Shown here one piece after another: positions 1 to 64,000 of a stretch of DNA of 64,000 nucleotides. The first letter of the stretch is position 1, and each line of letters begins with the position of its first letter. The notes under the pieces are model-generated. The model ran no database searches and was not told the origin of the DNA. It was given only the letters and a program-made list of their open reading frames with translations. The stretch lies in assembly GCA_001768235.1 (NCBI GenBank), contig MENK01000022.1, positions 1-64,000 on the forward strand, written 5' to 3'. A program made the translations under genes and the position numbers. This DNA is from Bacteroidetes bacterium GWB2_32_14. GTDB taxonomy: Bacteria > Bacteroidota > Bacteroidia > Bacteroidales > UBA12077.

Positions 1-50
1 CATGCTACTAATTTAAAAAAATTTAGTTAGCAAAGCTAAAACATACATTA

Positions 51-75
51 CCACCGTCAAAGACGGTGGTTTTTT
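51..75 (+). terminator. Rho-independent terminator
   Basis: Perfect stem CCACCGTC-AAA-GACGGTGG followed by TTTTTT. Confidence 0.85.
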
Positions 76-173
76 AGATTCTAATAAAGATTTACTTGTA
101 CTTGATAAATTTGAAAAGACAAAAATTACAAGATTGACTAGCTTTCGTGAAAAATATACTTAATGGCACATAC

Positions 174-305
174 GCCCAACAGGGCTTCACATTTTATGCG
201 GGTTCAGTGGTTTTCGAAGGTTTGCAGCTCATAAAAAAAGTCGGCATAAACTGATAAAGAAACGTTTCGTAATCCCGCATGACACCATACCATAAAACGT
301 TGGTG
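174..305. repeat. attC-like intergenic element, copy 1
   Basis: GCCCAACAGGGC start; inverted repeats ATGCGGG (197-203)/CCCGCAT (274-280), TTTTATG/CATAAAA and CAAC/GTTG; left half near-identical to 1596-1679. Confidence 0.5.
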
Positions 306-661
306 ACAATGCTTAAAAACCGCTACTCATGGATATTTAATTTAAAAATGAAGCAGTGCATTTTTTTGATTTTCATAATGTTTTTATGTTTAGACACGAA
401 ATATGATTTGGTCATAATTAAAAACACTAAATTTGAAATGTAATCGGAAATGGTGTTATTACGGAACACCATTATAGTTGTGGTTTGATTTTAGATGACT
501 CCATTTAGATAGTGCACTGTACAAGCACTTTAAAAATGTACCAAAACCGAATTGTTACGCACTCGGCAATTAACAGGTGAGTGTTAGTAGAGCAAATTTT
601 TTGAAGTAAGAGAAATACCGTTTTCTCTTTAAAAAGCTAGCTCGACTGTAACATTTGTGCT

Positions 662-796
662 ATGTCCTCAAAAAGACTAAAGAGCAAACAAAAAGTGCAG
701 AAGAGTAAAAAAGACAATTTGGAATTAGCCAAATTATTTCTTTCTCTTTTTGTTGAACTTGCAAAGCTAGTGACAGCAATATTAGGATTGTTCTAG
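662..796 (+). CDS. Small ORF, 44 aa, basic N-terminus and hydrophobic C-terminal helix (MSSKRLKSKQKVQKSKKDNLELAKLFLSLFVELAKLVTAILGLF)
   Basis: ATG-to-TAG ORF directly followed by a strong terminator; below the size cutoff of the supplied ORF track. Confidence 0.4.
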   Translation: MSSKRLKSKQKVQKSKKDNLELAKLFLSLFVELAKLVTAILGLF

Positions 797-807
797 CATA
801 GAATTTT

Positions 808-835
808 GTGAGGTTGGAAACGACCTCACTTTTTT
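808..835 (+). terminator. Rho-independent terminator
   Basis: GTGAGGT-tggaaacg-ACCTCAC then TTTTTT. Confidence 0.85.
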
Positions 836-958
836 ACAGACAGAAAAACAGAAAATATAAAGCACAGCCACCAACATGCGGTATAGCTAATGCAATGAAA
901 CCGTCAATCTGAACAGTTTAGTTCTGAAACCAAATTATTTTATTAACTTTGCTATAGT

Positions 959-1261
959 ATGAAAATAATTAGTCAACATATTGACCAGATTGTTCGACTT
1001 TGTGAACTAAACAAAGTTAGAGCTTTATTTGCCTTTGGTTCTGTTACTACGGACAAATTTAGAAAAGACAGTGACATTGACCTCGTTGTTGACATTGATG
1101 AAAACGACCCTATCTCCTATTCTGACAAATACTTTAATTTGAAGTTTCAACTTGAAAATTTATTTAAAAGGCAAATTGACCTTCTTGAACAGAAAGCAAT
1201 AAGAAATAGATTTCTAAAAAGTGAGATTGACCGAACCAAAGTTCAAATCTATGGAAATTGA
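959..1261 (+). CDS. mntA: MntA-type nucleotidyltransferase antitoxin (MNT domain)
   Basis: GSx10DxD motif (GSVTTDKFRKDSDID); paired with a HEPN-like ORF. Confidence 0.85.
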   Translation: MKIISQHIDQIVRLCELNKVRALFAFGSVTTDKFRKDSDIDLVVDIDENDPISYSDKYFNLKFQLENLFKRQIDLLEQKAIRNRFLKSEIDRTKVQIYGN

Positions 1262-1586
1262 AGTAAAAACCTGGCTTGAAGATATTAAGCAATCAATTGA
1301 TGAAATTGAAGAGTTCTTACCTGAGAAAAGAAACTTTTTTGAATTCCAGAAAGACCTTTAAACCAGGAAAGCTATTGAAAGAAATATTGAAATTATGGGC
1401 GAAGCAGTAAATAGAATTATGAAAGTTCGCCCTGACATTAAAATTGCTAACGCAAGAAAAATAGTTGATACTAGAAATAGAATAAGTCATGGGTATGACA
1501 CAATTTCTATTGACATAATTTGGGCGATAGCTGTTCAGGATTTAAAGAATCTTAAGGATGAAATCAACATCCTGCTGGGAGAATAA
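1251..1586 (+). pseudogene. hepT: HepT-like HEPN RNase toxin interrupted by an in-frame TAA
   Basis: Frame from ATG 1251 continues through TAA at 1359-1361 into the 1395-1586 ORF; conserved Rx4H (RNRISH) downstream. Confidence 0.8.
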
Positions 1587-1595
1587 ATTTCACTA

Positions 1596-1722
1596 GCCCA
1601 ACAGGGCTTCACATTTTATGCAGGGTTCAGTGGTTTTCGAAGGTTTGCAGCTCGTTAAAAAAGTCGGTATAACCTGACAGGTTATCACTCCCTCTGCACG
1701 TTGCCATCGACCATTATGGGCT
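1596..1722. repeat. attC-like intergenic element, copy 2
   Basis: Left ~84 nt near-identical to 174-256; AGCCCA (1595-1600)/TGGGCT (1717-1722) inverted repeat. Confidence 0.5.
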
Positions 1723-1770
1723 ATTTGAGAACAAGACAATTTTTTATATAATTATCAGATATATAGAACC

Positions 1771-2154
1771 ATGAATATTGCACACATTGCCATTTGGACG
1801 AAAAATATAGAAGCAATGAAAGACTTCTATATTCGATATTTCAATGGAGAAAGCAATGAAAAATATATAAATCCAATAAAACAGTTTGAATCATATTTTA
1901 TTAGTTTTGAAAGTGGTACAAAATTGGAACTTATGCGCAAGCAATCTGTTGACAAACCCCTGGATACTGAAGAACGATTAGGAATAACTCATATTGCATT
2001 TAAATTAGGTTCAAAAGAAGCTGTCCTTTCTCTTACTGAAATACTTCGTACGGATGGTTATAAAATAGTTGGAGAACCACGTACAAGCGGAGATGGTTAT
2101 TTTGAAAGTGTCGTCCTTGATGTCGAGGGAAATCGAATTGAACTTTTGGCTTAA
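1771..2154 (+). CDS. VOC/glyoxalase family protein
   Basis: MNIAHIAIWTKNIEAMKDFYIRYF... ITHIAFKLGS ... VVLDVEGNRIELL. Confidence 0.85.
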   Translation: MNIAHIAIWTKNIEAMKDFYIRYFNGESNEKYINPIKQFESYFISFESGTKLELMRKQSVDKPLDTEERLGITHIAFKLGSKEAVLSLTEILRTDGYKIVGEPRTSGDGYFESVVLDVEGNRIELLA

Positions 2155-2401
2155 TTGAATCGAAAATATTTAATGACAAAAAAATTCAGTCATACTCCTT
2201 GTAGGTAACCTTTTTTTTCATCATTACCTTTTGAAAGAATTAAAAAACTTAGATCAAATTAATCATACTCATAACACATGCGCTGTTCAGTGATGATTTG
2301 AAAATTTAATTATTTAGTTTAATTTCGTAACAAGATAATAAAACAAAGAAAAAAATACAGCACGATATCGTACCCGTTGACCATCAGAAAACATAAAATA
2401 T

Positions 2402-3529
2402 ATGACTATGGGAAAAATTATAAATCAAATAAAAAAAATTGTAACATTCATTCCTATTATTGTATTACCATGCTATATCATAATTTTGTTGGTAAGAGGA
2501 AAGAGTATGATAACAGAAGTGACATCTAACTTCACTTTACTTAGTGCAGTCGTTTTTTCTTTGATAGTCATAGCTATTATTATTATTTTTTTGTTCAAAG
2601 ATATTATTAAAGTAATAAATAAGCTGATTAAAGTAATAACCTCTTTTTTTATAGGAAATTATCAAATATTGAAAGCCCTGGAAGAAATAAAAAAACCTAT
2701 TCACACTTGTATTGAAAACAATATTTCTGTATTTGCAAGTCGGTTTCTTTTTATGGATAAAATTAAAAGAAATAACGGTACTGTCAGAATATATTTCTCT
2801 CATCGCGGGAATCAACATGATAAAGCAGAGGCTGCAAAAAAATCTTCTTCAATACCTCTTATACTTGAAGAATCCAATCTGGCAATGAAATGCTGGAGTG
2901 TTGCTGTAAATTGTTTAGGAATTGAAAATGTGAGTTTATCTTGTTCATGTGAAGAAAAATATACTTATGAACAATACAAAAATAAAAATGAAATACCCAA
3001 ACACTTACATGATAATTTAATCCTTTTTGGCAGTAGCAAAACAAATGTAATAACTCGTATAATTTTAGATAAAGCCAAACAAGAATTTGACTCAATATGT
3101 ATATTTAAAGAAGAGCATAGTACAGGCGATAGTTATATTTATTATCCTAATAAGCATAAACACCTTAAACCAGACAATGATCAAAAACCAAGATTGGATT
3201 ATGCATTAATTACAAGGATTCGAAATCCTTTTGAAAAAGAAAAATTTGTTTTCATTTTTGCGGGTTGTAAAGCCGGAGGAGCTTTTGCACTTGAATATTT
3301 CTTCTTAAATAATAATGTTCTTGAACAGATTTATAAAAAGTATTATGCCCAGGAAACCCTTCAAATTATTCTAAAGGTTAAATATAATTATAGAGAACCA
3401 ATACCTGAATTTATTTCTATAAATGACTTTATCGAATTTGAAATAGAATATCCAAAAGACTTTATTGAAGATAGCAGAATCAAAGTAGGTAAAGAATTAG
3501 TTGATAAATTACAAAAGCAGTATTTATAG
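2402..3529 (+). CDS. Uncharacterised protein with two N-terminal TM helices and a C-terminal alpha/beta-like domain
   Basis: Two hydrophobic segments at N-terminus; C-terminal ILFGSSKTN ... DYALITRIRNPF ... VFIFAGCKAGGAFALEYF. Confidence 0.7.
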   Translation: MTMGKIINQIKKIVTFIPIIVLPCYIIILLVRGKSMITEVTSNFTLLSAVVFSLIVIAIIIIFLFKDIIKVINKLIKVITSFFIGNYQILKALEEIKKPIHTCIENNISVFASRFLFMDKIKRNNGTVRIYFSHRGNQHDKAEAAKKSSSIPLILEESNLAMKCWSVAVNCLGIENVSLSCSCEEKYTYEQYKNKNEIPKHLHDNLILFGSSKTNVITRIILDKAKQEFDSICIFKEEHSTGDSYIYYPNKHKHLKPDNDQKPRLDYALITRIRNPFEKEKFVFIFAGCKAGGAFALEYFFLNNNVLEQIYKKYYAQETLQIILKVKYNYREPIPEFISINDFIEFEIEYPKDFIEDSRIKVGKELVDKLQKQYL

Positions 3530-3549
3530 TAATTAAATAGCAGTAAAAA

Positions 3550-5193
3550 ATGAATATATTGTTTATTGCATTAAACTCCCCTTCACACTTTGCAATTTGG
3601 AATTATTTGTCAGTTGAAGCACTTATTGGCCATATAAATGGAGTATTTGGTTCAAGAAAAACAACCTGCAAAATATTATACTGTAATTCTTTTGATAGTT
3701 CTAAGCCTGTAATTAAGGAGATAAATTCAAATAAATATGATCTTATAGGGTTTAGTGTTTTACCCTATACCTTAGAATTATTACAGAAGATATTACAAAA
3801 TATAAATAAAATTAAGGCAGAAATTATTTTTGGGAATCAGTTGGCAACATACTCTCCTGAATATATAATAAGATATGCAATAAAAAATAAAAATATTAAC
3901 TACCAAAATGTTTTTTGTGTTTTAGGAGAAGGCGAGGAAACGGTTGAACAACTTATTAATGTAATGCTTAAAAAATCTTCTGTTTACGCGGAAATAGAAT
4001 CAATAAAAAACATTTGCTATTACGATGGTTTACAATTTCACTTAACTCAATTACAGGCACCTGATTTATCAAAATTACATTATCCCCCTAAATATGATAT
4101 ATCTATTCGTAGTCAGAATATTGTAGAAAAAAAATCAAAAAACAAACATGCTGATTGGGTTGAACACGAATATTTTATAAGTGAAGATTCGCCAAAAATC
4201 AATAGAGCTGCAATTCAAATGCAGCTTTCAAGAGGATGCTTTTGGGGCAATTGTTCTTATTGCACACGTTCTAGTTTCAGGCATGGTGAAAAATGGAAAA
4301 GTTTCGGCATAAATCGAATTGAAAAAGATTTAAAAAATGTGATCTTAAAACTTAAATATAAGGTAATTGAATTCTCTGATGATGAATTTTTTGGTGGTAG
4401 AGATAAAGAACATATTACCAGAATTAACAAGATTATAGATATAATTGAGAATATAAATAATAAAATTGAAGATAAAATTAGTTTTAGAATCTTTACCAGG
4501 CCGGATATCATTTATAAAAAAAATGAAAGTGGTAAAAATAAGATTATTAAAGAAACCTTAGCAAGAATGCAACAGCAAGGTCTCGACAGAATATACATCG
4601 GTATAGAAAGTGGTTCGTGCAAGCAATTATCTCGTTATAATAGAGGTTTAACTGAACAAAGCATTTTAAAAAGTATTCAAATTTTAAAGGAAATAAATTT
4701 GCCTTTTGATTGTGGGTTTATGCTATTTGATCCTTTATTAACTTTAGATGAATTAATTGATAATATTAATTTTTATTTGAAACATGATTTAATTAGAGGA
4801 AATCAATGGTTCTGGAGACCCGTTATTATTAACAAAGGTTCTACCTGGGGAGACGACAAATTTGAAATTTATAATAAAGGAAAGTACAATCCTAACACCA
4901 TGAGTTACGAATATGAAATTAATGATAAAGATGTTAAATTCATTGCTGATTTTATTGACTTGAAAACAAAAGAAACCAGGGAACAATTATATACGATAAA
5001 ACAGATTTCAAAAACAGATCTTAAGTTTAATAATAGAATTGCTCAGGTAGCTAAAAAAATTGTAGAAAAAAACGGGCTCATATATGTAAATTTGATTAGA
5101 GATTTAGCAATTGCTTTTAAAAATTCTAATAATGAAATTGAGCAGTTAAAAAAAGAATTACTGACTAATTTCAAGCTTTCTAACAAAATGTAA
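3550..5193 (+). CDS. B12-binding-domain radical SAM protein
   Basis: N-terminal B12-like domain (GFSVLPY...GNQLAT...VLGEGEETVEQL), cysteine cluster CFWGNCSYC, YIGIESGS motif. Confidence 0.8.
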   Translation: MNILFIALNSPSHFAIWNYLSVEALIGHINGVFGSRKTTCKILYCNSFDSSKPVIKEINSNKYDLIGFSVLPYTLELLQKILQNINKIKAEIIFGNQLATYSPEYIIRYAIKNKNINYQNVFCVLGEGEETVEQLINVMLKKSSVYAEIESIKNICYYDGLQFHLTQLQAPDLSKLHYPPKYDISIRSQNIVEKKSKNKHADWVEHEYFISEDSPKINRAAIQMQLSRGCFWGNCSYCTRSSFRHGEKWKSFGINRIEKDLKNVILKLKYKVIEFSDDEFFGGRDKEHITRINKIIDIIENINNKIEDKISFRIFTRPDIIYKKNESGKNKIIKETLARMQQQGLDRIYIGIESGSCKQLSRYNRGLTEQSILKSIQILKEINLPFDCGFMLFDPLLTLDELIDNINFYLKHDLIRGNQWFWRPVIINKGSTWGDDKFEIYNKGKYNPNTMSYEYEINDKDVKFIADFIDLKTKETREQLYTIKQISKTDLKFNNRIAQVAKKIVEKNGLIYVNLIRDLAIAFKNSNNEIEQLKKELLTNFKLSNKM

Positions 5194-5335
5194 TACGGAT
5201 GCAAACAGTTGCTAAAGAATTATACCTGCAAACTTATACGATTACAATCTGGCGTTGACCAATACCTTGAAATAAATAAGCAATACTCAAAAAGTTGGGG
5301 CAGAATTAACACTATAAGGATAATTTGACAATAAA

Positions 5336-5917
5336 ATGGAAAAAATATATATAGAAGAAAAAAACTTTACTAAAATAGACTTCACCCAAAATCCGCTGGT
5401 CAAAGGAGAATATGAATACTGCACGTTTATTAATTGTGATTTTTCAAATTCAGGCCTTGATGGTATAAATTTTATGGAATGTGAATTTGATGATTGCAAC
5501 CTGAGTATGGCCAAGCTGAATAAAACTGCCTTACGAGGCATTAAGTTCAGAAATTGCAAAATGCTGGGATTGCATTTTCAAAACTGCAATGAATTTGGCT
5601 TATCAATCTTTTTTGAAAACTGTAACCTCAGCCATTCTTCCTTTTACAAAACGAAACTAAAAAAGACAACATTCAAAAACCTAAAACTTCACGAAGTCGA
5701 TTTCACCGAATGTGATTTAAGTAATTCTGTTTTTGATAACTGCGACCTGGCAAGGGCAACATTTGAAAACACAATAATTGAAAAGGCTGACTTTCGAACA
5801 TCTTTCAATTATTCAATTGACCCGGAAATAAACAGGATGAAAAAAGCCAAATTCTCTTTACCTGGAATAACCGGGCTCTTGGACAAATACGATATTGAAA
5901 TAAACGGGATAGTTTAA
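5336..5917 (+). CDS. Pentapeptide repeat protein (Qnr-like architecture)
   Basis: Repeating A(D/N)LxX-type pentads: CTFINCDFSNSGLDGINFMECEFDDCNLSMAKL. Confidence 0.8.
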   Translation: MEKIYIEEKNFTKIDFTQNPLVKGEYEYCTFINCDFSNSGLDGINFMECEFDDCNLSMAKLNKTALRGIKFRNCKMLGLHFQNCNEFGLSIFFENCNLSHSSFYKTKLKKTTFKNLKLHEVDFTECDLSNSVFDNCDLARATFENTIIEKADFRTSFNYSIDPEINRMKKAKFSLPGITGLLDKYDIEINGIV

Positions 5918-5918
5918 C

Positions 5919-6395
5919 ATGGAACCAAGAATTGAAACATTAACTGAAAAAAAATTAGTGGGTAACCGGATAAAAATGTCACTTGCCGACAATAAAACCT
6001 TTAATCTTTGGCAATCATTTATGCCCAGGCGAAAAGAAATTAAAAACAACCTGACTGTTGATATGATTTCAATGCAGGTTTATAGCCAGCCATTAGATTT
6101 AAGTGATTTAAACCAAGTATTTGAAAAGTGGGCAGCTATTGAGGTTACAGACTTTAACCTGATTCCTGACGGAATGGAAAGTTTTATATTAGAAGGTGGA
6201 CTCTATGCCGTTTTTCCATATAAAGGCCCAAGCTCAGATAATAGAATATTTCACTATATTTTCGGAACCTGGTTACCGGGTTCAAACTACCTGTTAGACA
6301 ACAGGCCCCATTTTGAGATATTAGGAGAAAAATATAAGAATAACGACCCCGATTCAGAAGAAGAAATATGGATACCGATTAAATTAAAAAAATGA
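5919..6395 (+). CDS. GyrI-like / AraC effector-binding-domain protein
   Basis: LVGNRIKMSL...LWQSFMPRRKEI...YAVFPYKGPSS...FHYIFGTWLPGSNYLLDNRPHFEILGEKY; starts 1 nt after the upstream stop. Confidence 0.75.
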   Translation: MEPRIETLTEKKLVGNRIKMSLADNKTFNLWQSFMPRRKEIKNNLTVDMISMQVYSQPLDLSDLNQVFEKWAAIEVTDFNLIPDGMESFILEGGLYAVFPYKGPSSDNRIFHYIFGTWLPGSNYLLDNRPHFEILGEKYKNNDPDSEEEIWIPIKLKK

Positions 6396-6526
6396 ATATG
6401 AAACCGATTTATTGCCTGATTCTTTTTTTTCCATTATTCAGCTTAGCTAATAACTTTCCGGATGAATCCCGTTCAATTAAATACGAAAAAATTCTTAATA
6501 CCATTTATAAAATTTTAAACCTGTAA
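6392..6526 (+). pseudogene. Short signal-peptide ORF (44 aa), possible remnant of a truncated secreted-protein gene
   Basis: ATGA overlap with the upstream gene; MNMKPIYCLILFFPLFSLANNFPDESRSIKYEKILNTIYKILNL; 3' end overlaps the convergent permease gene. Confidence 0.4.
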
Positions 6527-7607
6527 TAAATGTTATCAGCCCAAAGGAATTAAGGATTAAAATATATTTCCATACCTGCATAAATCCGGCACTTTCATTA
6601 AAAACTGCCTTAACACCATCGGCAAGCATTGTCAGGGGTAATGCCTGTATATAAGGAACAACGATATCGGGGAAATTATGGTAGCTGAAATAAATTCCCG
6701 ATAGCATCATCATGGGCATTACAACAAGGTTAATCAACCCGTTGCCTACCTGGGTTTTCGATGTTCGTGAAGCAATTAACACAGAAAGCCCTGAGAACGC
6801 GAGAATACCCGATATAAACAGGGCAACAAATGCTATAATACTTCCTGTAATTGTTATGTCGAAGTAATAATATGCAAATAAGAAAATTATTGCAGCCTCC
6901 ACGAAGCAAAGCACAACCCGGGCAACAATATGCGAAAGAATATATTCCCATCTCTTCATAGGTGTTGCAACCATCCTGCGAAGTAATTTCTTTGTTCGTG
7001 CTTCAATCAGGGTATAACTGATGCCCCACATGGTTGACATCATCACGTTCATGGCTATTAACCCGGGAATTAGGAAATCAATATAGCGGGTACCTTTCTC
7101 AGCCATTGGTTTTATTTCGGATTGTTGAGCCGATTGATTCTCCCCGTCGAAAAGGGATGACAGTTGAAGGTACTCCAGTTGGCCATCGGAGCTGTATTTG
7201 TCGAAATTATATTCAATTTTGTTATTGTTTGTAGTAATTATCATGGATGCATTACCCCTTTTTACCATCAGTTCGGCTTGTTGCCAGCTGACAGGTTTTA
7301 GCCGGAAATGAGTAACACCCATATTTTCATTTCCATAGCTGACACTATAGTAATAGGTATTATTGGTGGAATCAGGTATTTTTTCAAAATCCGTTTTTGA
7401 GATATATTTTTCAAAATCTGCAACCGGTTCCTTTTCACTCAAAACAATCGCTATGGTTTTAGTTACTTCCGGTTTTTTGTTGAAAGCAATTCCAAGTCCC
7501 CATGCCATTAATACGGGAAAAAGAAACGACCAGAATAGCACAGCCGGTTCCCGGTAAAATTCCCTGATTTGAATAAGTATAAGCTGTGTAAATGGATGTT
7601 TTAACAT
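6495..7607 (-). CDS. ABC-2 type transporter permease
   Basis: C-terminal ABC-2 membrane domain, large extracytoplasmic loop, adjacent to ATPase. Confidence 0.85.
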   Translation of the reverse strand: MLKHPFTQLILIQIREFYREPAVLFWSFLFPVLMAWGLGIAFNKKPEVTKTIAIVLSEKEPVADFEKYISKTDFEKIPDSTNNTYYYSVSYGNENMGVTHFRLKPVSWQQAELMVKRGNASMIITTNNNKIEYNFDKYSSDGQLEYLQLSSLFDGENQSAQQSEIKPMAEKGTRYIDFLIPGLIAMNVMMSTMWGISYTLIEARTKKLLRRMVATPMKRWEYILSHIVARVVLCFVEAAIIFLFAYYYFDITITGSIIAFVALFISGILAFSGLSVLIASRTSKTQVGNGLINLVVMPMMMLSGIYFSYHNFPDIVVPYIQALPLTMLADGVKAVFNESAGFMQVWKYILILNSFGLITFITGLKFYKWY

Positions 7608-7631
7608 TTTGTGCTTGTTTACTATTAATTA

Positions 7632-8561
7632 TTAATCTCCAAGATGTTTTCCTGTCATCGATATGAAAAGATCATCCAATGTAAGCTTCCGGCATTCCAG
7701 GCGTGAAAGGTTAATTCCATTATCTTTAACTTTCTGAAGAAAAACAGGGAGTTGGTCAACTATACTTCTGACAATGAGTTTTCTGCTATTTGAATTCTCA
7801 TCCCTGATTAGCTTGTACACATCATCTACGCAAAATAATTCTTCGGAAATAATATCGTTAGTTGAAAACTCAATAATTTCTTTACTATTACTTGCCGAAA
7901 GTAGTTCTTCGAGTGTTCCCTGGGCAAGGATTTTTCCCTTATCCATAATAATAATCCTGTCGCAAAGGTATTCAGCTTCTTCCATATAATGCGTGGTAAG
8001 AATAAGCGATGTGTTGTTATTTTTCTTGAGATTCATCAGGATATTCCATATTTCCCTTCTGGCTGTTGGATCAAGCCCGGTAGTTGGTTCGTCGAGAAGC
8101 AAGAGTGGAGCATTGTTTAACAGGGCAATAGCTAAGGCCAGCTTCTGGCGTTGACCCCCGGAAAGATTCTGGACAAAGCTTTTCCGTTTTTCAGTTAGTG
8201 CAACAATTCCAATAACCTCATCAACCCTGTCGCGAGATAAACCATAGAAACTGGCAAATAGCTGAACTGTTTCCCAAACCCGGAGCTTATCGATAAACCG
8301 TGTTTCCTGGAGCGAAAGACTAATTAAACGATGGAGTTTATTTTCATGATTATCCCAATTCATCCCCATTATGCTTATAGTACCTTGGTTGGGTTTCTGA
8401 ATTCCTTCAATCATTTCAACAGTTGTAGTCTTGCCTGCACCATTCGGGCCAAGTAATGCAATAAACTCACCCCGGTTAACAAAGAAACTGACTCCATCAA
8501 CAGCTTTTACTTCTTTAAAGTTTTTATAAATATTTTTAACATCAAGAATTGGATTTTCCAT
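7632..8561 (-). CDS. ABC transporter ATP-binding protein (DrrA/CcmA-like)
   Basis: Walker A GPNGAGKTTT, LSGGQRQKLALA, Walker B LLLLDEPTTGLD. Confidence 0.95.
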   Translation of the reverse strand: MENPILDVKNIYKNFKEVKAVDGVSFFVNRGEFIALLGPNGAGKTTTVEMIEGIQKPNQGTISIMGMNWDNHENKLHRLISLSLQETRFIDKLRVWETVQLFASFYGLSRDRVDEVIGIVALTEKRKSFVQNLSGGQRQKLALAIALLNNAPLLLLDEPTTGLDPTARREIWNILMNLKKNNNTSLILTTHYMEEAEYLCDRIIIMDKGKILAQGTLEELLSASNSKEIIEFSTNDIISEELFCVDDVYKLIRDENSNSRKLIVRSIVDQLPVFLQKVKDNGINLSRLECRKLTLDDLFISMTGKHLGD

Positions 8562-9020
8562 CTACTTCAACTTTACCTGCTATAAACACCTGCGAATTTA
8601 TAATGTTTATCGTGATTAATAAAATTTACTATTAGATAAATTTAAAATTTAAGATATTTAAAGCTAAGTTTAAGTCTGTTACTGTATATATTTAATTTAT
8701 ATCAACTAAAATAGAACCATCATCAAGAAAAATTATTACTGATTTAGAGTATCATTTCCCACATGTTTTATTCGCAATTAGCTTATATTTATTTCTCAAT
8801 TACCTGATTGTTTTTCATGTAAACTACTAATTTATATGTACTTATCAGGATGTTTAAAAACCTGAGCTAAAATAAAATCATCAAACGAGTCATCGGTATC
8901 TGAAGTTTTCTAACAAATCGATAATTACACCAACATTTTCGTGAACAACAAGAACTTCACGGGAAAAGAAATTAAAATGTAATCAACTGTATTACAATGA
9001 ATAGAACTATGCTATTTTTA

Positions 9021-10184
9021 TTAATCTTTTTTATTATTAATTAACCCAATCATCATTACAAATGCAGATAAAATGATAACCTGAATTATTAGTGATTTGT
9101 TAATAAAAATACAACCTTGTGATGCTGGTATTGATAAAAATAAAAGAATTGTAATTAATCCACGCGGAGCAATATAAAATAAAGGTTTTAATGGAAGTTT
9201 TAAAAGGTATAAATGTAAAGCTCTTAGTCCGAAAATTAATACTGTTATAACTATAGCCCATAAAAGAGAACTTAAATTTAATAGTTCTTTTGTTTCGATT
9301 AAAAAACCGAATAACAAGAAAAACATCGTTCGAATTAAAAAAGTCATTTCAGAAGTAAGATCCTTAAATTTTACAATTTCTTTCTCAAGTGTTTCTGTAT
9401 TAAATCTTAAAAAGAAGTCAAAATGTTTTAATTCATCGAGGTTTGCTAAAAACAAACCAAATAAAAGAATAACAATTAATGCCGGTAAATGAAATATTTC
9501 GGCAAAATAATATACAAGAATAATTATTAAAATAATAGGTAAGAATTTTACATGATGCTTTATTTTACTAAGTAATAATGCCAATCCAATAATAGCAATA
9601 AATGAAATGATTAAAATAATTATTATGTCTAATAAAAAATAACCAACTGATGAAATATTTATTACTTCATTTAATATTAAGAAGTTAAAAAATATAATCC
9701 CTAAAATATCAGATAAACTGCTTTCATATGTTATAAACTCTTTATCTGATGTTTTAAGATTTTTAATACTCGAAATAGCAATGGCACTGCTTATAATTGA
9801 TAATGGAATTGCATTAATTAAACCATATTTATATGGAATATTTCCAAAATAATAAAATGCAAAGGCAAGAATAAAACTTAGAATCAACATTGGAGATAAT
9901 GCAAAAACAAATGATTTAAAAATGAATTTATATTTTGATTTATCGAGTTTTAAATCTAATGTACCTTCTAAAACAATTAAAATCAGTCCTATCGAACCTA
10001 AAGCAGGTAATACAGGAGTCAAATCAGGAATATGTATTCCTATAACTTTTGTTACTTGATTAACACCCCAGCCCAAGAGCAATAACAATAAAACTGATGG
10101 AATATTTGTCCTGGATGATGAAATATCAAAAATATATGCTAAAAGTAGCAACAGGCAAAGAGTTATAATAATTGCTGAAGTCAT
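9021..10184 (-). CDS. Cation:proton antiporter (CPA family)
   Basis: ~12 TM segments, antiporter-like pattern incl. YIAPRGLITILLFL. Confidence 0.8.
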   Translation of the reverse strand: MTSAIIITLCLLLLLAYIFDISSSRTNIPSVLLLLLLGWGVNQVTKVIGIHIPDLTPVLPALGSIGLILIVLEGTLDLKLDKSKYKFIFKSFVFALSPMLILSFILAFAFYYFGNIPYKYGLINAIPLSIISSAIAISSIKNLKTSDKEFITYESSLSDILGIIFFNFLILNEVINISSVGYFLLDIIIILIISFIAIIGLALLLSKIKHHVKFLPIILIIILVYYFAEIFHLPALIVILLFGLFLANLDELKHFDFFLRFNTETLEKEIVKFKDLTSEMTFLIRTMFFLLFGFLIETKELLNLSSLLWAIVITVLIFGLRALHLYLLKLPLKPLFYIAPRGLITILLFLSIPASQGCIFINKSLIIQVIILSAFVMMIGLINNKKD

Positions 10185-10213
10185 ATTAAACGATTTAAAC
10201 TACTAATAATTAA

Positions 10214-10790
10214 CTATTTAAATAAAATATTGTATTCATCTAAATTATTAATATTCACTAATATTTTGTCATCATTTACATTTATTTTTTTCATTTTATA
10301 ATTACATAAGTATTCTTTAAAATGTAATTGATTATTTTTTTCATCTCGAATGCCGTTAATTATTTTCTCTGATATTAAAATTGGATGCCCTCCTCTCCCT
10401 TTATATTCAGGTACAATTAAATCTGACTCTAAAGAATTTTCAAGTAATTTATATAGTAAATCATGATTAACAAAGGAATTGTCAACATTATGTATATATA
10501 AAAAGGCTGTTGGGTATTTCTTCGACACCCAATCTTTACGAATAAAAACGATGCCAGACGGGGTGTCAGTTAATAATTATCCGAACAATTTCCAGAAATT
10601 TATAATTCTTCTCAATAAACGATGAATAATCGGTTTCGTTAATTATGATAACTATTTCTTTACATCCAAAACTATGATATTTATTAACGATATTTTCAAT
10701 AAATGATCGGTTTTGATCAAATTGTAACGACCACACTGTGATGATTTTCCTGTTGCAACAATAATAACAAGATTGTTATTTTTCCTCAGC
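10214..10790 (-). pseudogene. Degraded second copy of ygfJ-like NTP transferase
   Basis: Nucleotide-level homology to 13714-14313 with frameshifts and loss of the SRMGVPK-coding segment; only the 10214-10528 C-terminal ORF survives. Confidence 0.85.
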
Positions 10791-10941
10791 AATTTAGCAG
10801 TTATTGTCAAAACGAGAATTATGAAGATATTTCTTCCGATACACTATCAAGAGGTATTGAAGGTATTGAAGCTATTGAACAAATTGGATATGAAATAGGG
10901 AATATTTTTAAGAAGGATCATAAACCCAAATAATTGTTATT

Positions 10942-10974
10942 AAAAACCACGATAAAATTAATTATCGTGGTTTT
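10942..10974. terminator. Bidirectional hairpin terminator
   Basis: AAAACCACGATAA-AATTAA-TTATCGTGGTTTT. Confidence 0.75.
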
Positions 10975-10997
10975 ATTAATGGGAAAAAAATTTGATT

Positions 10998-12623
10998 CTA
11001 ACTTTCTGGAAGTAATTCTTTCGTTTTTAGTTTTGACGGAGTAAAAATTCCAATTACACCTTTCAGTCCCACACTCATTACAATATTATAAAAGAAGGCT
11101 AAAAAAGAAATTAATAACAATGAACCAGCTAATGCAGCAAGAATCATATATAGGTTAAATTCGCCATCAACATAAAGTGTACGGCGTAACATTCCTTTTA
11201 GTCCTGCCATTCCCATGAATGCCCCCATGCCGATTCCACCAATCAAATGTAACCAGAAATGAATATTCGCAAGTTTTTGGCTATATAATTTAGCCCCATT
11301 TGTAACAATAGGAAACAAGAGATATACTGCGGCATATAATGTCATTGTTAAACCAACAAGAACAGCAACGTGCACGTGTGGGCCAACAATCCACTGGGTG
11401 TTATGTAATATTCTGTTTAAACCTACATCAGCCTGCATTATACCCGCGGGAACAGCTAAAGCAAACCCGAGTAACCCTCCAAGTAGAAACTTTAATGGAT
11501 TTGTCATTTTTAAAGGCCTTGCACTCCATAATGTAGCCAATGTAATAAAAAAAGCTAAACCCTGAGTAATTAATTCAAATGCTGTTACAAGTTCTCCTGA
11601 AACAATCTTTAGCATAGCTGGTTGTGCCTGGTCTGAAAGTAAATGATGCGACCACACTGTCCACGAAACAACCAGTTCAAGCAATAAAGCAGCACGTGCA
11701 ATATTTTGCATAAATAACTTTTTCCCGGTAATCATAGTTGCTATAAGATACCATGTACCGGCAACAAAAATCAGAACCAATCCATCGGCAATTAAATCCA
11801 ATCCCCACCAAAACCAATTTTTATATAATAATGCATCAATTGCAGATTCTTTTAAATCAACCCCGAGTATGTTTGCAAGCATATAAATCAGGATCAATAC
11901 ACCTGTAAATAAAATAATGCTTGTATTTAAAACCATATCAACAGTACCACGGGCAATTGCAGCTACAGGCAATGGAACTAAGTGCTCTTTCCGGTTTTCT
12001 TTTTTGCGGAATAAATTTCTAAACCCGCTGTATCCAATAGCAGAACCAAGTAATGCTGCAGACGGTTGTTTTTCCCATCCTTCAGGGGTATATACAATGG
12101 TTTTAAAAATATTAATTATAAAAAATAACGTTCCAACCATTAGTATTGCAATTCCTAAAATAAAAAACGTGCCTCCCCAAACACTAAACTGACTAAAATC
12201 TGCAGGTAGCGGCCAATACAAAGTATAAAGCGGTGCATAATGAGATATAAATCCTGCGAACCAAAAAATAAATGTACCCGATGCCAATAATATTAACGAC
12301 CAGTTTGCAAGTTTGATACTGTATAAAGGTTTTTTCATTAAATATGGAGTCAGGAATAAAAAAGCTCCAAAAACCAATGCATAGGTTGAACCGAAAATCC
12401 CGACCAACGGGTGAGCTGTTAGAATTGCAAAAAATTGATTCGTGTTAATTAACGGTATTTGTTCAACCTCATATATTCGCATTATCATTCCTTCAATAAC
12501 AGCAAAACCATAATATATTAGTCCAACAACAACAAATCGCAATACTATTTTTTGCATTTGAGTTAAAGAATCCGGCTTAAATAAACCTTCAGTTCCATGA
12601 ATAAATGTATTCTTAAATGACAT
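10998..12623 (-). CDS. Heme-copper oxidase superfamily catalytic subunit, non-canonical (candidate NO reductase)
   Basis: Helix-VII HH (VWSHH), helix-X HxH (VGPHVHV), helix-II His (TAHPLVG); helix VI reads WWGLDLIADG instead of a His-containing motif. Confidence 0.8.
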   Translation of the reverse strand: MSFKNTFIHGTEGLFKPDSLTQMQKIVLRFVVVGLIYYGFAVIEGMIMRIYEVEQIPLINTNQFFAILTAHPLVGIFGSTYALVFGAFLFLTPYLMKKPLYSIKLANWSLILLASGTFIFWFAGFISHYAPLYTLYWPLPADFSQFSVWGGTFFILGIAILMVGTLFFIINIFKTIVYTPEGWEKQPSAALLGSAIGYSGFRNLFRKKENRKEHLVPLPVAAIARGTVDMVLNTSIILFTGVLILIYMLANILGVDLKESAIDALLYKNWFWWGLDLIADGLVLIFVAGTWYLIATMITGKKLFMQNIARAALLLELVVSWTVWSHHLLSDQAQPAMLKIVSGELVTAFELITQGLAFFITLATLWSARPLKMTNPLKFLLGGLLGFALAVPAGIMQADVGLNRILHNTQWIVGPHVHVAVLVGLTMTLYAAVYLLFPIVTNGAKLYSQKLANIHFWLHLIGGIGMGAFMGMAGLKGMLRRTLYVDGEFNLYMILAALAGSLLLISFLAFFYNIVMSVGLKGVIGIFTPSKLKTKELLPES

Positions 12624-12657
12624 ATATATAAATTTTTTTGTTTAACAAATGAACTAT

Positions 12658-13218
12658 CTAAACACCTTCGCATGGTGTAACTTCTACAGCATCTTTCAAT
12701 ACCATAAATACCCCCCTTGGGCCGGAGTACTCTGTTGAGCGAATAGTATAAATGCCAGGTTTGTCGAATTTCCAAAGAATGTCGTTTCTATGCCCGGGAA
12801 CAACCTGCATTTGAAAAACCATACTGTTATCCTGCCTGAACAATCCAAACCCATATGTTAAGTCATTTGATTTAACATCGAATAACACCAAATCATTACA
12901 GTTGATTACCAGTTTATCTGATGGCAATATAAACTCATGATTCGCAACAGATATTTCAAATGTCTTATCCGGATTATAATCTCCACGGTTTAAATCTACC
13001 GGGGCCCAGGGTATTGTATTGTATGTAATAATATGTAACGATACCCCAAGCACAGTTAAAAATCCTACAAATGTGTAAAAAATTGCAGGTCTTACTACAT
13101 TGCTTTTTCCTGTTTTAGTGATTTTGTATCCAAACCACAGCATTAAGAGAATTATTACAAGGCAATAAAACGTGTAAGCAATAGTTTGCCCCCAAAGAAC
13201 AACATTCGAATCGACCAT
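12658..13218 (-). CDS. Cytochrome oxidase subunit II-like cupredoxin protein lacking CuA ligands
   Basis: N-terminal TMs plus cupredoxin fold; CuA-loop equivalent STEYSGPRGVFM in place of CxExCGxxHxxM. Confidence 0.8.
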   Translation of the reverse strand: MVDSNVVLWGQTIAYTFYCLVIILLMLWFGYKITKTGKSNVVRPAIFYTFVGFLTVLGVSLHIITYNTIPWAPVDLNRGDYNPDKTFEISVANHEFILPSDKLVINCNDLVLFDVKSNDLTYGFGLFRQDNSMVFQMQVVPGHRNDILWKFDKPGIYTIRSTEYSGPRGVFMVLKDAVEVTPCEGV

Positions 13219-13466
13219 AAAAACCTCCTTTTTAATTTAAGTAATTGAGTAATTTAAATCTTCATCTATTTTATAAAGATATAAAGGAAGAGTTTTAAAG
13301 TCAAGATTCTTTAAGTAGAGAAAGCTGGTTTTAAAATCAGAATAATTTAAAATTCTTTTGCAAATGCTTTACATATAAAGAAAAAAACACGAAAAATATT
13401 TTTGGTATTTTAATACTTTTATTCTTATTTATATTTAATCTAATTAATTAGAGTTAGATTAGAAAT

Positions 13467-13712
13467 CACTATTGTCCGGTAAAACTTTTAACAAGTATTT
13501 ACTGTCGTGCTTACAGCACTTTTTATTTTTGTAAATTGCTGATTATTACCATGCTTTTGCCCCAATGAGGCTTTTGTTGAGTTCCAAAGGAACGGAAGTA
13601 TGGTAAAACAATACCAACCAAAAAGGAAAGCCCTGTAAGGGCGAAAGAAACATGCATGTCTTATTGTTTCAAGATATCATTATATATCTATATTTTTTAT
13701 CGGACAACAGTG
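13467..13712. mobile_element. MITE-like non-autonomous element
   Basis: Terminal inverted repeats CACTATTGTCCGGTAAAA / TTTTATCGGACAACAGTG, flanked by ATTAGAAAT / TTTAGAAAT; three internal mini-palindromes (13559-13571, 13582-13592, 13630-13642). Confidence 0.75.
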
Positions 13713-13713
13713 T

Positions 13714-14313
13714 TTAGAAATATAGTTTATAATCTTCTATTGTATTAATATTAATCAGTATTCTCATGTCATTAACATCCGTTTTTTTCCTGGAATATCG
13801 GGTAAGGAATTCTTTGAAATGAATTTGCTCACTGGTTTCAGAAATTATATCTGTAATAATTCTCTTCGTTATTAAAATAGGATGTCCTCCTCTCCCTTTA
13901 TATTCAGGTACAATTAAATCTGACTCTAAAGAATTTTCAAGTAAATTATATAGTAAATCATGATTAACAAAGGGATTGTCAACATTATGTATATATAAAA
14001 AATGACTGTTGGGTATTTCTTTTACACCCAATTTTAACGAATAAAAACGATGCCAGTCGGGGTGGCAATTAATAATTATCCGGACATTTTCCGGAAACTT
14101 ATAATTCTTCTCAATAAACGATGAATAATCGGTTTCGTTAATTACGATAACTATTTCTTTGCATCCAAAGCTATGATATTCGTTAACGATATTTTCAATA
14201 AACGATCGGTTTTTATCAAATTGTAACGACCATTTTGGAACACCCATACGTGATGATTTTCCTGCCGCAAGAATAATAACAGAATATTTTTTTTTAATAG
14301 TCGTATTTTGCAT
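13714..14313 (-). CDS. ygfJ: YgfJ/MocA-like nucleotidyltransferase (molybdenum hydroxylase accessory)
   Basis: LAAGKSSRMGVPK signature; YIHNVDNPFVNHDLL, YKGRGGHPILI; divergent from ygfK. Confidence 0.8.
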   Translation of the reverse strand: MQNTTIKKKYSVIILAAGKSSRMGVPKWSLQFDKNRSFIENIVNEYHSFGCKEIVIVINETDYSSFIEKNYKFPENVRIIINCHPDWHRFYSLKLGVKEIPNSHFLYIHNVDNPFVNHDLLYNLLENSLESDLIVPEYKGRGGHPILITKRIITDIISETSEQIHFKEFLTRYSRKKTDVNDMRILININTIEDYKLYF

Positions 14314-14424
14314 CCTTATTTTTCTAAAATACAGTATAAATATAGAATAATTTTAAGAATCTCAGCTGTTTTACTTAGATTTGTTACAGAATGTAAAAGT
14401 AATAATTCATAATTCTTTCAATAC

Positions 14425-17400
14425 ATGTCAGATAAGTTTTATCCTGTTTCAGTAAAGCAACTATTGCATATAATTTTAAAAGAATACGATAAAAGCCAGA
14501 GTATTTTTGGCATTCCCCGCGAGTTATTTTTTAATCCAACCATGAATAAGAAATTACTTGTAGAGCAATTTAATCAAACCATTGACAGTCCTATAGGAGT
14601 TGCTGCAGGCCCTCATTCACAGATGGCTCAAAATATTATTGCAGCCTGGTTAATGGGTGCTCGTTATATTGAATTAAAAACCATTCAAACTCTCGACGAA
14701 CTCGAAGTTTCGAAACCCTGCATCGATATGCAGGATGAAGGTTATAATTGTGAATGGTCGCAGGAGCTTAAAATTAAAGAAAGCTTTAACGAATACCTGA
14801 ATGCCTGGGTTATTATTCATATTTTAAACCACAAGTTTGGATATCGTGCTGAAGCCGGAACAATATTCAACATGAGTGTTGGTTACAACCTGGAAGGTAT
14901 TCTAAAAGACAATGTACAATGGTTTTTCAATAAGATGAATGACTGCACTGATGAGTTACATCAAAAAATTAATGAAATAAAAGTACTTTATCCCGAGATT
15001 ACTAAAATTAAGATTCCTGCTCAGATATCAAATAATATTACTTTATCAACCATGCATGGCTGCCCGGCCAATGAAATAGAATCTATTGCAGGTTATTTAT
15101 TAAATGAAAAAAAACTGCACACCTATGTTAAGCTAAATCCTACACTTTTAGGGCCAGAAAAGCTAAGAGAGATACTAAATAAAACGTTGGGATTTAAAAC
15201 TGAAGTACCTGATATCGCTTTCGAGCATGATTTGAAGTATCCTGATGCACTTAATATCATTAAATCACTGCAGGAAACTGCAAAAAATAAAAACCTGCAA
15301 TTTGGATTAAAACTAACCAACACGCTGGAATCTGTAAACAATAAATCCGTTTTTGGAGAACAGGTTGATATGATGTATATGAGTGGACGTGCTTTACATC
15401 CTGTTTCAATTCATGTAGCCCAAAAATTACAACAGGAATTTAACGGGAACTTGCAGCTTTCATTCTCAGCAGGTGCTGATGCGTTCAATATTTCAGAGAT
15501 TCTTTCCTGCGGATTTAAAACAGTAACTGTTTGTTCTGATATATTAAAACCGGGTGGTTATATGCGCATGAATCAATATGTTGATGAATTGTTAAAAGCC
15601 CTTGAATCAAATAAGGCTAATACTATCCCTGAATACATAAAATCAAATGCGTCGATTGAAGATTTAAAAAAAGCTTCATTAATAAACATCGAAAAATATA
15701 GCAAAAAAGTACTGAATTTAAAACATTATAAACGGGAGTATATTCAATCACCCGATATAAAAACAAACCGGGAATTAGGTTATTTTGATTGTATTGCAGC
15801 ACCTTGTAAAGATACCTGTGCAACAAACCAGGATATCCCGGATTACATGTATTATACTTCGGCCAATCAGTTTGGTAAAGCTTATGAAGTAATCCTGAAA
15901 ACAAACCCTTTTCCTTCAATAACAGGGATGGTATGCGACCATTTATGCCAGAATAAATGTACCCGGATAAATTATGATGAATCGCTTTTAATTCGTGAAG
16001 TTAAACGTTTTATATCAGAACAGGATGAGGTTAAACCGGATACTGCATCTAAAAACAATATAAAAGTTGCAGTTATCGGAGCAGGCCCATCGGGTTTATC
16101 TTGTGCATATTATTTAGCATTGGCAGGATTTTCAGTAGAAGTTTTTGAAGCAAATTCCAAAGCCGGAGGAATGATTCAGTATGCTATTCCCGGGTTCAGA
16201 TTAACAAACGAAGCAATTGAAAAGGATTTTAAAAGAGTAGCTGATTTAGGTGTTGAGATTCACTACAATACCAAGGTAGATAAAACAAAATTTGAGCTTT
16301 TAAAAGAAACATTCAATTACCTTTTTATTGGTGTTGGTGCTCCTGTTTCAGCGCCGATAGAACTTGAAGGTATAGAATCGAAAGGAGTAATTGATTCTTT
16401 AACATTCCTTTTTAAAGCAAAAAAGAATGAAAAAACAGGAATAGGCAAAAATGTTATTATTATTGGTGGTGGGAATACAGCTATGGATGCTGCAAGAACT
16501 GCATACCGTTTAGTAGGAAACGAGGGAAAAGTAACCATCGTTTATAGAAGAACTATTAATGAAATGCCTGCTGATCAAGGCGAAATTAAAGCAGTATTAG
16601 AAGAAGGAATGGAAATTATGGAGTTAACCGCTCCTGAAAAGATTATCAACGAAAATGGTGAAGTTAAAGCCTTATTATGCAACAAAATGAAATCAGGTGA
16701 AAAAGATTCATCGGGGCGACAAAAACCAATAAAAATTGAAGATTCTGAATTTGAAATCCCTTGCGATACTATTATTCCTGCAATTGGTCAAAGCCTGGAT
16801 ATCGATTTTATTCAAAACGAATTACTTAAAGCAAATACAGAAAATTACAAAACACAAATCGAAAATATTTTTATTGGTGGAGATGCTTTACGCGGAGCTG
16901 CTACAGCTATTAAAGCCATTGGCGATGGTAGAAAAGCTGCTGAACAGATAATATTTAAAGCCGAAATTGATTTTAAAATCCGGAAACCAAAGAATGGTAA
17001 AAATTTTAGTAAAAAAGAATTGATGCTCAAACGGGCAATTCGAAAATATGCTCCGGAAGTTAAAGAACTTGAAATTACAGATCGTAAGAATTTTAAATTA
17101 ATAAGTGAAACTTTAGATTCCGTTAAAGCAATTGAAGAAGCCGGCCGATGCCTTCAGTGTGATGAGATTTGCAATATATGTACTACCGTATGCCCTAATT
17201 TTGCTAATTATTCATATGAAATTGAACCTGTTAAAATTCAGCTTCAAAAAGCAATTGTTGATGAAAAAGGAGATATATCTATTACAAACGATGGATTTTT
17301 CGAAATCAGTCAGAAATACCAGATACTTAATATCGCCAATTTTTGTAACGAATGTGGAAATTGCAATACCTTCTGCCCCACTAATTCGGCTCCGTATAAA

Positions 17401-17700
17401 GAAAAACCCAAGGTTTATCTTACCAAATCATCATTCGAAAAAGCAACAGGAGGATTTTATGTTGAAGAATCAATAACAGGAACGAAAATAATTCATAAAA
17501 ATTTAACTAATCAGGAGAGTTTGCTTGAAACTGATGATGTTTATATTTATAGCTCTTCTAAAGCAATTGTACAACTCAATAAAATTGATTTTAAAATTAT
17601 TGATGTGCAATTTATAAATCATGCACGGGAAATCCATTTACACCAGGCTTCACAAATGAGTATTTTACTCAAAGGAATAAAAAACCTGGTATTTGAATAG
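14425..17700 (+). CDS. ygfK: YgfK-like putative selenate reductase subunit / flavoprotein oxidoreductase
   Basis: DHOD-like N-terminus, GltD-like flavin/NAD domains (GAGPSGLSCAYYLALAGFSVEVFE, IIGGGNTAMDAARTAYRL), C-terminal CNECGNCNTFCP ferredoxin motif. Confidence 0.9.
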   Translation: MSDKFYPVSVKQLLHIILKEYDKSQSIFGIPRELFFNPTMNKKLLVEQFNQTIDSPIGVAAGPHSQMAQNIIAAWLMGARYIELKTIQTLDELEVSKPCIDMQDEGYNCEWSQELKIKESFNEYLNAWVIIHILNHKFGYRAEAGTIFNMSVGYNLEGILKDNVQWFFNKMNDCTDELHQKINEIKVLYPEITKIKIPAQISNNITLSTMHGCPANEIESIAGYLLNEKKLHTYVKLNPTLLGPEKLREILNKTLGFKTEVPDIAFEHDLKYPDALNIIKSLQETAKNKNLQFGLKLTNTLESVNNKSVFGEQVDMMYMSGRALHPVSIHVAQKLQQEFNGNLQLSFSAGADAFNISEILSCGFKTVTVCSDILKPGGYMRMNQYVDELLKALESNKANTIPEYIKSNASIEDLKKASLINIEKYSKKVLNLKHYKREYIQSPDIKTNRELGYFDCIAAPCKDTCATNQDIPDYMYYTSANQFGKAYEVILKTNPFPSITGMVCDHLCQNKCTRINYDESLLIREVKRFISEQDEVKPDTASKNNIKVAVIGAGPSGLSCAYYLALAGFSVEVFEANSKAGGMIQYAIPGFRLTNEAIEKDFKRVADLGVEIHYNTKVDKTKFELLKETFNYLFIGVGAPVSAPIELEGIESKGVIDSLTFLFKAKKNEKTGIGKNVIIIGGGNTAMDAARTAYRLVGNEGKVTIVYRRTINEMPADQGEIKAVLEEGMEIMELTAPEKIINENGEVKALLCNKMKSGEKDSSGRQKPIKIEDSEFEIPCDTIIPAIGQSLDIDFIQNELLKANTENYKTQIENIFIGGDALRGAATAIKAIGDGRKAAEQIIFKAEIDFKIRKPKNGKNFSKKELMLKRAIRKYAPEVKELEITDRKNFKLISETLDSVKAIEEAGRCLQCDEICNICTTVCPNFANYSYEIEPVKIQLQKAIVDEKGDISITNDGFFEISQKYQILNIANFCNECGNCNTFCPTNSAPYKEKPKVYLTKSSFEKATGGFYVEESITGTKIIHKNLTNQESLLETDDVYIYSSSKAIVQLNKIDFKIIDVQFINHAREIHLHQASQMSILLKGIKNLVFE

Positions 17701-17712
17701 AATTTTTCTAAC

Positions 17713-18174
17713 TTACAATTTAAAGTTTTGTTTCACCTTGGTTTCTGCCATAACAAACGAACTGTAAAATTGAGTAATATTTCCGATAGTAGAGAATTTT
17801 GCAGTAACAAAATTATGGAAATCATCCATATCATTGCAATATACTTTTAACAGAAAGTCAATATTACCCGATATATAATAACATTCCATCACTTCATCCA
17901 TTTGGCTCATTTGTAGTTCAAACTCATCAATAGCTTCTTTGGTATGTTTATTTAGTGAAACGGATATGTAAACAATTAATTTCTTCCCAATTAATTTAGG
18001 ATCGATTAGAGTTAAATAATTTTTTATATATCCACTTTTTTCAAGTTTCTTTATACGTTCGTGAATAGGAGTTGTAGATAAATGCAATTTTTCTGATAAT
18101 TCGCGAATTGTAATCCTGCTATTTGTTTGTAATACATTAAGTAGCTTTCTGTCAATTTCATCAAGTGGTTTCAT
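17713..18174 (-). CDS. Lrp/AsnC family transcriptional regulator
   Basis: LDEIDRKLLNVLQTNSRITIRELSEKLHLSTTPIHERIKKLEKSGYI plus RAM-like domain. Confidence 0.95.
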   Translation of the reverse strand: MKPLDEIDRKLLNVLQTNSRITIRELSEKLHLSTTPIHERIKKLEKSGYIKNYLTLIDPKLIGKKLIVYISVSLNKHTKEAIDEFELQMSQMDEVMECYYISGNIDFLLKVYCNDMDDFHNFVTAKFSTIGNITQFYSSFVMAETKVKQNFKL

Positions 18175-18309
18175 CCTAGCTTATTTTCCTGTTAATAATT
18201 ATAAAATTTCGAACAAATATAAGTTATTTCTATCATTATACAAATTATTAGTTATTTTTCCTATATTTTTGTATTTTAAAAGAATATATAAATATATTAT
18301 CTATCTTGC

Positions 18310-19821
18310 ATGGGTAAAAAAACATATTATAATTTTATTATGATTCAAATTATTGACAGAATAACAAACGAAAAAGTACTGCAAAATGCAGTTAACCGAT
18401 TTAAAGAAAGAAAGATTATTCTACCTACATTTAAGCAACAACAGAATCCGGAACTCATTCCTGAAAAAATAAAGAACCATCTGAAAAATATAGGTTTATG
18501 GGAAATCAATCCATTAAACCTGTTTAGGATAACCTGGAAAAACGAACCCAAAGAAAAAGGAGGGTTATTTGGTAAAGTGAATTATATAGAATTACCAAAA
18601 TCCTTAACAGGCGTTAATGCCCGGATTGTTCTTTTAATAGGAAAATGGTTTCCAACAGGGGCTCATAAAGTAGGTGCGGCATATGGCTGTTTAGCTCCAA
18701 GAATCACCACGGGCGAATTTGATCCAACCTATCACAAAGCAGTATGGCCTTCAACAGGAAATTATTGTCGTGGTGGTGCTTTCGACTCAAAATTAATGGG
18801 TACAGAATCTGTGGCTATCTTACCACAGGAAATGAGCAAGGAACGATTTACCTGGTTGCGCGATGTTATTGGTTCCGAAGTAATTGCAACACCGGGTTGT
18901 GAATCTAATGTTAAGGAAATATATGATAAATGCTGGGAAATTCGCAGGACACGCCCTGATTGTGTCATTTTTAACCAGTTTGATGAATTTGGTAATGCAG
19001 CCTGGCATTACAATACCACAGGTAAAGCTATCGAAGAAGTATTTAATCATGTTAAAACGAAAGAAAGTAAGCTTGCAGCTTATATTTCTGCAACAGGTTC
19101 GGCGGGAACAATAGCTGCCGGTGATTATTTAAGAACTGTTGCACCGCATGTAAAAGTTGTTGCTTCTGAAGCTTTACAATGCCCTACCCTGCTTATGAAT
19201 GGTTTTGGCGGTCACCGCATCGAAGGCATTGGCGATAAACACGTTCCCTGGATTCATAATGTAAAAAATACAGATGTTGTTACTGCAATCGATGATGAAG
19301 ATTGTATGCGGATTTTACGATTATTTAACGAAAAAGAAGGCCATAACTATTTAAAATCATTAGGTGTCGATCCTGAAATTATTGAAAACCTGCACTTAAT
19401 TGGAATATCGGGTATTGGAAATTTACTGTCGGCTATAAAAACAGCCAGGTATTATGAAATGACTAAAGAAGATATTATTGTTACAATAGCAACTGATTCT
19501 GCCGACATGTACCAGTCACGAATTACTGAATTACACGACGAAAAAGGAAAATACACTGATATGCAAGCTGTAAAAGATTTCGAAAAGTGTATTTTGGGTT
19601 CAAAAACCGACAGTATGAAAGAATTGAATTACTATGATAAAAAAGCTATTCATAATTTAAAATACTTTACATGGGTTGAACAACAAGCTAAAGAAGTTGA
19701 AGACCTTAATCAGTTATGGTACGATCGTGAAATATGGAATAAATTGTTCTTACAACTTGAACACTGGGATGATTTAATCAATGAATTTAACGAAAGGACA
19801 GGATTGCTGAAGAATCTTTAA
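18310..19821 (+). CDS. PLP-dependent fold-type-II enzyme (cysteine synthase-like superfamily)
   Basis: FPTGAHKVGAAYG (PLP Lys), ISATGSAGTIAAGDYL, SGIGNLLSAIKTARYY. Confidence 0.8.
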   Translation: MGKKTYYNFIMIQIIDRITNEKVLQNAVNRFKERKIILPTFKQQQNPELIPEKIKNHLKNIGLWEINPLNLFRITWKNEPKEKGGLFGKVNYIELPKSLTGVNARIVLLIGKWFPTGAHKVGAAYGCLAPRITTGEFDPTYHKAVWPSTGNYCRGGAFDSKLMGTESVAILPQEMSKERFTWLRDVIGSEVIATPGCESNVKEIYDKCWEIRRTRPDCVIFNQFDEFGNAAWHYNTTGKAIEEVFNHVKTKESKLAAYISATGSAGTIAAGDYLRTVAPHVKVVASEALQCPTLLMNGFGGHRIEGIGDKHVPWIHNVKNTDVVTAIDDEDCMRILRLFNEKEGHNYLKSLGVDPEIIENLHLIGISGIGNLLSAIKTARYYEMTKEDIIVTIATDSADMYQSRITELHDEKGKYTDMQAVKDFEKCILGSKTDSMKELNYYDKKAIHNLKYFTWVEQQAKEVEDLNQLWYDREIWNKLFLQLEHWDDLINEFNERTGLLKNL

Positions 19822-19854
19822 ATACTCAATACTTTGCCTTACTATTATAAAAAT

Positions 19855-19973
19855 GGTGTCTCAAATGTAAAAAATCATTCCTGGAAAAACTCAATACTAC
19901 ATTATTTTCTTGTTGGAACAGAACAAGCCAGAAATGAAAAACCTTAAAACCTAAACATAGAGACACCCTTTTT
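19855..19973 (+). ncRNA. Candidate structured RNA / multi-stem terminator
   Basis: Nested arms GGTGTCTC/GAGACACC, ATGT/ACAT, TCATTCCTGG/CCAGAAATGA (one mismatch), CTTGTT/AACAAG, ending in a T-run. Confidence 0.45.
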
Positions 19974-20042
19974 TAATAACTTGGTAATTTTTAATTATTG
20001 AGTTGAACAAAAATAATTAATTTCGTAGTAGTTCAAAATAGT

Positions 20043-21293
20043 ATGCCTGTTAAAATACATAGCCAGAAGTTTATTTACCAGTGTATCGATTGTGGAAAAC
20101 AATATTTTACAAACGAAACCACCTATTTGTGTCCAAGTTGCAGCAAGGAAAATAACGATTTGTCTCCTCCAAAAGGAGTTCTTGGAATTGTTTATAACTT
20201 TTCTGATATTTTAAAGAAAAATTTTCTGTTTAAAGATTTTAAAAAGGAAAAATTTCTTGATTTATTGCCAATCAACAAATCTGAAAATCTTCCTAAACTT
20301 AAAGTGGGAAATACTCCCCTCTATAAATTTAACAAGCTGGATAATAAGGATTTATCTTTCATGTTATATTTAAAAGATGATTCCCAAAATCCAACCTTTT
20401 CTTTTAAGGACAGGGCATCTTCATTGGTTTCGGCTTTTGCTAAAGAAAATAAGTTAGGGACAATAGTTACAGCATCTACAGGAAACGCGGGTTCATCACT
20501 AGCAGGTATTTGTGCTTCGCAGGGACAGAAAGCAATTGTTATGGTTCCTGAAACTGCACCTTTAGCCAAATTAACGCAGATTATAATGTATGGAGCAACC
20601 ATTGTTCCGGTAAAAGGTACATACGATGATGCTTTTGATTTAAGTATCAAGGCAACCAGTGAGTTTGGCTGGTACAACCGAAATACTGCATTTAATCCAT
20701 TAACTATTGAAGGGAAAAAAACAGTCTCGTACGAAATCTTTGATCAGCTCAATGAATCTTTACCCGACAGAATATTTGTTCCCGTTGGTGATGGCGTAAT
20801 TATTTCAGGTGTTTATAAAGGATTCGAGGATCTTTTGAATCTGAAAATTATTGATAAAATACCAGTAATTGTTGCTGTTCAGTCTGAAGGAAGCAATAAC
20901 CTGATCCGAAATTTAAATAATACAAACTTTGAAATAAAGCCAAGTAATACACTTGCCGATTCTATTTCTGTTGATATACCTCGTAACTTTTACATGGCCA
21001 GATATTATATTCAGAAATACAAAGGTGAGGTATTATCTATTTCTGATGAAAAAATACTGGATGCATCGGCTGTTTTATCGAGAAATACGGGTTTATTTGC
21101 CGAGCCTGCAGCGGCTACAGCTTTTGCCGGGTTCTTAAATTATTACAATCAAAACAAACTTGACAACAACTCCAAAAATGTTGTACTTTTAACAGGAAGC
21201 GGATTAAAAGATCTAAAATCAGTTCAAAAACTATTAAATATTCCTGAATCAATTGAGCCTGCAATAGATAATTTGAAAAAACTTATCTCATGA
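20043..21293 (+). CDS. Threonine synthase-like PLP-dependent lyase with N-terminal zinc-ribbon
   Basis: CIDCGKQYFTNETTYLCPSC; NPTFSFKDRASSLVSAFA; TASTGNAGSSLAGICASQG. Confidence 0.8.
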   Translation: MPVKIHSQKFIYQCIDCGKQYFTNETTYLCPSCSKENNDLSPPKGVLGIVYNFSDILKKNFLFKDFKKEKFLDLLPINKSENLPKLKVGNTPLYKFNKLDNKDLSFMLYLKDDSQNPTFSFKDRASSLVSAFAKENKLGTIVTASTGNAGSSLAGICASQGQKAIVMVPETAPLAKLTQIIMYGATIVPVKGTYDDAFDLSIKATSEFGWYNRNTAFNPLTIEGKKTVSYEIFDQLNESLPDRIFVPVGDGVIISGVYKGFEDLLNLKIIDKIPVIVAVQSEGSNNLIRNLNNTNFEIKPSNTLADSISVDIPRNFYMARYYIQKYKGEVLSISDEKILDASAVLSRNTGLFAEPAAATAFAGFLNYYNQNKLDNNSKNVVLLTGSGLKDLKSVQKLLNIPESIEPAIDNLKKLIS

Positions 21294-23839
21294 TTACTTT
21301 TACTTTAAATGGTGTTAAAGAAACATACACGGGAAACCCTGAAGAAACATTATTGAATCATTTACGTCTCGGTAAACACATTACATCTGTAAAAGACGGA
21401 TGTTCAGGTCAGGCTGTTTGTGGAGCCTGTACTGTTGAAATTGATGGCAAAGCCAAACTGGCCTGCGTGATTAAAATAAAAACTTTAGATGGTACTGAAA
21501 TATTCACCCCGGAAGGTTTCCCCGAATATGTAAAAGATACTATTGCCAAAGCATTTGTAAATAAAGGAGCTGTACAATGCGGTTTTTGTTCTCCTGGCTT
21601 TATAAGCAGAACAAAAGTATTACTTCAGGATAATCCTAATCCTTCTGTTGAAGAAATTCAGAAAGCCATTAAACCCCATATTTGCCGATGTACAGGGTAC
21701 AAAAAAATCGAAGATGCCATAATATATGCAGGTAAAGCTATTCGTGAAAACAAAAAATTAGAAATTACCAAAACATCTGGTAAAATTGGCGTTTCGCAGC
21801 CCAAGTATGATGCTTATCGCACTGCTTTAGGCGAAAGACCATTTGTTGATGATTTATTTTTCGATGGAATGTTATTCGCTGCTCTAAAGATGAGCGATTA
21901 TCCAAAAGCAAAAGTGTTAAAAATTGATGTTTCCAAAGCTGAAAAGATTCAAGGTGTTCATAAAATATATACTGCAAAGGATATTCCCCGGGAAAAAAAG
22001 GTAGGTTTAATATACAAGGACTGGAGCGTGATGATTGGGGAAAGCGAAACTACCCATTATATTGGTGATGTTATTGCCGGTGTTGTTGCCGAATCGGATG
22101 AGATTGCCCGGGAAGCAGTTAAATTAATTCAGGTTGATTATGAAGTATATAAACCCGAAACCGATGTATTTAAAGCTATAGAAGGAGAACGGGTACATCC
22201 TGATAAGCCCAATAATTTTAACACAACTCAATTTACAATAGGCAATGCCGATGAAGCCCTAAAAAATTCAAAATACATATCCAAAGGAAAATATGAAACC
22301 CAGCGAATTGAACATGCTTTTTTAGAAAAAGAAGCTGCTTTAGCTCGCCCCGATGGTAAAGGCGGATTGGAATTATTCAGCCAGAGTCAGGGCGTTTATG
22401 AAGATCGTCGCCAGGTAGCAATGATTTTAGGATTACCGGAAGAAAAGGTTCGGGTAACACTTGTTCCGAATGGTGGTGGCTTTGGTGGTAAAGAAGATTT
22501 AAGTGTTCAGGGACAAACAGCTCTCTTTGCCTATCTTACCCGAAAACCTGTAAAACTCACATTAACACGGGAAGAATCTATTCGATTGCATCCAAAACGA
22601 CATCCTGTTTTTATGGATATTGAAATTGGAGCAAACGAAAATGGTATGTTAACAGCATTAAAACTAAGAGCTGTAGGCGATACCGGGGCTTATGCTTCGG
22701 TTGGAACAAAGGTGTTGGAACGTGTTGCCGGCCATGCTGCCGGTGGATATTTTATTCCTGATGTTGATATTGAAGCAAAAACCGTTTATACCAATAACAT
22801 CCCTTGTGGCGCCATGCGTGGTTTTGGTGCAAACCAGGTTTGTTTTGCCCTAGAAAGCTGTATTGATGATATTTGCAAACAAGCCGGATTTGATCGTTGG
22901 CAATTCAGGTATGACAATGCATTAACCGACGGCTTAAAAACATCAACCGGACAAAAAGTTTTTGGAGTTGGTATTCGGGCTTGTCTCGAAGCTGTTAAAG
23001 ATGATTTTAACAATGCCAGGCATGCCGGCTTAGCATGTGCAATTAAAAATTCAGGCGTTGGTAACGGGATGATTGATGAATCGAAAGTAATTATTGAAAT
23101 ACTTTCTGAAAATCATATTCGCCTGCAACACGGTTGGACTGAAATGGGCCAGGGAGTACATAATATGGCCTTACAAACTTTATGTGAAGAAATTGGTGTT
23201 TTACCCGATATTATTGAAGTAATTGTTGATACCGAAGCACAGATTAAAACAGGAATGACTACATCATCGCGTGCTACTGCACTTGTCGGATTAGCTGTAA
23301 TAAATGCTGCAAAAGCAATTAAAGAAGATTTAAAGACTAAATCGTTAAAAGATCTTACCGGAAAATCGTATAAGGGTCAGTTTGTATGTGACTGGACAAC
23401 CAAACCGGGAAGTGATGTTGATGAACAAATAACACATTACTCCTACGGGTATGCTGCGCAAGTATGTATTCTCGATGAAAAAGGAAATATCTCTAAAATG
23501 ATTGCTGCCCATGATGGTGGTAAAATCATGAACCCGATGTTATTCGAAGGCCAAATTGAAGGCGGTGTTCATATGGGATTGGGATATGCTTTGTCCGAAG
23601 ATTTACCAATGAAAGATGGTTATCTTGTAAGTGACAAAATGCGTGATTTACAAATCCTGAGAGCACACGAAACTCCTAAAATTGTTGTAAAAATGGTCGA
23701 AGTAAAAGATCCAATTGGTCCATACGGGGCAAAAGGTATTGGAGAAATCGGTTTAGTTCCAACTGCTGCTGCTGTAGCCAATGCCTTTTATCAATTTGAT
23801 GGAATAAAACGATATAAATTACCTTTAAAAAGAAAATAG
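21290..23839 (+). CDS. xdhD: Fused 2Fe-2S/molybdopterin xanthine dehydrogenase-like hydroxylase (XdhD / selenium-dependent XDH type)
   Basis: CSGQAVCGACTVEIDGKAKLAC, CGFCSPGF...CRCTGY, GGGFGGKED, GAMRGFGANQ, TEMGQGVHN, GAKGIGEIGLVP; no FAD domain; ATGA overlap with upstream gene. Confidence 0.9.
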   Translation: MITFTLNGVKETYTGNPEETLLNHLRLGKHITSVKDGCSGQAVCGACTVEIDGKAKLACVIKIKTLDGTEIFTPEGFPEYVKDTIAKAFVNKGAVQCGFCSPGFISRTKVLLQDNPNPSVEEIQKAIKPHICRCTGYKKIEDAIIYAGKAIRENKKLEITKTSGKIGVSQPKYDAYRTALGERPFVDDLFFDGMLFAALKMSDYPKAKVLKIDVSKAEKIQGVHKIYTAKDIPREKKVGLIYKDWSVMIGESETTHYIGDVIAGVVAESDEIAREAVKLIQVDYEVYKPETDVFKAIEGERVHPDKPNNFNTTQFTIGNADEALKNSKYISKGKYETQRIEHAFLEKEAALARPDGKGGLELFSQSQGVYEDRRQVAMILGLPEEKVRVTLVPNGGGFGGKEDLSVQGQTALFAYLTRKPVKLTLTREESIRLHPKRHPVFMDIEIGANENGMLTALKLRAVGDTGAYASVGTKVLERVAGHAAGGYFIPDVDIEAKTVYTNNIPCGAMRGFGANQVCFALESCIDDICKQAGFDRWQFRYDNALTDGLKTSTGQKVFGVGIRACLEAVKDDFNNARHAGLACAIKNSGVGNGMIDESKVIIEILSENHIRLQHGWTEMGQGVHNMALQTLCEEIGVLPDIIEVIVDTEAQIKTGMTTSSRATALVGLAVINAAKAIKEDLKTKSLKDLTGKSYKGQFVCDWTTKPGSDVDEQITHYSYGYAAQVCILDEKGNISKMIAAHDGGKIMNPMLFEGQIEGGVHMGLGYALSEDLPMKDGYLVSDKMRDLQILRAHETPKIVVKMVEVKDPIGPYGAKGIGEIGLVPTAAAVANAFYQFDGIKRYKLPLKRK

Positions 23840-23894
23840 TTTTTTATACATTTTTAACTTTCAACTTTTATCTTAAAACTTTTATCTTAATATC

Positions 23895-25166
23895 ATGTCA
23901 ATTCTATTAAAAAACGCAACATACATCGATTGGAAAACCTTAGAATTCAAGAATACTCACATTTTTATTGAAGAAGGAATTCATGGAAAAATTCAATTTT
24001 TAGATAACCCGGATTCATACAAGTTAAAAGAGACTATAGACTGCAAGGGGAAAATTGTAACCAAATCATTTGCAGTTGGGCATCATCATGTTTATTCTGC
24101 AATGGCTCGTGGAATGGGAGCTCCGAAAAAGAATCCGGAAAACTTTTATGAGATTTTAGAATACGTTTGGTGGACACTGGATAAATGTCTTGACAAGGAT
24201 ATGGTTGAATACAGTGCTTTGACTACTGCAATAGCATGCGCGAAAGCAGGATCGACATTTGTAATCGATCATCATGCATCACCAAATTTTATCGGGGGAT
24301 CATTGGATGTCATTGCTAAAGCATTTGATAAAGTTGGTGTAAATCATTTATTATGCTACGAAATTACCGACAGGGATGGATTAGATAAAGCAGAACAAGG
24401 ACTTTCGGAAACTGAAAATTACCTTAAAACAAACCAGGGATTGGTAGGATTACATGCTTCGTTTACTGTTGGTGACCAAACCATGAAAAAAGCAACAGAC
24501 TTAATGAATAAGTACAATTCAGGTTTTCACATTCATGTAGCTGAAGATTTACACGACCAAAGACACTGTTATGATAATTTTAGTAAACGGGTTGTAGAAC
24601 GATTAAACGATTATGGAGTATTAAATTCATCAAAAACAATACTTGGACATTGTATCCATATCGATGAAAATGAGCGAAATATAATTAAAAACTCAAAATC
24701 GTTCGTAGTTCAAAATATGGAAAGCAACCTGAATAATAAAGTCGGGTATTTCAATAGTAAAGGGCTTGGTGAAAATATTATGTTTGGTACCGACGGAATG
24801 CACAGTGATATGTTACAAAGTGCTAAATCAGCCTTTTTTTCAGGCCAGGATTCAGATAACATTGATTATTCATCAGCATATAGTCGATTTCGCAACGTAC
24901 ACAGGTATATTGAGTCAAATCAGTTTGCAGGTGATGGTGAAAACAATCTTGTAGTTCTTGATTATGATTCACCTACAGAAATAAATCAGAATAATTTTCT
25001 AGGACATTTTCTTTTTGGAATCAACTCAAATCATGTGTGTAATGTAATATCAAACGGGAAAATTATTGTTAAAGACCGTAAAATTAAAACCGTTAACGAA
25101 GAGGAAATCTTAAAAACTTCGCGCGAACTAGCCAATAAACTTTGGAAAAAAATGCAAAACAGTTGA
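23895..25166 (+). CDS. ssnA: SsnA-like amidohydrolase
   Basis: Metal-dependent amidohydrolase with GHHHVYSAMARGM, HIHVAED, ILGHCIHI, MFGTDGMHSDM. Confidence 0.85.
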   Translation: MSILLKNATYIDWKTLEFKNTHIFIEEGIHGKIQFLDNPDSYKLKETIDCKGKIVTKSFAVGHHHVYSAMARGMGAPKKNPENFYEILEYVWWTLDKCLDKDMVEYSALTTAIACAKAGSTFVIDHHASPNFIGGSLDVIAKAFDKVGVNHLLCYEITDRDGLDKAEQGLSETENYLKTNQGLVGLHASFTVGDQTMKKATDLMNKYNSGFHIHVAEDLHDQRHCYDNFSKRVVERLNDYGVLNSSKTILGHCIHIDENERNIIKNSKSFVVQNMESNLNNKVGYFNSKGLGENIMFGTDGMHSDMLQSAKSAFFSGQDSDNIDYSSAYSRFRNVHRYIESNQFAGDGENNLVVLDYDSPTEINQNNFLGHFLFGINSNHVCNVISNGKIIVKDRKIKTVNEEEILKTSRELANKLWKKMQNS

Positions 25167-25263
25167 AAAATTGCAAGTTCTAAGTTCAAAGTTTTTAAAA
25201 GTAATTTTTTAGTTTACATATTTAACTTATAACTTTGAACCTTCAACTTTTACTTATTATTAA

Positions 25264-25893
25264 ATGGAAATAAATATCTTGCAATGGATTGGTTATGCAG
25301 CATCCATAATTATTGCGTTATCAATGACAATGAACTCCATCGTGAAATTCAGGTGGGTTAATTTAGCAGGAGCCATAACATTTTCAACATATGGTTTTTT
25401 AATTGGAGCATATCCTGTAGGTATTTTAAATGGATTTATTGTATGTGTCGATATTTATTACCTGGTCATTATTTATTCAAAGAAAGAAATCTTTGAAATA
25501 TTAGAAGTTCGCCCAGACAACAGGTATTTATTACGTTTTTTGAAGTTTCATGATGCTGAGATTCAAAAATTTTTTCCCGGATTTACATACAAACCTGAAA
25601 TGAACACTATCAGCTTTTTTATTCATCGAAACATGGCTGTTGCCGGATTATTTCTGGCACACAGAACAGAAGACGGTTCACTTAAAGTTGGCCTCGATTA
25701 TGTGATTCCTGAATACAGGGATTTTAAAAATGGTAAATTCGTATATCATCGATTAAGTCAGCGATTTATCGAAGCAGGTTTTAAAAAAGTAATTACAAAG
25801 GGTGAAAGCAAAAAACATGTTAAATACTTAAAAAAACTTGGATTTGTTGAAGATCAAGATGGTTGTTATGTAAAAACCTTTGAATCAAAATAA
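25264..25893 (+). CDS. YgjV-like three-TM protein with C-terminal GNAT-like domain
   Basis: N-terminal TM helices then acetyltransferase-like segment YVIPEYRDFKNGKFVY...FKKVITKGESKKHVKYLKKLGF. Confidence 0.55.
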   Translation: MEINILQWIGYAASIIIALSMTMNSIVKFRWVNLAGAITFSTYGFLIGAYPVGILNGFIVCVDIYYLVIIYSKKEIFEILEVRPDNRYLLRFLKFHDAEIQKFFPGFTYKPEMNTISFFIHRNMAVAGLFLAHRTEDGSLKVGLDYVIPEYRDFKNGKFVYHRLSQRFIEAGFKKVITKGESKKHVKYLKKLGFVEDQDGCYVKTFESK

Positions 25894-25910
25894 TTAATTT
25901 CACTTTCAAC

Positions 25911-27281
25911 ATGAACATAATTATTAAAAATGGGACTATTGTTACATCTGGGGAAATTCTTGAATCAGATATTTTAATTGAAAATGGGATAATTTCCAAA
26001 ATAGAAAAATCATTAAATACTTTAGATAAACTTGATAAAACCATTGATGCCAAAGGCTTAATCATTTCCCCGGGTGGAATAGATCCCCATGTACACATGT
26101 ATCTCCCTACTCCTGCCGGTTATTCGTCTGATAATTTTAATACAGGAAGCATTGCTGCTTTATTCGGTGGAACAACGACCCTTCTGGACTTTGTTACTCC
26201 AAGAAAAGGACAATCGTTAACTGATGCTCTCGATCAAAGAATTTCAGAAGCCGGTAATTCTCTGTGCGATTATTCTTTTCATGTCAGCCCTATAGAATGG
26301 ACAGAAAATACAGAGAATGAAATTAATGATTGTATTAAAGCCGGAATAACTTCTTTTAAAGTGTACATGGCCTATAAAGGTTCTGTAGGACTAGATGATA
26401 CAAATCTTCAAAAAGTACTTAAAGTAGTTGGAAAAGCTGGTGGATTAGTTACTGTCCATTGCGAAATGGGTGATGAAATTGAAGTTTTGCGTAATCAGTT
26501 TGTTTCAGAAGGTAAAATTGAATCCAGATATCATGCTTTATCCCGACCAGCAGAATTAGAGGCAGAAGCTGTTCAGAAAGTAGTTGATTATGCTAAAGAA
26601 ACAAATTGTACTGTTTACATTGTCCATGTATCTTCAGAAAAATCCCTGAAAATTATTGAAAAAGCTCAAAAATCAGGACAAAAAGTATTTGCAGAAACCT
26701 GCCCACATTATTTATTGCTCGATGATTCAAAATACAATGGAACTTTTAAAGACACTGTTAAATATGTTTTAAGTCCGCCATTGCGTAAAAAGGCTGATCA
26801 GGAAGCCCTTTGGGACAATATTCAGAAAGGAGTTATTTCAACTATAGGAACAGACCATTGCCCGTTTAATTTAATTCAAAAATCAGCAGGAATAAATGAT
26901 TTCAGAAAAGTACCCAACGGAGCTGGTGGTGTTGAGCATCGATTGACTTTACTTTATACTTATGGAATATTAGAAAATAAAATTACCTGGAATCAGTTTG
27001 TGGATATTACATCAACACAAACTGCAAAAATATTTGGTTTATACCCGCAAAAAGGAGAAATAGCCGTTGGTTCCGATGCCGATTTGGTTATTTGGAATCC
27101 GGAAAAAAAAAACACAATTTCTGCCAGGAACCATCATCAGAATTGCGATCTTGAGATTTACGAAGGTTTTAAAACCAAAGGAGCTCCTGAATTTGTATTA
27201 AAAAAGGGAGAAATTGTTATTGATAAAGGTGAACTTATTTCAAATCGAACAGGTTTATTTCTAAAACGAAAAATCAAATAG
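25911..27281 (+). CDS. hyuA: Dihydropyrimidinase/hydantoinase
   Basis: GGIDPHVHMYLP, FKVYMAYKG (carbamylated Lys), VTVHCEMGDE, IGTDHCPF. Confidence 0.9.
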   Translation: MNIIIKNGTIVTSGEILESDILIENGIISKIEKSLNTLDKLDKTIDAKGLIISPGGIDPHVHMYLPTPAGYSSDNFNTGSIAALFGGTTTLLDFVTPRKGQSLTDALDQRISEAGNSLCDYSFHVSPIEWTENTENEINDCIKAGITSFKVYMAYKGSVGLDDTNLQKVLKVVGKAGGLVTVHCEMGDEIEVLRNQFVSEGKIESRYHALSRPAELEAEAVQKVVDYAKETNCTVYIVHVSSEKSLKIIEKAQKSGQKVFAETCPHYLLLDDSKYNGTFKDTVKYVLSPPLRKKADQEALWDNIQKGVISTIGTDHCPFNLIQKSAGINDFRKVPNGAGGVEHRLTLLYTYGILENKITWNQFVDITSTQTAKIFGLYPQKGEIAVGSDADLVIWNPEKKNTISARNHHQNCDLEIYEGFKTKGAPEFVLKKGEIVIDKGELISNRTGLFLKRKIK

Positions 27282-27352
27282 ATTACAAAAAAACAGATTT
27301 AAACAGATCTTTAGATCCATTCAAATCTGTGTCATCTAATTTCTATTATTAC

Positions 27353-28540
27353 CTATAAACCTACCCTTTTATTATTTCTTTTTAATATATTTTGTAAAAC
27401 TTCCGATGGTTTCTCGAATTTAGTAGTAAACATCATAGCAGCAATAATATAGGGTTTAAATCCTGCTTCAAGATATGTTCTTATCCTGTATTGTTCGAAA
27501 ACATTTCCATTCACTTCGCCTTCTTTACACGAAACGCCACTGATATCTGCTGGTAAACAATGCATGTATAAAGCATCCTGGTTTTTTGTCAGTTTCTTTT
27601 TCGCATCGTTGTATTCCCAGTTTTTAAATTTGGCATTATTAGTCAAACAAGTTTGTTCCAAAGCTTTTAAACCTTCTTTATCGGCAGCTTGCAACAATTT
27701 TGTACGTTGTTGCATGATATGAAATGGAGCCCAGCTTTTTGGATAAACGATATCTGCATCTTTCATTGCATCTTCCATTGAATGGCTTACATTTAATGAA
27801 CCACCACTTTGTTTTGCATTGTTTTTAGCAATCTCAACTATTTCAGGAATTAATCCGTAACCTTCGGGATATGCCAGTTCGATATTCATTCCGTATCGTG
27901 ACATTAAAGCAATGATACCTTGTGGAACAGAAAGTGGTTTTCCGTAGCTTGGTGAATACGCCCAGCTCATTACAATTTTTTTACCTTTCAGGTTCTCCAA
28001 CGATCCAAACTGGTTTTGTAAATGCATTAAATCGGCCATAGATTGTGTTGGATGGTCCATATCGCACTGTAAGTTTACAATTCCCGGGCGACTGGGTAAT
28101 ACTCCTTTTGCAAATCCTTCGTCTAATGCTTCACCAACTTCGCGCATGTATTTATTTCCTTCGCCAAGAAACATATCATCACGAATACCAATAAAATCAG
28201 ATAAAAACGAAATCATGTTTGCTGTTTCACGAACAGTTTCTCCATGTGCAATCTGTGATTTTTGCTCGTCCAAATCCTGAACTGCTAATCCAAGCAAGTT
28301 GCTTGCCGAGGCAAACGAAAAACGTGTACGTGTTGAATTATCACGGAAATTTGAAATAGCCAAGCCTGAATCGAAAACCCGGGGTGATATATTGTTATCA
28401 CGCATTTCTTTCAGAATTTCTGCAACATCAAGAACAGCTTTTAAATCTTCCTGGCTTTTTTCCCAGGTAAGTAAGAAATCTTTTTTGTAAAGATTTGTTT
28501 TTAAAGCACTTAATTTTTGTATTTTATCATGTAAACTCAT
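27353..28540 (-). CDS. ygeW: YgeW-type knotted carbamoyltransferase
   Basis: FRDNSTRTRFSFASA carbamoyl-phosphate loop, DMDHPTQSMADL, YMHCLPAD. Confidence 0.9.
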   Translation of the reverse strand: MSLHDKIQKLSALKTNLYKKDFLLTWEKSQEDLKAVLDVAEILKEMRDNNISPRVFDSGLAISNFRDNSTRTRFSFASASNLLGLAVQDLDEQKSQIAHGETVRETANMISFLSDFIGIRDDMFLGEGNKYMREVGEALDEGFAKGVLPSRPGIVNLQCDMDHPTQSMADLMHLQNQFGSLENLKGKKIVMSWAYSPSYGKPLSVPQGIIALMSRYGMNIELAYPEGYGLIPEIVEIAKNNAKQSGGSLNVSHSMEDAMKDADIVYPKSWAPFHIMQQRTKLLQAADKEGLKALEQTCLTNNAKFKNWEYNDAKKKLTKNQDALYMHCLPADISGVSCKEGEVNGNVFEQYRIRTYLEAGFKPYIIAAMMFTTKFEKPSEVLQNILKRNNKRVGL

Positions 28541-28648
28541 ATAAATTCATTTTTATTTTTTTACTAAACCATTAACCTGCATTTTCGTGGTTCTTTGTGT
28601 TTTCGTGACTTCGATGCTTATATTACACAAAATTTACACAAAATATTA

Positions 28649-29836
28649 TTAAATCTCATATGCAAATGCAGCATAAAATGCCGATGCAACAACTAAATCC
28701 TGAATTGCTACTTTCTCGTTTGGAGCATGTGCAAGCACTTCGTTGCCCGGCCCGAATCCAATAGTTGGTATTCCGTAGGTTCCGCAAGTCATAATACCGT
28801 TGGTAGAGAATGTCCATTTATCAATTAAAGGGGCTTTACCATATAGATTTTTATAAGAACGAACTCCGGTTTGAACTATTTCATGATCTTCTGGCATTTT
28901 CCAGGTTGGATAGTATTTCTCCATTCCATATTCCAGTCCGGTATATGCTTTTTCTTTGTAATCAAGAACTTCCACTTTTGCATTCATTCCTTTAATAAGT
29001 TCCTGAATCTCAGCAACTGCAGATTCTTTGGTTTCGCCCCATGTTAACCGGCGATCCAGGTGAATTCGTGCATAATCGGAAACCGCACATAACGATGGTG
29101 TTCCGGAAATTATTTCTGAAATGGTAACGCTTCCTTTTCCAAGAAATTCATCAAATTTTAAATGTTCATTTAGCTTTTCAATTTCCAATGCTGTTCGCGA
29201 TGCCATATAAATAGCATTCTTACCACGTTCAGGAGCAGAACCATGTGATGAAACACCATAGAAATGAACATGAATTTCCATTCTCCCTCTATGTCCTCTA
29301 TAAATATTCAAATTTGTAGGTTCTGTGCTTATTACAAAATCAGGTTTAATTTTATCTTCTTCAACAATGAATTTCCAGCACAAACCATCGCAATCTTCTT
29401 CCATCACACTACCCACAAAATAGATGGTTAAGTCTTTATTAAAGCCAAGTTCTTTTAAAATCCTTCCTGATGTTACAAAAGCTGCTGGCCCGCCTTCCTG
29501 ATCAACAGATCCGCGTCCATGAACAAAACCATCTTTAATTTCGCCGCCAAGCGGGTTAAAACTCCAGTTGTCCATGTTTCCCATATCTACTGTATCCATG
29601 TGCCCGTCAATAGCCAATATCTTCTTTCCATTTCCTATTTGGCCAATCACATTGCCTAAACCATCAATCCAAACTTTATCAAAGCCAGCTTCTTCCATCT
29701 GACGTTTAAGTTCTAATTGAACATCTTTTTCCTGAGTACTTAACGATTTGATTTTAATTAACTTCGAGAGGTTTTCAGCAGTATAATCGCGGTATTTCTC
29801 CGAAAGTTCATTTATTCTTTTATAAATATCATTCAT
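28649..29836 (-). CDS. ygeY: YgeY family M20 hydrolase
   Basis: AIDGHMDTVDMG, VHGRGSVDQEGG, VMEEDCDGL, M20 peptidase layout. Confidence 0.9.
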   Translation of the reverse strand: MNDIYKRINELSEKYRDYTAENLSKLIKIKSLSTQEKDVQLELKRQMEEAGFDKVWIDGLGNVIGQIGNGKKILAIDGHMDTVDMGNMDNWSFNPLGGEIKDGFVHGRGSVDQEGGPAAFVTSGRILKELGFNKDLTIYFVGSVMEEDCDGLCWKFIVEEDKIKPDFVISTEPTNLNIYRGHRGRMEIHVHFYGVSSHGSAPERGKNAIYMASRTALEIEKLNEHLKFDEFLGKGSVTISEIISGTPSLCAVSDYARIHLDRRLTWGETKESAVAEIQELIKGMNAKVEVLDYKEKAYTGLEYGMEKYYPTWKMPEDHEIVQTGVRSYKNLYGKAPLIDKWTFSTNGIMTCGTYGIPTIGFGPGNEVLAHAPNEKVAIQDLVVASAFYAAFAYEI

Positions 29837-30073
29837 AACTTAATAATTCTTTAAATTCAGATGTTAAAATTATATTTTTTATTAAATATTTTCAATTTCC
29901 AGAATAGAATTATAGAAGATGTTCTTTGAATTAGAATAAACAAATACCTTTTATCAAATTCAAAGATTTTTTTTCTATTTTGGTTATTATATTACAAAAA
30001 ACAAACTTATATGTACAACTAATTCCTAAAAACAAAATACAAATCTTCTTATAACAATTATTTCATTGTATTT

Positions 30074-31072
30074 TTGAAATTGAAACTAATTATGATTAGT
30101 AACACAATTAAAATTATTTACATGGAACTTTGGGCATTTATTGAAAAAGAACTGTCTGCTAACCTCAATGTAATGTTGATTGTTGTAATCGACAGGCATG
30201 GAAGCAGTCCCGGGAAAATAGGTTTTAAAATGGCTGTATCCGAATCGGGAGCAATGAACGGTTCAATTGGCGGTGGAGTTATGGAATACAACATGGTTGA
30301 GCTGGCAAAAAAAGAAGCTAAAAATGCAAAGAATAAAATATTTTTAAAAAGACAGGTTCATAATCCCGATTCGGAACAGGATAAATCGGGTTTAATTTGC
30401 TCCGGAGAACAAACCCATGCCTTTATTCTTTTGGATAAACCAAAAACTGGTATCATTCATAAAATAATAAAGTTATCAGATAAAGGTGAAAACGGGATTC
30501 TTAAATTAAACCCAAATGGAATTTCTTTTATTGAAAATAGTAAAGAAGAAAACCATATTAACTTCCGGTTTACCAATGAAAATAACTGGGAGTACTCCGA
30601 AATTATTGGACTAAAAGATACACTGTACATTTTTGGGGCAGGCCATGTAAGCTTGCCTTTAAGCCATATTTTCAGGATACTTGATTTTAGGATTGTAGTT
30701 TATGACGATCGCGATGATTTAAGCACTTTTAACAGCAATTCATTTGCTCATCAAAAACACATTATCGATTATAAAAGTATTAGCACCCTAATACCTGAAG
30801 GGCCAAATAGTTACGTAGTTATTATGACTGTTGCTCATAAAAGCGATGCATTGGTTTTAAAGCAATTAGCTTCGAAAAAATTTAAATATTTAGGTATGAT
30901 TGGAAGCAAAAATAAAACGAAAACTATTTTTGAGAATCTAATAGCAGAAGGAGTTTCAAAATCCGATCTCGAAAAAGTGGATGCTCCTATAGGATTATCA
31001 ATAAACAGCCAAACTCCTGCCGAAATAGCTATCAGCATTGCTGCTAAAATTGTTCAGGTTAAAAACAGCTAA
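30074..31072 (+). CDS. xdhC: XdhC/CoxI family molybdenum hydroxylase maturation protein
   Basis: HGSSPGKIGFKMAV, GSIGGGVMEYNMVE, IFGAGHVSLPLSHIF, YLGMIGSKNKT. Confidence 0.9.
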   Translation: MKLKLIMISNTIKIIYMELWAFIEKELSANLNVMLIVVIDRHGSSPGKIGFKMAVSESGAMNGSIGGGVMEYNMVELAKKEAKNAKNKIFLKRQVHNPDSEQDKSGLICSGEQTHAFILLDKPKTGIIHKIIKLSDKGENGILKLNPNGISFIENSKEENHINFRFTNENNWEYSEIIGLKDTLYIFGAGHVSLPLSHIFRILDFRIVVYDDRDDLSTFNSNSFAHQKHIIDYKSISTLIPEGPNSYVVIMTVAHKSDALVLKQLASKKFKYLGMIGSKNKTKTIFENLIAEGVSKSDLEKVDAPIGLSINSQTPAEIAISIAAKIVQVKNS

Positions 31073-31082
31073 CCCTATTATT

Positions 31083-31156
31083 CTTTGCGAACGAAGCCGA
31101 CAGGTGAAGTGAAGCAATCCATAATAGACTGCTTTCTTTCACTCGCAGTGACAATT
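31083..31156. repeat. REP-like imperfect palindromic repeat
   Basis: GCGAACGAAG..GAAGTGAAGCAATCC..GACTGCTTTCTTTCACTCGCAGTGACAA. Confidence 0.5.
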
Positions 31157-31397
31157 CTCTTTTTTAGCATTTTAATTACTTTAGGCATTTTAGGCACTTC
31201 ATCCCTGCCAACGGGAGGTAAACTACTTTTGTTAATAAGTATGTTAAAAGTTCATTCTTCCAAAAAATCAATTTTGTATAGAAATTCATATATTTGCATA
31301 CGAAATGAATTTTTCGTGACTTTTAATGAAAACATTAAAAATATACAAGGACAAAGCAGAGTTTTTTAAAATGATATTTAGGCTTTTTGCCTTTGAA

Positions 31398-31431
31398 AAC
31401 AGGTTTCCTTTTCGGAAACCTGTTTTTTTTT
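31398..31431 (+). terminator. Rho-independent terminator
   Basis: AACAGGTTTCC-ttttc-GGAAACCTGTT then T-run. Confidence 0.85.
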
Positions 31432-31450
31432 ATATACCAACTAAAGCAAT

Positions 31451-32332
31451 ATGATATATCTTATTCTAAGTATTCTTTCTTCAACCGCTATTTATATTAT
31501 CTTTAAATACGCGGATAAGTTTAAAATCAATACTTTCGATATTATCATTATAAACTACATTACGGCTTCAATTCTTGGGTTTATTATATCAGATATTCAT
31601 AATTTAAATTTTTCCATATTTAAAAACGAGTGGTTCCCCTACTCTGCTCTCATTGGAGTTCTATTTATTCTGTTATTTGTAGTCATTGCAAAATCATCTC
31701 AAGTGGTTGGAATAGCAGTTACAACGGTTTCAAATAAAATGTCGGTTATAATTCCCATTATAGTATCCATTATCATTGATCCTTTAGATGTATTAACAAA
31801 TCTTAAAACTATAGGAATTATTCTTGCTCTGATTGCCGTATTCCTCACCATTTATCGTAAGCGAAATGTAAATTTTCAACCACACGATATTTATTTGCCT
31901 GTTATCCTGTTTTTAGGAATGGGATTAGTAGATTCTCTTGTAAAATTTGCCCAGCAAAACTTTGTTAATGATAGTATCTTAGCCTTATTTACAGTTGTAT
32001 TGTTTATGATGGCCGCAACAACAGGAATAATTACCAAGATTATACTAAAAACATCATTTAAAAATCTAATAAACAGTAAAACCTTTTTATGGGGTGTTGC
32101 ATTAGGTATTAGTAATTATGGCTCATTATATTTTATTATACGGGCATTAAATCATAAAACAAATTCGGGTAATACCTTCGATGGGTCTATTGTATTCGGA
32201 ATAAATAATCTTGGAGTTATTGCATTGTCTGTATTATTTGGATTAATTTTTTTCAAAGAGAAATTATTAAAAATAAACTGGATAGGAATTAGTATAGCCT
32301 GTGTGGCAATTTATATTTTATCAAAAACCTAA
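31451..32332 (+). CDS. EamA/DMT family transporter
   Basis: ~10 TM helices with EamA repeat character. Confidence 0.75.
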   Translation: MIYLILSILSSTAIYIIFKYADKFKINTFDIIIINYITASILGFIISDIHNLNFSIFKNEWFPYSALIGVLFILLFVVIAKSSQVVGIAVTTVSNKMSVIIPIIVSIIIDPLDVLTNLKTIGIILALIAVFLTIYRKRNVNFQPHDIYLPVILFLGMGLVDSLVKFAQQNFVNDSILALFTVVLFMMAATTGIITKIILKTSFKNLINSKTFLWGVALGISNYGSLYFIIRALNHKTNSGNTFDGSIVFGINNLGVIALSVLFGLIFFKEKLLKINWIGISIACVAIYILSKT

Positions 32333-32335
32333 ACT

Positions 32336-32953
32336 GTGGCAGTGTATATAGATGAATATTTAACCATAAGTAAACCATCTGAGGGACTTTTTAAAGACCG
32401 GGGAAGTAAATTTATTGCACTTGCTTTTCCTGTTACTTCTGAAAACGAAGTAAAAGAAATATTGGAAAAACTACGAAATGATTATCATGATGCAAGGCAT
32501 CATTGTTATGCATATATGCTTGGCCCCGAGAAAAATATGTATCGTGCCAATGATGATGGAGAACCATCAGGTACAGCAGGGAAACCTGTCCTGGGGCAAA
32601 TAAAATCATTCGACTTAACCAATGTGTTAATTGTTGTAATCCGCTATTTCGGGGGTACAAAACTGGGTGTAAGCGGGTTGATTCATGCTTATAAAACAGC
32701 AGCCGAAGAAGCATTAAAAAGTGCTGAAATTATAAAAAAGATATTGCTTGATTATTACCAGCTTAAGTTTGAATATCCTGCAATGAATGAAATTATGAGA
32801 ATCTTAAAAGAAGAAAATATAGAACAAATCGATCAAAAATTCGATCTCTCCTGCTCGATAACAATTCGCTTCAGAAAAGCAGACACAGAAAAAGTGTTGA
32901 GTAAATTCGACCGGGTTGAAAAGCTAAAGATCGAGTTCGTGGAAACAAAATGA
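32336..32953 (+). CDS. YigZ/IMPACT family protein
   Basis: SKFIALAFPV, DARHHCYAYMLG, DDGEPSGTAGKPVLGQI, VIRYFGGTKLG; GTG start. Confidence 0.95.
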   Translation: MAVYIDEYLTISKPSEGLFKDRGSKFIALAFPVTSENEVKEILEKLRNDYHDARHHCYAYMLGPEKNMYRANDDGEPSGTAGKPVLGQIKSFDLTNVLIVVIRYFGGTKLGVSGLIHAYKTAAEEALKSAEIIKKILLDYYQLKFEYPAMNEIMRILKEENIEQIDQKFDLSCSITIRFRKADTEKVLSKFDRVEKLKIEFVETK

Positions 32954-33057
32954 GAAAGAGTGTTTGATGGTATGAGATGGTGAATTGATGATTGGTAATT
33001 AAAACCTGAAACTTTTAACTTTTAACTTATAAATGTTCAACTAATAAAAACAGATAA

Positions 33058-33966
33058 ATGAAAAACAAACATTTAATTTCAATTACTGACTTTACCAGGG
33101 ATGAAGTATTTAAAATCCTTGAACTGGCAGCTGAATTCGAAAAAAATCCAAGTCAGAATCTGCTTAACGGTAAAGTAATAGCCACACTTTTTTTCGAACC
33201 ATCAACACGTACCCGTTTAAGTTTCGAGAGTGCTATTAGTCGTCTGGGTGGAAAATACATTGGATTCACCGATGCTTCGTCGTCGAGTGTTTCGAAAGGA
33301 GAATCAATTAAAGACACCATTATGACTGTTGCCAATTACAGCGATATGATTATTATGCGTCATCCTGTTGAAGGAAGTGCACGATGGGCAAGCGAAGTAT
33401 CACGAGTTCCTGTAATTAATGCCGGAGATGGTGCGAACCAGCATCCTACACAAACCCTGCTTGATTTATACACTATTAAACAAACTCAGGGCACACTTGA
33501 AAATTTAAATTTATTTTTTGTTGGCGACTTAAAATATGGACGCACAGTACACTCTTTGATTCAAGCCATGTCGATGTTTAATACCACCTTTCATTTTATT
33601 TCACCTCTGGAATTACAAATCCCCAAAGAATACAAATTGTACTTGGACAAACTCGGTTTAAAGTATTATGAATATAGAGATTTCTCGGAAATTGCAAACG
33701 ATGCCGATATTATTTATATGACCCGTATTCAGCGCGAACGATTCTCCGATCCTATGGAATATGAAAAAACAAAGAACTCGTATGTTCTTAAAAATAGTAT
33801 GCTCAATAATACAAGACCCAACATGAAAGTATTACATCCTCTGCCAAGGGTAAACGAAATACATACAGATGTTGACACAAATGAAAAAGCATACTATTTT
33901 ACTCAGGCTTTAAATGGTGTTTATACACGCCAGGCAATTATGACTTATATTTTAGGACTTAAATAA
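33058..33966 (+). CDS. pyrB: Aspartate carbamoyltransferase catalytic subunit
   Basis: [38 protein letters not shown]. Confidence 0.97.
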
Positions 33967-33974
33967 ATAAAACT

Positions 33975-34436
33975 ATGGATATTAACGATAAAAAATTACA
34001 GGTAAGTGCTATCCAAAACGGAACAGTTATCGATCATATTCCTGCAAGCAATCTGTTTAAGGTTATTGACATATTAGGGCTGGATAAGATTAAATCGCAG
34101 ATTACATTCGGAACTAACCTTGAAAGCAAACGATTAGGTTTTAAAGCAATTATAAAACTTGCTGATGTATTTTTCATGGATGAAGAAATAAATAAAATTG
34201 CACTTGTAGCTCCCGAAGCAAAGCTTAATATAATTAAAAATTATAAAGTTGTTGAAAAACGAATTGTTGAAGTTCCAGATGCTATTGTAGGAATAGCCAA
34301 GTGTGGTAATCCTAAGTGCGTTACCAATATTGAAAATATTGTTACAAAGTTCCAGGTTGTTTCAAAGAAAAAAGTGGCATTAAAGTGCCATTATTGCGAA
34401 AAAATAACCGATTCAGAGCAAATGGAAATTTTCTAG
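33975..34436 (+). CDS. pyrI: Aspartate carbamoyltransferase regulatory subunit
   Basis: VSAIQNGTVIDHIPA; zinc site C-N-P-K-C...CHYC. Confidence 0.97.
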   Translation: MDINDKKLQVSAIQNGTVIDHIPASNLFKVIDILGLDKIKSQITFGTNLESKRLGFKAIIKLADVFFMDEEINKIALVAPEAKLNIIKNYKVVEKRIVEVPDAIVGIAKCGNPKCVTNIENIVTKFQVVSKKKVALKCHYCEKITDSEQMEIF

Positions 34437-34441
34437 TAAAC

Positions 34442-34470
34442 AAAAAGCTGCTTTTCGAAGCAGCTTTTTT
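34442..34470. terminator. Hairpin terminator
   Basis: AAAAAGCTGCTTTTCGAAGCAGCTTTTTT. Confidence 0.85.
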
Positions 34471-34551
34471 ATTGTGATTCGTGATTAGTGAATAGTAACC
34501 CCAAACTTACTTTTTGCTATTCACCAATCTGTGATCACCAAAAACAAATCA

Positions 34552-35010
34552 CTATCTAATACGATCAAGGCTTCGAATCAATGCTTCATCTTTTCCTATT
34601 GCACGTATGGCAAAATAAGTTAAAATTGCAGCCAAAATTGGAAAAACTACAGGGATGTTATAACTGACAACCCCTTCGAGCTGGCTGGAGAAACTTTTTA
34701 CATAGTAGTAATTAATTCCTGAATAACCTAACATCAAAATTAAGTTTATTACATTCAAACGCATCTGAATAATACGCTTTTTAAATAAAAAAATACTGCC
34801 AAACGAAATCAACACAATTATTGATAAGAGAATAATTGGAGAAATCGTTAAAAAATAAATTTCTTTCTGCCCATCAAGAAAAAGGCCATTGAAATAGTAT
34901 GTAAAAACATGATTATCATTTGCAAGTAGTTCTGCTAATGGAAGAAAAAAAACGGAACCCATGAGCGCTGATATAATTAATAAATACATTGTCTGAATTC
35001 TTTGTAACAT
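34552..35010 (-). CDS. DUF4293-like four-TM membrane protein
   Basis: MLQRIQTMYLLIISALM start and four TM helices, typical of this Bacteroidota family. Confidence 0.75.
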   Translation of the reverse strand: MLQRIQTMYLLIISALMGSVFFLPLAELLANDNHVFTYYFNGLFLDGQKEIYFLTISPIILLSIIVLISFGSIFLFKKRIIQMRLNVINLILMLGYSGINYYYVKSFSSQLEGVVSYNIPVVFPILAAILTYFAIRAIGKDEALIRSLDRIR

Positions 35011-35133
35011 AAAAAGATTAATTATAGTTTGAATAATTGATTATCGATAAACAAAAGTAGGCGTTTTTATCTTTCAAAATGAAAAAGCAATTCAATTTTA
35101 ACAAGATTTAACAAAATTCGTTTTTATGTTCCA

Positions 35134-35682
35134 TCAATCAAATTCAAACATATCATTATAGGGTTTACGAATCCGGATTCGTTTTTCTCTATCCTGTAAT
35201 TCTTTAGGAAAATCTTCACTATTTCCTTTATAACCAATAGCCATTATTGCAATAGGACTGTAATTTACAGGAATATTAAATTCATTTCTTGCAATTTCCC
35301 TGTTATATCCTCCCATTTGATGAACAAACAAGCCTGACCGGGTGGCCTGAACAAGCAGGTTTCCAACTGCAAGCCCTGCATCGTACATGGCAGAGTTATT
35401 TATTAATGAATTATGTGTATAGTTTTTTTTAGTAACGACTAAAACCAACACCGGGGCATATTTTGCCCAGTATTTATTCCCTTCAACCAGGCAGGTTAAA
35501 AGCTTCTCGTACTTTTCATCGTTTCCTTTTATTCCAATAATAAACCTCCAGGGTTGTTCATTAAATGCCGAAGGAGCCCATCGTGCAGCTTCAAAAAGCA
35601 AAGATAGTCTTTCGTTTTCTACTGGTTCTGATGAAAATAAAACTGTGCTATATCTATCCTTAATTAACTTTAAAATTTCCAT
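35134..35682 (-). CDS. Nitroreductase family protein
   Basis: RYSTVLFSSEPV...ARWAPSAFNEQPWRFII. Confidence 0.9.
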   Translation of the reverse strand: MEILKLIKDRYSTVLFSSEPVENERLSLLFEAARWAPSAFNEQPWRFIIGIKGNDEKYEKLLTCLVEGNKYWAKYAPVLVLVVTKKNYTHNSLINNSAMYDAGLAVGNLLVQATRSGLFVHQMGGYNREIARNEFNIPVNYSPIAIMAIGYKGNSEDFPKELQDREKRIRIRKPYNDMFEFD

Positions 35683-35874
35683 GCTTAATAAATTTTAATA
35701 AATAAATTAAATCGCTTAGTTCAAATTTAACCTTAATTGCAATTACATGTTATATAATATCCTATTAAAATAACAAATTCTTTGTTATTGGTTTGATTAT
35801 GAGAAAAGGATTTAGTAGCATTGTAGCACAAATAAAAACAGAAATTAGTATTTAACATTTTAAAAATCAGTATC

Positions 35875-37095
35875 ATGACTAAAATGACTAGCCAGGATTA
35901 CATTAAAAGAGAAGACAAGTACGGAGCTCATAATTACCATCCGCTACCTGTTGTATTAGAAAAAGGAGAAGGAGCATACGTATGGGATGTTGAAGGAAAA
36001 AAATATTTCGATTTCCTTTCTGCATACTCGGCAGTAAACCAAGGACATTGCCACCCAAAGATTGTTAAAGCAATGACCGATCAGGCTCAAAAGTTAACAT
36101 TAACTTCCAGGGCATTTTACAATAATGTTTTAGGCGAATACGAAGAATATGTAACCAAATATTTTGGTTTCGATAAAGTATTACCAATGAATACCGGAGC
36201 TGAAGCAGACGAAACCGCTTTAAAACTTGCCCGTAAATGGGGTTATAAAATAAAAGGTATTCCACAAAATCAGGCAAAAATAATTGTTTGTAACGAAAAC
36301 TTCCACGGAAGAACAATTACAATCATCTCTATGTCAACCGACCCGGATGCATACAATGATTATGGCCCATTTACTCCGGGGTTTGTAAAGATTCCCTATA
36401 ACGATTTAGCTGCTTTGGAAAAAGAATTAAAAGATCCAAATGTTGCTGCATTCCTTGTTGAACCTATTCAAGGCGAGGCAGGAGTTTTTGTGCCTGCAGA
36501 AGGTTATTTGAAAAAAGCATCTGAATTATGTAAAAAATACAACGTCCTTTTTATTGCAGACGAAGTACAAACTGGTATTGCCCGTACAGGTAAATTATTG
36601 GCTTGCGATCACGAAGGAGTTAAACCAGATATCTTAATTTTAGGTAAAGCGATTTCAGGAGGTGTTATGCCGGTTTCTGCTGTTTTAGCAAATGATGAAA
36701 TCATGCTTACAATTAAACCAGGCGAGCATGGCTCAACCTTTGGTGGAAATCCAATAGCCGGGAAAGTTGCTATTGCTGCCCTGGAAGTAGTAAAAGATGA
36801 AAAACTTGCCGAAAATGCTGAACGATTAGGTAAAATCTTCAGGGAAGAATTCAGCAACATTAAATCTGAAATGATTGAATTGGTTCGTGGTAAAGGATTA
36901 TTAAATGCAGTTGTAATCAGGAATAAACCAGGAAAAACAGCCTGGGATGTTTGTGTTGCAATGGCTGAAAATGGTGTTTTAGCTAAACCAACTCATGGAA
37001 ATATTATCCGTTTTGCTCCACCGTTAGTAATTACAGAAGAACAATTGCGTGAAGCAATGAAACGTATTAAAGAAGTATTCAAAAAATTTGAATAA
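35875..37095 (+). CDS. rocD: Ornithine aminotransferase
   Basis: [48 protein letters not shown]. Confidence 0.93.
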
Positions 37096-37120
37096 TAATC
37101 CCGATTAAACTATTAAATAA

Positions 37121-37156
37121 AAAAGCTGTCTCAAGATTACATTGAGCAGCTTTTTT
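37121..37156. terminator. Hairpin terminator
   Basis: AAAAGCTGTCTCAA...TTGAGCAGCTTTTTT. Confidence 0.75.
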
Positions 37157-37195
37157 GCATTTTATAAAAGTTTAATTTAATAACTATTAGAAATT

Positions 37196-39229
37196 ATGAA
37201 ACAATTACAAATTATCTTTTTTACATTATTGATTATGGGATTAATATCATCATGCCAGAAGGATGTTAAAGAAAAAATTACTCTCGATGTGAGTTTAATC
37301 GACACCACTTTCGATCCTGCAAATGACTTTTTCCGTTTTGCAAACAACGGGTGGATGAAAAAATATCCTTTACCTGCTGACGAAAGTTCATATGGAACTT
37401 TTAACCAGTTAAGAAAAGAAACCAGTATTAAAGTTCAAACCTTAATCGAAGAACTTGCTAAAGGAAGCTTCGAAAAAGGCACAATTGAACAAAAAATTGG
37501 TGATTTCTATGCACTGGGTATGGATTCAGCCAGAATTGAAGAACAAGGATTAAACCCATTAAAACCCGAGTTTGAACGAATTGAATCAATTTCAGGTATT
37601 GAAGATGTACAAAATCAAATCGCTCATTTTCATTTGTATGGAATCGGTTCAACATTCAGCTTTTTTGGTTCTGCTGATGTTAAAAACAGCGATATGAATA
37701 TAGCTCATATTGGCCAGGGCGGTTTGGGAATGTCGGACAGAGATTACTATGTTAATAGCGATGCACGCACAGAAGAATTAAGAAAGGCTTATGTATCGCA
37801 TGTAGAGAAAATGCTTATACTAAGCGGTATTTCTGAAGAACAGGCAAAAAAAGACGCTCAAACAATTATGAAAATCGAGACTCGTTTAGCATTCGCTTCA
37901 ATGACCAGGTTAGAAAGTCGTGATCCAAATGCAACGTATAACAAAAAGACTCAGGCAGAAGTTAAAGAGCTTTATCCAAACTTTAACTGGGATAAATACA
38001 TGGAAAACTTAGGACTTGAATATAGTGGCGACATCAATGTTCGTCAACCCCAGTTCTTTGCTGAAATCAATAAAATGTTTGTTGACATTCCTGTTGATGA
38101 ATGGAAGGTTTATTTTCATTGGAATTTATTTAATGGAGCAGCAAATTATTTAACAAATGCTATCCAGGAACAAAACTTTGACTTTTATGGGCGTACAATG
38201 AGTGGAAGCGAGAAAATGCAAGAACGTTGGAGAAGAGTTTTAGAAAGTACCAGCGGTGCTTTAGGTGATGCCATAGGACAGAAGTTCTCTGAAAAATATT
38301 TCCCTGCCGAAGCCAAAGAAAGAATGGTAACTCTGGTTCAAAATTTGAAAGATGCACTCGGACAAAGAATAGACAACCTGGAGTGGATGAGCGAAGAAAC
38401 TAAAATTAAAGCTAAAGATAAATTAGTTTCCATGAATGTAAAAATCGGGTATCCTGATAAATGGGTCGATTTTACAAATCTTGAGGTTGGCCGGGAAGCA
38501 TTTGTTTTGAATGTTTTAGCAGCAAATAAATTCTGGAGAGAAGATAATTTAAGCGAAATAGGAAAACCTGTTGATAAAACAAAATGGTTTTTCCCTGCAC
38601 ATATCGTAAACGCTTACTACGCTCCTACTTTAAACGAAATTTGTTTCCCTGCCGGAATATTACAACCCCCGTTTTTCTATCTCGATGGCGATGATGCAAT
38701 CAATTACGGTGCAATTGGTGCTGTAATTGGCCACGAAATGTCTCACGGATTTGATGAACATGGGAGGCTTTATGATAAAGAAGGAAACCTGACTAATTGG
38801 TGGACTGATGAAGATTCTAAACAATTTAATGAAAGAACACAGGTATTAGTTGATCAGTTTAATAATATTGTTGTAATCGATTCTTTACATGCTGACGGGA
38901 AGTTAACATTAGGTGAAAACATAGCCGATCTCGGGGCGCTCAATATCTCATTAACAGCCTTTAGAAATGCACAAAAAATGAATCCCCAGGCAGAATTAAT
39001 TGACGGATATACACCGGAACAACGCTTTTTCCTGAGTTGGGGACGTGTATGGGCAAATAACATTCGTGATAAGGAAAAAATAAGATACACGAAAGAAGAT
39101 GAGCATTCTATTCCTGAAAACCGTGTTAATGCGCCATTGGCAAACATGCCTGAATTCCACGCTGCTTTTGGTGTTGAACCAGGTGACGCGTTATATTTAC
39201 CCGAAGATAAAAGAGCATCTGTTTGGTAG
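37196..39229 (+). CDS. M13 family metallopeptidase (neprilysin/PepO-like) lipoprotein
   Basis: Lipobox-like LISSC; VIGHEMSHGFDEHG, ENIADLGAL. Confidence 0.93.
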   Translation: MKQLQIIFFTLLIMGLISSCQKDVKEKITLDVSLIDTTFDPANDFFRFANNGWMKKYPLPADESSYGTFNQLRKETSIKVQTLIEELAKGSFEKGTIEQKIGDFYALGMDSARIEEQGLNPLKPEFERIESISGIEDVQNQIAHFHLYGIGSTFSFFGSADVKNSDMNIAHIGQGGLGMSDRDYYVNSDARTEELRKAYVSHVEKMLILSGISEEQAKKDAQTIMKIETRLAFASMTRLESRDPNATYNKKTQAEVKELYPNFNWDKYMENLGLEYSGDINVRQPQFFAEINKMFVDIPVDEWKVYFHWNLFNGAANYLTNAIQEQNFDFYGRTMSGSEKMQERWRRVLESTSGALGDAIGQKFSEKYFPAEAKERMVTLVQNLKDALGQRIDNLEWMSEETKIKAKDKLVSMNVKIGYPDKWVDFTNLEVGREAFVLNVLAANKFWREDNLSEIGKPVDKTKWFFPAHIVNAYYAPTLNEICFPAGILQPPFFYLDGDDAINYGAIGAVIGHEMSHGFDEHGRLYDKEGNLTNWWTDEDSKQFNERTQVLVDQFNNIVVIDSLHADGKLTLGENIADLGALNISLTAFRNAQKMNPQAELIDGYTPEQRFFLSWGRVWANNIRDKEKIRYTKEDEHSIPENRVNAPLANMPEFHAAFGVEPGDALYLPEDKRASVW

Positions 39230-39251
39230 AATTTTATTAAAAAAATTCAAA

Positions 39252-39297
39252 AAAATAAAGCCGTATTTTGAATACGGCTTTATTTTTTTCTCTTGGT
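39252..39297. terminator. Hairpin terminator between convergent genes
   Basis: AAATAAAGCCGTATT-TTG-AATACGGCTTTATTT. Confidence 0.85.
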
Positions 39298-39301
39298 AAT
39301 G

Positions 39302-40276
39302 TTATTTAAATGGGCTTAAATTAAGCGGTTTATTTGATTTTCCTTCAGGATAGCTGAAACTGAAAACATTCATAACTTTTGAATTTTCATTTTCTGATTT
39401 ACTTGAACCAATATTAAATTTCATAACTTGTACACCACTCCCTGCGCCTCCATAATCTGCATTTTCAGGTAAAAAATATCCGTAATATGGATTTGTTCCA
39501 ACTGATGGGCTGATTAATTCGCCATTATAACGTGCTGTAACTATATAATTTGTATTTCCAGTGATATCACAATTTGAATAAAGATCAACTCGCACGATGT
39601 ATTCACCAGTTTCAACAACTGCATCGTCTCCGTATGTAATATTTTCGTTATTTACGTAATCCAGATAACATCCGGCATTTGAATCGATATCTAAATCACC
39701 GCCATTTGTTGAATATGAATATGAATAATAAATTTCTTCAGCATCGGGTTCAACTAAATGTAAATCTACATCATTAGCTTTATCCCATGAGCAACTTACC
39801 TGTAGTTTACCGGTTCCTGCCTCAACTCGTGAAATATAAATATACTCGTAACTACTTACTAAACCATTGTCATCAACTATAGCAACAGTTAAAGTAAAAT
39901 TATCTACTTCAAAATCCTGGCTCATAATTAAATAAATCAGGTAACTTTCAGAAACTGATTTTTTAGAATCAGGAGTTATTTTAAAATAACCTTTTTCATC
40001 TTCTATTCCTATTAAAATATTTTTAACAGAAGCTGAAGTGGTAATAGAAATAGGGTTACTTCCACCAGCCAATGCATAAATATTACCGTATAAATCATCA
40101 ATAACAGGGGCATCAACAGAAGTAGATGCTGAAGGTAAATTTGAATTCACAAATGTTGCACCTTCAATTTTAAAATACTCATCTTTTATTGTTGGTGTAT
40201 CTTCTTCTTTATCACATGATAAAATTACAATGGACATGCTTAGAAAAAGTAAAGCAATAATTCTTAAATTTTTCAT
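39302..40276 (-). CDS. Secreted lipoprotein of unknown function
   Basis: Lipoprotein signal ending SMSIVILSCDKEED; C-terminal CSWDKANDVDLHLVEPDAEEIYYS (DUF2135-like pattern). Confidence 0.65.
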   Translation of the reverse strand: MKNLRIIALLFLSMSIVILSCDKEEDTPTIKDEYFKIEGATFVNSNLPSASTSVDAPVIDDLYGNIYALAGGSNPISITTSASVKNILIGIEDEKGYFKITPDSKKSVSESYLIYLIMSQDFEVDNFTLTVAIVDDNGLVSSYEYIYISRVEAGTGKLQVSCSWDKANDVDLHLVEPDAEEIYYSYSYSTNGGDLDIDSNAGCYLDYVNNENITYGDDAVVETGEYIVRVDLYSNCDITGNTNYIVTARYNGELISPSVGTNPYYGYFLPENADYGGAGSGVQVMKFNIGSSKSENENSKVMNVFSFSYPEGKSNKPLNLSPFK

Positions 40277-40407
40277 ACTTTTTAAATCAGTTTTGGTTAA
40301 TAAATAATTTTTAGTTAAAGATATTTTAATTTTCTTTTTCTTTTCAATTTTTATTCCATTTTTTATTCATATTAAAAGTTATTCTGTCAAAAAAATAATT
40401 TAAGTAA

Positions 40408-41601
40408 TTAAAATACCTGGTTGAAATATGTAAAAATATAAGTTTGATATTTTCCAAAAGTAAATTCCCAATGCATCTGAATTAAGTTTTTATTATCATC
40501 TATTTCAAATTCAATTTGTGCATCGAAATTATCTTTTCCTTTAAATAAGCCTGATTTAAGATTATTGTTTTCATCGTATTCAAAATTTATTGTACCAGTT
40601 AACCAGGAATCAAATTTAATCCAATCGGCGTTTAATAATATCCCATTTTTATCGTAATTGTACGTTTCACTGCCAAAAAACCCATTATTTCCAAAACATA
40701 ATCTCCTGACAAGTTTTCGTTCAATGTAATGATAGTAAAATATATCTTTTCGTCCATCAGAATAACTTCTGTGTGATACCATCAATAAACCTTCGTTATC
40801 ATACTCGTATGTTGTAATTGTATTTAATTCTTTAAATTCATAAACTTTTTTAACAAGTTTGGTACTGTCGTCATAACTGTAGTATGAAATACCTTCTTTT
40901 TCACCATTCCAGTTGTATTTTTCTTCTTTTATAAGTGATTGAGATGATTCTTTTAATAAAGGGCTTGAATAAGAGTATGATTTTGGTTTGATATTATCAC
41001 TTATTTCATATTCATAGGTAAATGTCTGGTTCCAGTTACCAAAATTCCAGTACTCGGTAATTAAATTACCTGTATTGTCATATGTATAATCTATAAATCC
41101 TGTTTCTTTTCCCTCTTTAAAAATTATTCCTTTAACAAGACGATTATTTTCGTATTTGTATTGAATAAAGCCATAAAAATAACCGTTAAACCCCCTGCAT
41201 TCTGCTTCAACTTTTCTTCCGTTTTCATATTTATACCAGGCTGTTCCCTTAACCTTATCGCTACGTTCAAAGTAATCTTCAATTAAATTACCTTCATTAT
41301 CATATTTATAAAAATTATTCGATGTCATACTGTCCGAAAATTCCTTGTATTTTCTGATTAGGTTTCCCTTTTTATCCAGAAAATGATAATTTATTGAATA
41401 CCTGCTTCCATCGAGTAATTCCCATTTAGCGTTATAATTCTTATTATCCTGGCTATAAAAAAATGTAGTTACACCTTTTTCTCCCAAAGAGTTTTCGTAA
41501 TGTAATTTTTTTAACCGGATTTCAGGATTTGATGAATACAACTGATTAGAAATCAGAAAGAATGAAAAAATTAATAAAATAAAACAAACTGACTTTTTCA
41601 T
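40408..41601 (-). CDS. Secreted YD-repeat-like protein
   Basis: Signal peptide and many YxYDxxGNL repeats. Confidence 0.7.
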   Translation of the reverse strand: MKKSVCFILLIFSFFLISNQLYSSNPEIRLKKLHYENSLGEKGVTTFFYSQDNKNYNAKWELLDGSRYSINYHFLDKKGNLIRKYKEFSDSMTSNNFYKYDNEGNLIEDYFERSDKVKGTAWYKYENGRKVEAECRGFNGYFYGFIQYKYENNRLVKGIIFKEGKETGFIDYTYDNTGNLITEYWNFGNWNQTFTYEYEISDNIKPKSYSYSSPLLKESSQSLIKEEKYNWNGEKEGISYYSYDDSTKLVKKVYEFKELNTITTYEYDNEGLLMVSHRSYSDGRKDIFYYHYIERKLVRRLCFGNNGFFGSETYNYDKNGILLNADWIKFDSWLTGTINFEYDENNNLKSGLFKGKDNFDAQIEFEIDDNKNLIQMHWEFTFGKYQTYIFTYFNQVF

Positions 41602-41661
41602 ATTTTTTAATATTAAAGGGTTAACATTATTTAAAGATGAATAATTGGAGTTTTTCCCTAT

Positions 41662-41692
41662 AAAAAAACCTGAATTAGTTTAATTCAGGTTT
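41662..41692 (-). terminator. Rho-independent terminator
   Basis: AAACCTGAATTA/TAATTCAGGTTT with T-run on minus strand. Confidence 0.8.
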
Positions 41693-41711
41693 CGAAATCA
41701 TGTATCGTTTC

Positions 41712-42071
41712 TTAACTTTTCCCTTCGTAAAATCGTTCTTTTATTATCTTATCATCTTTCCAGTATTGAACTGAAATTTCTTCATATTTCTTTCGTGAAC
41801 CATCTTTAAACTTAATATGAACCCAATATTCAACCATTGTAATTCCACGTTCTTCGTCGGATGTAATTGCAAGTAATTCAGCACCAAAAATTTCCTGAAT
41901 GTTATTTAGAAAATACTTTTCGTAATTTTTATTTTCTTCAATACCAATTCTTTTTTTACCATCAGCCTGAATAACAACCATATCTGTATGATAGAACTTA
42001 TCTAATGCATCAAGCATTTTTCCGTTTTCTATCATTCGGAATAACTCTTTAGCTTTATTAAAATAACTCAT
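41712..42071 (-). CDS. SnoaL/NTF2-like domain protein
   Basis: AKELFRMIENGKMLDALDKFYHTDMVVIQADGK... VQYWKDDKIIKERFYE. Confidence 0.7.
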   Translation of the reverse strand: MSYFNKAKELFRMIENGKMLDALDKFYHTDMVVIQADGKKRIGIEENKNYEKYFLNNIQEIFGAELLAITSDEERGITMVEYWVHIKFKDGSRKKYEEISVQYWKDDKIIKERFYEGKS

Positions 42072-42107
42072 AGTCCATATTTTATTTAAACAATTAAAAG
42101 AATAAAA

Positions 42108-42650
42108 CTAAACAATTAATCTTGCTTTAAAAGGTTCAAATGTCATAAAATCGGCATGATGAACAATGTAAGCTTCAGTAGTACGTTTTACCATGTCACC
42201 TTCACCTGCATGTGTAGCAATAATATGACACACTTCAGCAGGTACACCACATTTTTCGGCTAACGAAACTCCTGAAAATGGGTGGCGTAAATATTTACCA
42301 TAACTTCCCTGAACAGATTTACCATCTTTCATTTCATATTCCAACAATTTGCCAACATCAGCAAGAATAGCTCCGGCAATAAGAACATCCATATTTACTG
42401 GTAAATCATTTTTAAAAAATTCGTTGCATTTATTTCCGGCATCGCGTGCAATATGAACAACTGCACGTTTATGATCCATAAATGAAACTTTTGTCTGAGC
42501 CAGTAATGTAAAAGGGATTGTTTTTAAATCCTGAGGTGTTAAAACACTTTGTTCAAGAGCTAACTCCCAAGTTTTTGCAGTTTTTTCACGGAGATCTTTA
42601 TCTTTTATCCATTCCAGTTCTGGCCATAAATCCAATACTTGTGCATTCAT
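42108..42650 (-). CDS. HD-domain protein
   Basis: MDHKRAVVHIARDA ... AGAILADVGKLLEYE ... RHPFSGVSLAEKCGVP ... IIATHAGEGD. Confidence 0.8.
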   Translation of the reverse strand: MNAQVLDLWPELEWIKDKDLREKTAKTWELALEQSVLTPQDLKTIPFTLLAQTKVSFMDHKRAVVHIARDAGNKCNEFFKNDLPVNMDVLIAGAILADVGKLLEYEMKDGKSVQGSYGKYLRHPFSGVSLAEKCGVPAEVCHIIATHAGEGDMVKRTTEAYIVHHADFMTFEPFKARLIV

Positions 42651-42677
42651 CTGTTTAATTTTTTATTTCCGATTAGT

Positions 42678-42712
42678 ATAAAAAGAGGATGCCATCTGAT
42701 AGAGACATCCTC
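42678..42712 (-). terminator. Rho-independent terminator
   Basis: GAGGATG/CATCCTC arms with T-run on minus strand. Confidence 0.8.
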
Positions 42713-42726
42713 AAAACAATCATGTA

Positions 42727-43926
42727 TTAAGCTAATTTAGCAATAATTGCATCAACCATTTGCTGAGTAGAAGCTGCGCCTTTAGTAATTACATCAGCTT
42801 TACCAGACATTTTCATCATATCATATGTACGAACTTTACCTTCAGCAACTACATCTGCAACAGCTTTTCTGATTTTAGCTGCAATAGCTTTTTCGTCAAT
42901 GTATTCAAGCATCATAACTGCTGCTTCAACCATTGCAATAGGATTTACTATAGATACATCATAATCGGCATATTTTGGTGCAGAACCATGTGTTGGTTCA
43001 AATACTCCGATTCCTGATTCCTGGTTGAATTGTGCACTGGCAGCAAAACCTAATCCACCAATTAAACCTGCAAAACCATCAGAAGCTATATCTCCAAACA
43101 TATTACCAGCAACTATTACCCCATAATCTTCAGGATTTTTAGTTAACCACATCATTTGAGCATCAATGTTGGTATTATGAAGTTTTATTTCAGGATATTC
43201 TGCTTTTTGCATTTGTTGAGCAAGTTTGTACATCATTCCGGATGTTTCGCGAATAACGTTTGGTTTTTCGCAAAGTGTAACTGACGGATAACCAAACTTC
43301 TTAGCATGTTCAAAAGCTGCTTTTAAAATACGGGTAGTATATTTTTTTGTGAAGATTCGGGTTGAAACCGATAATTCTTCTTTAGGACATGAACTAAAGT
43401 TTTTAACAAAAGCTTTGTTTGTCATCAGTGCATCGTAAACCTGTTGTGGAGGATTCGACCATTCAACGCCACCGTATAAACCTTCAGTATTTTGACGGAA
43501 AATAACTGCATCAACCATTGGTTCTTCAACTCCACCATCAGCACTACGTCTTATGAAATTCAATGGATTGCCTTTGTATGAACGGCAAGGACGCATGCAA
43601 ATATCTAAATCGAAATGCTGACGTAATCCAACTATAGGACTTGCATATACCAGATTTTTTTCCTTTAATTCAGGTGCTAATTCATTAAATGCTTCATCTT
43701 TGGGTTTAGAAGTAATAGCTCCAAAAAGTGCAATCTTGTGTTTTGCTATTAAATCAAGGGTACGTTGTGGAAGTGGATTTCCTTCTTTACACCAAAATTC
43801 CCAACCAATATCTGCATGAACATATTCTGCTTCAAATCCTGCAGCGTCTAATACTCTGATAGTTTCATCTAATACCGGTTTCCCGATTCCGTCTCCGGGC
43901 ATTAAAACGATTGTTCTTTTAGCCAT
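42727..43926 (-). CDS. Isocitrate/isopropylmalate dehydrogenase family protein
   Basis: LMPGDGIGKPVLDE, NTEGLYGGVE, GNMFGDIASDGFAGLIGGLG, EPTHGSAPKYA. Confidence 0.9.
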   Translation of the reverse strand: MAKRTIVLMPGDGIGKPVLDETIRVLDAAGFEAEYVHADIGWEFWCKEGNPLPQRTLDLIAKHKIALFGAITSKPKDEAFNELAPELKEKNLVYASPIVGLRQHFDLDICMRPCRSYKGNPLNFIRRSADGGVEEPMVDAVIFRQNTEGLYGGVEWSNPPQQVYDALMTNKAFVKNFSSCPKEELSVSTRIFTKKYTTRILKAAFEHAKKFGYPSVTLCEKPNVIRETSGMMYKLAQQMQKAEYPEIKLHNTNIDAQMMWLTKNPEDYGVIVAGNMFGDIASDGFAGLIGGLGFAASAQFNQESGIGVFEPTHGSAPKYADYDVSIVNPIAMVEAAVMMLEYIDEKAIAAKIRKAVADVVAEGKVRTYDMMKMSGKADVITKGAASTQQMVDAIIAKLA

Positions 43927-44171
43927 GATTATCTTTTTTAAGTTATTATTTGGTTTTATATTTTTGTAAAAATATTATAAATCTTGTTGATAAAAAAACG
44001 AAAACGAGCAACTTAAACTAGTTTTAAAACATTTATTTTCATTTTTTATGCTATACATAATTATAAAGTTGAATTATTAAATTTTAATTAAAAATATTGA
44101 ATTTTGTTTGGCTGTTATGTATTGTTTTGTATGTTTACAAAAAATAAAAAATCAATAAAATTATATCACAA

Positions 44172-45632
44172 ATGAAAGTACTCGAAAACATAGAACCTAA
44201 AGTAGTATGGAACTACTTTGAAGATATTTGTAAGGTTCCACGCCCATCAAAAAAAGAAGAAAAAATTATCCAATTTTTAATTGATTTTGGTAAAAAACAT
44301 AATCTTGAAACCAAACGGGATGAGATTGGTAATGTATTAATTAAAAAACCTGCTACAAAAGGTAAAGAAAATATTAAAACCGTTGTTCTACAAAGCCATA
44401 TTGATATGGTTTGTGAGAAAAACGAAGGTACAAAACATGATTTTGATAAGGATCCTATTCAACCCTTTATTGATGGTGAATGGGTAAAAGCTAAAGGAAC
44501 TACTTTAGGTGCTGATGATGGTATTGGTATTGCTGCTCAAATGGCTGTACTTACTTCTACTACTATTGAACATGGGCCTATTGAATGTTTATTTACTGTT
44601 GATGAAGAAACCGGACTTTCAGGAGCATTTGCTTTGCAACCGGGATTTTTCGATGGTAAAGTATTGGTAAATCTTGATTCTGAAGATGAAGGTGAGTTAT
44701 TTATTGGCTGTGCAGGAGGTATTGATACTTTAGCAACTTTGTATTATGAAGAAGAACAAGTTCCTGAAGGACATATTGGTATAAAAGTATCTGTTACCGG
44801 TTTAAATGGCGGACACTCAGGTGACGAGATTGATAAAGGTTTAGGTAATTCCATAAAAATCATGAATCGCTTTTTATGGAATGCCGGAAACCTATTCGAT
44901 ATCCGAATTTCTGATTTTGAAGGTGGTAAAGCTCGTAACGCTATCCCTCGTGAAGCTTTTGCAGTTATTACTGTTCATAAAGACGAGAAGGAAGGGCTAT
45001 TTAACTATTTTAATGAGTATGTTGCTGATATCAAAGCTGAACTTGCAATCACCGAAACCAGGTTAGAACTTTCAATTGAAAAAGTAAATACTCCCAAATT
45101 TGTTATTGATGAAGATACTCAATTCGCATTATTGAATTCATTGTATGCATGTCCTCACGGTGTATATGCAATGAGTATGGAAATGAAAGGATTGGTTGAA
45201 ACATCTACCAACCTGGCATCTATCAAATTTATCGAAGACAATAAGATTTTTATAACTACAAGTCAGCGTAGTTCTGTTAACTCTGCTAAACACGATATTT
45301 CGAGAAAAGTAGAAAGTGTATTTCGTTTAGCTGCTGCAAAAGTTGAACATGGTGAAGGATACCCGGGCTGGAAACCAAATACCAATTCGGAAATTATGAA
45401 TATTACCGAAGCTGCTTACACTAAACTATTTAACAAAAAACCTTTAGTCAGAGCTATACATGCCGGTTTGGAATGTGGTTTATTTTTAGAAAAATATCCC
45501 TATTTAGATATGATTTCATTTGGGCCAACTATAAAAGGTGCACATACTCCAGAAGAACGAATTAACATTGATACAACAATAAAATTTTGGAACTTATTGA
45601 TTGAAGTGCTAAAGAATATTCCTAAGAATTAA
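44172..45632 (+). CDS. pepD: Aminoacyl-histidine dipeptidase (M20)
   Basis: VLQSHIDMVCEKN, LGADDGIGIAAQMA, FTVDEETGLSGA. Confidence 0.93.
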   Translation: MKVLENIEPKVVWNYFEDICKVPRPSKKEEKIIQFLIDFGKKHNLETKRDEIGNVLIKKPATKGKENIKTVVLQSHIDMVCEKNEGTKHDFDKDPIQPFIDGEWVKAKGTTLGADDGIGIAAQMAVLTSTTIEHGPIECLFTVDEETGLSGAFALQPGFFDGKVLVNLDSEDEGELFIGCAGGIDTLATLYYEEEQVPEGHIGIKVSVTGLNGGHSGDEIDKGLGNSIKIMNRFLWNAGNLFDIRISDFEGGKARNAIPREAFAVITVHKDEKEGLFNYFNEYVADIKAELAITETRLELSIEKVNTPKFVIDEDTQFALLNSLYACPHGVYAMSMEMKGLVETSTNLASIKFIEDNKIFITTSQRSSVNSAKHDISRKVESVFRLAAAKVEHGEGYPGWKPNTNSEIMNITEAAYTKLFNKKPLVRAIHAGLECGLFLEKYPYLDMISFGPTIKGAHTPEERINIDTTIKFWNLLIEVLKNIPKN

Positions 45633-45642
45633 CAAAACATCT

Positions 45643-45674
45643 AAAAAAACCGGAACCAAATTTTCCGGTTTTTT
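45643..45674. terminator. Hairpin terminator
   Basis: AAAAAACCGGAA...TTCCGGTTTTTT. Confidence 0.85.
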
Positions 45675-45684
45675 ATTTATTAAA

Positions 45685-45963
45685 TCATGCATTCTTTTCG
45701 ACCATTTTAAGAAATTCTTTAAGTTCCTGTTTTCTTTCCTTACTTAGATTGTGCCATCGTATTCCCTGAACTGCACCTTCCAATGCACAAAGTTTATTAA
45801 TACAGGCAGAAGGATCAATTGTTTTTATTCTAATGAATGCGTTTTCACTTCCCACTTGCTTTAATTCTTCACCACTTTTAATTCCAACCTGTTGAAGTGT
45901 TTTGGCTAATTCTTTTCCAATATTTGGAAGGCTTGTCAATTCTGTCATAATATTAACTTTCAC
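45685..45963 (-). CDS. TfoX C-terminal-domain (helix-hairpin-helix) protein
   Basis: LTSLPNIGKELAKTLQQVGIKSGEELKQVGSENAFIRIK... LCALEGAVQGIRWHNL. Confidence 0.85.
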   Translation of the reverse strand: MKVNIMTELTSLPNIGKELAKTLQQVGIKSGEELKQVGSENAFIRIKTIDPSACINKLCALEGAVQGIRWHNLSKERKQELKEFLKMVEKNA

Positions 45964-46023
45964 CCTATTTCGATTGAAAGTTAATAAATTGTTTAGTAAT
46001 TTTATTATGTTTTAAACTTTAAA

Positions 46024-46614
46024 TTGAATACAATGAAAAAACTAATTTTAATTATTATTTCCTTAGTACTGATGTGTAATACATTATTTGGCCAGGAAAA
46101 AGGGAAAAAAGAGTTGAAACCTGCTCTTTTGGTTATTGATGTACAAAATGCCTTTGTTCCTATGATGGATCAAAGTGATAAAGACCGTGCTTTCCAAATG
46201 ATTAATGGAGCAATCTGGGTATTTGAAAACTCCAAATTACCCATAATTCGCGTTTATCATCAGGATGACAAATGGGGACCTGCAACTGATTCGGAAGGAT
46301 TTAAATTTGATCCTGCAATAAAGTTTTCTGCTGAATATCCAATGGTTGTTAAACATTATGGTGATGGCTTTAACAAAACAGATCTTGACAAAATACTCAA
46401 AGAAAAAGGAATAAATACAGTTTTCTTGTGCGGATTAAGTGCTACAGGATGTGTTTTAGCCACCTTTATTGGAGCTACCAACCATGATTACAAGGCATTT
46501 ATGGTTAAGGATGCTCTATTAAGTCCTAATGCAGCACAAACAAATGTTATTGAAGAAATTATGAATACTGTTGATTTGGAAACGATGATGTTTATGTTTG
46601 AATATTTGAAGTAA
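46024..46614 (+). CDS. Secreted isochorismatase family cysteine hydrolase
   Basis: Signal peptide; ALLVIDVQNAFVPM, VFLCGLSATGCVLATFIGA. Confidence 0.9.
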   Translation: MNTMKKLILIIISLVLMCNTLFGQEKGKKELKPALLVIDVQNAFVPMMDQSDKDRAFQMINGAIWVFENSKLPIIRVYHQDDKWGPATDSEGFKFDPAIKFSAEYPMVVKHYGDGFNKTDLDKILKEKGINTVFLCGLSATGCVLATFIGATNHDYKAFMVKDALLSPNAAQTNVIEEIMNTVDLETMMFMFEYLK

Positions 46615-46623
46615 TAAATACCA

Positions 46624-46651
46624 AAATGGCCAACCAATCGGTTGGCCATTT
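46624..46651. terminator. Hairpin terminator
   Basis: AAATGGCCAACC-AATC-GGTTGGCCATTT. Confidence 0.8.
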
Positions 46652-46670
46652 AATAACTTGTTAACAAGAA

Positions 46671-48920
46671 TCAATCTTTTTTTGCTAAACCTGAATCACC
46701 ATTTTTGTAAAAAAACCTATCTCCTCTGTTTAATGGATATTTAAAACTCTCTATTTTTAGACTCGAATTAAATTCTTCAGCTATTCTTTTGTATTCGTAT
46801 TCATTATCTGTACCATGCATTGGTAATGCAATTGAAGGCATCATGGTTTTTAGGGCAAATTCAGTACCCATATTCAGTGCTACTTTATCCTGAAAACGAC
46901 ATCCTGTAACAGGATAAAATGCAATATCAGTTTTTTTATTCATTTCGGTTAAGAATTTAATATCGCCAGTATAATTCGGGCACATATCGCGACTAATGTT
47001 CGTATGATCACCGGGATGAAATATTTTGACTCCATCCACTTCAACATAAAATCCTTGTCCTGAATCATTTGAAGTAACAGGAGTAACTTTTACATCTCCT
47101 ACCATTTTTGTTTCTCTGGCTGGAATAAAAGCATAATCAATATCTGTATTATGCTCAAATCCTAAAACATAATTGATATTTTTTATTTTATCTTTCCAAT
47201 CGAAAATAACCTGAGAAAAATGATCCATATGAGTATGCGATACAAAAACTGTAACATTCATATCTTTTATTTCGTCAGGATTTATATACCCGTTATTCAA
47301 ACATCCATTTTCAGGTAATGGTTGTCGCTCCCAGTAATCAAAAATCAATAAATTATTTTTAGTTTTAATTGCATATCCACTATGATCGAGATACCATATA
47401 ACTGATTCTCCAAATGTCAATTCTTTATTTTTTAGATCTTTGGTTTTATTTACACTTTTACCTCCCTTTGAAACTATCAGTTCAGCAACTTCATTATTTC
47501 CATAATAGTAAGCCAAATCAACTTCTGTACATCCATTTATATCTTTTATATTTATTTTTGGATTATTTTTTATTAAAAGATCAGTAACATCTAAATTTCC
47601 AGTAATTGCAGCATAGTGTAGAGCAGTTCTACCTGAATTATCAACAATATTTAAATCAGGATTATAATTCAACAACAATTTAATGGCATCAATTTTCCCT
47701 CTTTTTGCACCATAATGCAATGCGGTCATCCCGTTTTTATCCTTTTGGTTTATATTAATTTTTGCATCACATAACAGTTTAATACTTCTTATACTATCTC
47801 CCTGCATCGCATTATGAAGAGCAGATTTATAATTCTCATCAAGAATATTAACATCAACATTTCTGCTAATAAAATATTCAACAACGTTTGGAGAACGCCA
47901 GGTAGCATTATGCAAAGGTGTCGGAGATTCGGCACATGCAGTTTCTTTACAAATTTTGGGGGCTAAAATTGCACCTTTGTCCATTAATAAAGCAACCACA
48001 TCTACATTCCCTGAAAAAGCTGCATTATTTAAAGGAGTAGTTCCTCTGTTGTCAATTGCATTTACATCAGCCCCCTGCTCTATTACATATCTAACAAACT
48101 CCAAATCGCCTGCATCACAGGCTAAATGCAAAACTGTTTGCCCATCTTCAAATTTTTCGCTTATCCCAAATCCTTTATCTATAAGGTATTTTATTGCTTC
48201 AAAATTACGACCAAAAGCTGCAGAATGAAATAGACCAACGCCCGCTGAATTAGTAATTCTTATATCCATTGATTTCTCTTCAACTAAAAACTTGATTATA
48301 TCTATGCTCCCACCACTTGTTGCCCAATGCAATACAGAAAGTCCTTCATTATCAACTACTGAAAGGTCAGTACCTTTGTTCAACAAATATTTAACCATTT
48401 CAAGATTTTTCCCATTGCAGGCAAAATGTAATACTGTTCCACCATCATCCCCAGCTTTCGTATTAATTTTTAATCCCTTTTTAACGAAATATTCAAGCAT
48501 TTCAATATTTCCGGCATATGCAGCATAATGAATAGGTAATCTTCCTCTATTGTTCCAAACTTCTATTTCGGCACCTTTTTCAACAAGTTTTTTAACCAAT
48601 TCAAACTGATTATTATATGCTGCATAATGAATAGCTCTGTAATTATTTGAATTTTCAAGATTTATATCAGCACCAGCATCAATTAGATAATTACATATTT
48701 CAAGTTTATTAACTGAGGCTGCAACTATTAAAGGCGTTGAATATAATCGATTTCTTGAGTTTATAAGATTTTTATCAATATCGATTATTGATTTAACCTG
48801 ATTTATATCGCCATTTCTAATCGATAAAAACAACTGATCACTCAAATTAATATCTTCTGAAAAAAGGTTTAATGGCAGAAGTATTAATGCAATTAATAAT
48901 GTTTTAAAATGTTTTTCCAT
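46671..48920 (-). CDS. Secreted ankyrin-repeat / metallo-beta-lactamase-fold fusion
   Basis: Signal peptide; >10 ankyrin repeats; C-terminal UlaG-like MBL fold with SHTHMDHFSQ (HxHxDH), FHPGDHTN, MHGTDNEYE. Confidence 0.9.
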   Translation of the reverse strand: MEKHFKTLLIALILLPLNLFSEDINLSDQLFLSIRNGDINQVKSIIDIDKNLINSRNRLYSTPLIVAASVNKLEICNYLIDAGADINLENSNNYRAIHYAAYNNQFELVKKLVEKGAEIEVWNNRGRLPIHYAAYAGNIEMLEYFVKKGLKINTKAGDDGGTVLHFACNGKNLEMVKYLLNKGTDLSVVDNEGLSVLHWATSGGSIDIIKFLVEEKSMDIRITNSAGVGLFHSAAFGRNFEAIKYLIDKGFGISEKFEDGQTVLHLACDAGDLEFVRYVIEQGADVNAIDNRGTTPLNNAAFSGNVDVVALLMDKGAILAPKICKETACAESPTPLHNATWRSPNVVEYFISRNVDVNILDENYKSALHNAMQGDSIRSIKLLCDAKININQKDKNGMTALHYGAKRGKIDAIKLLLNYNPDLNIVDNSGRTALHYAAITGNLDVTDLLIKNNPKINIKDINGCTEVDLAYYYGNNEVAELIVSKGGKSVNKTKDLKNKELTFGESVIWYLDHSGYAIKTKNNLLIFDYWERQPLPENGCLNNGYINPDEIKDMNVTVFVSHTHMDHFSQVIFDWKDKIKNINYVLGFEHNTDIDYAFIPARETKMVGDVKVTPVTSNDSGQGFYVEVDGVKIFHPGDHTNISRDMCPNYTGDIKFLTEMNKKTDIAFYPVTGCRFQDKVALNMGTEFALKTMMPSIALPMHGTDNEYEYKRIAEEFNSSLKIESFKYPLNRGDRFFYKNGDSGLAKKD

Positions 48921-49120
48921 GATTTTTGAATTTAGTTTGTAAGTAAAATTCTTACAATAAAATATAGTTTTAAATATGATTTCGATAAATGGTTAAATAC
49001 ATCTATAAAAGGTTATATAGTAATAAACCGTTTATCGAATTTATTAACCGTTAAGCTATTTTGTTTTTTATACATCAGAAATAATTAAGATATTAGCATA
49101 TAATTAACATACCAAAAAGA

Positions 49121-50197
49121 GTGAAAATAAATATTAAAAATACAAACCAATGGTTTTGGATTGCAAATCTGGCAGGTTGGATTCTTTATGGAATATTTAT
49201 GACTCTTTTTTTTAGAAAAGGAGATTTTGATAATTTTATTTCATTCTATTTAAATTTTGTAACATACCTATCAGGCTTTATTATTACTTCATTGCTCAGG
49301 TATATACTTAGATATATTCAAAAGAAGATAAATAATATACTTACTGGAATTTCATTATTAATTGTCCTTATTTATATTTCCACATTAACCTGGTATTTTT
49401 TAGATATATTCCTTAGTTATCACTTCTGGAAACCCGAAAGAGCAGAATACTTTTTTAAAAGTTTGACTTTTTATGGGTTAATAAAGATAAATTTTTCCCA
49501 GTTCTTTTTAGTTTTTGGTTGGATCGCGATGTATTTTGGAACAAAATTTTGGATTGATTATCAAAACGAAAAAGAAAGTAAGGAGGAAGCTTTATTACTA
49601 GCTCAACGTGCTGAGTTAGAAATGCTTCGATATCAGTTAAATCCACATTTCCTGTTTAATTCATTAAATTCTATAAGGGCTTTGGTTGACGAAAATCAGA
49701 AAGCTGCTAAATCAATGATTACAGAACTTTCTGAATTTCTTAGATATTCATTACTACAGAAAGAATTGGCCTTTGTTCCACTTAGTCGTGAATTAGAAGC
49801 AATAAAACACTATTTGTCCATAGAGAAAAAGCGCTTCGAGGAAAAGTTGGAAATTGAATATAATATTTCTGATCAGGCTAAAGATTTCAAGGTATTGAGT
49901 TTTCTTTTACATCCGCTAATTGAGAATGCGATTAAACATGGTATGAAAACAAGCAAAATGCCTTTAAAAATTCTTCTTCAATCATACATTCACACGAATG
50001 AGTTTAATCTTACAATTTGTAATTCAGGAAAATGGATCGAAAGCGTTGAAAATCATGATGGAACCGGAACCGGTTTGCAAAATGTTGAAAAGCGTTTAAA
50101 AAATGCATACAAATATGGTTATCAGATGACTATAAACAAAGAAGAGAATATAGTTTGTATTCAAATAAAAATCAGACAAGATATATATGACCAGTAA
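49121..50197 (+). CDS. LytS/YehU-type sensor histidine kinase
   Basis: RAELEMLRYQLNPHFLFNSLNSIRALV, HPLIENAIKHG; GTG start. Confidence 0.93.
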   Translation: MKINIKNTNQWFWIANLAGWILYGIFMTLFFRKGDFDNFISFYLNFVTYLSGFIITSLLRYILRYIQKKINNILTGISLLIVLIYISTLTWYFLDIFLSYHFWKPERAEYFFKSLTFYGLIKINFSQFFLVFGWIAMYFGTKFWIDYQNEKESKEEALLLAQRAELEMLRYQLNPHFLFNSLNSIRALVDENQKAAKSMITELSEFLRYSLLQKELAFVPLSRELEAIKHYLSIEKKRFEEKLEIEYNISDQAKDFKVLSFLLHPLIENAIKHGMKTSKMPLKILLQSYIHTNEFNLTICNSGKWIESVENHDGTGTGLQNVEKRLKNAYKYGYQMTINKEENIVCIQIKIRQDIYDQ

Positions 50198-50915
50198 TCG
50201 ATATAAAGTACTTGTTGTAGATGATGAAAGGCTGGCCCGCAAAGAACTAATCAATATGCTTTCGGGTTATGAATGTATTGAATCGGTTCACGAAGCAGAA
50301 GATGTGAACTCTGCAATCAATATGATTGGTAAAATTGATCCGAACCTGATTTTTCTTGATATTCAAATGCCCGGTGATTCGGGTTTTGATTTACTAAATA
50401 AAATCGATTATAAAGGAAAAGTGATTTTTGCTACAGCTTTTGATGAATATGCTTTAAGGGCTTTTGAAGTTAATGCCTTAGATTATTTGCTAAAACCAAT
50501 AACGCACGAAAGATTAAAGAAAGCAATAGAAAGACTTGAATCAGGTTCAGCAGAAGAACCAAGTCTGGAATATAAATTAAAATATGATGACCGGTTGTTT
50601 TTGACCTTGGGAACAAAATTAGTTTTTATTAAGGTAAGTTCAATTATTGCAATTGAATCTGAAGGTGATTATTCTAGAATTAATACAATTGAAGGCAACA
50701 GTGGGCTCGTATCAAAATCGATGAAAGAATGGGAAAACAGGCTTCCTCTAAATTATTTTTGCAGAATTCATCGTTCCACTATTATTAATCTTGAATATAT
50801 TGAGAAAATTGATAATTGGTTTAATTATTCATACAAAATAAGCTTAAAAAGTATAAAAGAACCATATACTATAAGTCGTCGATACGCAAAAATATTAAAA
50901 GAGAGGTTCAGATAA
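50187..50915 (+). CDS. LytTR response regulator
   Basis: Receiver (VVDDERLARKEL, FLDIQMPGDSGF) plus LytTR domain; overlaps kinase by 11 nt. Confidence 0.95.
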   Translation: MTSNRYKVLVVDDERLARKELINMLSGYECIESVHEAEDVNSAINMIGKIDPNLIFLDIQMPGDSGFDLLNKIDYKGKVIFATAFDEYALRAFEVNALDYLLKPITHERLKKAIERLESGSAEEPSLEYKLKYDDRLFLTLGTKLVFIKVSSIIAIESEGDYSRINTIEGNSGLVSKSMKEWENRLPLNYFCRIHRSTIINLEYIEKIDNWFNYSYKISLKSIKEPYTISRRYAKILKERFR

Positions 50916-51722
50916 TTATCTTTTTACAATAAACCCCGGATTTAAAAGCTCCTTTTTGTTATAACTTAAAGGAGTTTTTTCATCTTGCCCGGTTACAGAA
51001 CATCCTGAAAAAAAAGCAATGGCATGTCCTGCCGCGATATCCCATTCCATGGTTGGGCCAAAACGCGGGTAGATATTTGCTGTACCTTCGGCAACCATGC
51101 ATAATTTCAATGAACTTCCTTTAGATACAAACTCAATATTATTGTGTGTGCTTTTTAAATTATCAATATAATCTATTGTTTCTTGATTTAAATGCGATTT
51201 GCTGGCAACAACCGTAAAACAGGTTTCATCAATAAAAAAGGGTAATTGAAAACTCATTTGAACAAGGGTTGAGATATCAGTAAAAGGTACTGTTTCGTCA
51301 ATATTAATGATTTTATATGAGCCCATATTTTCGCCACCAAAGTAAAGGTCTTTTGTTACAGGGACATATATAACTCCAAAGGCAGGCTCATTCTCTTTAA
51401 TTAATGCAATATTTACAGTAAACTCGCCATTTCGGTTAATAAATTCCTTTGTACCATCTAAAGGATCAACAAGCCAAAACTGATTCCAGTTTTTTCTGGT
51501 TTCATATGGAATATTCTTTCCTTCTTCGCTTAAAACAGGTAACCCGGTAATAGTAAGTATTTCTGAAATAATTTCATGTGCTATTTTATCTGCCCGAGTT
51601 AAAGGAGAATTATCAGATTTAATATTAATATCAAAATCGTTTGAATGATAAACCTTTAAAATTTCTTTACCTGCTTTAATTGCTGCATCTATTGCTGTTT
51701 TTTGTAATTCTTCAACTTTCAT
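50916..51722 (-). CDS. cysQ: 3'(2'),5'-bisphosphate nucleotidase (CysQ)
   Basis: PLTRADKIAHEII, WLVDPLDGTKEFINRNGEFTVNIALI, WDIAAGHAI. Confidence 0.93.
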   Translation of the reverse strand: MKVEELQKTAIDAAIKAGKEILKVYHSNDFDINIKSDNSPLTRADKIAHEIISEILTITGLPVLSEEGKNIPYETRKNWNQFWLVDPLDGTKEFINRNGEFTVNIALIKENEPAFGVIYVPVTKDLYFGGENMGSYKIINIDETVPFTDISTLVQMSFQLPFFIDETCFTVVASKSHLNQETIDYIDNLKSTHNNIEFVSKGSSLKLCMVAEGTANIYPRFGPTMEWDIAAGHAIAFFSGCSVTGQDEKTPLSYNKKELLNPGFIVKR

Positions 51723-51735
51723 AATTATAGCATTA

Positions 51736-53514
51736 TTAAAAATAAACTACACGCAATATAAACACGGTAACTAACATATAGATTATAGTTAAAGGAAAGC
51801 CAACCCTGAAAAAATCGCTAAACGAATACCCTCCCGGCCCATAAACCATCAAATTGGTTTGGTATCCGTGTGGGGTCATAAAGTTAGCGGCTGCAGCAAA
51901 AGAAACCACTAAAACAAATGGAATTGGATTTAAACCCAAATTCGCAGCCATCATTATTGATACAGGAAAAACAATAGCTACCGCGGCTTTATTTGTAATG
52001 TATGCAGCTAAAACAGCAGTAATTATGTAAATACCAAAAAGTAAGCCTACTTTTCCAAGAGGTAAAAATATTCGTGTTAATATATCAGCAACCAAATCAG
52101 CAGCACCCGATTTTATCATTGCTGTTCCAAGAGCAAGAGACAATGCAATTATCATTGCCAGGTTATAATCAACAGCTTTGTATAATTCTTTGGGTTTTGC
52201 AATTTTCATAGCTATTACAACCATTAACAATACAACCAATCCCATAAATAGTGAAACAAGATGTAGTGCCGATAAAAGTATTATTAAAACCGTTCCTCCC
52301 AACAAAGTCCAAATTTTATAAGATTCTATTTTCTGAAAGTCTTTCACTTTTGAAATAAAATAAAAGTCGTGCGTATCAATAGACCTGCTGTAAAAATCAA
52401 TACCTGTATAAAGTAAAAGTACGTCACCGGCTTTTATATAAGTATCTCCAATTTTACTATAAATACGTTCTCCATTTCTATGAATAGCAATAACAGCAGC
52501 ATCAAACCTGGCACGAAAACGAATTTCGCTCACAGATTTACCAATCATTGTAGAGTTGTGAGAAATAACTATTTCAACTACTTCGGTTTGTTTTTTCTTG
52601 TTTAACATCCCTACAGAAGGCAGCGTAAGTCCGGATTCAGCATTCAACATTTCTGTAATTACTTCTGTATCGCCTGCAAAAATTAAAAGATCGTCTTGTT
52701 GAATAGTCAGATCATTTAAAACAACTGAAATTTTATATTTTTTACGAATTATCTCTATTAAATACAATCCTTTTAAACCTGCCAGTCCGGATTCTTCAAT
52801 TGTTTTACCAATAAGATGTGAGTTTTTGCGTATTTCTGCTTCAACAATATATCTGCGGGTGTTTTGTGAAAAATCAGTGAGTAAATCGGGGTTTGATGGA
52901 AGTAATTTGTCTCCAAAAAATATTAAATAGAAATATCCAATAATAATCATTGGTACACCAACCCAGGCAAATTCAAAGATATTTAACGATTGTGAGTTTG
53001 GAATTATTTGTTGTTCAACATACATTCCATTCACTATGAGGTTTGTTGATGTACCTATTAAAGTTGCGCACCCGCCTAATATAGCCGCGTACGAAAGTGG
53101 CATCAGAAATTTTGACGGGGAAATATTATTTCGTTTACACCATGTATTAATATATGGCATCATTACAGCAACTAAAGGTGTATTATTGAAAAAAGCCGAA
53201 AACCCGGATATAATAAGTGTCATTCGGCTTAAAAAGCCGCGGTAGTTCTTTGCCGATTTAAAAACTTTGTCAAACAATACTTCAATTATTGCTGTTTGAC
53301 GGATTATTTCTCCTAATAATAAAAGTAAAATGATTACTGCAACCTGTTCGTTTGCAAAACCATTTAATATCTCGCCCGGGCTAAGAATTTTAAAAAACCC
53401 CAGAATTGTTACTGCAATTACAAAAGTAAAAGTAGCTCCTAATAATTCTTTATAAAGTGATATAAGAATAAAGAGAATAACAATCAGAACTATAATCAGG
53501 TCTAATTTTATCAT
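51736..53514 (-). CDS. SLC13/DASS-type permease with internal TrkA-C domains
   Basis: ~12 TMs split by two RCK_C/TrkA_C-like segments; NFMTPHGYQTNLMVYGPGGY. Confidence 0.9.
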   Translation of the reverse strand: MIKLDLIIVLIVILFILISLYKELLGATFTFVIAVTILGFFKILSPGEILNGFANEQVAVIILLLLLGEIIRQTAIIEVLFDKVFKSAKNYRGFLSRMTLIISGFSAFFNNTPLVAVMMPYINTWCKRNNISPSKFLMPLSYAAILGGCATLIGTSTNLIVNGMYVEQQIIPNSQSLNIFEFAWVGVPMIIIGYFYLIFFGDKLLPSNPDLLTDFSQNTRRYIVEAEIRKNSHLIGKTIEESGLAGLKGLYLIEIIRKKYKISVVLNDLTIQQDDLLIFAGDTEVITEMLNAESGLTLPSVGMLNKKKQTEVVEIVISHNSTMIGKSVSEIRFRARFDAAVIAIHRNGERIYSKIGDTYIKAGDVLLLYTGIDFYSRSIDTHDFYFISKVKDFQKIESYKIWTLLGGTVLIILLSALHLVSLFMGLVVLLMVVIAMKIAKPKELYKAVDYNLAMIIALSLALGTAMIKSGAADLVADILTRIFLPLGKVGLLFGIYIITAVLAAYITNKAAVAIVFPVSIMMAANLGLNPIPFVLVVSFAAAANFMTPHGYQTNLMVYGPGGYSFSDFFRVGFPLTIIYMLVTVFILRVVYF

Positions 53515-53520
53515 TTAAAT

Positions 53521-53562
53521 AAAAAGACTTTATTTATCAATAACGACAAATAAAGTCTTTTT
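53521..53562. terminator. Hairpin terminator
   Basis: AAAAAGACTTTATTT...AAATAAAGTCTTTTT. Confidence 0.75.
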
Positions 53563-53625
53563 AAATATTTTAACAAAATAATTAAAAAACTAACTATCTA
53601 ATAAATAAGAAAATAAGTATAAATA

Positions 53626-54117
53626 CTACCTTTTAATTATTTTATATGTTTGCATTAATCCACCGCTCAAATCGGTTATTTTAAGTATATATTGAGTTGA
53701 ACTGTGCTTGCTTATATCCAGTTCATAAGAAATAGCTGGATTTTCATAGATTTCGTTATGAACTAGTTTCCCTTCCATGTTATACAATTCAATTTTTATT
53801 TTTTGTATATCCTGATTTTCTACCTGAATATAAATAAATTCAACAGCAGGATTCGGGAAAACTTTTACTTTAAAATCTGCATTTAAAGGATCGTCAATTC
53901 CTGTAATTTCGTAATATCCTTGTTGAAATCCCTGGGTTAAAATCAATTCAGATGCAGTAAAAGTTTCAACAGCGAGTTCCCCAAGAGTCCAACTAAGGCT
54001 TATTTCTCCAGCCTCTGAATATCCACCAGCTGAAGCTACAACCGATGAAGATATGCTTTGCCCATTTGCTGAAACAACAACAAAGCATACAACTGATAAT
54101 AATAGAAGTTTTTTCAT
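53626..54117 (-). CDS. Secreted protein with T9SS type-A sorting domain
   Basis: Signal peptide; KVFPNPAVEFIYIQV...ISKHSSTQYILKITDLSGGLMQTYKIIKR. Confidence 0.85.
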   Translation of the reverse strand: MKKLLLLSVVCFVVVSANGQSISSSVVASAGGYSEAGEISLSWTLGELAVETFTASELILTQGFQQGYYEITGIDDPLNADFKVKVFPNPAVEFIYIQVENQDIQKIKIELYNMEGKLVHNEIYENPAISYELDISKHSSTQYILKITDLSGGLMQTYKIIKR

Positions 54118-54425
54118 CTGTTTATTTTTTAATTTTTTTTATTAAGGTCACAACTTGCCTGACGACAGTCAGATGGAATACGCCATGGAATAATCATTTT
54201 CGTTTCGTTCAATTTCTTGCATGGATATTTCATAATTCTATTCGTTTTGCACTTATAAAAGATAAATGTACAAAATAATACAACAAATTTCAATATTTTA
54301 TAGCTTATTGAAAATTATTCATACGAAATAACCAAATGGAAAACACTTTAACCCATGTTTGGTTTAATTATTGAAATGGTTTTGTAAATTTGTAATGTAA
54401 ACCATTTGATTTAAAACTAAAAGTT

Positions 54426-55610
54426 ATGAAACATGTATTCATTTTATTAGGCTTTTCTATGTCTTATTTACAATTAACATCTCAAAACATTGATATGACA
54501 GTAAAAGGAAATTCTGAATTTGCTACAAAGCTATATGAACAAGTTAAACAGGAACCAGTAAACATAATATACTCCCCGTTTAGTATTTCATCGGCATTAG
54601 CTATGACATACGCGGGCGCCCGTGGTGAAACCCTGGAGCAAATGAGTAAGGCTCTTTCATTTTCAAAAAACCAGGATGAACTTCATCAAAGTTTTAATTT
54701 ATTAAATACCCAAATTACCAAATCGGGAACAGAAGGTATTGATATTCGAATTGCAAACTCATTATGGATAGAAGAAAGATTTAAAGTATCTGATGAATTC
54801 TCGTTTATAAATCAAACGTATTATAATGCAGGCCTTTTTCATTCCCCGTTTTACAAAGCCCCTGAAAAATCGCGTTTAGAAATTAATTCATGGGTCGAAA
54901 AAAACACCAATAACAGGATAACGAATTTATTAACAGAAGGATCTATTCAAAACTCTACCATGTTGGTTTTGGTAAATGCCATTTATTTTAACAATGCCTG
55001 GGAAAAACCTTTTGAAAAAAAATACAATACAGAAGACATTTTCTATATTTTTAAAACGTGCCAAACCCGGGCAACTTTTATGAACAACTCTATAAATACA
55101 GATTTTTACGAGGATAATTTACTCTCCATTGTTGAAATCCCATATATTGAATACAGGCAATCCATGTTTATTTTCCTTCCAAAGGAAAACTATGGATTAA
55201 AAGATATTGAAAAGATTTTCATTAATAATTCATATACCGGTTATTTCGATAAAATGAAAAAAAAACGGGTTGAGCTTTCACTCCCTAAATTTAAAACTGA
55301 AGCTACTTACGATTTAAAAGAACAATTAATTAAGATGGGAATGCCTGTTGCTTTTACAGGAAATGCCGACTTTTCGGGAATATCGGAAAATGAAAATCTC
55401 TTTATTGATAAAGTAATTCACAAGGCCTATATAGATGTAAATGAAGAAGGAACAGAAGCTGCTGCTGCCACAGCTGTTACAATGCGAAAAACCAGCATGA
55501 TGCTTGAAGATGCAGTTTTTAAAGCAGATCACCCTTTCATATACATTATTAAAGATAACGAAACAAACACGATACTGTTTATTGGAAGATTAATGAATCC
55601 TAATCAATAA
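54426..55610 (+). CDS. Secreted serpin family protein
   Basis: YSPFSISSALAMTYAGARGETLEQM, hinge NEEGTEAAAATAVTM, FKADHPFIYIIKDNETNTILFIGRLMNP. Confidence 0.95.
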   Translation: MKHVFILLGFSMSYLQLTSQNIDMTVKGNSEFATKLYEQVKQEPVNIIYSPFSISSALAMTYAGARGETLEQMSKALSFSKNQDELHQSFNLLNTQITKSGTEGIDIRIANSLWIEERFKVSDEFSFINQTYYNAGLFHSPFYKAPEKSRLEINSWVEKNTNNRITNLLTEGSIQNSTMLVLVNAIYFNNAWEKPFEKKYNTEDIFYIFKTCQTRATFMNNSINTDFYEDNLLSIVEIPYIEYRQSMFIFLPKENYGLKDIEKIFINNSYTGYFDKMKKKRVELSLPKFKTEATYDLKEQLIKMGMPVAFTGNADFSGISENENLFIDKVIHKAYIDVNEEGTEAAAATAVTMRKTSMMLEDAVFKADHPFIYIIKDNETNTILFIGRLMNPNQ

Positions 55611-55649
55611 TCAATACCCAAATTTCATGCTTTATTTTTATTTATTTAA

Positions 55650-58274
55650 ATGAAACGAATCATACCTATAGCAGCTATTTTATTATTATTCACCTTTCAA
55701 AATAGTATTGCACAAAATTTTACCGAGTATTATTTCAAATTTGAGATACAATCAAAATCGGAAATTGAAACAATTACAGAGATTATTTCAATTGACAATG
55801 TCAGAGGAAACACTGTATATGCTTATGCCAACGAAGCCGAACTTTCGAAGTTTAAACAATTGGGTTATAAAATTGAGTATTTGCAGAAAGAAGTTCCAAA
55901 ATCACTTACCATGGCAACAACTGTTGACCAAATGGCTGATTGGGACAGATATCCGACTTACGAGGTTTATAGAAGCATGATGAAAAATTTCGAGTCAGAT
56001 TACCCGTCAATTTGTAAATTAGATTCTATTGGAACAACTGTTGAAGGAAGAAAACTGTACGTTTTAAAAATATCAGACAATGTAAATACAGATGAAACTG
56101 AACCTGAGTTTTTTTATTCAAGTACGATACATGGTGATGAAACAACCGGGTTTATACTTATGCTAAGATTAGCTGATTCATTATTAACAAGCTACGGAAC
56201 AAAAACAGGAATAACGGGCCTGGTAAATAACATCGAAATATATATTAACCCGAATGCAAATCCTGACGGGACATATGACGACGGAAACCACACTGTTTCC
56301 GGTTCTACCAGGTATAATGCAAACGGAGTGGATGTGAATCGTGATTTTCCCGATCCCCGAACAGGCGAGAGTGCACCATATCAACCCGAAACACAGGCAA
56401 TGATGGATTTTGCAGAAGCACGTCATTTTGTGATGGCTGCTAATTTCCATGGTGGCGAAGAAGTAATGAATTATCCATGGGATACATGGACCAGCTCACA
56501 AAACACACATGCAGATAATGACTGGTTTCTCAGGGTATGTACAGATTATGTTGCTACCGCACGAACAGTATTCCCAACATATATGACAAATTTATATTCA
56601 AGTGGCGTAACCGAAGGAGGCGATTGGTATGTTATTACAGGTGGACGCCAGGATTACATGAATTACTGGCAACAATGCAGGGAAATTACCATTGAGGTTT
56701 CTTCAACAAAACTTCTGGCAACTGAATATTTAAATAATTATTGGAATTACAACAAAGAATCTTTGTTGCAGTTTATGAAAGAATGCACGTATGGAATTCA
56801 TGGTACTGTTAAAAACGCGGATGGAAATCCTGTTGAAGCCATGATTTATATCGAAAACCACGACCAGGTAAACGATAGCTCAATGGTTTTTACTGATTTA
56901 GAAAATGGAGATTTTCACCGGTTGATTGAACCCGGCATGTATAATCTTACTGTTTTAGCCGATGGTTATTCGTCCAGAACGATAAACAATATTTCTTTTA
57001 ATTCAAATTCTACTGTTAATATTGATATTATTCTCGAAGACACTTCACTTGCTGTAATTCCGAACTTAATCCGTGATACACTTTTAAATGAAGAATCATC
57101 TGTTCAACAGGTTATCCTTTACAATACAGGAATTGCCGCGAATAATTATACTGCATCAATCGAAAATTCAGTTGAACACCCCTGGATTGGTATTAATAAA
57201 AATAGTGGAACAATAGGTATTTCATCCAATGACACTATACTGGTTACTTTATCCAATGACTCTCTGGTTCCGGGTAATTATAGCTCTAATATTATTGTTA
57301 CAGAAGAAGATGGCGACACTTATTCTATTCCATTTAATTTAAATGTACCTTTAATTCAATCATTGTCTTACTCGCCATCGTCAATAACTGAAACCCTTTT
57401 GAATCAGGAATCATCCAGTAATAAAATTTTACTTTTTAACTCTGGAAATACACCTAATAATTACTCGGTTACTTTGGAAAATATAACAGAATCTGAAAAT
57501 CCCTGGATTACTATAGATAAATCAACAGGAACAATTGAAATATCATCTGAAGATACATTAATAGTAACATTGACTAACGATTCATTAGTTGCAGGGAATT
57601 ATTCTTGCAATGTTACAATAACCGGGGAAAATAATAATACATATACGATCCCGGTTAACCTGAATGTATTTGAAGATACATCCATTTTAGTTTTACCGGC
57701 TTCAATTAACGATACCCTTTTAAATGAAGAAACTTCGGTTCACAACATATATATTCACAACACGGGTAATATTTCTGCCAATTATTCCATTGCAGTTGAA
57801 AATGAGACAGAAAATTCATGGATTACAATAAATAAAACATCCGGAATAATTGAAATATCGTCAACCGACACTGTACAAATTACTTTATCCAATGATTCGT
57901 TAATTGCAGGAAATTATTCATGTAACCTGGTTACAATAGAAGATGATAATGATACTTCTTTAATATCAATAAATCTCTATGTACCTGTAATAGAATCGAC
58001 AAATAAGTTAACAACAGATTTTTATTTTTCGATTTTCCCGAATCCTTCTTCCGGTAATATTACAATTGATTTCATCCCCAAAGAAAATGGTTTTATAAAA
58101 ATTCAGTTAATTGATATGAACGGTTCAATCATTTTTGAAAAACAATATCAGAATTTACTTTATGGAACCCGTTATTTATTTAATGAGAATTTACTGAACA
58201 TCAGCCAGGGAATTTATATTGTAAAAGTAATAACCCCAGGTATTTCATTATCGAAAAAAGTAATAAAGAATTAG
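55650..58274 (+). CDS. M14 zinc carboxypeptidase with repeat modules and T9SS sorting domain
   Basis: STIHGDETTG, NPDGTYDDGN, GVDVNRDFPDP, ITIEVSSTK; C-terminal FSIFPNPSSGNITIDF. Confidence 0.93.
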   Translation: MKRIIPIAAILLLFTFQNSIAQNFTEYYFKFEIQSKSEIETITEIISIDNVRGNTVYAYANEAELSKFKQLGYKIEYLQKEVPKSLTMATTVDQMADWDRYPTYEVYRSMMKNFESDYPSICKLDSIGTTVEGRKLYVLKISDNVNTDETEPEFFYSSTIHGDETTGFILMLRLADSLLTSYGTKTGITGLVNNIEIYINPNANPDGTYDDGNHTVSGSTRYNANGVDVNRDFPDPRTGESAPYQPETQAMMDFAEARHFVMAANFHGGEEVMNYPWDTWTSSQNTHADNDWFLRVCTDYVATARTVFPTYMTNLYSSGVTEGGDWYVITGGRQDYMNYWQQCREITIEVSSTKLLATEYLNNYWNYNKESLLQFMKECTYGIHGTVKNADGNPVEAMIYIENHDQVNDSSMVFTDLENGDFHRLIEPGMYNLTVLADGYSSRTINNISFNSNSTVNIDIILEDTSLAVIPNLIRDTLLNEESSVQQVILYNTGIAANNYTASIENSVEHPWIGINKNSGTIGISSNDTILVTLSNDSLVPGNYSSNIIVTEEDGDTYSIPFNLNVPLIQSLSYSPSSITETLLNQESSSNKILLFNSGNTPNNYSVTLENITESENPWITIDKSTGTIEISSEDTLIVTLTNDSLVAGNYSCNVTITGENNNTYTIPVNLNVFEDTSILVLPASINDTLLNEETSVHNIYIHNTGNISANYSIAVENETENSWITINKTSGIIEISSTDTVQITLSNDSLIAGNYSCNLVTIEDDNDTSLISINLYVPVIESTNKLTTDFYFSIFPNPSSGNITIDFIPKENGFIKIQLIDMNGSIIFEKQYQNLLYGTRYLFNENLLNISQGIYIVKVITPGISLSKKVIKN
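57046..57990 (+). repeat. Three intragenic ~100-aa tandem modules
   Basis: IxDTLLNEE(S/T)SVxxIxLxNTGNxxxNYSxxxENxxExxWIxIxKxSGTIxISSxDTxxVTLSNDSLxxGNYSxN repeated three times. Confidence 0.85.
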
Positions 58275-58342
58275 AATCACCCGAAACCAAAAACAGGTTT
58301 TGCAAAGAAGTTAGCGGGCAAGCATAGAAACGACACAGCATT

Positions 58343-60013
58343 ATGAAAGCTAAATTTTTAGGACACGGACTTGATACAGAAAACAAATACAACGTTGGAA
58401 AACAACTTGCTGTATCTTTTGATAGTTCTAATTATCAAGTATTCAATGGATTTGTTGCTTTTGCCGCCATTTCGGGTGTTAGATTGCTGATCCCATATAT
58501 AAAAAAGGCACAGGAAACTTATAAACAAATAAGGTTCTTCATCGGTGTTGATAATAAAGGAACTTCTAAGGAGGCTCTTGAGCAATTAATTAATGAAAAA
58601 ATAGAAACTTATATATTTCACGATAAAAGAGACTACGTTACTTATCATCCCAAGTTATTCATATTTGAAGGTTCAAAACATTCAAGAATTATAATTGGTT
58701 CTTCAAATCTTACAAGTTCTGGGATTAAGAATAATATCGAAGCATCTATACAACTTGATTTCCTAACAGTAACTGACAATCAAGGAAAGAATGTGCTTAG
58801 AGAAATTAAAGAATATTATTCTGATTTATTAAATCTTTCATCCGACAAAATCAAACTTCTTAACATAGATTTATTGAATGAATTGGTAAGTCAAAACTTA
58901 CTTTTTAATCAATCAATGATCAATAATAGAACAACAGAAACTAAAACAAACGATGGAGAGAATACAAACGGGCAAGATGAAAGCATTGAAATTTCTGAAT
59001 TTGATATAGAGACTGGTTTTGACCAGAAACATATTAAATCAAGGACAAAAGAAATTCATTTTACCGCATACGATTATGATAGATTTGATATTTTATTTGA
59101 ACGTTATGTTATTTACAAAAAAGACATAAGACCTTCCGGAATAGTAAGTAAACACACTGAGGATAGAGAATTGTTTCGCTGGTATCAGAAAATGAATGCG
59201 TTACATAATAGAAAGGGATTACCCAAAGAAATAGAAGCAAAATTAATAAGTGTTGATTTTCCATTTGAAGGGGTTGGTATTGAACGTAGAAGATTAATAA
59301 AGTGGGATAAAGATTTTCTAAAGCTTGTTGATTATAAAAATAAAGTTGACCCAAATACCAATTATACTCATGTTCCTCAATTTTCAGATAAGTCCAACCC
59401 TTATTATAAATTAGGAATTTGGTGTGCATATCAAAAGCAACGAAGAAAAGGCAACGAAAATTATCCTCCGCCCTGGACTCAGCATGAGGAGAATAAAATG
59501 AATTCTATAAAATTCTTATGGGAACCATCAAGCACAGGAGGTAAACCTAAAGATGATGAATGGACTGACAATTTAGTTGAATTAGAAAATTATTATAGCA
59601 AAAAGAAAAATTATAAAACTGTACCATCACAAAAAACAAAAGTAGGTCATTGGCTAAGTGACCAAATGACCCTAAGAGCAAGACAAATTAGGGAAAATAG
59701 GAATGATTTAATAAGTTCAATTAGGATTGAATTACTTGGTGATTTGCTTTCAAGAAATGGAGTTGAGTGGGAATGGCAAAAACAAAAAGAGAGGGAAGGA
59801 ATTGAAAGTAAAATTAGGAGTTGGAGGAAAATTGAAGAACTAACAATTAGCGGAAAAATCAAAAATCTAACTGATATAGAAAAAAAGGAACTAAAGAAAA
59901 TGCGTGATGATGTGGCTCAGCTACGAAGTCAGAGTAAAAGATGGAATAATGATAAACAACATTGGAAATATGAAATTCTTGACAAAGAAGGTTTTCCATA
60001 TGATAAACCATAA
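58343..60013 (+). CDS. PLD-like nuclease domain fused to helicase-associated (HA) domains
   Basis: HPKLFIFEGSKHSRIIIGSSNLTSSG (PLD HxK...GSSN); C-terminal W..NL..L..YY...N....P......G.WLS.Q....R pattern. Confidence 0.75.
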   Translation: MKAKFLGHGLDTENKYNVGKQLAVSFDSSNYQVFNGFVAFAAISGVRLLIPYIKKAQETYKQIRFFIGVDNKGTSKEALEQLINEKIETYIFHDKRDYVTYHPKLFIFEGSKHSRIIIGSSNLTSSGIKNNIEASIQLDFLTVTDNQGKNVLREIKEYYSDLLNLSSDKIKLLNIDLLNELVSQNLLFNQSMINNRTTETKTNDGENTNGQDESIEISEFDIETGFDQKHIKSRTKEIHFTAYDYDRFDILFERYVIYKKDIRPSGIVSKHTEDRELFRWYQKMNALHNRKGLPKEIEAKLISVDFPFEGVGIERRRLIKWDKDFLKLVDYKNKVDPNTNYTHVPQFSDKSNPYYKLGIWCAYQKQRRKGNENYPPPWTQHEENKMNSIKFLWEPSSTGGKPKDDEWTDNLVELENYYSKKKNYKTVPSQKTKVGHWLSDQMTLRARQIRENRNDLISSIRIELLGDLLSRNGVEWEWQKQKEREGIESKIRSWRKIEELTISGKIKNLTDIEKKELKKMRDDVAQLRSQSKRWNNDKQHWKYEILDKEGFPYDKP

Positions 60014-60148
60014 ATACCAGCCCTTAACAACGTGTATAAAATATTGGGGGGGTGAAGTTAAACAATAGTTCGTCTCACATCAAGATTTGTAACGGGGAAT
60101 CATTGAGAAAAATCGGAATTTCCGTTTTTTCTATAAACTGTAAGAAAA

Positions 60149-61000
60149 ATGAAACAAAAAAACGCCATTCAAATATTTGAAGATAAAAAGGTAAGAACCT
60201 TATGGGATGCCGACCAGGAAAAATGGTTTATATCAATAATTGACGTGATTGAAGTATTGACTAATACCGATAGACCCAGAAAATACTGGAGCGACTTAAA
60301 AACTAAGCTAAAAAAAGAAGGAAGTGAGTTGTCCGAAAAAATCGGACAACTGAAAATGCAATCTGCCGATGGTAAATTTTACAAAACCGATGTGGCTGAT
60401 ACAGAACAGCTTTTTAGACTCATTCAATCCATACCATCACCAAAAGCGGAACCGTTTAAACTTTGGTTGGCACAGGTAGCCTCAGAACGCTTAGACGAAA
60501 TGCAAGACCCTGAACTCAGTATCGACAGGGCATTGGAGCAATACATGAAACTAGGCTATTCAGAAAACTGGATTAATCAGCGACTGAAAAGTATTGAAAT
60601 TAGAAAAGAACTGACAGATGAATGGAAAAAAAGGGGATTGAAAGAAGGTGTTCAGTTTGCTACGCTTACCGACATTATTACCAAAGCCTGGAGCGATAAA
60701 ACCACTAAAGAATACAAAATTCTGAAAGGTTTGAAAAAGGAAAACCTACGGGATAACATGACCAATACCGAACTCATTCTAAACATGCTTGCCGAAGCAT
60801 CTACAAAAGACATATCAGCCGCAACCAACCCAAAAGATTTTGAAGAAAGTAAAAAAGTAGCTAAACAGGGTGGCAATGTGGCAAAGGTTGCTCGCAAAGA
60901 GCTGGAAGCTAAAACAGGTAAAAATGTAGTTACTTCATTAAATGCAAAAGGTTTGTTGAAAGAGAAGGATGCTCCGAAAAAATTAAAGCCTAAGAAATAA
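60149..61000 (+). CDS. BRO-N / DinD-like protein associated with restriction loci
   Basis: IQIFEDKKVRTLWDADQEKWFISIIDVIEVLT...RPRKYWSDLKTKL, LFRLIQSIPSPKAEPFKLWLAQVASERLDEM. Confidence 0.85.
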   Translation: MKQKNAIQIFEDKKVRTLWDADQEKWFISIIDVIEVLTNTDRPRKYWSDLKTKLKKEGSELSEKIGQLKMQSADGKFYKTDVADTEQLFRLIQSIPSPKAEPFKLWLAQVASERLDEMQDPELSIDRALEQYMKLGYSENWINQRLKSIEIRKELTDEWKKRGLKEGVQFATLTDIITKAWSDKTTKEYKILKGLKKENLRDNMTNTELILNMLAEASTKDISAATNPKDFEESKKVAKQGGNVAKVARKELEAKTGKNVVTSLNAKGLLKEKDAPKKLKPKK

Positions 61001-62484
61001 TGAGCAATTACACTATACAATCCACAGCATTAAATAAAAGCCGTGTTTTCATTTTGCAAAAAAGCGAATTGGAAAAACGGCTTGACCCTTTTTACTATGT
61101 TCCCGAATTATTGGAACTTGAAAAGAAAGTTTTGGCTAAAGAGCCCAAAAAGTTACGTGATTATGCTGTTGGAATTTCGAGCGGAGCAACACCCAAAACA
61201 ACTGAAAGCGAAAAATATTATTCCGAAAAAGAAAATGGCATACCCTTTTTGCGTGTGCAAAACCTTTCACCAACCGGTATTTTAGAGTTTGACGATTGTA
61301 AATACATAAACGAAGAAACGCACAACGGAATGTTGAAGCGCAGCCAGGTAAAAGAAGGCGATTTGTTAGTTAAAATTACTGGTGTTGGGCGAATGGCGGT
61401 TGCTTCTGTTGTACCCGAAGGCTTTGAAGGGAATATTAATCAGCATGTTTGTGTTATCCGCACAGGCAATAAAGAAATTAGTGAAACACTTGCAGCGTTT
61501 TTAAATACAGACATTGGCGAAAAATTGGCAAGCCGAAGAAGTACAGGCGGAACACGACCAGCATTAGATTATCCCGCATTGCTCTCAATCCCTATCATTG
61601 AAGATAAAAAGATTTTAGAAATTACAAGAAAAGTAGTTGAGCAGAAAAAACAGAACGAAGCAGAAGCCGAAAAACTACTTTCAAGCATTGACGATTATTT
61701 GTTAAATGAATTAGGAATTAAATTACCCCAACCACCTGAAAATAATTTGAAGAATAGAATGTTTACAACTACTTTTCAAGAAATAACAGGCGGTAGATTT
61801 GACCCAAAACTTTATTCTATTCAAAGTAAAGAACTAATACAATCACTTTATAAAACAAAATATAAATATCAAACTCTTAAATCGGTAATTATTCAAAGTT
61901 GCGCAGGTGACTGGGGAAATGATGATAAGGAAGTATTTGATGAAAATGAATTTGTTCGCTGTTTAGTTATTAGAGCAACGGAATTTGATAACAAATTTAA
62001 TTTGAATGTTGATGGAAGCAGAGCAAAATACCGATTAATAGACAAGTTAAAGTATAAAGCATTGGATATTCAAACCAATGACTTACTAATCGAAAAATCA
62101 GGCGGTAGCGAAAACCAACCGGTTGGCAGAATTTCAATTTTGACAAAAGAACTTACAGATAATTACTCACTTGGCTACAGCAACTTTGTTCACAAATTCA
62201 GAGTAAATGAAAGCATTGTTAATCCTGATTTTGTTTTCAATTATTTAAAAACCATTCATAATATCAAAATCACAGATGTTATGCAAAGTCAAACTAATGG
62301 GATTCGAAACTTGATAATGAATGAGTATTTAAGTTTACCAATTTCAGTTCCACCGCTTGACACACAAAAAGGAATAGCCGAACATATTACAGGCATAAGA
62401 CAACAAGCCCAGCAACTGAAAGACAAGACAAATGAAGCTTTGAAAAAAGCGAGTGAAGAAATAGAAAATATATTATTGAATTAG
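61000..62484 (+). CDS. hsdS: Type I restriction specificity subunit (HsdS), two TRDs
   Basis: Two methylase_S-like halves (IPFLRVQNLSPTG...LLVKITGVGRMAV; SLPISVPPLDTQKGIAEHI); start overlaps BRO stop (TAATG). Confidence 0.88.
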   Translation: MSNYTIQSTALNKSRVFILQKSELEKRLDPFYYVPELLELEKKVLAKEPKKLRDYAVGISSGATPKTTESEKYYSEKENGIPFLRVQNLSPTGILEFDDCKYINEETHNGMLKRSQVKEGDLLVKITGVGRMAVASVVPEGFEGNINQHVCVIRTGNKEISETLAAFLNTDIGEKLASRRSTGGTRPALDYPALLSIPIIEDKKILEITRKVVEQKKQNEAEAEKLLSSIDDYLLNELGIKLPQPPENNLKNRMFTTTFQEITGGRFDPKLYSIQSKELIQSLYKTKYKYQTLKSVIIQSCAGDWGNDDKEVFDENEFVRCLVIRATEFDNKFNLNVDGSRAKYRLIDKLKYKALDIQTNDLLIEKSGGSENQPVGRISILTKELTDNYSLGYSNFVHKFRVNESIVNPDFVFNYLKTIHNIKITDVMQSQTNGIRNLIMNEYLSLPISVPPLDTQKGIAEHITGIRQQAQQLKDKTNEALKKASEEIENILLN

Positions 62485-62625
62485 CCCACGCATTTGGCGA
62501 CACATTTGCAATTCGCACAAGCCAACGCTAAAACCAAAAATTGCAAAAGAGCCACCAAAGCCAACGCACGGCAGACAGAAACAAAGTAACAAATTGATAG
62601 AAAAAAGACAGAAAACATTTAACAC

Positions 62626-62760
62626 CAGCCCATAACATTGCATCAAAAAAATGCGGGTTTTAGCGGTTTTTTGACATTTTTAATTATCTTTAAACTTTAT
62701 GGGCTGACTGGAACGCTGGGCGGAATTCCCGCACAAAACGTAACCAAAGACCGTTGTGTA
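62626..62760. repeat. attC-like intergenic palindromic element
   Basis: Perfect CAGCCCATAA (62626-62635)/TTATGGGCTG (62697-62706); ATGCGGG and downstream CCCGCA; GTTGTGT end. Confidence 0.5.
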
Positions 62761-62781
62761 TAATTAAAAAGAGATACAAAC

Positions 62782-63522
62782 ATGAATGATGTTATAAAAA
62801 GTATCCAAACTCTTAAAACTACCAGAAGTAGTAATTTTAGTGAAGAAAGAATCTCTACTGATGATTTTGATATGATAATTGAATCGTGTATAAAAGCCCC
62901 AAATGCTTCAAATAGGCAAAGCTATTCAATTATTGTTCTTGATGACAATGAAAAAAAACAGTTAGGCTTAAAAGGTGATAAAGTTCTTCTATTTATTGTT
63001 GATTTTCATAGGCATGAATGCCTTAAAGAATATTTAGGGAAAAATATTTCGTTTAATCATTTTCAACCCTTTTTAACAGGAGTTATTGATGTTAGCTTGG
63101 CAGTTCAAAATGCTGTAATTGCAGCTAATTCATTAGGTATTGGTTATTTAACTACGAACGACACTTACACTAGAGACTTAGATAAAATTTTCGACCTTTT
63201 AAAATTACCAAGAAAGGGTTGTTTTCCTTTGCTTTATTTATGTCTTGGCTATCCGATGAATAAAATTGTAAATCAAAAGTCCCGTATAAATATTAAGCAC
63301 ATTGTACATTATGGTGAGTATAATGATTATAATCAAGATAAAATCTTATCTATTATTAATGAATATGATAATGCTGACTTAGAACTTTTCACAAATTGGA
63401 AAGAGAAAGGATACGAGACCTATCTTGATTGGTTTTATGATAAGTGGCTTCCTTCACTTGAGAAACAAGAAAAATCATTAAAATTGATAGAAGTATTAAA
63501 AAGAATAGGATTTATAGATTAA
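62782..63522 (+). CDS. Nitroreductase family protein
   Basis: TTRSSNFSEERIST...CIKAPNASNRQSYSIIVLD, AVQNAVIAANSLGIGYLTTND. Confidence 0.85.
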   Translation: MNDVIKSIQTLKTTRSSNFSEERISTDDFDMIIESCIKAPNASNRQSYSIIVLDDNEKKQLGLKGDKVLLFIVDFHRHECLKEYLGKNISFNHFQPFLTGVIDVSLAVQNAVIAANSLGIGYLTTNDTYTRDLDKIFDLLKLPRKGCFPLLYLCLGYPMNKIVNQKSRINIKHIVHYGEYNDYNQDKILSIINEYDNADLELFTNWKEKGYETYLDWFYDKWLPSLEKQEKSLKLIEVLKRIGFID

Positions 63523-63775
63523 AGATTAACTACACACAACAGAAAAATGCGGGGTGAAGTGGTTTATTAACAATTTCTAAACCTGGTTAGCAGCGAACAA
63601 AAACACTGGGAGAAATCCTGCGCTTTTTCTATACCGAGACTGTCAGACTATCTAAAAGTAATACTGGAGTATGAAAAATACACAACGCTTTTTTGTTCTT
63701 CTACGAACTCATTCTTTTTATCGCAAATATTTTATCGAACGAAAATCTTATCTTTGATTTGTGATTCAAAATTGA

Positions 63776-64000
63776 ATGAAAATGAAAAACCTCTTTTTTA
63801 CATTCTCAATTCATGTTATAGCCTGGGGGTTGCTATTAATGATTCCCTTTTTTTCCACTTATCAGGTTATTAAATCTTTCGCCCCAACAGATACTATTTC
63901 ATTAGTCCCGATTGTTATTTTGGGCCTTTTTCTTATTGTTATTTTTTATTTCAATTATTTTGTTCTGATTCCCAAATTCCTCTTATTAAAAAAGTACCTG
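63776..64000 (+). CDS. N-terminus of a LytS-type sensor histidine kinase (truncated by window end)
   Basis: Open frame MKMKNLFFTFSIHVIAWGLLLMIPFF...IFYFNYFVLIPKFLLLKKYL to window edge; typical N-terminal TM region of Bacteroidota LytS kinases. Confidence 0.6.
   Translation, partial: MKMKNLFFTFSIHVIAWGLLLMIPFFSTYQVIKSFAPTDTISLVPIVILGLFLIVIFYFNYFVLIPKFLLLKKYL

Follow-up and report, generated by a model that had tools for sequence, protein, structure and literature searches.

An operon for a putative nitric oxide reductase of the gNOR type from an anaerobic bacterium of the Bacteroidales

Introduction

What does a heme-copper oxidase-like enzyme do when an aspartate occupies the place of a copper-binding histidine and its partner subunit has lost the CuA site? 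The question is raised by two adjacent genes of Bacteroidetes bacterium GWB2_32_14 (contig MENK01000022.1), located in the window analysed here, a stretch of 64,000 nucleotides. A first-pass annotation had proposed that they encode a candidate non-canonical nitric oxide reductase (NOR) using quinol or another donor, possibly of an uncommon family. Here we describe the operon, its relatives and the enzyme that it may encode.

Organization of the operon

Both open reading frames were found at the position and on the strand previously annotated. They are encoded on the minus strand as a two-gene operon, with the gene for subunit II (SII; 12658..13218) followed after a gap of 34 nt by that for subunit I (SI; 10998..12623). 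In brief, SI is the putative gNOR-type catalytic subunit, a COX1 family protein of 541 aa (Pfam COX1, E 1.2e-57), and SII is a protein of 186 aa with two transmembrane helices and a cupredoxin domain without CuA (NCBIfam CoxB, E 1.3e-6). A GGAGG sequence resembling a ribosome binding site is found ahead of SII. Downstream of SI, a 13 bp perfect hairpin followed by T's (10943..10974, minus strand; -20.4 kcal/mol, z -5.2) is the likely terminator of the operon.

The matches of SI and SII to the curated NCBIfam CoxA and CoxB models are poor and far under the cut-offs, and routine annotation would therefore give "cytochrome c oxidase" or nothing. A COX1 search of the host genome, which is 98.95% complete, found SI only.

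Active site of subunit I

All heme ligands and two of the CuB histidines are kept in SI. These are His71 of helix II, the low-spin heme ligand (12411..12413), His326-His327, the two remaining CuB/FeB histidines (11643..11648), and the helix X heme ligands His416-x-His418 (11370..11378), all encoded on the minus strand. The third CuB/FeB histidine, in helix VI, is replaced by Asp276 (minus strand, 11796..11798). A phmmer alignment to the Thermus ba3 oxidase (fwwgldliad to FWWTGHPIAY) places Asp276 on the histidine and Asp280 (minus strand, 11784..11786) on the tyrosine. A MAFFT L-INS-i alignment with 39 reference heme-copper oxidases also places Asp276 at the helix VI histidine; this set covered the A, B and C families of oxidases together with cNOR, qNOR and one eNOR-like protein, with sub-family labels assigned from motifs. 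HHalign gave the same result against the B-family and cNOR profiles, with Asp280 on the tyrosine of the former and the glutamate of the latter, and a gap across helix VI makes its alignment to the A-family profile uninformative at this site. In cNOR this glutamate is one of the FeB ligands (Glu211 of the P. aeruginosa enzyme).

The residues named in the first-pass annotation, including the Asp276 codon, were read correctly, and the positions it gave to Asp276 and Asp280 hold in these alignments. Neither MAFFT nor HHalign placed a histidine of SI at the helix VI CuB position. The missing tyrosine cross-link is likewise confirmed: the MAFFT alignment shows a tyrosine at this position in the A- and B-family references and none in SI, and all 81 homologues have Asp. 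With regard to a proton channel, a feature that gNOR is expected to lack, the helix VI tyrosines of the B-family are absent from SI in the alignment, but the conserved helix VIII residues Glu350, Thr353 and Gln354 could carry protons. Glu350 (minus strand, 11574..11576) aligns in both MAFFT and HHalign with the conserved helix VIII glutamate of cNOR and qNOR (FSALE), a residue that the oxidase references do not have.

His71, Asp276, Asp280, the HH and HxH pairs and Glu350 are invariant in 81/81 homologues, and dN/dS for SI is 0.03-0.06. SI is under strong purifying selection. This conservation, together with that of SII described below, suggests a working enzyme in which the residue replacements are not due to chance. 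The AlphaFold2 model of SI is of moderate quality (pLDDT 76), with several weak loops.

Subunit II and the lost CuA site

The AlphaFold2 model of SII consists of two transmembrane helices and a cupredoxin domain (pLDDT 84), and its PDB matches are COX2 proteins. A profile alignment to the CuA domain of T. thermophilus pairs, in Thermus numbering, His114 with Tyr122, Cys149 with Ser161, Cys153 with Ser165, His157 with Gly169 and Met160 with Met172. Every CuA side-chain ligand except the methionine is gone, in agreement with the loss that had been read by eye (both Cys to Ser, His to Gly and the upstream His to Tyr, with Met kept), and SII is predicted to be unable to bind CuA. What was once the CuA loop now reads S161 T E Y S165 G P R G169 and is encoded at 12712..12738 on the minus strand. 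Tyr122, Ser161, Ser165 and Gly169 are fixed in 80/80 SII homologues. Since the residues that replace the ligands are themselves invariant, the domain appears to have a maintained role and not to be decaying.

Phylogenetic position

HHalign matched SI to the B-family profile with a probability of 99.6%, followed by the A-family (99.4%), C-family (97.9%), eNOR-like (97.5%), cNOR (43%) and qNOR (4%) profiles. In an IQ-TREE phylogeny of 48 proteins the SI family forms a single clade with support 100/100 on a long, fully supported stem of 1.91 changes per site. The clade is placed beside the A-family and a group of B-family and eNOR-like proteins, inside neither, and it is also outside the C-family oxidases and not with cNOR and qNOR; it should be noted that the program flagged long-branch effects and that the deep order of this tree is not settled. 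The HMM and phylogenetic placement proposed in the first-pass annotation thus gives a separate clade outside the oxidase and c/qNOR families, and a nesting within the canonical O2 reductases is not seen in the tree. Neither the 396 genomes searched in the phylum nor plasmids yielded an intermediate. The plasmid relatives are distant (23-34% identity), and the six examined are canonical oxidases. No relatives were found on viral contigs.

Three established assignments do not fit. SI is not an A-, B- or C-family O2 reductase, as it has neither the three CuB histidines nor the tyrosine and is not nested among them in the tree. It is not a member of c/qNOR, being outside that clade and having FeB ligands other than three His and a Glu. 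The eNOR, sNOR and bNOR families require Gln or Asn where the present proteins have Asp in 81/81 cases.

Comparison with nitric oxide reductase families

The oxidase tyrosine is replaced in NORs by Glu, Gln, Asp or Asn (PMC3475470). A passage of the same paper, citing Hemp & Gennis 2008 and Sievert 2008, describes NOR types in which a CuB/FeB histidine is replaced by Asp; we credit this trait to gNOR by inference from the Sievert citation in that passage. The active-site residue of gNOR is D, and the type is found in Sulfurimonas, Sulfurovum and Persephonella (PMC8756737, Table A4) as well as in Methylomirabilis (PMC6094997). It is described as a quinone-oxidising, non-electrogenic enzyme encoded by two genes, norGH (PMC8906906; PMC6094997), and as related to the B-family (PMC11388526). 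The present operon has the same traits: Asp280 in place of the active-site tyrosine, Asp276 in place of a CuB/FeB histidine, two subunits with a cupredoxin-type SII, and affinity to the B-family. A quinol donor would be expected here too. The reported gNOR hosts differ from the Bacteroidales, Ignavibacteria and few others seen in this study.

The characterized NORs are listed as cNOR, qNOR, bNOR and eNOR (PMC11388526). The eNOR, sNOR and bNOR families resemble the operon in being B-family-related NORs with a cupredoxin SII, but Gln or Asn takes the place of the tyrosine in them (PMC8756737) where SI has Asp. SI shares with cNOR and qNOR the helix VI layout WW-x-x-[H/D]-L-x-x-[E/D]-G, a carboxylate at the FeB-Glu position and the helix VIII Glu, whereas NorC or a fused cytochrome c domain is absent here and a metal-ligand His is Asp. 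The ba3 oxidases of the B-family, the closest profile, have in common with the operon an HNTxW motif before the helix X HxH and the CuA-domain fold of SII; their helix VI His, Tyr and CuA ligands are all absent.

As every comparable published trait of gNOR fits, we read the operon as a gNOR-type (norGH) nitric oxide reductase, with a probability of roughly 0.75 and with gNOR represented by its published descriptions only. A non-canonical NO reductase, as in the first-pass annotation, and one that is probably quinol dependent, is thus the best-supported reading, and the uncommon family can be named as gNOR from the published trait list.

Proposed mechanism and alternatives

We propose that SI is a polytopic protein of the heme-copper fold that would bind a low-spin heme through His71 and His418 and a high-spin heme through His416. 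Beside the latter, a non-heme metal would be held by His326, His327 and Asp276, with Asp280 adjacent; iron is favoured over copper for this metal on account of the two histidines and two carboxylates. Electrons would most likely come from membrane (mena)quinol, because SII is not expected to bind CuA, and two NO would be converted to N2O at the site formed by the heme and the non-heme metal. As it lacks a cross-linked tyrosine, the enzyme is not expected to be good at four-electron reduction of O2. The quinol donor, the NO substrate and the physiological role are thus inferred.

The long stem, together with the lack of intermediates, would also suit an NO reductase of an undescribed family of its own, a heme/non-heme-iron enzyme with a two-His two-carboxylate metal site that forms a separate transferable family of anaerobic Bacteroidota, derived from the A/B lineage independently of gNOR, c/qNOR and eNOR. 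The double-Asp site would then have been reached twice; we consider this unlikely, as both replacements, the cupredoxin SII and the expected quinol donor match gNOR of the literature. Still less likely is an oxidase that has an unusual active site and scavenges or reduces O2. The fold and the HMM and profile scores are indeed nearest to oxidases, and an anaerobic host may need protection from O2, but the protein differs from the A- and B-family references in having no tyrosine at the cross-link position, CuA and a cytochrome c subunit are lacking, and the host already has cytochrome bd. Least probable is another substrate or role, such as NO dismutation, hydroxylamine or nitrite chemistry, or sensing of NO or O2. 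The sporadic distribution with linkage to a regulator and the independence of nosZ and nrfA from the operon (see below) could be explained in this way. Putative NO dismutases, however, are qNOR-like whereas SI is outside the qNOR clade, and SI keeps a full set of heme ligands, unlike the degenerate protein of locus L134 described below.

Distribution and physiological role

One scan of 84,980 species gave 315 relatives. The 81 homologues sampled belong to Bacteroidales and Ignavibacteria or lie on contigs with the labels Spirochaetes, Acidobacteriota and Longimicrobiales, the last three labels being taken directly from MAG titles. The operon is carried by 16/247 genomes of the order and 12/396 of the phylum. 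As most carriers belong to different genera and the operon is missing from two members of the host's own genus, it appears to be frequently gained and lost. Gene GC tracks contig GC from 35% to 66% (r = 0.94), and any transfers are therefore likely to be old.

Besides L063, a second SII-SI pair (L101) surfaced through a weak NosZ cupredoxin match in the genome labelled Melioribacter roseus FI88, which has either two copies or is a mixed MAG. A COX1-like protein of another locus (L134; G285:C50:34000-38500) has Tyr for the CuB His, QQ for HH and QxH for HxH, and is by its sequence a degenerate protein of the heme-copper fold that has lost most of the metal ligands.

The host genome encodes Hcp and cytochrome bd; nosZ and nrfA were not found in it. 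We found nosZ in 1/16 and 1/50 carriers against 12/231 non-carriers, and none of nosZ, nrfA and hcp is associated with carriers (Fisher p 0.59, 0.80 and 0.62, respectively). Given that nosZ is nearly absent from carriers and nrfA is not enriched, host gene content suggests that the operon probably serves NO detoxification rather than denitrification.

The type was proposed from sequence, and we found no biochemical characterization of gNOR in the literature surveyed. The operon would add an anaerobic Bacteroidales member to this known, little studied type. Because the clade is common, extremely conserved and the sole heme-copper enzyme of the host, it is a good test case for gNOR. N2O, the product of NO reductases, is a greenhouse gas; if our reading is true, the carriers, which almost never have nosZ, would be N2O sources overlooked by norB-based surveys and standard HMMs.

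Gene neighbourhood and regulation

An Rrf2 regulator is encoded directly upstream of the operon and in the same direction in 48/81 loci, 3-130 nt from SII. The Rrf2 superfamily includes the NO sensor NsrR, and also IscR and SUF regulators. A C-x6-C-x5-C motif is present in 47 of the 48 proteins; they score under the curated NsrR cut-off and better with SUF/IscR models, and the curated models do not decide between an NsrR and an IscR/SUF type. The Rrf2 neighbour is absent at the window's own locus and at its nearest relatives. Upstream of the operon we found no clear Rrf2 box and no FNR- or CRP-type palindromes shared among loci, and no assembly gene recurs beside the operon among the loci compared. 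CRP/FNR, hemerythrin and NnrS-like genes are found near the operon in Ignavibacteria, and hcp in L039 and L011. We count the Rrf2 linkage and these neighbours, like the Hcp and cytochrome bd of the host, in favour of the gNOR reading, and the Rrf2 model scores, the missing Rrf2 neighbour in the window, the absence of an association of nosZ, nrfA and hcp with carriers and the lack of a recurrent assembly gene against it.

In the window, the operon is flanked by an intact MobA-like nucleotidyltransferase gene and a frameshifted second copy (10214-10790 vs 13714-14313; 82% identity across 580 bp), which suggests that it arrived with or through a duplication. The neighbouring region 14425-31072 contains YgfK-like, molybdenum-hydroxylase-like, amidohydrolase, dihydropyrimidinase-like, carbamoyltransferase and XdhC-like open reading frames, read by eye, and looks like a purine/molybdenum-hydroxylase cluster. 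In L063, L074, L039, L038, L046 and L072, a DUF6448 protein is encoded near the operon, in some cases as a fusion with hemerythrin or next to it.
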